Assembly: GCF_010093815.1 (NCBI RefSeq)
Contig: NW_022985576.1
Coordinates: 151,255-198,042, forward strand
Reading direction: 5' to 3'
From: Pseudovirgaria hyperparasitica
Taxonomy: Eukaryota; Ascomycota; Dothideomycetes; Acrospermales; Acrospermaceae
Length of the DNA stretch: 46,788 bases
A program made the translations under genes and the position numbers. The first letter of the stretch is position 1; each line of letters begins with the position of its first letter. The notes below the pieces were generated by a model that had not been told where the DNA came from, ran no database searches, and was given only the letters and a program-made list of their open reading frames with translations. Positions 1 through 46,788 of the stretch are shown in pieces.

Positions 1-2953
1 TCTAATAGGTCTACTAGTTCCGGGAGAGGGAATATAGCCTTCTATAGGGCCTTAGTTTTCTTAAGGCTCGTAGAGTATATTCTCCCCTAATATATTAGGG
101 GAGGCATAAGTAGCGGGGGTGTCGGAGTATCTATGCCCTTAGCCCATTTCGCTATACGCCATAGCCCTATTACGTATTATATCTATTAACTAGTAATTAT
201 ACGCTACTATTTACGCCTTTCGTTATAGAGGACTTTATCGCGTTATTATATTACTTTCTTCTATTCTTCCTACGACTCGGGTGTTCTTATATAGTATACG
301 CGTATGTATAGTCTTTAGGCGTCTTATCTACTTTCCTATACTTAAGGAATCCCCTTTGCTTCCGGGGGCTAGTATATTTAGTATAGTACGTGTTTATTTC
401 TCGCATTCTAGTATATTTATAGGAGTATCTATACGGCCTAGTCTATGGCTAGGTCGTTAGATATATTAACTATAGAGGGATCTAGGATCGCCGATTCCAG
501 GTCCTTTAGGTACTTTTCCTAGTTAGTATCCTTCTATATCTATTATCCCTATTATTTATTCGGGGTATATATATTTATTACGGTTTCTATGTATTTATAG
601 TTGGAATCCGTCTATACCTAGCTTAGGCGGTAGTATTAGATCTAGTAACTAATATACTCCGTGGCGAAGGTAAGGTTAAGCATAGACCCGTCTTTATTCT
701 ATTTATATTTTTTCTATATAACTTATTCTATAGGTATAAGTAGGTATAGGAAGTCGTGGTAGCGGGTACGTAGTTCCCTTACTCTAAGTTCTTCCCTTAC
801 CACGGCTAGGCCTCCCTACTATTAGTAGTAGAGATTAAAGTCTTCTAGGAGGATATGTTACCCTAGTTCCGTAGTACTCTCGAGTATCTCGTCTAGTGTA
901 AGTACACGTTATTAGTTATATATGTTATATATATATAGGGGGCCTATATCTATTTATAGGTATAGTATTATCCTAAGGTTATCGCGCTTAGTATACGACT
1001 ATAATAAGAGTAGTATTAACCTATAAATGTGGAAGAGGACTCGTCTTTCTAGTCCTAGAGGGTGTATAGTATAGTATCTAGGGTATATGGTTAGTTTACT
1101 CGTCTAGTAGTGTTTATAGGGTTCCTAGATAGCGAGTATTATAGCCCCGGTCTCTTCGAGGAGCGTCGCCTAGTTCTCTCTTTTATATTATATATTTATC
1201 TATATAATTTAGAGTATATTCTAGTCCCTTATTAGGTACTAGGGAGTATATATATCTATATACTTATTCCTTAGAGGCGCGACTATCCTTACGCGGTAGC
1301 GGCTTTAACTATACCTTTTAGTCGTCCTATTATCTTTAGAATAGTCTACTATCCCGCCTAACTACCTTCCGGAGGGGAGGTTAGGGGTATTATAAAGAAA
1401 GGGCCCGTAGTAGGTGTTATATTCTATAACTATCTCGCGCCTCTCGCTTTTATCGTACGAATGTATTCTATGATCTATTTGCGTTTTATGTATGTTAACG
1501 ACCACAACGGGTGTTTCCCGTTATAGTTTAAATACTATACTATATCCCTGTTTCTTAGTCCGTCTCCTTACGGTTTATAAGGGCACTTCTAGGTAGTGTG
1601 GTTTCTACGGTACTATCCGCACTTAGTCTTCTATAAGCACCTTTATATAGTATATCTATACCCTTAATAGTTAAAGTACTATATTATTATCTATGCCCTA
1701 TTCTATGGCTCGGCTATAAGGAGCTCTCCTTCTACTAGGAATCCCTCCTATATAATACGTTATATAAGGGCGGGGTCTTAGAGCTCTATAATTATAGTAG
1801 AGTGTTTTTTCGCCGTCGTCTTAATCGTCTATAGGTTCTTCTACTACGCTTTTACGATCTTAATCCCTAGGTATTTTCGCGTGTTAGATTATTCTATACG
1901 CGTAATATCCTCCGCTCTAATAGCCTATCCCCGCACGGGTACTATATATACTATAATTAGGTATATAGCTACTCTAATAGACGCGCCGGGGAAGATACTA
2001 TCTATCGCGTTCGGATCTCGTAAGATGTTTTACTACGTAGTATTTATTATAGTAGTAAGTACTATCCTATCTAGTATAACTTTAGTAGCCACGACGCTTA
2101 ACTATATTCCTTTCTATTTATTAATCTTATTTATAATTTCCTTTGAAGATACCTATTAGACCTGCGCCAGCGTGTCCTTATTCTAGATTATAATATATAT
2201 ACTATATACTCTATCTATAGTCCTAGTAGTCCTTAGTGCGGTAGCTCCGGGTGTTACTATAATCTAAGCCCACGTATTAGGGCGCTTACCTTAGGATAGC
2301 TCTTCCTAGATTCTCCGTAGGCTGGCTTCTATTTAGTCGAGCCTACTACTAGGTTCCTCTTATAGCGACTTCCTTTCTTCCTCTATAATTTCTCTTAGAT
2401 TCCGGATAAGGTCCCGGAATATATAAAGGAGGGTCTTCTTTCCCTTCTCGGCGTCCCTCTCTACACGTATTACCTAGTATTTAATTTTATCTAGGAGGGT
2501 CTCCCCTCTCGGGGTCCCCTCGGTCTAGGTTATCTATAGCGCTTCGCACCCTTAGTTAGTTCCTATATTTTAGATAGGTGTCTAGCTATCTATATTAATA
2601 TCGCTATATAGCCGTTTCTACCGTACTAGTAGGGGTATATCCGGCGTCTACCGGGGTATTATGATACCTAAGGCCGCCATAGTTATTAGTTAAGGGTAGC
2701 CCTTAACTAATAAAAGGGGGTCGGCGTGTCGGCGTTTATTAGATATAGTCTATACTTATATTATCGAAGAGTCTTTAAGCGTATATATATAGTATCTCTA
2801 TACGTTAGTATCGTCGCGTATTATATACTATACGTATACACGTATGTCGGAGGTTATTATACTCGGTATACTCTATCGTTTAATGTATGTAAATCGCTGT
2901 TTTACCCCGAATTAACTAGTTTAGTCCGTTGGGGTGTGAGAAGTTTTTTTTAA
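1..2953 (-). mobile_element. Tad1/I-like LINE, copy A (5' half, reverse orientation, RIP-mutated)
   Basis: The reverse complement of this stretch matches the 5' half of the LINE at 12,610-17,860, from its 5' leader to just before the reverse transcriptase. The window edge corresponds to about 15,510 of that copy. The outer 5' end is at about 2,953, with a run of T on the plus strand. The APE-type endonuclease motif (DFN followed by a WGG-like block) lies near 810-860 on the minus strand. CpA and TpG are nearly absent, as RIP produces, yet G+C is higher than in the adjoining copy, so it seems a younger or less mutated insertion. No ORF survives; the 92-residue plus-strand ORF at 1,881-2,159 is antisense to the element. 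Confidence 0.8.
2683..2713. repeat. 31-base palindrome, copy 1 (LINE A, 5' leader)
   Basis: Two perfect 14-base arms (TTATTAGTTAAGGG and its complement) surround a 3-base centre (TAG). It sits about 240 bases inside the 5' end of LINE copy A, next to a G-rich run. Confidence 0.95.
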
Positions 2954-5155
2954 ATATACTATATAGATAACCCTACTACTTATTAGTCTTACCTTCTAGG
3001 TATATACTAAGAATAGATACTATCTCTAAAGCTTCTAGACTATCTATACTATTATACTTCTAAAGCTAGAGAAGAACTCTAACTCCCTAAAAGAATAGAG
3101 ACTAATTACCCTTCTCTTCTATCTTAGTAAGATACTTAAGATTATAATTATAAAGAAGATAAGTACTATAGTATAAGAATATAACCTTCTTCTAGCGAAC
3201 TAGAAGATAAAGACTAGAAGCTCCCTAATTACTACTATCTAATATATTCTTAAAGTTATTTAGACTATATAGAAGTATAGATATATAGTAATATTACTCT
3301 CCCTTAATATAGCCGGCGTATTTAATAAGGTAAACTATATAAGACTTATCTATAATCTATGGAAGAAATATATACCTAAATAGATTATAAAGTTTATATA
3401 GTTCTTCCTTACTAAGAGAATTATCTAGATATATATCTCTAGATATTAAAGTAAATATAAGAAGATAATATATAGTATTCTATAAGGAAGTACTATCTCT
3501 CTAATTCTCTTTCTTTTCTTTACTATAGACCTTCTATAAGAGATATAATATATAGAGATAGTAGGATATACTAATAATATATACCTCCTAGCTATTAATA
3601 ATTATACTAGTTTTATATATAAACTTCTTAAATAAGACTATAAGAGATATATCTAGTAGATAAAGTACTATAGAGTAAAGTTCGCCTCTAAGAAATACTA
3701 ACTTATATACTTTATTAACTACTATAGAAGATAGACTACTAAGGAAGAAGAGTAATATTCTAGAATAGAGGCTTTTACTAAATTACTAATATAGAGTATA
3801 TATATACTTAGTATTATAATTAATAATAAACTTAAATAGGGTCTATAGATTATATATACTATATCTAGGGCCCTTAAAAGAGAAACTACTATACGCTAGA
3901 TATAGAGAACCACCTAGAATAAGGCGCGCTAGCTATACATCTCTATAGTATAACCTACCTTTATATATAGATATAAGTACTAGTATACGGCCCTTCTATA
4001 GACTAGATAAATAAAGCTTAAGTCTATATAGAACTATATACTCTACCTTATATCTAGTATATATAAAGCTACCTATATAGTACTACTATAATATAAGATA
4101 AACGTAATAAATATATAAGACTTCTACTAGATATAAAGAGTAATATATATTACTAAATAATAAGTATAGAAATATAGGAGATATATAGAATATACTTTCG
4201 CTATACTATATATATAAGTTAGTATCTACTATTAAGCGCTACTATATATAGACTAAACCTAGATATAATATAGATATCTAATAGAGATAGACTTAAATTA
4301 GATTATATAGAAGATAGAGAATAATCTAGATATCTCTCTAGACTAGTAGAACCCTTAAGAGCTTATATAGGCTATAAAATTATATATCTAGAATAAATAG
4401 AGAAAGACTCTCTAGATCTAATAGATATCTTAATAAAATAGATATCTAGAGTAGATTTAAGGACTATAGAAGAAACTAAGTAAATAGATATATAAGAGAC
4501 TTATAAAAGCCTAGATATTTATTCTCCTCTAAGCCTAAACGGAAGCTATAGAACTTCTATACTATCTATACTAGAGGGGTATCTCTAATACGTCTCTATA
4601 GTATAAAGTATATAGCTAAAGAGGTATAATATAATACTACCTTATAATATATATAGACCTCTATATATAAAGATAAATACTTATCTATATAATAAAGACC
4701 TCTAATATTATATACTAGCTTAATAAGTACCCTAAGAAGATTACCTAGTAGATACTTATATACTTTCTACTCCCTTAGTACTAGTAGATCTAGATATATA
4801 TACTAGAAGAAGCTAGATATATACTAGATAAGCCCTAGTATACGCCGGAAGAACTATAGAAGAACCCTAATTATTAGTTAAGAGTAGCCCTTAACTAATA
4901 ACCTACGTACTCTATATATACTATCTAAGGGTAAAATAATAGTACTATAGAATATAGGTCTATAGATATTTCTAATAGCTATATACTTAAAATAACGTAA
5001 AGACTTAATAAGATATAGTTATAGAGAGAAGGAAGTTTTTTCTTTTATAAAGGTTTCTTCTTATATAATAGTCTAGACTAGAGAAGGTATATATCCATAG
5101 AGTAAACTACTCTACCTAGTTATATAATAATATTATTATTATTATAGTTACTATA
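2954..5155 (+). mobile_element. Tad1/I-like LINE, copy D (3' half, heavily RIP-mutated)
   Basis: This copy begins inside the reverse-transcriptase region, at the equivalent of about 15,655 in copy B, and runs to the 3' end with a short ATT-repeat tail at about 5,130-5,155. The RT core reads as GYTNNIYLLAI near 3,563-3,595; the NN replaces the usual DD, a RIP-type G-to-A change. Many glutamine codons have become TAG or TAA. Base composition is clearly more AT-rich than copy A, which abuts it head to head at 2,953. The tail end lies inside a gypsy reverse-transcriptase gene, so copy D inserted into that element. Confidence 0.8.
4871..4901. repeat. 31-base palindrome, copy 2 (LINE D, 3' region)
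   Basis: Same motif as at 2,683, with one arm mismatch (GAG against CCC) that a RIP-type G-to-A change explains. It follows the end of the RT/zinc-knuckle coding region and precedes the 3' tail by about 250 bases. Confidence 0.9.
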
Positions 5156-8100
5156 GATAATAAATATATTCTTTAAAGGTCTTAGAGAAAACTACTATAT
5201 TATCTATATAGACTTTTATCTATAGAAACTCTTATAGAAGATTATTAAGTTTCTATTATATATACTAGACGGAATTAATATAGTCTATAATAAGAACTTT
5301 TAGATATTCTTAACCCCTATAGATATTTACTATAAATTATTTATAATCTTCTTTTCTTACTAACTATTAGTAAAATATACTTATAGCGTCTATTATTATA
5401 ATATAGTAGTAATCTTAATAAGTCTAGAATATATTATCTATTCTTATTAATAGATAGAAATCCTTAATAGTAATGATATCAAGGTCTCTAATATTAATTA
5501 CTATATATAGCTTCTATATTAGTCTATTTGATTTAGGGTTAAATACCTCTCTCTAGATAATAAAAACTAGAGAGCTAAATTATATAGACTTTTTACTATA
5601 TTCTATTTTATTATTATTATAATGTCTATTAAAGGTTTTATTAATTACTTTATAGTTCTATAGACTAATATTATATACTCGAGTATATAACTTCTTAAGT
5701 TCTCTCTAGTTCTCTATAAGAATAAGCTTTACTTCCCTAGAGTTTATAATAGATTTTTTATCTTACTATAACTCTATAAATTCTTTAATAAGCTTCTTAT
5801 ATTTTATAGCTTTCTTATCTCTACTATAGAGTATTATTCTATTTAGAAGATAAGTCTTAAGCTTAGAATTAATATTTACGGCTTCTAAGGGAGGTAGAGT
5901 AGTAAGGTCTATATCTATATCTAAGATTTAGTAGTATTCTATAATATCTAGTTTATAGATTTTACTAAGTACTATATTTCTTAGAATTATAAGTATCTTA
6001 TTTCTATTATTCTTAATTATAATTCCTCTACTACTAGAGTTAATTACTACTATATAAATTATAACTTATCTTTTTCTAGTAGTAGAGAGATACTCTTTTA
6101 TAGATTTAAAAAGTATATTATAATTATTTAGAAGGTTTCGTATATCTATAAGAACTATACCTCTTAAATTAGACTTAATAGATATAGAGTATTAAGCCCT
6201 TATAGTAATATTTAATTACCTTTTATATCTTAGATAGATACTTATAGAAGCTATAGTAATTTAACTATATAGAAATATAATTATATAGTTTTAAACTTTA
6301 ATATCTATTTCTTCTAGACTAATAGTATTAATATCTATTAGTAGTTTTAGTACTAGGTTTTTAATAATATATACTTTATACTTAATAGTAACTATAATAT
6401 TAGTTTCTTCTAAGGTAGTAGATACTATAAGGGTTATTTTAATAGACTTATTACTATTATAAACCTTATTACTAATATCTATAACTATAGTTAGATATAT
6501 AAGTTTTATAATATACCTTTTATAATCTAGTAGTACTATAGCTAACTAGTTTCTATTAATAAGACTTAGCTTTACTCTAGTATCTATAATAATTTATTTA
6601 GACTCTATAGTACTATTTAGTATTATATTTATTATAATATAGTTCTAATAATAAAAGTAATAGTCTTTAGTTTCTATCTACTTTATAGTACTTTTAATAA
6701 CTTATAGTACTAGTAAAGATAGTAGAAACTTATCTACTATATATATATATAATTAACGGGTCTTTTTAGATACTTTTCTATAATATACTAATAAAGCTTA
6801 TTATTAGAAGGAAACTTCTATCTATAGAGATAATAGTTTTTTACTACTATTCTTTTACTTCTCTAGGGTTTCTTAAGTAATAGTACTAGTAGAGTCTTAA
6901 CTTCCTTAGTTCTTATAAAGAAAACTCCTACTAACTTTTCGTAAGGTTCTTTATCTAACTAGCTCTCTTTAGCTTACTCTTAAGTCTATCTACTCTAATA
7001 GTTATCTAGTAAGTCTTCTTTATTCTATAATTCTTCTTAATTAAGAAACTCTACTAGAACTATATTATAATAGGTACGTTATAGCTTTATATAAGGTTAT
7101 CTCTTAACTTATATAGAAGTTATTATAGTCTTTTTAAAGCTCTTTAGCTAATACTTACTATTTCCTTTATATAGATAACGGTCTCTTTCTTAATATTAGT
7201 TTTAACTATACTCTTTACTAGATCTTTACTTATTTATCTAAGAAGATATAACTTAGATTATTTTCTTACTTTCTTTTATTATCTAGTACTTATTAGAGCG
7301 GTTCTCTTATCTACTACTACTAGTATATTATATTCTATAGTTTCTATAAAAGTAGTTATTATTTCTAACTTCTTTTTCTTTCTAAGGAAAGTAGTTTATC
7401 TAATACTAGTCTTATAATATTCTACTAGAAGGGAAGTTAAACTTACTCTACTTATAGAGTTCTTACTAGGTCTATAACTTCTATTTAAGCTATTTATAAA
7501 AGATATCTAGATCTATGTTTAATCTAGACTCCTCTATACTTACTCTAAATCTTAGATTAAGCTTATTCTAAGCTTAAGCTATTATAAGTACTTTAGACTT
7601 TAAATTTACTTCTTTATAAGCTCTAAGTATCTTTATAATATAGTTAGTAGTACTTTAGCCTCTATATAGATTCTCTAGACTATAAGTTAATTCTTAGAGT
7701 CTTTTTAGAGTAGTACTTAGAGATATAGAGAATCTCTTTTTAAGTTTCTCTATCTAGTACTTAAGTCTATCTCTACTAGTTAGACTTAACTTTATAATAT
7801 TACTTAATTAGAAGCTATACTAGATTTATATAGTATCTCTTAGATACTTATAGAGATTATAATAAATAATCTTTATAGAGTAAATATACTAATAATTTCT
7901 TATTATATTAATAAATGGCTAAATAGATCTATAATAGACTTTTCTATTCTTATTATAAATATCTTCCGTTCTTAAGGAATCTATACTTAGATTAAAGAAT
8001 CTAATATTCTCTATTCTAAACTTTATATCTCTAGAATTTATACTATTATTATTATTATAGTCTCTAGTTTCTATAGTTCTTTAGTAATAATATAGAGGTA

Positions 8101-8700
8101 TATATAATCTATAATAGTAACTATAAGCTCTATTATTATCTCCCTATAGATTATTATCTAAGTCTTTACTTAGATTATTATTATTCCTTAAAACTCTTAT
8201 TATAGACTAAGAGTATCTATAGAAGTTATTTCTAGATAGATAGTCTCTAGAATTTTCCTCTTTATTTCTTTTCTAAGGCCTTTCTTAAGAGAGCGTGACC
8301 CGGCTATTTCTATCTAGTTCTATTAGTAGATTTACCCTCTCTTAATTATTAAGTACTACTAATACTAACATTATAATTTACGTAATTATTTCTATGCTTA
8401 GTATATTAGACTAGGCTTACTAAGCTATAATAGAAACTAGAATTAGAGTAGCTAGAATTAGAGACTTAAGACTTTAGAGTATTCTAACTTACTCTCTACT
8501 TCTCTTAGCTTCTTAGCTTAAGCTTTCTCTCTAGTAAGAATTCTCTAGTACTATAATTATCTTATAAGAATTAGAGATCTTAGATCTTATAGATTTATTA
8601 TAAAACTCGAAGTCTTATAGTTTTATAGATCTTTTCTTTAATATAGTAGAAACTTTAATTATTAATAGAGGGGATAAGAAAGGTAAGTTAACTTCTCTTA
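5156..8700 (-). mobile_element. Ty3/gypsy-type retrotransposon remnant (gag, RT), family 1
   Basis: On the minus strand, a gag-like domain reads around 8,060-7,650 (block FRIENIRFFNLSIDSL, then a conserved leucine-rich stretch). A gypsy reverse transcriptase reads around 5,900-5,160: a KVINKTF-like block, then INIRDLDIITIKDFYLL, an IIIDAISIFYQW-like block and finally YIDNIVVFSKT, the YVDD-box region. The frame is broken throughout by TAG and TAA codons of RIP type. The RT stops at about 5,156, where the ATT tail of LINE copy D begins, so RNase H, integrase and the 3' LTR would lie left of the window. The upper boundary near 8,700 is only estimated; no LTR was delimited. Confidence 0.7.
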
Positions 8701-11700
8701 GCTATATAAAGTTTTAGAAGTTACTAAAATATTTAGATTAATAGAAATTTACTACTAGTCTTTTAATCTTTATAGCTTTAGTAGTAGCTAGATATATTCT
8801 ATAATCTTTATTTATAAGATAGTTCTAGTTAGAAGAATATCTATCTTTCTAAGACTATTTACCTCTAGACTATAAATAATTTTAATTTCTTAAGACTTCT
8901 AGGTATACGTAGATAATACCTTAAAGTAAGATAAGGGTATAGAGATTTCATTTATATAATAGACTATCTTTAAAGTAATAAATAAGTTAATAAGCTATTT
9001 TAATAACTTACTCTAATAGCTTAGAAATTAGTTTCTTCTATAATACTAGTAAGGGAGCTAGTATATCTTATATATTTCTAAGTATACTAAGAATTTTAGC
9101 TACGGGAGGCGCGGACATAAGCTTCTCTAGTATACTTAGATAATTAGAAATAGTTAGTAGAAACCTACTCTAACCTAGAGTAGCTTATAGAAACTAGAGC
9201 TTTATATACTACTTATAGCGTCTAATTAGTACTAATCTATTTCTATAACGTAGGATTTAACTAGTTCTAAGTATAACTAGCTTTAATATAGTATCGCGTT
9301 CCTAGCTTTATAGAAACTAGTAAATTATAAGAAGTCTAAATCTTTAATATATAACTCGTTTATAAATACTATTACTTATACTATATTTATATAATTCTCT
9401 AGAATAATTCTTACGGAATTTAGTATAGTAGGAATAAGATAAGGCTCTTAGTATAGATACTTATTTCTATTTTTCTCTAGGAGTAAATCTTTATTTACTA
9501 TTTCTATAGCTTCTTTCTTAGAACTTCTTTTATAATTTAATACTCTTATAAGTCTTAATAATAGTAATAGTAACGAACGTTATCTAGTATCTCTATTCTT
9601 TTATCCTTACTAATTATCTTACTATATTTATAAACTTCTTTTACTAAATTTTATGAAAGTATCTTTTATTTACTAAGTTAGAGTATTAATATCTTTTAAT
9701 TTAGTTTTAGAGAACTAGTATATTAGAGCGTTAGTATCTTATATTTAACTAGTACTATCTTTCTTTCGAAAATAACTAGCTAGTAGTATACTTTTAGCTA
9801 CTAAGATGTTAAGAATAGAGATATTATATCTTAGTTAAGTATTAGATTAGTTATTACTAGCTGCTTTATAGAATCTACGGCTATATATATAGAACCTTTA
9901 GTCTATGGTTCTTATTATTATCTATCTTCTTATTACTTTCTATAATAACTAAGGAGTTTACTTTATTACTAATATTTATTATAAGTTTTTATATACTATT
10001 ATACGTCTCTATATATCTCTATCTACTAATACTTATCTTTAATTCTTCTAAGGGTCCCTTTACTATCTCTATAATCTATCTTATTATAAGTAGTAGTAAT
10101 TATATATATTCTAGTATTTAGGTTCTTAACTATCTATATATATTAGTAATATCTATCTTCTCTCTACTAGAGTATCTAGTCTTATATAAGAAATTTAAGA
10201 TAGTTAGTTATAAAGACCTTATATATATAATTAGTTAGGTTAGTTAGTCTCTTAAGTATAGTAAGATACTTTATAATTCTCTACTACTTATTACTATATT
10301 TATTAGTTAGAGATAACTTAATAGTAGTATAGTTAAGTACTTCTATTAAGTAATCTCTTCTATAGATAGACTTAATTAATAATATTTCTAGTATATCTAT
10401 ATATAGAGCTATATCTATAAACTTATCTAGGTTAAAAGTAGAGATATCTAGTAGTTCTTCTCCCTTATATATTTAGAAGATACTATTAGTAACTATATTA
10501 TTTTTACTAGATATATATCTAACTATAAAATTCTATAGTTAAATCTATATAAGCTATCTTATAATAAGTACCTCTAGTAAGTTAGTTATAGTATAGTTAA
10601 TTTAAGTAATAAGAGTATTTTTATCTATTACTATAATAAAGTATATACTATAGAGATATTAGTAGAACTTCTATAGTATATAGAGAAGGGCTTAGTATTC
10701 TAGCTTTATAGTATTATATTTTCTCTTAGCTTTTAACTATATTCTTCTATTATACTATAATAGTTAATATTTCTAGTTCTTATTCTTCTATATTAGCGTA
10801 GCTCCCTAGCTAATATTACTTAAGTCTATTACTAGAATAATATCTTCTATATCTATTCTATACTATAGTATTATTAGTATTAGGGTAGTTATTAGAGCTT
10901 TCTTTAGCGTGTCTATTAAGGTCTATTTCTTAGATATCTATTATTATACTAACTTACTCTTTAATAGTATAAATAGTAGTAATACTATAACTATATATTC
11001 TAGAATCTATATATAGAAATAAATATATATACTAAGAAAGACTTATATATTTATTATATTTTTATATAGCTTCTATTCTCTAATAGTTATAATTTTCTTA
11101 TTACTTAGCCGTCTCCCTTTAATATTATATATATATTCTATAATATTAGTAGCTTTAATATATTATTAAGTCTTCTTACTACTTAGAGTATATCTAGTCT
11201 GCTTAATATCTATAAATTCTAGGTAGTATCTCTTTAGAGCTATACTTTATAGTAAGGCCTTTAATATCTAAGTTATCTAGAAATAGTAGAGCTCTCTCTA
11301 GAATATATTTCTATATAATAGTTAATATAATTCTAATAAACTAGGCTACTAAATTAGTAGCCCTCTAAGATAATATTATACTATATAATAACTCTAGAGA
11401 TATTATAAAGTCTATAAGATCTTAATAATACTCTACTAGTAGAATCTAGTTATATTCTAAGAAGAAGTTAGTAAATATTAAGATAGCTATCTCTATAAAG
11501 TACTCTAAGAATTCTTTATATAATAGTAGTATAGCTATATCTTAAATTATAATATAATTAATTTTAGTTACTAAGTTAATTAGTCTATAATCTTACTTCT
11601 TATTAGCTTTCTTCTTCTTCTCTATAAGAAAGTATATATTCTAATATAGACTACTATAGAGTTTAAGTCTTCTACTATTAAGATATTCTTTTAGAATTAT

Positions 11701-12610
11701 AAGTACTTTTCTATAGAGAGCCCTTAGAATATTAAAGTTCTTAGTTTATTATACTTTATACTCTATTATTTAAATCTTCTATAGAGGTACTACTTTCTTA
11801 TTAAACTTACTAAGATAGAAGAACTTCTATACTAGCGCCTTCTCTTAATATAGTAAGATTATATATAGAAGGTTAAGCTTTATAGAATATAATTCTATTT
11901 TAATCTTTAGCTAGCTTATATATAGAGGTATAAGATATATTTCTAGAGAGAGAGATATCTTTTAAGATTTAATTAGTCTTCTAAAGATATTAAGTTCTAA
12001 GTATATAGCTAGAAGAAGTATCTATTATATAATTATTTACTCTTACTAGTCTAGATACTCTAGTAGGTTTTAGGGAACCTTCTAATAGATCTTAGAGTTA
12101 TTAATAGGGTATATTTTAGCTTACTTTCTTTTATATATAATAGCTATACTAAATATTTATAATACCCCTAGCAGATATTATTATTAGAGACTAGTAGAGT
12201 CTACTATAAGCTACTCTATTATTATACTCTATTTATATATAAAGATAGTATATCTAGCTACTATAACTAGAGTAGCTAAGTTATCTTTTCTTAATAACTA
12301 AATAATATTTCTAGACTAGATTTCTTTAGAAGGTATTCCTATATAACTTATCTCTATATCTATATAAAAATATATCTTATTCCCTTTATTAGTAGACTTA
12401 CTATCTCTTATTTAGTATAGATTATTAGTTAAGAATAGCTCTTAACTAATAATCTAACTTAACTCTAGCTCTTAGAGATCTACTCTACTATATAGTTAGT
12501 CTCTAGCTATAGAATTAGTTTTCTTTTCTAAGACTAATATATATTTATCTAGGCTAGTTTTAAAGATTATATACTTTTATCTAAAAACGTCTCTTAAGAC
12601 TATTTATATT
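8700..12610 (-). mobile_element. Second gypsy-type retrotransposon remnant (pol), family 2
   Basis: A different gypsy-type reverse transcriptase reads on the minus strand from about 11,650 downward: YFLIEKKKKA, then a DYRLINLVTK block, a KEFL block and an FTNFFLGYNQI-like block. These match the conserved VDYR..N and DxxxGYxQI regions of gypsy pol, with RIP stops between. RNase H and integrase should follow toward 8,700, but I could not identify them with confidence. The matching gag would lie above 12,610, where LINE copy B begins, so the element was probably split by that insertion. Boundaries are estimates. Confidence 0.55.
12422..12452. repeat. 31-base palindrome, copy 3 (outside a recognised LINE)
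   Basis: Same palindrome with RIP-type changes near the centre. It lies upstream of LINE copy B, in sequence unlike the LINE 5' or 3' flanks, apparently within the gypsy remnant. Confidence 0.9.
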
Positions 12611-12799
12611 ATTCTATAGAGATATACATCTCAATCGATAGAGTACACCGAGTACACTAACTACTACTATACGCACGTACGTGTAGCGTCGAAACCAAGA
12701 CGTTATCGCCGTACAAAGATATATACATACCCTCTTAAAATCCTCACGGAGATAGAGGCACGGACTACGCTACTAGAACGCTAATATACCGACCCCCTT

Positions 12800-12830
12800 T
12801 TATTAGTTAAGGGCAGCCCTTAACTAATAA
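12800..12830. repeat. 31-base palindrome, copy 4 (LINE B, 5' leader)
   Basis: Perfect 14-base arms around CAG. This is probably the ancestral centre, since the TAG elsewhere is a CpA-to-TpA product. Confidence 0.95.
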
Positions 12831-15800
12831 ATATAGCGGCCTTAGGCACCGATATACCCCGGTATATACTGGATATACCCCTACCGGTACGATAGAAAAG
12901 GCCATATAGTAATATTACTAAGGGTAGCCATATACCTATCTAAAACGTAGAACATACCTAAAGGCGCACGCCGCTATAGATAGACGGAATAAAGGGGACC
13001 CCGAGAGGGGAAACCCTCCTAGATTATATTAACTACTAGGTAGCACGTGTAGAGAAGGAAGCCGGAGAGGGCTAGAAGACCCTTCTATATATATTCTAGA
13101 ACCTTATCTAGAATCTAAAGGGAATTACGGAGAAGGAGAAGAAGATATAACTAGGAGGACCGGAGGGTAGGCTCGACTAAATAGAGGCTAGCCTACGTAG
13201 AATCTAGGAGGAACTTACTTAAGGTAAGCGCCCTAGTATATAGGTATAAATAGTAGTAATACCGGAAGCTATACCACGGGCCCCCCGGACCGGTGACGCG
13301 GCGTATAGTATACGCGTTATAATCTAGGATAAGGACACCCTAGTATAGATCTAGCGAGCATCCCTAAAGGATATAGTAAGTAAGATTAATAAATAAAAGG
13401 GAATATAGTTAAATATTATCGCCGCTAAACTCACGCTAGAAGAAGTAGTACTTACTATAATAACGAATATCGCGTAGTAGACTATCTCGCGCGATCCGAA
13501 CGCGATTAGTAGTATCTTCCTAGGCGCCTCTATTAGGGCGGCTATATACCCGATATAGATATACTTAGTACCTATACGGGGATAGGCTATCGGAGCGGAG
13601 GATATTACGTGTATAGAATAATCTAACACGCGAAAATACCTAGAGATTAAGATCGTGAAAGCGTGGTAGAAGAACCTATAGACGATTAAGACGACGGCGA
13701 AAAAACACTCTACTATAATTATAGAGCTCCGAGACCCCGCCCTTATATAACGTATTATATAGGAGGGATTCCTAGTAGAAGGAGAGCTCCTTATAGCCGA
13801 GCCATAGAATAGGGCATAGATAATAATATAGTACTTTAACTATTAAGGGTATAGATATACTATATAAAGGTGCTTATAGAAGACTAAGTGCGGATAGTAC
13901 CGTAGAAACCACACTACCTAGAAGTGCCCTTATAAACCGTAAGGAGACGGACTAAGAAACAGGGATATAGTATAGTATTTAAACTATAACGGGAAACACC
14001 CGTTGTGGTCGTTAACATACATAAAACGCAAATAGATCATAGAATACATTCGTACGATAAAAGCGAGAGGCGCGAGATAGTTATAGAATATAACACCTAC
14101 TACGGGCCCTTTCTTTATAATACCCCTAACCTCCCCTCCGGAAGGTAGTTAGGCGGGATAGTAGACTATTCTAAAGATAATAGGACGACTAAAAGGTATA
14201 GTTAAAGCCGCTACCGCGTAAGGATAGTCGCGCCTCTAAGGAATAAGTATATAGATATATATACTCCCTAGTACCTAATAAGGGACTAGAATATACTCTA
14301 AATTATATAGATAAATATATAATATAAAAGAGAGAACTAGGCGACGCTCCTCGAAGAGACCGGGGCTATAATACTCGCTATCTAGGAACCCTATAAACAC
14401 TACTAGACGAGTAAACTAACCATATACCCTAGATACTATACTATACACCCTCTAGGACTAGAAAGACGAGTCCTCTTCCACATTTATAGGTTAATACTAC
14501 TCTTATTATAGTCGTATACTAAGCGCGATAACCTTAGGATAATACTATACCTATAAATAGATATAGGCCCCCTATATATATATAACATATATAACTAATA
14601 ACGTGTACTTACACTAGACGAGATACTCGAGAGTACTACGGAACTAGGGTAACATATCCTCCTAGAAGACTTTAATCTCTACTACTAATAGTAGGGAGGC
14701 CTAGCCGTGGTAAGGGAAGAACTTAGAGTAAGGGAACTACGTACCCGCTACCACGACTTCCTATACCTACTTATACCTATAGAATAAGTTATATAGAAAA
14801 AATATAAATAGAATAAAGACGGGTCTATGCTTAACCTTACCTTCGCCACGGAGTATATTAGTTACTAGATCTAATACTACCGCCTAAGCTAGGTATAGAC
14901 GGATTCCAACTATAAATACATAGAAACCGTAATAAATATATATACCCCGAATAAATAATAGGGATAATAGATATAGAAGGATACTAACTAGGAAAAGTAC
15001 CTAAAGGACCTGGAATCGGCGATCCTAGATCCCTCTATAGTTAATATATCTAACGACCTAGCCATAGACTAGGCCGTATAGATACTCCTATAAATATACT
15101 AGAATGCGAGAAATAAACACGTACTATACTAAATATACTAGCCCCCGGAAGCAAAGGGGATTCCTTAAGTATAGGAAAGTAGATAAGACGCCTAAAGACT
15201 ATACATACGCGTATACTATATAAGAACACCCGAGTCGTAGGAAGAATAGAAGAAAGTAATATAATAACGCGATAAAGTCCTCTATAACGAAAGGCGTAAA
15301 TAGTAGCGTATAATTACTAGTTAATAGATATAATACGTAATAGGGCTATGGCGTATAGCGAAATGGGCTAAGGGCATAGATACTCCGACACCCCCGCTAC
15401 TTATGCCTCCCCTAATATATTAGGGGAGAATATACTCTACGAGCCTTAAGAAAACTAAGGCCCTATAGAAGGCTATATTCCCTCTCCCGGAACTAGTAGA
15501 CCTATTAGATATTCACGGTACCGAATATCTATATATAGTAGATATCCCCGAAGAAGTTACGGAGGAGGATATACTTAATATTATTAAGATACTTCTAAAT
15601 AATAAAGTACCTAGACCAGATAGAATTCTAAATCGATGCCTAAAAAGTACTATAAAAGCGACCCTACCGCTTATTACTTATATATTCTAAGTATACGTTA
15701 TATAGGGGTACCACCCCTAGAGCTTCTAAGTTATCTATACTATTATACTCCCGAAACTAGAAAAGAGCTCTAACTCTCTAAAGGGATAGAGACTAATCGC

Positions 15801-17573
15801 CCTTCTCTTCTACCTAGGTAAGATACTAGAGGCTATAATAGCGAAGAAGATAAGTACCGCGGTATAGGAATATAATCTTCTCCCTCCGAACTAGAAGGCA
15901 AAGATAGATAGCTCCCTAATAATAGCTATCTAATATATTATTAAAGTCGTCTAGGCCGTATAGAAGTAGGGACGGGTAGTATCGCTCCTCTCCCTCGATA
16001 TAGCCGGAGCGTTTAATAAGGTAAACTATATAAGACTTATTTATAACCTCCGGATAAGACGAATACTAGAATAGATTATACGCTTTATATAGTTATTCCT
16101 TATAGGAAGAATAACTTAGATATATATCTCTAGATACTAGAGCGAATATAAAGAGACGGTATACGGCATCCTATAAGGGAGCACTATCTCTCCGATTCTA
16201 TTCCTCTTCTTTACGGTAGACCTTCTTTAAGGAATAAAGTATATAGAGGTAGTCGGATACGCTAATAATATATACCTCCTAGCTATTAATAATAATACCA
16301 ACCGAATATATAGAAGACTAGAATAGGACCACGAGAGGTGCCTCTAGTAGGTAAAACGCTACGGAGCAAAGTTCGCCCCGGAGAAATACTAGCTTATATA
16401 CTTTATTAATCGTTAAGGGAAATAGATAACTAGGGAAGGCGAATAACGCCCCCGAATCGACGTATTTAACGAACTCCTAGTATAAAGCATACGCGCGCTC
16501 GGAGTTATACTAGATAGCAAGCTTAAATGGGGACTATAAGTAGTATACGTCGTCTCTAGGGCCCTCTAGGTAGAAGCCGCCATACGACGGATTATAGCCT
16601 CTATATAGGGAACCGCCCGGGATAAGGCACGCTAGCTATATATATCTATAGTACGACCCGCCTTTACGTACGGACACGAGTACTAGTATACGGCCCTTAT
16701 ATAGACTAGGCGAATGAAGCTCGAATCCATATAGAACCGTATACTCCATCTTATATTAGGCGTATATAAAGCTACTAACACGGTGCTACTACGACGCGAG
16801 ATAGACGTTATAAGTATATATAACTTCTACTAGATATAGAGGGTGGTATACTTTACTAAATAATAAGTATAGGAACGTATAGGAAACGTAGAATACACTT
16901 TCGCCGCGCTATATACACGAATTAGTATATATTACCGCGTACTCCTATATATAGGCCGGAATCGAATATAGTATAGGTGCTTAATAGAAGCCGACTCTAG
17001 CTAAGTAGTATAAGAAATCCGAGATAACCCGGACGCTCTCCTAGACCGGTAGAGCCTTTAAGAACTTATAAAAAATATACGGTTATGGACTTAAGATAAG
17101 TAGAAAGAGGCACTCCGTACCTACTAGACCTCCTAGTAGGATAGGTACCTAGAGTAGATTCGAGGGCCATAGAAGGAACCGAGTAAATAGATATATAAAG
17201 GGCTAATAAAAGCCTAAGTATCTATACTTATCTAAGCCCGAACGGGCGCTATAGGACTTCTATACTACCTCTATAAGAGAGGCGTCCCTAACGTGTCTCT
17301 ATAGTATAAGGCGTACGGCTAGAGAGGTATAATACGCCACTATCTAGCTACATACTCTAACCTCTATATATAACGGTAATAGCTTATCCACGTTATAAAG
17401 ACTTTAGATATCGCATGATAGCTTAATAAGTACCCTAAGGACGTCTCCTAATGGATACTTATATATCTACTACTCCTCTAGTACTAGTAGACCTAGAAAT
17501 ATATACCGGAAGAGACCCGGTATACGCTAGTAGTAACCCGATATATACCGGAAGAACCCCGGGAGAACCCCGA

Positions 17574-17604
17574 TTATTAGTTAAGGGTAGCCCTTAACTA
17601 ATAA
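17574..17604. repeat. 31-base palindrome, copy 5 (LINE B, 3' region)
   Basis: Perfect 14-base arms around TAG, directly after the last recognisable coding block of copy B. It is 4,774 bases from the 5' copy. Confidence 0.95.
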
Positions 17605-17860
17605 CCTCTGTATCTATACGTGCTACCTAAGGGTAAAATAACGGTAATATAGGCTATAGGCTAATGGGCGTACTCTATAGCTATATACTTAAGACGAAAT
17701 AGAGGTTTAACGAGATATAGTTATAGATATAAGGAAGTTTTTCCCTATGGGGTTTCTTCTTATATAGTAGCTTAGACTAGAGGAGGCATAGGCCTATAGA
17801 GTACTACTCTACCTAGTTATATAATATTATTATTATTATTATTATTATTATACTTTTATC

Positions 17861-18430
17861 TATAAATAGAATAAACTATTAATAATACTTATCTAGAAGC
17901 TAATCTTTATACTATAAAAGAGACTTATCTAATATATAGCTACCTAGAAATAAGATTATAATTAAGTTTAGTATATATAAATATTAAAGTAGCTATAATA
18001 ATCTATTTAATATAGATTAGATATTATTATACTATATCTATAAATAGTATACTATATTAAGTAGTACTAACTAGACTTAAGTCCTTTATATATAGTAGTA
18101 TTAAAGATATAGAAAGTCTAAGATATATTATAGTATCTAGATAAATATTATTTACTTATATACTACTATTAAGTAGTACTATACTTATTATTTACTAAGG
18201 GCTAACTTCTATAGAATACTATAGATACTTAGTTACTAGTCTTATAATTCTCTTCTTAAGCTAATTAATATCTTACTATATAATAGCTAATCTAGTAATA
18301 TAAATTAGTACTAATATATTAAGTTTATTTATCTTAGAAGCTATAGTATAATTATTCTACCTCTTCTTCTTAGCCGTTTCTTCTTAAGTCTCTTAGACTT
18401 CTTAAGCTATAAAGTTAGAGACTTCTTTCT
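17861..18430. other. AT-rich stretch between LINE copies, no gene
   Basis: TpA-rich sequence with no recognisable domain, between the 3' ends of LINE B and LINE C. It is probably part of the older element into which both inserted, but I could not identify which. Confidence 0.5.
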
Positions 18431-18681
18431 TAAATACTATATAATAATAATAATATTATTATATAGCTATATAGAGTAGTTTACTCTATAGGTATATACT
18501 TTCTCTAGTCTAAGCTATTATATAAGAAGAAACCTTATATAGAAAAACTCCCTTCTCTCTATAACTATATCTTATTAAGTCTTTATATCTTTCTAAGTAT
18601 ATAGCTATTAAATATACCTATAGACCTATAACCTATATTATTATTATTTTACCCTTAGATAGCACGTATAGAGTATAGAGA

Positions 18682-18712
18682 TTATTAGTTAAGGGTTACT
18701 CTTTAATTAATA
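18682..18712. repeat. 31-base palindrome, copy 6 (LINE C, 3' region)
   Basis: A degraded copy: the left arm is intact and the right arm has several changes. It lies about 250 bases inside the 3' end of the reverse-oriented LINE C. Confidence 0.85.
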
Positions 18713-21700
18713 GTTAGGGTTTTCCTAAGGTTCTTCTAGTATATACTAGAGTCTATCTAGTATATATCTAGTTTCTTTTAGTATATATATCTAGGTCTAT
18801 TAGTATTAAGGGAGTAGAAGATATATAAGTATCTACTAGATTATCTTCTTAGGGTATTTATTAAGCTAATATATAATATTAGAGGTCCGTATTATATAGA
18901 TAAGTATTTATCTTTATATATAGAGATCCGGGTATATTATAAGATAGTATTATATTATATCTCTCTAGCTATATACTTTATACTATAGAGATATATCTAG
19001 GATATCTCTCTAATATAGATAGTATAGAAGTTTTATAGCTTCTATTTAGGCTTAGAGAAGAATAGATATCTAGGCTTTTATAAGCCCTTTATATATCTAT
19101 TTACTTAGTTTCTTCTATAGTTCTTAAATCTACTCTAGATATTTATTCTATTAGAATATCTAATAGACTTAGAGAGTCTTTCTCTATTTATTCTAGATCT
19201 ATAACTATATAGTCTATATAAGCTTCTAAGGATTCTACTAGTCTAGAGAGATATCTAGATTATCTCTAATTTCTTATATAATCTAATTTAAGTCTATCTC
19301 TATTAGATACTTATACTATAGTTAAGTATAGTCTATACATAGTAGTACTTAATAGTAGATACTAACTCTTATATATAGTATAGTAAAAGTATATTCTATA
19401 TATTCTATATATTTCTATACTTATTATTTAATAAAGTATATTACTCTCTATATCTAGTAGAAGTTCTATATACTTATTACGTTTATCTCTCTTTATAATA
19501 GTACTATATTAGTAGCTTTATATATACTAGATATAAGATAGAGTATATAATTCTATATAGACTTAAGCTTTATTTATCTAGCTTATATAAGAGCTATATA
19601 CTAGTACTTATATCTATATATAAAGACGGATTATACTATAGAGATATATAGCTAGCGCGCCTTATTCTAGGTAGTTCTCTATATAGAGGCTATAATCTAG
19701 TATATAGTAACTTCTACCTTAAGGGCCCTAGATATAATATATATAATCTATAGTCTCTATTTAAGTTTATTATTAATTATAATACTAAGTATATATATAC
19801 TCTATATTAGTAGTTTAGTAAAAGTATCTATTCTAGAGTATTACTCTCCCTTCTTAGTAGTCTATCTTCTATAGTAGTTAGTAAAGTATATAAGTTAGTA
19901 TTTCTTAGAGACTAACTTTACTCTATAGTACGTTATCTACTAGAGATACCTCTTATAGTCTTATTTAAGGTATTTATATATTAGATTAGTATTATTATTA
20001 ATAGCTAGAAGATATATATTATTAGTATATTCTACTATCTCTATATATTATATTCTCTATAGAAGGTCTATAGTAAAGAAGAGGAAGAGAATTAGAGAGA
20101 TAGTATTTTCTTATAGAATACTATATATTATTATCTTATATTTACTTTAATATCTAGAGATATATATTTAGATAATTCTTTTAGTAAGAAAGGACTTTAT
20201 AAACTTTATAATCTATTTAGATATATATCTCTTCTATAGATTATAGATAAGTCTTATATAGTTTATCTTATTAAATATACTAGCTATATTAAGAGAGAGT
20301 AGTATTACTATATATCTCTACTTCTATATAGTCTAGGTAACTTTAAGAATATATTAGATAGTAGTAATTAGAGAGCTTCTAGTCTTTATCTTCTAGTTTA
20401 CTAGAAGAAGATTATATTTCTATATTATAATACTTATCTTCTTTATAATTATAGTCTTAAGTATCTTACTAAGATAGAAAAGAAAGATAATTAGTCTCTA
20501 TTCTTTTATAGAGTTAGAGTTCTTCTCTAGTTTTAGAAGTATAATAGTATAGATAGTTTAAAAGCTTTAGAGATAGTATCTATTCTTAGTATATATCTAG
20601 AAGATAAGACTAATAAGTAGTAGGGTTATCTATATAGTATATTTAAGATATTTATTTAGTATTCTATCTAGTCTAGGCGCTTTATTATTTAGAAGTACTC
20701 TAATAGTATTAAGTATATTCTCTTCTATAATCTCTATAGAGATATTAACTATATCTAGATATATAGTATTATTTATATTAGATAGATCTACTAGCTCTAG
20801 AGAGAGAAATATAACTTTATAGAGAATCTCTATCTTTTCTAGACTTATAGTATATATTCTCTTCTAGTATATTAGGGGAGGTATTAGTAGTAGTAGCGTC
20901 GGTATATTTATACTCTTAGTCTACTTTACTATATATTATAGCTCTATAGCTTATTATATATATCTATTAGTAATTATATATTAGTATTTATATTATTTAT
21001 TATAGAGAGTTCTATTCTAAAATTAGATTATCTTCTTCTATTCCTTCTATATCTTAGCTATCTAGATATAATATATATATATAGTCTCTAGACTTTCTAT
21101 CGTCTATATTATTTATTAGGTATAGATATATCTATTATAGTCTCTATATACTTATAGTTAGAGTCTATCTATATCTTACTTAGATAGTAGTATTATACTC
21201 TATAGCTTATATAATCTATAGTAAGAGTAAGGTTAAGTATAGATCTTTCTTTATTCTATTTATATTTTCTCTATATAATTTATCTAATTAGTATAAGAAG
21301 GTATAGAAGGTTATAGTATCTTATATATAGTTCTCTTACTCTACGTTCTTCTCTTATAACTATTAGATCTCTTTACTATCTATAGTAGAGATTAAAGTTA
21401 TTTAGAAGGATATATTATTCTAGTACTATAATATCTTCTAGTATAGTATCTAGTATAAGTAATTCTCTCTAGTTATAGATATTATAGATATAGAGAGATT
21501 CTATATTTATCTAGAGGTATAATATTATTTAGAGGTTATCTTATTTTATATAGAACTACTCTAAGAGCGGGATTAATTTATATATATAGAATAGAACTCT
21601 TCTATCTAGGTCTAGAGGGTAGATAGTATAGTATTCTAGATATATTATTAGTTTATTAGTTTAGTAGTATTTATATAGCTTCTAGATAGCTATTATTATA

Positions 21701-23255
21701 GTATCTATCTCTTCTAAGAGTATTACCTAGTTTTCTTATTTATATTATATATTTATCTATATAATAATAAATATATTATAGCTCCTTATTAGATACTAGA
21801 AAATACTAAAGTCTATATACTAGTAGTAATAAGGCGTGATTATCTCTATATAGTAGCTACTTTAAGAATATCTCTAGATTAGCCTATCTTCCTCTATATA
21901 GTATACTATTATATATTATCTTAGCTTTCTTATAGATTTATAGATAAGATTAGAGTAGATAGTAGAGGTCTTATTTATAGTCTAGTATATCTATATTACT
22001 TCTCTTACCTTTATAGTATTAATATATTTAGTAACTTATTTATATTTTATATATATTACTAACTATAATAGATAGTTTCTATTATAGTTAGAGTACTTAG
22101 AAGTATCTTTATTATATATATAGTTACTCTATACTTTATATAGGTATTTCTAGATACTATAGTTCTATTAGTACTATCTATAAATAGTCTTCTAAGAGTA
22201 TCTCTATCTAGTATATCTATATCTCTAATAGTTAAAGTATTAGATTATTATCTATACTCTATTCTATAGTTCTACTATAAGTAGCTCTTTCTTAGCTAAG
22301 AAGTCTTCTTATAAAATCTAATAGATAAGAATAGAGTCTTAGAGCTCTACTATTATAGTAGAGTACTTTTTTAATTTTACTTTAATTCTCTATATATTCT
22401 TCTACTATACTTTTATAATCTTAATTCTAGGGTACTTCTAGTTATTAGATTACTCTATTTCCTTAATAATATTAATACTAATAATATATCTCTAGATAGA
22501 GACTATATATAACTATATTAGATATATATTAGTATAGATAGATATACTAAAAAAGATATTATTAGTTATATTTAGATTATAAAAGATAGTCTATTAGACT
22601 ATATTAGTAATAGTAATTAATACTATATCTTCTAGAGTAAGTTTAGCTATATTTATATATAACTATATTTCTTTCTATTTATTAATCTTATTAATTATAT
22701 TCCTTAGAGATATCTTTTAGATCTATATAAGAACTTTATTATTCTAGATAATAATCTATATACTATATATTTCTTCTATAGATATTCTTAGTATTTAAGC
22801 TATTCTAGTTATACTATCTAATAGTATTATAACTTATATCTAAGTAGTTAGATATTTCTTTTAGATAAGATCTTTCTAGATTCTTAGTAGACTAGTCTTA
22901 ATCTAGTCTAGTCTAGACTTTAGACTTACTTCTAATATCTATTTTACTTCTATAGTAAGCTCTTTAATATTCTAGACTAGACTTTAGAAGATACTAAGAA
23001 GAGTAGTCTCTTCTTTCTTAATCTCTCTCTCTATATATACTATCTAATAGTTAATCTTATCTAGAAGAGTATTACTAGCTAGGGTTCTCTCTTTCTCTTT
23101 TATCTATAATATTTTATACTCTTAGTTATTTATTACTTTTTAAATAGAGGTTTAATTATTCTAGATTATTCTACTATATAGCTCTTTCTACTATATTAGT
23201 ATTAGAGATATATCTAGTAGAAGCTAGGGTATATTAGTATATAAGACCTCTATAG

Positions 23256-23286
23256 TTATTAGTTAAGGGCTATTCTTAACTAATAA
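23256..23286. repeat. 31-base palindrome, copy 7 (LINE C, 5' leader)
   Basis: Left arm intact, centre and right arm slightly changed. It lies about 240 bases inside the 5' end of LINE C, the same offset as in LINE A. Confidence 0.9.
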
Positions 23287-23529
23287 AAAGAGAGTTAATA
23301 TATTAGTATTTAGTAGTAGTAGTCTATACTTATATTTTTAAAGAGTTTTTAAGTATATATATATAGTATCTCTATATATTAATATTATTATATTCTATAT
23401 ACTATATATATACGTGTATTAGAGATTATTATACTTAGTATACTCTATTAATTAATATATATAGATTACTATATTACTCTAAATTAACTAGTTTAGTCTC
23501 TTAGAGTATAAAGAAGTTTTTCCTTTAAT

Positions 23530-24350
23530 CTCTAATAGAGATATAATTTTAACTTAATTAATCTTTATAATTCTTTTAGATATTAAGAAGGGGTTAGTAT
23601 ATAGATAACTTTTAATCTAATATTCTAATACTTAATAATAGAAGTAGAGTTCTTCTTTTTAATATCTATCTCTTTCTACTTAGTTAATCTACTTTATCTT
23701 TAGTATCTTCTCTATCTTATAGTAGAATCTAGATTCTTTCTTCTAGTCTCTACTTATATATATAGAATCTATAATAATATCTCTATTCTTATTCTTTCTA
23801 GTTATAGTATAATACTTATATAATTCTATAGCTACTATACTTCTTATTATAGTAACTATATTCTTTTTCTATTTCTTATTAGCTATCTTATACTACTTAG
23901 TATCTTCTAAGTTTATTATAATTTTCTTAATCTCTTCTATAAAGCTATAGTAGTCTATAATTTTTAGTAAAGAGACTATATATATATATTAGTAGAGTTT
24001 AAGAAGATATTTTAGAGATAACTAATTTTTATACTATCTTTCTAGTTATCTCTATTAGTACTTAGAAGAAGTCTATTAAATTTAAGTTAGTATTTATACT
24101 AAGATTAGCTATTAATCTATTTAAGTAATAAAAGCTTTTCTAAGGCCTTAGTCTTTTTTTTATTATCTATAAATATATATTTAAGTTATAAAAAGAAGAC
24201 TTTAGAGTTCTTATCTTTTATAGAGCTCTTTTTTTTCTAGAAGTATTATATTTAGTTTCTTTTATATGTAAACTTAACCTCTACTATATCTAATAAGTTT
24301 ATATAAGGTATTTCCTTATTAGGAATAGCTTAATATTAGTAATCGATATT
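23530..24350 (-). mobile_element. LTR-retrotransposon gag remnant
   Basis: The minus strand reads as a low-quality gag-like polypeptide. It ends in a block resembling a zinc knuckle (KEELYFYY, where KxxxCFYC would be expected) near 23,640-23,670, with RIP-type stops throughout. The assignment rests on this weak knuckle and on the transposon surroundings. Confidence 0.4.
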
Positions 24351-24359
24351 ACTAATATT

Positions 24360-24840
24360 ATCTACTTATATATATAAATACTCTATACTCTTATAGAAGT
24401 TTCTAGAACCCTCTAGAAACTTCTAGAGGTCTTTAGAAACACGAACTTCTATAGAGTTCTATTAGGTTCTACTATAGAGTCTATAAGTTCTATAGAGTTC
24501 TACTCTACTCTATTCTATTCTAAGGAAACTACTAGAGCTATAGAACATATACGTACGTCTAGAGGTCTAGAAGATTCCTATTATTAATTAAGAGAAGGAT
24601 CTAGAATATATAAGAAGGAATATATAAGGAACGGTCTCTCTATGTATTTAGTTCTCTCTCTATCTAGTCTTTACTTTAAGAATTATACTATATTCTTATT
24701 ATCTTTAAGCTATACTCCGCCGATCCGTTTATTATATAATAGTCTATTATAGCTAGATCCTATTATATAACTCTATTTAGATATATATTCCTTATATAAG
24801 GAATATTATATATCTATTTATACCTGCCCTTTTTACATTA
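24360..24840 (+). promoter_or_regulatory. LTR-like promoter region with heat-shock-element-like repeats
   Basis: This block is less RIP-mutated than its surroundings. It contains clustered TTCTAGAA and GAAACTTC units (about 24,396-24,455), which fit the nTTCnnGAAn pattern of heat-shock elements, then a TATATAAGG box near 24,627-24,640. The arrangement resembles the U3/R part of a retrotransposon LTR facing right. Its exact ends were not defined and no second LTR was found. Confidence 0.4.
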
Positions 24841-24849
24841 TATACTAGT

Positions 24850-26105
24850 AGAGTATTATAGATAATATTCTAATAGTATTCTAGAGATAGCTTTAGCTTA
24901 AATATAGATTATATCTTATAAAAACTATATAACTATAATAGATAGTCTTAGAAGATAGCTATTTTACTATTTTAGAAGAATAGCTTCTAGTTCTTAAATT
25001 CTAATAGTTTCTAGTTAGTCTATAAAGATAAGACTATTTTTTAAGTAAAGACTTTAGTAGTCTATTTATAGTAGAGTTTAATTAATTCTAGAAGATTTAG
25101 TTTCTTATAATAAGAATCTCTTATTTAAAGACTTATAAGTATTATAGTAGATTAAAGATAGTTTTCTTAGTACTTTATAACTCTATATTTAAATCTAGGT
25201 CTTAGTCTAATTTACCTCTAATATTACTCTATATATTATCTCTAAAGTCTATAGTAAAGTACTTAGAGAGTAAAATAGAATTAAACTTAATATTATAGAA
25301 ATATAATTTATATATAGATATAAAAGTATTTATAGAATATAATAAGTTTAATAAGAGAGAAAGCTAGAGTCTACTTAGCTTTCTTAAGATATAGAATAGA
25401 GTATACTATTAAAAAAGAGACTTACTTAGACTTACTAAATAGAAAGAAAGTAATATAGATATAGTATACTAGTATTAAGTATATCTAGAATTTACTCTTA
25501 ATAAGTAATTAGCTAGAGAGTAGTAAGATCTACTTAGAAATATATTAATATTCTTAGAATTACTTAAATTATAGCTAAAAATATAGTCTATATTAGAGAT
25601 AATCTAATTATTTTAGTCTATATAGATAATATATTAGTTTTTATATCTAATACTAAAGATATAGATAAATCTCTATTTAGAGATAACTAAGTAGTCTAAA
25701 TTAGATATATCTAATCTAGAGTAAGCTAAATATTATCTAGATATAGAAATTAAGAGAGATAGAACTAAGAGTTCTATTATATTATTTTAATATTCTTTTA
25801 TTAAGAACTTATTAATTAAGTTTAATAAAGAAAATATAAAGCTATCTAAAATTCCTTTATTATTTGATATTAAATTAGATAAAAACCTATTATAGACTAA
25901 ATTAAAAGATATTAGATAATTCTAAAGGGAAATTAGTTCTCTTATTAATTTAACTAGTCTAACTAGATATAATCTAAAATATATAGTAGGCTATCTAGCT
26001 AGATTTATATCTAATCTAAGTCTAGAATACTTTAAAGCCTTAAATAAGCTATAGTAATATATATTATTACTAACTACCAAGTCCTCTTATATAATTATAG
26101 ATAAA
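24850..26105 (+). mobile_element. Ty1/copia-type pol remnant, truncated at 3' end
   Basis: The plus strand reads as the C-terminal part of a copia reverse transcriptase: LVYIDNILVFISN near 25,610-25,660 (YVDD box with D to N), then REISSLINLTSLTRYNLKY, then YIVGYLARFISNLSLEYFKA near 25,975-26,040, which matches the copia block xVSYLSRFMSNP..EHWKA. Stops are RIP-type. Homology ends abruptly at about 26,105, before the rest of RNase H and the LTR. Confidence 0.7.
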
Positions 26106-26186
26106 CCGATGAGCCACTTTCAAAAAATTCTATGCCATAGCCAAAAAACACACTCCCCGAGCCGTCCTCCCTCCTTATATATAATC

Positions 26187-27455
26187 ATGTCTAGCTTAAA
26201 AGGACCTTCACGGACCCCCAAATCACAACTTTCGGCCAGTATGGAACACATTCGATATGCTGTTACCGCTGATCCCCTACCTCACCAACCCTTCACCTCC
26301 AGCTCCAGCAAGCCAGACCCGAATCAAAAACGAACTGACCCCTTCCAATTCGGCACCCGCGTGCTTCTTCCCAGTGACGACCCTTTTGCGTATAATGCCT
26401 GGGACCACGCCGTACCAGACGCTGAATACGCCTTGTTCGCCTTGGCACAATATGAGTTCCAGCGCTCTGCACCGGTCACGCCGTTTGACAAAATGCGATT
26501 CAACGCACAGCCCGAAAGATTCTGGAACGCATTCTACGGGAATAACACGAGTAATTTCTTCAAGGATCGCAAGTGGCTAGCGCAAGAGTTCCCAGTGCTA
26601 AATGCGATTACAAGCGAGGGTGCAGAATCTGCAGCACTGTTGGAGGTTGGTGCCGGGGTTGGAAATACAGCGTTTCCAGTGCTTGCTCTGAATAGGAATC
26701 CCAGGTTGAGGATTCATGCAGTAGATTTCAGCGTCAAGGCGGTTGAGCTGATGCGGGCGAATGAGAACTACGTCGAGCCGATGATTCGCGCCGATGTGTG
26801 GGATGCGACGAGTGATATGCTGCCGCCAGGAGTGTGCGAAGGGAGTATAGATGTGGTCATTATGGTTTTCGTATTCAGTGCGCTGGCACCAAAGCAGTGG
26901 GAGGCGTGTGTGAGGAACATCTGGAGAGTCCTGAAGCCGGGTGGCTGTGTGCTGTTTCGCGATTATGGTCGAGGTGATTTAGCGCAAGTGCGATTCAAGA
27001 AGGGGAGATATCTGGAGGAGAACTTTTACATCAGGGGGGATGGAACGAGGGTTTATTTTTTTGAGAGGGAAGAATTACGGAACATATGGTTGGGAAGGAT
27101 GTTCAAGAATGGCAATGATGAGAAAGAAGTCCATGTAGACAATAGGGAAGAGCTCGACGAGAGGGACACTGGGATTGAGGAAAGTCTTGACACACTCAGC
27201 GTGAGTATGAGAGCAGTCATGTCCGAACCGTCGCCAGCCTTCGAAGTCGTCAAGCTGGGCGTCGATCGACGAATGCTCGTTAACCGGCAACGCAAGATAA
27301 AGATGTACCGATGCTGGATGCAAGCAGTGTTCAAGAAGCCCGGTCCGACATCCCTTCTCGATCAGTTATCTACAGACGCCATTTCACGTCAAAACATAGG
27401 CGACATTATGCCTCCAGAAGCAATGGACGAGGTAACAGTTAGAGCAATTCCCTAA
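26187..27455 (+). CDS. TRM140: tRNA(Thr/Ser) cytosine-32 N3-methyltransferase, Trm140/METTL2-METTL6 family
   Basis: The protein adds the m3C mark at position 32 of threonine or serine tRNAs, using S-adenosylmethionine, in the cytosol. The 422-residue chain shows the family signature in order: DPFQFGTRVL, NAWDH, RFWNAFYGNNTSNFFKDRKW, then SAM motif I (LLEVGAGVGNTAFP), an acidic VWDATSD motif, the RVLKPGGCVLFRDYGRGD block, and near the end VDRRMLVNRQRKIKMYRCWM. It is a single exon. An earlier in-frame ATG at 26109 lies three bases after the transposon remnant, and a later Met codes MEHIRYAV; I chose 26187 because only this start leaves room for a leader, but the longer form is possible. The actin-binding N-terminal extension of the yeast protein is absent. 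The gene is tail to tail with the GGT gene, 68 bases apart. Confidence 0.88.
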   Translation: MSSLKGPSRTPKSQLSASMEHIRYAVTADPLPHQPFTSSSSKPDPNQKRTDPFQFGTRVLLPSDDPFAYNAWDHAVPDAEYALFALAQYEFQRSAPVTPFDKMRFNAQPERFWNAFYGNNTSNFFKDRKWLAQEFPVLNAITSEGAESAALLEVGAGVGNTAFPVLALNRNPRLRIHAVDFSVKAVELMRANENYVEPMIRADVWDATSDMLPPGVCEGSIDVVIMVFVFSALAPKQWEACVRNIWRVLKPGGCVLFRDYGRGDLAQVRFKKGRYLEENFYIRGDGTRVYFFEREELRNIWLGRMFKNGNDEKEVHVDNREELDERDTGIEESLDTLSVSMRAVMSEPSPAFEVVKLGVDRRMLVNRQRKIKMYRCWMQAVFKKPGPTSLLDQLSTDAISRQNIGDIMPPEAMDEVTVRAIP

Positions 27456-27523
27456 AGCTGAGGAAACCGTACCTTGACGTTGTTTCTACATATTGCTTTA
27501 TTGTCTACTGACTACTGTTTCAC

Positions 27524-29335
27524 TTACACCGCAAAGCCACCGGAGTTCATCTGCCTTGGCTCACCCGCAGCCTCAAACGTTCCGTTACCTAACCTCCTCA
27601 ACGCCTGGGCCGTACTACCTCCAGGCGCTACAAAAGTGATGTTATGCCCCTTCTCGCGCATATAATCCACCGTATCGTTACTGTACGTAAACTCAAAGCT
27701 CGTGGTCAAGGGAATTAGCTGGTCATGCAAGCGCGGCTCTTTTAGTGCTTGCAGCGTTGTCATGTTGCGGTCCAAGACATTCCATATGTTTTGTATGGTC
27801 GCTGTGGTGATGCGGCTACCCCCGGCGGCCCCGACGACAAGGTATAGCGTGCCATTGGGGAACTCAACAATTACGGGCGACATGGACGAGAGTGGACGTT
27901 TACCAGGTCGGACGTAGTTGGCTGGGCTGGGGATATAGCCGAAGGCGTTGGTCACGTTCGGGATGGAGAAGTCATTCATTTCGTCGTTCATGATTATACC
28001 GGACTCCGGGACTACGACTTGCGAACCAAAGAGCAAATTTATAGTCGTTGTAAGGGAAATAGCCATACCAGATGCATCTGCGACATTGATGTGTGAGGTC
28101 CCAGGGGTGTTGAGAATTTCAAGACCCTTGGGATCATATGCAGAAGCGTTCAAGGTGTGGGAGTCTGAGATGCGACCTTTCACTGCTAAGGCGAGGTCAT
28201 TGGAGATCATGTCCTGGACGTACTCGTCCATATCTGCCAGGAATAGAGGGTCGCCGAGTTCGGTCCTCTGGTGTCAAGTCAGCTCGCTGAACAGCGCTAC
28301 ACGTGGTGTAGTCGCCAAACATACCATGCCGTACGCAAATTTCATCGCTTCATCCAACCTATGTGTCGTGATGTTGAGCCCTGCTTCGCCAACTGCTTCA
28401 TACTGCTGCAAGATGTTTAACGCTGCCAACGCCACAGGCCCACCCCCTGGCGCACCAATACTCGACACTTTGTATCCTCGGTAGTCAATCTGTGTAATGT
28501 TTCGGACTGCCACAGTGTAATTCTTCAGATCATCCAATGTCATCGTACCATTGCAGCTCTGCAACGTAGTAATCATTGCCTCAGCCAGCTCTCCTTCGTA
28601 AAAGGCATTCGGGCCACCGTTTGCGATCTTCTCCAGTGTATTCGCATACCGTGCCCGTGTGATCGTCTGGTTCAATTGAAGCCTCGTCCCATTCGGCGCA
28701 AAGTCTTTCGCGAACTCTGCGTTATGCACCAGGAAATCCCCGGTGCTGCCTGAAGCTACAGCTGAGGCCATGTATGATATCAAATCCTCGTTGACACGCC
28801 ACCCAAGTCGCGCGACCGCGATCGCGGGCGCCATCAACTCCGCCCAGCTAAACTTCCCACTTCCGTAGTTCTCATAGATGTGCTGAAGCCCACGAACCTC
28901 GCCTGGCACGCCGCTCGCTAGTCCGCCGTAGACACTTCCGTTCGAGTTATCCTTGTACATATCCTCGTACGCTGCAGCTGGTGCAGTTTCCCGGAAGTCG
29001 ACAAACTCGAACCGCTCCTTTTCAGATGTGCACAAGCTGTCCGGCTTGCGAATCAATCCAAATCCACCACCTCCAACGCCACTGTGGTACATTCCCACAA
29101 CGCCGACGCAAAAGACAGTTGCGACGAGAGCATCGGCGGCGTTGGAGCCATCCTTTAGAAAGGATGTGCCAATGCGGGCGCAGATGTCAGACTCGCAGGA
29201 GACGGCGCCAATGGTAGACTCGTGGGCCTGTCCGTGATAGTATGGCGAGTAGTCGGATCGTTGGCCATATAAGGTTGGGTTGGCGAACACAGGACTGAGG
29301 AGAAGGGCTACATATAAAGTCCGAGGGGGGGCCAT
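27524..29335 (-). CDS. gamma-glutamyltranspeptidase (glutathione hydrolase), secreted, one intron
   Basis: The enzyme cleaves or transfers the gamma-glutamyl group of glutathione and its conjugates. Exon 1 is 29335-28325 and exon 2 is 28267-27524; the 57-base intron 28324-28268 has donor GTATGT and acceptor CCAG and joins AYGM to RTELGDP in phase 0, giving 584 residues. A hydrophobic signal peptide (about residues 7-18) suggests secretion or a vesicular lumen. Visible family features are GSNAADA, the HSGVGGGGF block, DFRETAPAAA (Arg binds the glutamyl carboxylate), the LGDP motif, and PGTSHINVAD, whose Thr (about residue 394) is the expected self-cleavage nucleophile; then VVGAAGGSRI. Several NxT/NxS sites fit secretion. 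AT-rich DNA begins only about 35 bases upstream of the ATG. Confidence 0.93.
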
Positions 29336-29369
29336 AGCCGGAAATTGGAAGTGCCAGCCAAAGGAAGAC

Positions 29370-29533
29370 TAATTAGTTTTATCGACTTTTTAGACTCCCT
29401 CGAGTACTAAGTAAGCCCTCGCTATACGTAATAAGTAATACTAGGAGCATAAGAAAGATTAAGAAAGAAAGACTTAAGAGAAATATAAATAGCTTTATCT
29501 CTATAGATCTAGTTTAAAGAAGAAGAAGAAGAA

Positions 29534-29629
<96 letters not shown>

Positions 29630-29640
29630 GATAAAACGTG
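29370..29640. repeat. AT-rich strip with AAG/AAT microsatellite
   Basis: About 150 bases of TpA-rich, CpA-poor sequence resembling RIP-mutated transposon DNA precede a compound microsatellite: about six AAG units (29,517-29,535), then about 31 uninterrupted AAT units (29,536-29,629). No gene is visible. Confidence 0.8.
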
Positions 29641-30089
29641 TTCACGGCAAAATGACCCCCCTTTTCGGCGGTCGTGACCGTCATTTTCGGCAGCATCTAG
29701 GTCGACCCCTCCCCCACCAAAACCATCGTCGCTGCCCAGCAGCCCTCCATCCGACCACCCCTCCACCCCTGCCTTCGTATCTTGCACAGGGCCAGGCACT
29801 GCTGCACATCGCCGCGACAGATGGGGAACGCGGCTGACGGTGTCGATGGCCTCGCATGGTCCAACTCCTGGATTCACACAGGTGCTAGCCGCCCTGTCGT
29901 AGACGAATGCTGTGCCTCATTCATTTCCTGCGCTGAGCGGCAAAGGTATTTAAGGCAGTCCAGCGCAGTCAGGTTCCTGCGCGGCAAGCGACACCCTGCC
30001 CTCGTCTCATCCTCCAACTCCTCTGTCTTTCTTTAAGCAGCTCGTGCAAGGTCTGTGGCAGCGTCTAACTCCCTCTCTTCCAGATCATC

Positions 30090-32358
30090 ATGGCCCCTCG
30101 TCGGCGATTAGATAATAAGGACGCAAAGCATCGCTCGGCGGAGTACTATATTAGCCAGCGCAAGACGTTCAACAAAGCCGAAGTCAACGTGCGAAACCAC
30201 AGCCCGTCGACCAGGACGCTGAAGAATCTGGTCCACAAGAAATGGGAAGAGTATGGCCTAGCTATCCCTTCGTGACGAGACTTCCGCAGCCTGTTCTCCC
30301 TCGTGGAAGCCTAGTGTAAACTGACGTCCTCAATAGGTATTTTCGCATCGTGGACGGTGATGCTGTAGAGGCGCTCAAGAACTTCGAAATGATAGATATC
30401 TACGGTTTCTTTGACTGGTGGATCGAAGAGTCATGCGGAAGTTTTGACGCTTGCTCCACGTTGCAGACCTATTGGAACGTGCTGGGTCTTGTACGCCATG
30501 AAAATTTCCATCTGATGGTGGATCCGACCACAAAGGAAGAGGCCACGAATGTAAGTGAGCGTCAATCTTGCCACGAGGTCGCTCACCCCTTCACAGGCAA
30601 GGCAATCGCTTGCGGTAAAACATCGACTCCGAAAAGAACCCAAAGAAAAGCCGATCATGCGAGCGGAGGACGAGTTTGAGTGCCTCCAGACTCTATGGAG
30701 CTCCCGAGAGATCATCTTCGATTTGGAATTGCACCGCCTCGTGCTTGCTCTCATCATCCAGCTAGCGGGCATCACGGGTAACCGGCCGAAAGCACTCCTC
30801 ACCCTTCGCTACAGGCACGTCCAGGTAGCCTTGCTTCCCGACCCTAGAGGGGGCAGCCGACCACGGGTCTTGATCGAATTGAAATTTGAGCAGACCAAGG
30901 GTTACCTAGGTCAGAAGGATGCGTAAGTCCCTCCCCTTAAGTTCAAATGTGCAAAAGCTCAACCTGAATGGCCTCTAGCAATACCATTCCTGTTCCAGAT
31001 ATCCTTAACGAGACTTGTTTGATGCTTTGTCCGCACATCACTCTTCTCGCCCTGGCCTTCAGGCGCGGCGCATTCGCCGTGCCCGATTTGACGCCGGCGC
31101 AGTTCTACGACCTGAAAGTGCTTCCTGGACAACGACAACAGTTGATTCCATGGAAAGAGGAGGTGCAAGACGACTATCTATTCCCGAGATCAGTGAAGAC
31201 GTCACTGGGGATCGAGGTTGGCCATGATCACCTTCCATACGATTCCCTGCGCCAACGATTGGCCAAGATCGGCGAGGTCACCGGAATGGCATTGCCCGTA
31301 GGAGCGTATTGCTTCCGACGAGGGAATGGAGAAGCTTTGGACAGCAGCAGTAATGTTGCACGTTCTGACCAGGACGAATCTAGAGTGGCTAATGGGACAC
31401 AGGCCACATCAGCGAGGCACAGCGTAATCTATGCCTACAACACGGGCCCAACTCGGCTGTATTCCAGCGAAACTATCTATCGCGACACATCACTGCTGAC
31501 ACACAGGCGGCGTTCCGTGGACTCGAACCCCAGACGGATGTGATGCGTGTGGCTACCGGCATGAGCCGTACTATCGACAAACGGCGCCCTACTCGCCTCA
31601 ACCCGGAGCAGCAGGAAGAGGCTCATCGTCACCCTCGGGTACAGAAATTACTTCGGGAGAAACTTGATCTGAAGGCGCAAATGAAGGACCACGGCCGAAC
31701 TGTGAAGAGCTTCGAAGGTACTGCTCTGTATGATAGGTACCGGCTTGCTAAGCAAGCGTACGAGGGCGAATATATCTTCCAGCAGAGGTCGCTATTGAGA
31801 CAAATGAAACAAGTCTTCAACTCTCAACAGCCCGTATTCGATATTGAGAGTCAGATACGCAAGACAGGCTCTGATAACGAGGATGGATCTAAGTCTCTTT
31901 TGTCGACGCGGCCCGAGCTGATACCTGAACGCGTTGCAGCACTTGAAGCTCTTTTGCAGCTAGTCCCATCCTCGCCGGGATCAGAACACGAAGACCGGGC
32001 TAAAGCCGTGCAGACACTTGTCGAATTAGCTCACGTACAAGACGGGCACCCCGTTGTCGTACGGCGTCAAGCGCGTCGGCTCCTCAGTCCGCTCCCTGCG
32101 CCCGAGAGACCCCTATCCTTAGACTGTAAGCCACTGCAATGCTTCCTCTGCCTTGGGAACGCAAAGAACCCTGTGGCGCAGCGATCGTGGGAGTTTCACA
32201 GCAGAGGTGACTTGAAGAAGCATCTCCTTCGTCACGCGCAAAAGCATGAGGGCAAGTGGCCTCTTACATGTCCCATAGACGGGGAACGGATCATTCACCA
32301 GCAGCATTTGTTAAGTCATGCACACGCCAAACACAAGACGCCCTTGATTATAAGGTAA
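30090..32358 (+). CDS. DUF3435 tyrosine-recombinase-like protein with C-terminal zinc finger (FluG-domain/captain-like)
   Basis: Five exons join cleanly: 30090-30250, 30337-30550, 30597-30922, 30979-31349 and 31403-32358, with introns of 86, 46, 56 and 53 bases, all GT-AG. They give 2,028 coding bases (675 residues) with no internal stop. Tyrosine-recombinase landmarks are visible: first Arg in GITGNRPKALLTLRY (Arg188), KFEQTKGYLGQKDANT, second Arg in YCFRRGNGEALDS (about 347-348), His in RNLCLQH (371), and the candidate nucleophile Tyr382 in FQRNYLSRHI, followed by ADTQAAFRGLEPQTDVMR. The C-terminus has Cys/His pairs of C2H2 type (CFLC ... HLLRHAQKH, then CPIDG ... HLLSHAHAKH). DUF3435 proteins include the captains of Starship elements; whether this one mobilises DNA is inference. 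No Starship boundary or cargo was recognised. It converges on the next gene. Confidence 0.85.
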
Positions 32359-32483
32359 ACATCTCTTCGCATGGTTTCATGCTACTAAAATTCGCAAATG
32401 CTATACTGCCCACCCTCCAGGCTTTCGCCACCATCATGTCTCGCACAGTGATTCGAACGCTCCGAAGTCTCTTGCAAAAGACT

Positions 32484-33278
32484 TCAGTGATGTATGCTAC
32501 CAGGAGGAAAGAGATCGCGAAAGCCTCGTTCCGGGAAGACAAGTGAGAAATCACCGGAAATGATACTATTGATTGCGATCGCGGGCGCAAGACGTTCAAC
32601 GTACTTGTGCTGTAATACAGTAGATAATGCGCATGGTAGGTCACTGGCCATCGCATAACTTTCTAAGGTCGGTGTCACTGTAGGAGGCAGCAGAAAAATC
32701 TCAGGAGCATCTTCTACAGAGCCATCTCCACGCTGCTGTGCCAACTGTCGACTGATTTCGATCGTGTCCCACTCTCCACTCTCTTCTTCATGTTTCTCAT
32801 AGTCGTCGATATACTGTGCGATCTGGTTAAGGTCAATGTACCCTTTACAGTCGAACCATTTCCGTATTATCAAGCCCCATGTCCAAGGCCAGTTATCGTT
32901 CCATCGATACGATGCAGCATCAAGTTTAAGCCGAGCCGGGAGTAACGACGAGGGATCGATGTTGTGTTCGAAACAGGTGACGTGGAAAAATTTACGCTCG
33001 CGAACTCCAAGCATAATGCGGTAGTCGTCTTTGATCTCGACGTGTGAGCTCCTAGCCTCTTTCGCAAAATTACAACAGGCAGCTGAGCACCGCGCTCTTG
33101 CCATGTATTTGGGAGGCGTCAGCTGCAAGTAAGCTTCGAGGGTTAAATCATTGTCGAACTGCTGCACCAATAGTGTTCTTTGCTCCGCAATCGTTTCCTC
33201 GTCTGTCCCTGGAGGGTTTCTTGCACCCTCAGCAATATCTCTTGCTCCATCGTGCTCGGCATTCTCTTCGGACATCAT
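32484..33278 (-). CDS. hypothetical protein with PARP-type-like zinc finger, partner of the DUF3435 gene
   Basis: The single-exon 264-residue protein starts at the ATG at 33278 (a second Met follows at once). Residues about 60-105 hold RCSAACCNF, about 29 residues, then FFHVTCFEH, the C..C-x(about 29)-HxxC spacing seen in PARP-type zinc fingers. RWNDNWPWTWGLIIRKWFDCKG follows, then an acidic stretch. My recollection is that similar small proteins accompany DUF3435 zinc-finger genes in Dothideomycetes, so the pair may act together; I could not check this. It ends 126 bases from the end of the convergent DUF3435 gene. Function unknown. Confidence 0.65.
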   Translation of the reverse strand: MMSEENAEHDGARDIAEGARNPPGTDEETIAEQRTLLVQQFDNDLTLEAYLQLTPPKYMARARCSAACCNFAKEARSSHVEIKDDYRIMLGVRERKFFHVTCFEHNIDPSSLLPARLKLDAASYRWNDNWPWTWGLIIRKWFDCKGYIDLNQIAQYIDDYEKHEEESGEWDTIEISRQLAQQRGDGSVEDAPEIFLLPPTVTPTLESYAMASDLPCALSTVLQHKYVERLAPAIAINSIISGDFSLVFPERGFRDLFPPGSIHH

Positions 33279-33685
33279 GAGGTCTGCCGTAGAATCTTCG
33301 AATGAGACCTGCCTAAATTTTTTTCTTCGCCTGTTTGGTCTGCTTCGGTGGAGGCTAGATTGTGTACATTTGGAGAGCTTGTGAGCTGATGCAGAAATGC
33401 ACTGGTGTGACCGAGGTGTCTTCCGTCAAGATGGGCCGATAGCCTTATTATAGAAGTAGAGACGGATACCCTTGCATTTATATATCTGTCTCCTCAGCCA
33501 GAACATTGAGCACTTTGTTTGAGCGCGTGAAGGCACGGATTCGAGGGCATTCTGGTAAAGCGTTTCGATGGACTTCTAGAAGGACTTCGGATCCAAGCTC
33601 TCCCGCTACGCCGCACACAGACGACGCTTGGATGATAGGCCTCCATGCCTTTCCAGATTACCGGCATACGCTCTCAGTCACTTCT

Positions 33686-34303
33686 TTAAATCAGTGTTTC
33701 AACTGTTGAGGTATCAAGCTGCAGTCTTGTTTTAACAAGCCAGATTGGATTTGTAGCAGTCGCTGTTGGTATCCCAGCGGCAACGGCAGCGTAGGCGTGA
33801 ACTATGGCCGCGTCTTCTCCGCACCCTAGCATCTGCGCTCCAAGATATTTACAGTTGCCGTAGACGTAGAATTTAATTGCAGTTGCAGGGACTACGCCTG
33901 CAAGGCTTGGCCCGAGACCTCGATAGAAGCCGCGCCAGCCTTCGGTATGGGAGATGGAGCCAATGATCTGGAAGGTGCCGCGAATGTGGTCCTTCGATGG
34001 ACCAAGAAAAGTAAGCCTGGACTGGACGGGAGACGCAGGAACGAGAGAAGGGCGGTGGTAATCTGATTGGAGTCGAGTTCGCAGACCATCAAGCGGGGAT
34101 GTAACAAGCGCTGTGGCTAATCCTCCATTGCTTTAAGCAACAAGTCAACTTTGTATAAGTAGATCAAGGCTGTTCGTGACTTACGCGCCAGCAAGCAGAT
34201 GTACCCAAGATCGTACCGGTCTCTGCTCTATCGAGCTACTATTTTTTGTCTTTGGAAGTATTGCTGAAGACTGAGAGCTGTGACGCATCGATTCCTGTGC
34301 CAT
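33686..34303 (-). pseudogene. truncated mitochondrial carrier, Rim2-like (pyrimidine nucleotide transporter type)
   Basis: Exon 1 (34303-34185) and exon 2 (34130-33686) are joined by a 54-base GTAAGT...AAAG intron and encode 187 residues. WVHLLAGA leads into NGGLATALVTSPLDGLRTRL, the first PxDxxR carrier signature. GWRGFYRGLGPSLAGVVPAT then precedes IKFYVYGN, and the second signature follows as NPIWLVKTRLQLD; a Trp in that position is typical of nucleotide, NAD and folate-type carriers. These proteins exchange pyrimidine nucleotides across the inner mitochondrial membrane. The chain stops 10 residues later at TAA, so the third of the usual three repeats is missing and the six-helix barrel cannot form. 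Either a pseudogene or a 3'-truncated duplicate. No obvious third repeat lies downstream. Confidence 0.75.
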
Positions 34304-35607
34304 TTTCGTGGTTCATCGACGGCTATGTGCGTGCAATGGAGTGCGAGCTACGACGAAACAAGTCGCGTTGAAACAGATGTACACGCATGCGACACAGAAG
34401 AATTCATTGGAAGACCAATCAAACGAGCAGTGAGAGAAAAATTGAGAGCGTGTTGATGAATATGGAGCTTCTGTAATATCGCAGTGAAAATCTCGAGGAA
34501 ACACGAATCTAAGCTGCGAGAAAGTCTTGGAGTTTCGGCAGAGCCGAGGAGTCCCCAGGGGCTGAGTCAAACAACCCGAGTCTTGCAACGTCTCCAAAGA
34601 CTTTCAATTCGGACTGAGTGTAGTCTACAACAAGATAGTTCTTCCACTTCGAAATCAATTCGCGAAATCTGTAGGTTTTGCTCGTGAACGCGTTGCTCAG
34701 TATTGAGGACAGCCGTTAGCCACACAGTGCGCGACATGCTTGAACATTTCAAGTAATCGGCTCGACTATGACATGGATGTGCAGAAGTGGGCCCATTCAC
34801 ATGCCTACACGGTAGAAAATAAATTAGTCACACAAATGCGCCCAAATTGAATATTATCGATGCTCGCAGACTTCTACAATTCGCGCGTCGTTTTGACATT
34901 GCTGGACGGACGCTGACTAATCAAGAACGGAATGGGTCGTCCCATTTATTTAGCCTGAAACCTCTTCCAGTAGAAAAGCACAACACAGCGGGAACGCAAA
35001 TTGTTGGAATTTAGTCGAAATAAAGCATCAGAATACGCGTGCCTGTGGCCGCGATAGTTGCTACAGGTCATGGCGCGTCCCCCAACGCCCATTTGCACCT
35101 GCTTAGCTGCTGTTGCGGTCACAACGCGCCTGGACAACACACCCTGCGAGCAAGTCACGATCACAACGCGTCCGTCAAAGCGAATGGCAGCCATCTAGCC
35201 AATCAAGCGAAGCGAAACATGACGACGAAGCCCAAGTACCCGATCACAATAGTCATCACCGAATATACAGCCATCGACGGGCTCCCTGCAGAGCACTGCA
35301 GAGCCCAGCCACTCGACAATACTTGCAACATCCCGCATCAACAAGCTCTCGAATTGAACAGCATCATCTCCTACTTGAATCGAACACCAGACACTCGGCA
35401 TGCTACTGCAGATGCCACCCAATATTACAGTTATCAGACAGCCTCGCCCACTGTCGCCTCCCCCCCCCCCCCCCCCCCCCGAAAAAGCCGTGGAAAAGGA
35501 TTGGTCACCCTCCAACACGCACCCGATAACGTCTGAGGAGATTCAAGCTGGAGCTCTCGTGCCTATTCTATCGACAGCTCGCACGAGCGGAGCGTCATAT
35601 CCGTACA
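34304..35607. other. intergenic region with a 21-base poly-C tract
   Basis: No convincing gene. It lies between the start of the carrier gene and the 3' end of the Dicer-like gene. An uninterrupted run of 21 C occurs at 35,460-35,480. The plus-strand ORF over 35,039-35,536 is mostly low complexity and reads through that run, so I do not call it. Confidence 0.6.
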
Positions 35608-38600
35608 TCAAGACCATTTATGTGCCACACAGTGCCAGTACTGACCTGGGTGGAACAAGCAGGTGCAGAAACTTCGGACGGCAATGTCGGAGTACGAAAA
35701 CGACAGGTGGAGAATAATCGCGACCAAGGTTGGGAACGGTTTCTCTCTAGCCTCATGGATGGCACCTATGGCGCTCTCAACGATATCAGAGAAGACCTTC
35801 TCGGCCCTGGCTTGTTCCAATTCCGCCCAAGGATATTCATGGCCGTTGTATAGTGCCTCGAGAATTGCTGCACGAAGGCCTATATGACGCGCATGGATTG
35901 CATGCCGAGCTTGCAGTAAGTCTGGCGAGTTGTGACGCAAGAAATGATATAACGACCTGGTGAAGTCCTGGATTCCAGGTTCGGTGACGGAGTCCCACTT
36001 CCGTTTTGCCGTCTTTGGCAGATCGTAGCGCACTTCGGAGATCTTAAGCTCAAACATAAGAAAGGCGAGGAGGTATCCGTTGACAAGTGCGGTGCGGAAC
36101 GTATGCATTAGAACGTGCGACAGCGGTGGATTGTGTGCGTACAATCTTGTCGAGATAATGTAGTCGATCACGGCATCGCCGAGGAACTCGAGTCTTTGGT
36201 AGGAGCTTATTCGCTCATGGTGCGGTGGTGAGTACGATGGGTGAGTCAAGGCTTCAGTAAGAAGAGATACTCGATCAAAGGTGTGGCCTAACAGTTCTTC
36301 GACCGGTTTGAAACGCGAGGGCGGAATACCAGTTGTTTCTGGGGTCGCTGAGAAGAGAATCTTGTTGGCATCATGTATCGAAAGCTATGGTTCCCGGGGA
36401 AGTAAAATCTGCATGCATGTCAATGCATCAGATATCCGACCTCTAGACAAATATGATGCGCCTATCAAGGACTCAACAACATCGGCCAAGGTTTTAGTAG
36501 AAAAATTGTCTTTCTGCTTGGCTTCTTGTTTTTCATATTGTCGAGCGTGCACATCAGATAAGTATTGCGGTCGCCACTTGACACCGGTAAATCCTGTTCG
36601 GATGATGTATTGATCGAGACCAGCATCCAGAGATGCTTTGGCAAGGTATCCATTTGAGACGGTGCGTCCTTTCTCGGCTGTGAGATAGCTCTCTGGCCAG
36701 GTAAGATTTCTTGCCATTAGGCGGATCGAAGAGGCGAACTTGAGTAAGGCATCACCGAGATATTCCATGCGCTGATAGTTTACATGCTCTCTAGCCGACG
36801 TGGCACACAAAGCTGTCAAAACGAGATGCACATCAGTGAAACCAACATGAGCAAATATGCCAGCGGAAAGATTTTGGGCCACCATGTAAACTTCTAGACG
36901 ATGCAAGACGCAAGGCGCAAAGGTCACAGCAGTGACAAGATCTGCTGGCAACATTTCGATGACACTGTCCGCCAGTTCAAGTTCCAATACAGCTGTATAC
37001 GCTGAATTTTGCTTTTCCCGGGCATCCACTTGGTGGAGGAAGTCTTTTCTCTTTGGAAACTTATTCACCTTCAAAACATATTCCTTGGATCCTTGTGATT
37101 GTTCATCTCCTCTTTTATATATTTTTTGGAGTACAAATCGTTCACTGGCTCCATGACGCCGCACCAATCCAAGACGACTTGAATGGCCATCCATGATTGG
37201 ATGCTTCTCGAGGATCGTTGCTGGTAGAGCCCCAGATGTGGTCGCTACAAAGTCGTCGACTGCAGAAGTACTAAGCTCTACGTTGGGTAATAGAAGCACG
37301 ACAAAGTCGAACTTGTTGGAAACTAAGCGGTGTGAACCCAGACTTGACGACAAGAGATGATAGGCGACTTTTTGAAGCGACTCGACCAGATCGTCTTCTA
37401 TATGCATGGGTTGGTCCCTCTGGAGCTCATAGGAGACCTCGTATACCAGCGACTTGTTCCAATATAGATTGTATGGTGGAATTGTAGGTAAAGGCATGGT
37501 CGTCATCACGTCAAACTCACAATTGTGGTTAGCACTAGAGAACCGGATGCGATACGTGTAGCGCTGGTCTCCTATAGCCGTCGCGTGAAGGGTCCAAGGA
37601 TCCATCTTTGGATTGACTGGTACCATGGCTGGGCGGTCACCTATCATATCGCATTTAGGTGCTTCATTAACCTCACCATGCAAAGGCAACAAATTGCTGC
37701 CAATCAATCCGGCTTCATGCAAGGCCTTGTAGGCTTGAAAAGCAGCATCCTTTCTCGCGTCTTTCTCATTTTTCCACTTCGAAATACCCTTGTGACGTCG
37801 GAGAGAGGCGTCCACAGCCAGTGGAAGGGTAACCTCTGCCGAAAAACAGCCTTCGTTATCTGTATCGAGTTTAAATTCAGGTTGGTGGTCCGTATGTGGA
37901 CTTGTCCTCAGGGTGGCGCAAAAATGAAAAAGATGAGGCAATACGCCATCGGAAGTAAGTAAGGCTCTATAGACAGCTAGTAAGCAAAGCATTGCGAATG
38001 AGAACAGACCAGGGTCTGTACTACTTACTGCGTCGAGGCAACATACAAGCTGTAGTCATCAGCCTCGTCGATTAACTCTGTACTGTTCATAGGCTTGATC
38101 TGACGCGACTCATCGGCATACTCGTCTTTCAGGATCTGCTCTAGTGTGGACCATTTTGTCACCGAAGACGACTCTGATGCATTTTGAGGTATCATGATCA
38201 CGAAACTCGAGGCCAATTTTCTGGCCCTGCCTCTGCGCTGCACATACATCTTCAGGTTTGTTGGCGCATCGAAACATATCACGACGTTACAATTTGGGAC
38301 ATCAATGCCTTCCTCAAGGACACTGGTGGTAACTATGAGGTTTTTACGACCCTCTCGAAAGTCCTTCAAGGTTTGGTCTTGACCTTTGATATCAACCAGT
38401 TCTGCAACGTCCTCGGATCGACTCGGAGATGAAGAAGTACCCACGAAAGCCCCAACCTGGAAAGACTGTTTTAGGTCGAGATCATTTCCGATCACATCTT
38501 CAAGAGCATTCACCACAGCTCGTCTTTCGGCGAAGATAAGACCCCTGAAGTCCTTGTGGTATGCTTTCTTGAGATAGCTTATCAGGGCAGTAGCCTTAGC

Positions 38601-39842
38601 AGATGTACCCTCAGCAGGAGACCCAGAAGATACTAGTGCTACAATTTTGCGAAGCAATGCCATCAGATGAGTCTTTTCTCGCCCGGACCAGCCGAGCATA
38701 TGTGACTCCTCGTTCATTTCAACCGCGTCTTTGAGCCGGTCTACACACCGCACGATGTAACGTTCAGCTGCAATTGCGCCAAGCTGCTCACAAACGCTAT
38801 AAGCCCTAGACTGAATGGACTTCAGCTGTTCCAGGCAATATGGATTCCTTCGCGAATGCCTTACTAAGTTTGCATTCGGCGGTCGGATCGTAGCGCATCC
38901 TTTCATACAAGTCCTGGATATACGGATCACTCGCGAGATCATAACCTTGGTATGCTTCCTGTAGTGCTGTCATAATGGCATTACTTCTAATATTTCGCAT
39001 TGAGAGGTCGACCTGAAAGAATACTGGTTCCAAATTAGGTCGATGCACGTGCTGCAAGAATTCAGTCTGATGGATCTTAGGAATGGTGACGTGAGAATCC
39101 AAGTTCTGCTCGATTGTTCTGAGAATGTCAGAGACCGGCAGATATTATATCTAGTGTACGTACTGCAAAGCTTTTGGATCGCTGTTGATCACTGGGCTTG
39201 CGGTGAGACCGAGAATTGGCGGTACTAATGATGGGTTCTTTCGTCGCATTGTGTGATAGAAATCATTCATAATCCTGTCCATTGGATGGTTCTTAGTACA
39301 ATGATGGGCTGGGTGGCGTTAGAGATACAGCATTACTATATTGATCAGACATACCCTCGTCAAAAATGAGCAAAGCCAGTCTGGTCATTGGAACAAAACC
39401 ATGGGTCAGAGCTTGAGCGAGTATATCCAACGTCGAAACGACTACACTCATATTGTAAAGCACTGCATCCCACGTTCGCTGGTCGGTCCACGTGTCGACA
39501 TTCTCGATGCTTGTGAGTTTTCAAATCTGGTAAGCCGGTAGTAGTGTCTGGAATACTTGATACTGTTGATTGCACAGAGCCACAGTCGGAGCTATAAACC
39601 AGACAACCTGAATGTCAATTAACCTTGAATCAAACACGTGACCAGCTCCAGGCAGTGACAGACATACTTTATACGGGTCGCAAGTCTCTAACTCTGTTCG
39701 AGCTCTACTAATGGCTATGTGGGTCTTGCCGCTACCAGTATCCATCTATAAACGAACATTAGCCACAGAAAGGCATAGAATGGGAAAGCAGTCTCAGACT
39801 TGCCGCCACGATTATGTTTTTCTCAAGGCTCTTCTCCAGCAT
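35608..39842 (-). pseudogene. Dicer-like ribonuclease (DCL2 type), disrupted
   Basis: Dicers cut double-stranded RNA into small RNAs for silencing and antiviral defence. Exons: 39842-39804, 39745-39668, 39607-39355, 39308-39164, 39118-38029, 37966-35608; introns of 45-62 bases, the first GC-AG. Domain order is complete: helicase motif [26 protein letters not shown] box (split by intron 3), GLTASP, VTTSVLEEGIDVPN, motif VI YVQRRGRAR, dicer dimerisation region, RNase IIIa (YQRMEYLGDALLKF ... TLADVVESLIGA), RNase IIIb (YQRLEFLGDAVIDY ... VFSDIVESAIGA). Three lesions break it: TGA at 39523-39521, a one-base frameshift between about 38,870 and 38,838, and TAG at 36387-36385, where relatives tend to have Trp. 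The N-terminus begins just before motif I, and no dsRNA-binding domain follows RNase IIIb. About 1,320 codons. Confidence 0.88.
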
Positions 39843-39849
39843 TTCAGTT

Positions 39850-42800
39850 TGTTAGGACCAAAACCGAAACATTTCGTTCTCCCGAGCGATATCGATCGGT
39901 CTGAAACTTGCACAAACGAAGCGGCTCCCACGAATCTACGTATTCTTATGGTTGAGATCATACAAGTCTTATGGTACGGTTCGTCAGGTTTATAGGGTTA
40001 TTTAAAGCAGGAAGAAATCGTCGAGGAAAGGGTGATGAGCAACAGGAGTCCTAGACAGCTGGGTGTAAACCGACAGACGCATTTCGCCATGAAGGCTCAT
40101 CAGGGACTAAGATTTGTTGTTCTTTTGTAGATGAAAGCGTCGGTCAGTTGTACCACAGACCTCCGATTGGAATGTGCAGCCATTCCAAATCATACTACAG
40201 TCACCTAGTCACGTTCTCCCCGAGAATCGCTGTATATGCACGCATGGTTTTAAAGGAGTCCTGCTAGTGGTCTTGGTCTTGAGTTTAGGGGATCTTTTGT
40301 GCCATGTATCTTGCACTCCTCAGTCGTTGGATACTCAGAACAATTGACGCACTATTGGCCTACTACACATGCACGCACAGATGTGCCCGGCGCTACAGAT
40401 CGGACCGTTCTGGTTACCAGGGAACATCATGACACCGCCACACTATCCCTAAGACAAGCGACTGAAGACGGGGGGCTGTAATTCAGGCTAGAGCCTGGTT
40501 CTGTGTGGTCGGGAATACTGGTACCGAAGACGCCAGTGGCAGGGGAAGGGTGTAACGTGGCCCTTCCGGAGACTGATGGCGAGCCTTCAGCAAGGGCGGA
40601 ATGTGCGGCCTGTCCGCTCGCATATACGGCAGCCTACCTATCAGCCGTCACGATATGGTATCCACTCCTTCCTCTGGTGAGACTCGATTTTAGTGGTGCC
40701 GGTGAAGCATAGCCAAGCCAACTGACAAGGTGTAACGAGTGGGTCTCTTCTCGGACGCTCGCGTTGGAATATGCGGCGCTCGAAACCCCCTTGCTCTCAG
40801 GCATGCCTGGTCGACCCTTGCCATTTGAAAACGGACTAAGGTCCAGAGTGTCGTTTCTGCGTCCCCCAAACGGGGAAAGCAGTCTCTGCGGGTAGGCTGG
40901 GGGTGTAGTTCTCTGCTAGAGCATTCCACGGCGGTCGTGAAACGCTTTCCAGCTGGTGAACGGAGTCGACCCCCTCGAGGTTGGCACCAGGCTTGGCCGC
41001 AAAGCCCCCCAGCATCGTAAAACTACTCATTCTCCCTTCGTTGCGAAGCTCCTCACAGCACGTGAAATTGTCCTACATTATTACCGTCATGTCTCCATCT
41101 AATCATGAGAAGCAACCAAAACCACAAATCGACAGTACGGTCTCAGGGGCGTCAGGCCGTCTGATGGCAAAGGGGACTTGGACCTACAAGCAAACTGATG
41201 TCCGTCAGCAAGCAGGTACATGGTGATGTCTGTCCACACATCTACGGTGATGACGTTGTATTGTTTCTCATGCTCAAATACCATCGAATTTAACCATGGC
41301 CCGCATCTCCAAACGAATGCGAGTGTTCAGCTATGCCCGTCAAATTTTCAATTATGGTCATGGTACGTACGCCTTTGGAGAAAGAACCGTAAAGTGCTGC
41401 CCTCACTATTCATGATTAAAAGTACCAAACAGATAAGCAATATTCTTGACGCTTCACAGGTTCGCGACCGTCCTGACATCTACCAGATATTCCATCATAA
41501 AGAGGCTTCATACATTGTTCTGGAGGACATGGCAAGCCACAACGGCCTTGCAAATCCCTCAGCTAAGTACATCTAACTGTTTCTTTCCCAATGCAATCAT
41601 TCACCAGAACGTGTCTGCCGTAATGGGACTCGCCGCTTGCCTTCTCTCTCGGACACATATACTCACTCAGTAACCACAAGCATTGAGGGGAGCCAGTACC
41701 ATCAGTGATTCATCCTCATAACACACCAGAATCTAAATTTATAGAATAGATTCTCTAGCGAGTTCATTTCCGAAAGCCTGCTAAATACATGCAGTAAATC
41801 GATTGCGCGTTCCGTCTGACCTACACGTTATGATGGGGTTGAAAGATAGTTGCAGCACATCAAGCACAATTACAAGAGGGCACAATGATAGATACTGTGG
41901 GTCTTCCTCCACCACCCCTGACAGGGTGACGCAGTATACGGGCGGCTGGTGTGCGACAAAGCGGCACTGGCACTACTGATCGTCGTATGCGGGATCAAAA
42001 GTAAGTCCTCCCGCTTGAGATTGCTTCGATGTATGGGTGCATGGATTGCTGCCAAGAGCAGCTTTATCCTGCCAAATCACACCATGCAGGATATCCCTGC
42101 ACAACGAATTGGAATCAACAGGAGGATCGCTTCGAAATTGAGAATCTCGAGGAGGTTCACATTCTGGAGCAGAAGGTTTAGACCTAATATTGTGACCATA
42201 ATGATCAATACAGCACTTCGCCAACCTCTCATGATGATGGCGGTTGGGGATAAAGTTTGGTTGTCGTGGGACTAGAAGACTGGAGATACACAGCAGTGGG
42301 TAAGGACGGGGGGAGGGGGGACTACGATTGTGGACTCGGATTCTCCAGTCCCTCATGCACTCAAGTTCAAGTTCGATGGCGAAAGAAGGACATGTGCACG
42401 ACGATAGTAGGCAAGTCTCTGCACCGTGAAGGATCAACCTGTCTTGGGGGCAACACGTCCCTGCTGTAGGCCCCTCATCTCCTTCCCAAAGGTTTGAAGT
42501 ACCTGTGACTAATTAATAATGTATTATGAACAAGGGAAGGAGTGTCGTCTAGATGACACGATGCTAGAAATCATCCATGCAATGTAATCAGTGACAAGAG
42601 CATTGGTCTCACCTATGAATCGATTGGGCAGCTTAGGCGAAATCCTACCGGCACAAGCCATGGGTATAGGTAGCTCTTATGCAGAATAGCAGAGCCTTTA
42701 GCAATATGACCCATCGTTACAGTTGGCCCCCTCCATCCTGTCATTTTGGAACTATAGTTTGCTATGCATAAGTGGCTTAAGGATAAACGTACTAAAAGGG

Positions 42801-43083
42801 TCTCTTTGCATAATATTACAGGCTCTAGTGACCTTAAAATTGCCCTAGTTGAATGAACGAAATGAGACGCAAATATTCTAGACATCTAGGAATTTAAGTA
42901 AAGCTCTAGCTCTTCCAAATGAAATATGCGTTAAGATGGAGTTCCATCACCATTTCCAATTTTCCTTTGATCGTCCACCTTCCACGACGTCTTTCCAACT
43001 TGTTTTCAACTCGATAGCAACGCCCTCGAAATTATAAGACAGGTGTATGAGAGGTCCAGCTCAACATGCCAACCACACAATAC
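39850..43083. other. long intergenic region, no confident gene
   Basis: The sequence is GC-balanced and not RIP-mutated. Short ORFs occur on both strands, but none has a recognisable domain over a useful length. A possible eroded fragment at 41,461-41,500 reads VRDRPDIYQIF after a good acceptor site. A G-rich patch lies at 42,306-42,320. I see no tRNA or rRNA here. Confidence 0.5.
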
Positions 43084-43766
43084 TCAATAGAAGGCCCTAA
43101 CATAATCTCCTCCGACCTCTCTCTCATCCACATTCGCCAACTCATAGATCTTCTCAACACGAACCACATCCAAGCCCTTGCCTAAAGGGCTCAGTGCATC
43201 GCTCCTAAGAACACATGAAAACACCATATCCCACCCCTGAACGCCTGACGCATAGAATGCTTCGGCGGCCGCACTCTCTCTGCTCCCGAATCTCAGTACC
43301 TTGAAGACCTTCTCTGTCGGACTCGGCCCTCGTGCGCTAAAGCCCGGGGCCATGCAGGTGACACATGTGTACACGTCGTCGTCCAGTGGTGCAGCAAACA
43401 CGCGACTAGCCCATACTCTTGGAATGCTGGCGTTCAGGAGAGACTGCTTTCCCCGTTTGGGCGACGCAGAAGTCTAGGGGGAGATTGGCCGAATGGTAAT
43501 TACTGTCCGCAGCCGACAGTCTTGATGGTAGTCCCAAGTTGAAACTGTTCAGATCGATACTTCGAACGACGAGTGCAGCGATTGCAAGCCTTGACGGCAG
43601 GGATACCAGCACATCAATGCGAAAGTCTTTAGACTCTACAACAGTTTTGGATAGTACATTGCTGAGATATAGATAGTCAAGTAAGAGTTCCAGCTTCATG
43701 AAATGACTCTTATGGTATAATGCCAGTAGCAGCCCCCTGAGCCCACCTCGCCTCACCATCACCCTT
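43084..43766 (-). pseudogene. hypothetical protein, two abutting frames (possible frameshift)
   Basis: Two minus-strand frames are end to end. The upstream one (to 43,406) reads MKLELLLDYLYLSNVL ... LPLDFCVAQTGK. The downstream one (to 43,084) carries on naturally as NASIPRVWASRVFAAPLDDD, then VYTCVTCMAPG and a Lys/Glu-rich C-terminus ending YVRAFY. The switch falls at a GGGGAAA run near 43,450, where a one-base slip would join them. Neither frame alone has both a good ATG and full length. No family recognised; it may be a decayed gene, an assembly error, or chance. Confidence 0.3.
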
Positions 43767-43803
43767 GCGTAAGGACTTTGAAACTTCAATCACGAGTCAA
43801 CAA

Positions 43804-44378
43804 CTACCACTTATCCGTATCCCACCACCAGGGTTCGGAAAGCACATCCCGCTGTGCTGGGGTCCTCTCTGGCAGGTCTGGTTCACAGTCCCAAAACTTA
43901 AGGACACTATTTTCACTCATCGACCAAACCCTCTCTGATATGTTGCCAACACTGGCGTTATCGACCGGTAGCCCGATATCCACATGGGCCGCGTCACGAT
44001 TATCAAGTCGCTGCTGATCTGGAGGCAATCCTGTGTGATTGGCCTAGTCAGGATGCTCGGTGAGAGACACCTCTTCCTGACCGCCGATCAAGTGCGTTTG
44101 TCCGTAACGTAATGCAGAAGAGTCCGCAGCATCGGAGGTAATTTCGACCACAGCACGTCGTGGCTATAGTCACTGCATATTGAGACCTCGTGAGGCGTGG
44201 CGCGTCGATGATCCATGGGACAGTATGCTTCGTATTTAATGTTTTCGTACTCTTGGCGTCCATTAAGAGCTGCAGTGCGGGGCGGGCTCGGGGGTTGGTC
44301 AGTCTTGTTGACATCGTAAGGCCTCCGGATCCGTTCTCGCACCAGACGTAGGTAGAGTTTCTTAGTGCGCCCTATCAT
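43804..44378 (-). CDS. hypothetical protein, uncertain gene model
   Basis: An ATG at 44378 opens a 96-codon frame (MIGRTKKLYLRLVRERIRRP ... LLHYVTDKRT) ending at 44088. About 60 bases later another frame without its own ATG reads QQRLDNRDAAHVDIG ... WWWDTDKW and stops at 43804. A possible branch point (CTGAC) and acceptor (CACAG) lie between, near 44,045, but I found no donor that joins the frames cleanly. They may be two exons of one gene. No domain recognised. Confidence 0.3.
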
Positions 44379-44399
44379 GCTAATAAGAGAAGAGAAAAA

Positions 44400-45900
44400 G
44401 AGGTTACCTAGGATAAGTCAGAACAAGGAGACTGCCAGTTTGAGCAATACTCGGTAAAGTAACGAGTATGATAGCAGATTTCTATACCTGTGTGGCTATC
44501 TGAGTATAGTTTGTTCAGTGATGGATTCGTTCTATGTTTACTGTGGTATCACGCCGAACAGTTGCTAGCGCCAATTTGACTTCCTACCCAGGGGGGGCTG
44601 TGACGGAACAACTTGACTTGCATACTTAGTGCATCAATCTACAGGCAAGTAGCCCAACATACGGCTAAACCGTGGCCCTGACCGCAAAAAAAACGTAGAG
44701 GCTGCGTGTTTAAGTCCAAAGCATCATCGTCTTGTATTACAAGGATGCTACCTTGTTGTACATAAGATGGTCTACTAAAGAGGCAATCCTATGCGGTTTA
44801 ATAAAACCAAATATAAGCATCAATTAAGACTAAGCTGCATTCTTTACGCATATTAATTTAAGTCGCCAATGAACGGTAAAGAAAGAGTGTTACGGCAGTC
44901 TACGGAGCCAGCGAGGTACCAAAAATAACGTAGCACCTAAGTAATTCTATAAATAAATCAACGCAGCCAAATCAAAAACAGTACAAAAAGGCCAAAACAG
45001 TGATTAGTAATGACCGACCTCTTATAAGCGATGTTTTCGGAGGGAAGATCTAGGTTAACTACGGCATGCCATATCCACTTCCTAATGTGCTTCCACCAGT
45101 CGCAGTGGACTTTATAGTTAGGGTCGGTGCGTCACACTAGGCTCTCGCTTTACTATATGCGGGGTCTCTAGATAATACATTAAGACTAAATAATTACCAT
45201 GCCAGCTTAACAATGCAAAACCGGCAGATTCTAAGCGCAGAAGAAGTATTATGACTCTGTATTTTCCATAACTAAATCTAGAATAACAGTACCGCTAATG
45301 TTTGTAGGATTCAAATTAGTAAATCCACTGTTAATAGGACCATCATATTCACATGGGTGGCTACCATGACTTTATGTCAGTGTGTGGCTAAATCCGAGGA
45401 AGTTAAACCGTATAATCGAGCCGACGGGTACATTAAGAGCTTCTAGAGAGAACTTAAACTACCCACCAGCCCCTATAGCCATAGAGAGAATATTAGGATC
45501 GCTGTGAGTACCATTCCACAGGACAAGGCGTCTTACTAACGGGATAGGAGTTTGCATTCCAAACATCTTTAGGCATGGCAAAATTTGTACGCTTATCCGA
45601 GTTTTTAAGTAAGATATAAGGGCATCCAATGGTTTTAGAATCTCTAATCTCGGATCCAGATCCACACCCTCCTAACATCTTAAAACACCCTCGATCCGGG
45701 AACTATATAGTAAACTTAATATCCGGAAATCGGGATTCCTCAAGAATATATAATGATAAAAGGCGAGCATCCTCTCACGGTCATCGAGGATCTATTGCTT
45801 AAACTATCACATATATGTTCTACTGCTCTCTGAGCATTATCAACAATGGCTACTACCGTCTAAGCTGCTCCAACCTCCCTTCCAGTGCAAAAGTCCAAGT
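44400..45900. other. intergenic region, no gene seen
   Basis: Mildly AT-rich sequence without RIP-type dinucleotide skew. Short frames at 45,459-45,678 have no family resemblance. Nothing else stands out. Confidence 0.6.
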
Positions 45901-45913
45901 CGGCTTTTTGTCA

Positions 45914-45966
45914 GGCACGTGCCTGCCAGTTGATTATACATGTGTGCAGCAGTCGTATATAAGCAG
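45914..45966 (+). promoter_or_regulatory. promoter-like cluster: E-box palindrome and TATA box
   Basis: A perfect 12-base palindrome AGGCACGTGCCT (45,913-45,924) contains a CACGTG E-box, the site type bound by fungal bHLH regulators. Thirty bases further is a TATA box (CGTATATAAGCAG, 45,954-45,966). The spacing fits a plus-strand promoter firing near 45,990. Confidence 0.5.
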
Positions 45967-46080
45967 TGTGCTCCACCCTTGAAGCAGTAGCTTCAAGATT
46001 CGGTCCTTTTGGTGTAGTTGGTTGGTGCGTGGAGCCCGCCTCCTTACACTTTTACTTACCCAACTTCATCCACCAACGCT

Positions 46081-46365
46081 TCACTTGATAAAAACCCTGC
46101 GGAGGAGTCGAGCGAAGATGAGCATGACGAAGAACTGGCCAAATCGGAGGATTTTAATCCTGACTCTCTCAAGAAAGAGGAGCGCGAGGAATGGGAAAAC
46201 GAAATCAAAGAAATGGAGAAAGCCAAGCAGAAAGGTGAAAAACCAAAGAAGGTGAAAGCTGAAAGAGCGGTTGATTGGACCGACGAGTTGCTAGGCCCAA
46301 GACCAACAAAGAAACGAACAGATACAAGCAGGTATTACTGCTGCGAAAAAGAGTTGGACAAGTAA
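46081..46365 (+). CDS. hypothetical acidic/lysine-rich protein fragment
   Basis: The frame open to 46365 encodes a charged, low-complexity segment: NASLDKNPAEESSEDEHDEE, then a Lys/Glu-rich helix (EWENEIKEMEKAKQKGEK), then VDWTDELLGPRPTKKRT. Composition and codon choice look coding, and a promoter-like cluster lies upstream. However, there is no ATG near the start, so a 5' exon must be missing, the first exon is elsewhere, or the gene is broken. No family recognised. The coordinates give only the part that looks coding. Confidence 0.35.
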   Translation, partial: SLDKNPAEESSEDEHDEELAKSEDFNPDSLKKEEREEWENEIKEMEKAKQKGEKPKKVKAERAVDWTDELLGPRPTKKRTDTSRYYCCEKELDK

Positions 46366-46406
46366 AGCGCCTCCAAACAGAAATATTCGTAAGCTACATC
46401 ATGACG

Positions 46407-46434
46407 GTTAGTTAGTTAGTTAGTTAGTTAGTTA
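46407..46434. repeat. (GTTA)7 tetranucleotide repeat
   Basis: Seven exact GTTA units in a row, about 40 bases past the end of the acidic reading frame. It is not a telomeric TTAGGG array. Confidence 0.95.
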
Positions 46435-46471
46435 ATTCCTACACGGTTTCAGCCGCGATTACTCCGCAGCT

Positions 46472-46669
46472 ATGCCCGGCAGAGAGGACCTGTCAAACAG
46501 CCGACGCGTTCCGGATCATTTGATTGATCCGTCCCGCCCCACGTCGCCCTATCGCGAACGACAAGACCAGCTGTCCCAGCATCCTCCCGTTGCTTCTCCA
46601 ACTACTATTTACATTGGCCTGTCACGCCTGTGTAACATAGCAGTTCTACTAATTGTACTGCTGATCTAG
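46472..46669 (+). CDS. short hypothetical ORF
   Basis: An ATG-started frame of 65 codons beginning MPGREDLSNSRRV. Its C-terminus ends in a short hydrophobic segment (CNIAVLLIVLLI). No family recognised; it may be chance. Confidence 0.15.
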   Translation: MPGREDLSNSRRVPDHLIDPSRPTSPYRERQDQLSQHPPVASPTTIYIGLSRLCNIAVLLIVLLI

Positions 46670-46788
46670 GCTCCTTAAGGCTCTCGCCTTGTGTTCCCAA
46701 CCCGTATACCTAGAGTCTCCCCCCAGTGCTCGACTTCGCCTACGCGTCCCTGACCCGGAATTGCCCAAGGGTCTCCGTCCGTTCTATA

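Follow-up and report, generated by a model that had tools for sequence, protein, structure and literature searches.

The window analysed here is a stretch of 46,788 bases on contig C28 (G000:C28:151255-198042), and the genome in which its parts were searched comprises 35,028,730 bases on 59 contigs. The short introns, the RIP-like AT blocks, and the gene content suggest a filamentous ascomycete. On the reverse strand of the window lies a truncated copy of a fungal Dicer gene, the features of which are listed in Table 1. The Pfam run covered three open pieces of this copy, with the N-terminal helicase pieces lying outside it, and gave Helicase_C, Dicer_dimer, and two Ribonuclease_3 matches. With helicase, dimerisation, and two RNase III parts present, the copy belongs to the fungal Dicers by sequence family, the DEAD domain being scored on its intact relative on contig C2 only. 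Both RNase III motif pairs are kept (YQRMEYLGDALLKF/TLADVVESLIGA and YQRLEFLGDAVIDY/VFSDIVESAIGA), and the Walker A sequence is visible in the alignment with the C2 locus. We take both genes to be DCL2 rather than DCL1.

Table 1. Features of the Dicer-like copy and of its borders, counted from the first base of the window.
Feature	Position	Strand	Basis or remark
Truncated second DCL2 copy (very probably a pseudogene)	35758..39984	-	alignment with the C2 locus
84 bases of the C2 locus, with its start codon, absent	39900..39901	-	alignment, exon coordinates
In-frame TAA	39852..39854	-	C2 exon frame
In-frame TGA	39521..39523	-	C2 exon frame
Two bases lost, frame broken	between 38842..38843	-	alignment
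Helicase_C	38223..38591	-	Pfam, residues 88-210 of the open piece 38028-38852
Dicer dimerisation domain (Dicer_dimer)	37675..37941	-	Pfam
RNase IIIa, signature motifs kept	36439..36774	-	Ribonuclease_3 profile
In-frame TAG	36385..36387	-	C2 exon frame
RNase IIIb, profile positions 1-98 of 102, ends at the truncation	35755..36198	-	Ribonuclease_3 profile
161-base repeat abutting the truncated 3' end	35597..35757		also on C43 and C14, 94-95%
Flanking repeat on the 5' side of the gene	39993..40246		85% like C20:369-621; 81% like a C2 stretch

The relative on C2 (G000:C2:2343129-2347671) has six uninterrupted exons that encode 1423 amino acids without stops, introns of 45-62 bases (one GC-AG and four GT-AG), and Pfam matches to DEAD, Helicase_C, Dicer_dimer, and two Ribonuclease_3 stretches. 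In the whole-genome DNA search, it was the one other locus found, covering query positions 3-4093 of 4243, and the two remaining matches spanned the terminal repeat only. Aligned with C2:2343137-2347281, the window copy shows 95.8% identity over 4145 columns, and another 85 bases upstream match the C2 locus at 95.3% identity. The splice dinucleotides of all five introns of the C2 gene are kept in the window copy, as had been predicted, and the first intron is GC-AG in both copies alike. As the introns were retained, the window copy was not retroposed. The original prediction placed the gene at 35608..39842. The Dicer is indeed there, but the real homology extends from 35758 to 39984, and the last 150 bases of the predicted interval are repeat; the end at 35608 was that of an open frame, which runs on into the 161-base repeat. 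The ATG at 39842 that was predicted as the start is internal, and the start codon of the C2 gene falls in the 84 bases that are absent from the window copy.

The alignment and the exon coordinates of the C2 gene identified six lesions in the window copy. The three that had been predicted are all real: the TGA at 39523-39521 and the TAG at 36387-36385 are in frame with the C2 exons, and the frame change near 38,838-38,870 corresponds to the two missing bases. However, the count was short by the TAA, the loss of the start region, and the 3' truncation. The truncation at 35758 removes the last 129 of the 1423 codons; RNase IIIb lacks its extreme end, and the C-terminal tail is gone, so that the earlier statement that every domain is present goes too far. 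The window copy has neither an uninterrupted frame nor a start codon; judged by its sequence, it cannot encode a full Dicer, and it presumably makes no working one. The description as a dead Dicer was thus right, and so was, for this copy, the suggested option of duplication followed by loss.

Both truncated ends lie next to repeats. At the 3' end, the junction sequences of Dicer and repeat share at most one base. The flanking repeat of the 5' side has its closer relative at C20:369-621, which adjoins a telomere, and the matching C2 stretch is some 30 kb away from that contig's end. Repeats on this side have relatives on the small contigs C35, C39, C42, C46, C48, and C59 and at contig ends, and they also match internal sites of larger contigs (C1, C24, and C26, for example). 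The flanks match the ends of C21 and C39, and window positions 46412-46736 recur without a difference as the first 325 bases of C21. Repeats and gene fragments thus form a mosaic on both sides of the window copy, and a subtelomeric position of the copy is likely. The telomere pattern itself was not found on C28; its 62 matches in the genome are all on C9, C12, C16, C17, and C20. As a side aspect, inverted terminal repeats of 33 bases (40855-40887 and 43439-43471, 32 of 33 identical) bound a 2.6-kb stretch. Pieces related to 40855-43471 occur on C35, C39, C46, and C48, and the open frames tested in it contained no Pfam domain.

It was in principle conceivable that the lesions were assembly or sequencing errors in an intact gene, and the two-base gap alone could be such an error. 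However, the window copy and the C2 locus differ by 172 mismatches in 4143 aligned bases (121 transitions and 51 transversions), which are distributed as 50, 35, and 71 over codon positions 1, 2, and 3, with 16 in introns, and by just two gaps, of 2 and 84 bases. This codon-position pattern, which looks like divergence in the course of evolution, argues against errors, as do the truncated ends that abut repeats. Furthermore, the neighbouring methyltransferase and gamma-glutamyltranspeptidase genes at 26058-29368 are single copy (DNA search; matches stop at 26068), and this stretch of C28 is therefore not a redundant haplotig. Assembly error appears unlikely as a general cause of the lesions, and an intact gene that was simply misread is hardly conceivable. 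An in-frame TGA in the gamma-glutamyltranspeptidase gene was considered as a further lesion and rejected, as it reads as lying inside a short GT-AG intron.

A dead Dicer had raised the suspicion that this strain has lost an RNA-silencing branch. The genome search for other Dicer genes, which had been proposed as a check, returned four Dicer_dimer and 8 Ribonuclease_3 matches and led to two genes, the DCL2 gene on C2 and a DCL1-type gene on C16. The latter is made up of an open stretch of 290 aa, where helicase motifs occur, one short exon, and an open stretch of 1296 aa to which Dicer_dimer matches once and Ribonuclease_3 twice; by eye, no lesion was visible in the gene. A fourth Dicer on C7 was rejected, as the Dicer_dimer match was weak and none of the 8 Ribonuclease_3 matches of the genome was there; by eye, the open frames on C7 resemble those of a dsRNA-binding protein. 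Profile searches also detected three Piwi-domain loci and about five RdRP loci; the latter comprise seven matches, three of which have internal stops that may be introns. From their sequences, two Dicers look intact and one dead, and the genes on C2 and C16 probably work. No silencing branch is visibly lost: with uninterrupted DCL2 and DCL1-type genes and with Piwi and RdRP loci present, the suspected loss is unsupported, which removes this suspicion from the strain.

The in-frame TAG had been read as a signature of RIP. Differences of the C/T type carry the T in the window copy at 71 sites and in C2 at 50 sites (P = 0.07). There was no CpA enrichment in the direction of the window copy (16 of 597 CpA versus 55 of 1400 other C, one-sided Fisher P = 0.94) and none in the direction of C2 (13 of 595 versus 37 of 1368, P = 0.79). 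The composite RIP index of the window copy (-0.56) resembles that of the C2 source locus (-0.61). Hence, neither the concentration of C-to-T changes at CpA nor the raised index of a RIP-inactivated duplicate was found, and the reading of the TAG as a RIP signature is unsupported; a single stop is compatible with a RIP-type transition but is not enough for the claim. The AT-rich stretches 3001-12000 and 18001-25900 of the same window have RIP indices of +1.6 and +1.5 and (CA+TG)/(AC+GT) ratios of 0.03 and 0.02, respectively, and an extremely RIPed AT block lies about 10 kb from the window copy. RIP thus acted in this genome and left no trace on the window copy. Inactivation of this Dicer by RIP and loss of a silencing branch in the strain would agree with the one RIP-type transition and with the RIP-like AT blocks nearby, but the lack of CpA enrichment in either direction, the index shared with the source locus, and the uninterrupted DCL2 and DCL1-type genes leave this reading with practically no credibility.

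Some further observations concern the RIP background. Positions 1-26000 of the window consist of AT-rich blocks with a GC content of about 22% and nearly no CpA/TpG, alternating with stretches of 37-39% GC; they include inverted copies of 2.2-2.7 kb, and at about 26 kb the sequence changes sharply to normal GC. The first 3 kb of C20 (C20:1-3000), which adjoin a telomere and have a repeat in common with 39993-40246, show a RIP index of +1.51, although the flank of the Dicer copy with which they share this repeat is un-RIPed. A stretch at 33474-34757 is present at three near-identical places (window, C26, and C47; about 97%). The mitochondrial carrier gene fragment (Mito_carr) contained in it, at 33474-34680, differs from the copies on C26 and C47 by 16 and 18 mismatches in 1182 aligned bases, with no CpA excess, albeit in small numbers. 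A broken RID gene was considered as an explanation of the missing RIP and rejected. The C20 candidate, a RID-like cytosine methyltransferase that is presumably RID, is without obvious lesion; open stretches of 432 and 219 aa flank an apparent intron, and the DNA_methylase profile matches the first piece. Further DNA_methylase matches were seen on C4 and C5.

As to the mode of decay, the NG86 comparison of the window copy with the C2 gene gave dN 0.031, dS 0.076, and an omega of 0.40 (bootstrap 0.30-0.57), values that take no account of the transition excess. When the ratio of nonsynonymous to synonymous changes was related to the neutral expectation from the observed spectrum, it was 0.62 (bootstrap 0.44-0.85). 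This value lies roughly halfway from constraint to neutrality, where one free and one constrained copy would be expected to place it. Three stops were observed, whereas 6.1 would be expected with all coding changes unconstrained and about 3 with half of them unconstrained. The substitution pattern and the stop count fit decay without constraint from the duplication onward. Polarisation with a DCL1 outgroup assigned 12 changes, including one stop, to the window copy and 9 to C2 and left 66 uninformative, so that the dead copy has just a small surplus. The Helicase_C score of the window piece (68.9 bits) exceeds that of the intact C2 gene (60.6 bits), indicating that the intact gene, like the dead one, has diverged from the family. 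The decay had been called recent. This applies in a relative sense only, with a dS of 0.076, and the number of lesions fits unconstrained decay during a large part or the whole of this period.

The uncorrected omega of 0.40 leaves room for some constrained period, and the second DCL2 could have worked for some time after the duplication and died later in place. The upper omega bound of 0.57, the preserved RNase III motifs and five splice-site pairs, and the small surplus of changes in the dead copy would be in line with such a working phase. However, the corrected ratio and the three stops fit decay from the start, and the start region and the 3' end are missing, the latter abutting a repeat directly. 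We therefore regard a working phase as rather improbable.

An intact paralogue, retained introns, and inactivating lesions characterise an unprocessed pseudogene, and all three were found. With high confidence, we regard the window copy as an unprocessed, truncated DCL2 pseudogene, most likely a duplicate of the C2 gene, that decayed without RIP. In the course of events that we propose, about 4.3 kb of the DCL2 gene, most likely the resident gene on C2, would have been duplicated at the DNA level and would have arrived in a repeat-rich, possibly subtelomeric stretch without the start-codon region and the 3' end. End joining probably placed the copy at its present site. Ordinary point mutation and a small deletion would then account for the decay, RIP not being involved, and the copy would be derived from this genome's own gene and not from another lineage.

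The last of these points has a competitor, which shares the pseudogene claim and differs in the origin alone: the same dead copy could be a DCL2 allele from a diverged lineage that came to lie near a chromosome end through introgression or with a mobile element, possibly one bearing DUF3435, and its RNA could tune the resident DCL2. The DUF3435 family comprises tyrosine recombinases that include the captains of Starship elements; a Starship has such a recombinase at one edge, defined ends, and a site that is empty in other strains. A profile search of the genome found a single DUF3435 gene (30555-32358), which lies about 3 kb from the 3' end of the window copy. A foreign allele would explain a RIP-free 4-kb copy of 96% identity among hyper-RIPed blocks, that is, a dS of 0.076 without a RIP pattern despite strong RIP in the genome, and 51 of the 172 differences are transversions. 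A different allele, brought in by introgression, was likewise considered and proposed as the origin of the extra dim2 copies in Zymoseptoria (PMC8016269). However, the carrier gene fragment with its copies on C26 and C47 is equally free of RIP, and missing RIP need not mean foreign origin. Overall, we consider a foreign allele of this kind unlikely and derivation from the resident C2 gene the better explanation. The frame changes and the TGA inside one match of the DUF3435 gene were also considered as lesions and rejected, as they read by eye as short introns, and the gene shows no obvious lesion.

As the window copy shares 4.1 kb at 95.8% identity with DCL2 and the genome contains Argonaute and RdRP loci, one might also speculate that it is transcribed and that its RNA or small RNAs tune the resident DCL2. 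There is no sign of selection preserving its sequence, and such a regulatory role is very improbable.

The closest parallel that we have seen is formed by the subtelomeric dim2 copies of Zymoseptoria tritici (PMC8016269). In this fungus, extra non-functional dim2 copies are found in subtelomeric, repeat-embedded places, and one presumably functional dim2 is retained in 5 of 22 genomes (PMC8016269). Both cases concern a dead, repeat-embedded extra copy of a genome-defence gene that also shows transversions relative to the native gene. They differ in that the dim2 copies are described as multiple and heavily RIPed, with the native gene mutated in most isolates (PMC8016269), whereas the DCL2 copy in the window is single and without RIP pattern, its native gene is uninterrupted, and its subtelomeric position is only likely. 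Among the literature matches listed (titles and abstract openings), none named a duplicated, dead, or truncated fungal Dicer locus, which does not prove its absence from print.

Compared with fungal DCL2 genes in general, the window copy has the same order of helicase, Dicer dimerisation, and two RNase III domains and is nearly identical to the resident C2 gene, but it is truncated at both ends and has three stops and a frame loss. Like other unprocessed pseudogenes, it kept its introns, lost its ends, has an intact relative elsewhere, and is surrounded by a mosaic of repeats and gene fragments. Nothing clearly sets it apart from these except that a 4-kb duplicate is RIP-free amid strongly RIPed blocks. 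It is an ordinary pseudogene with this one mild puzzle. Hyper-RIPed blocks beside the RIP-free duplicate and the 1.2-kb carrier fragment raise the question of when RIP stopped in this lineage or, alternatively, whether such copies came from elsewhere. For gene surveys, the locus is a reminder that counting could score three Dicers here, two of which look intact. This intact number resembles that of a survey of RNAi genes, in which 111 genomes together have 232 fungal Dicer genes and thus about two each (PMC4290597).
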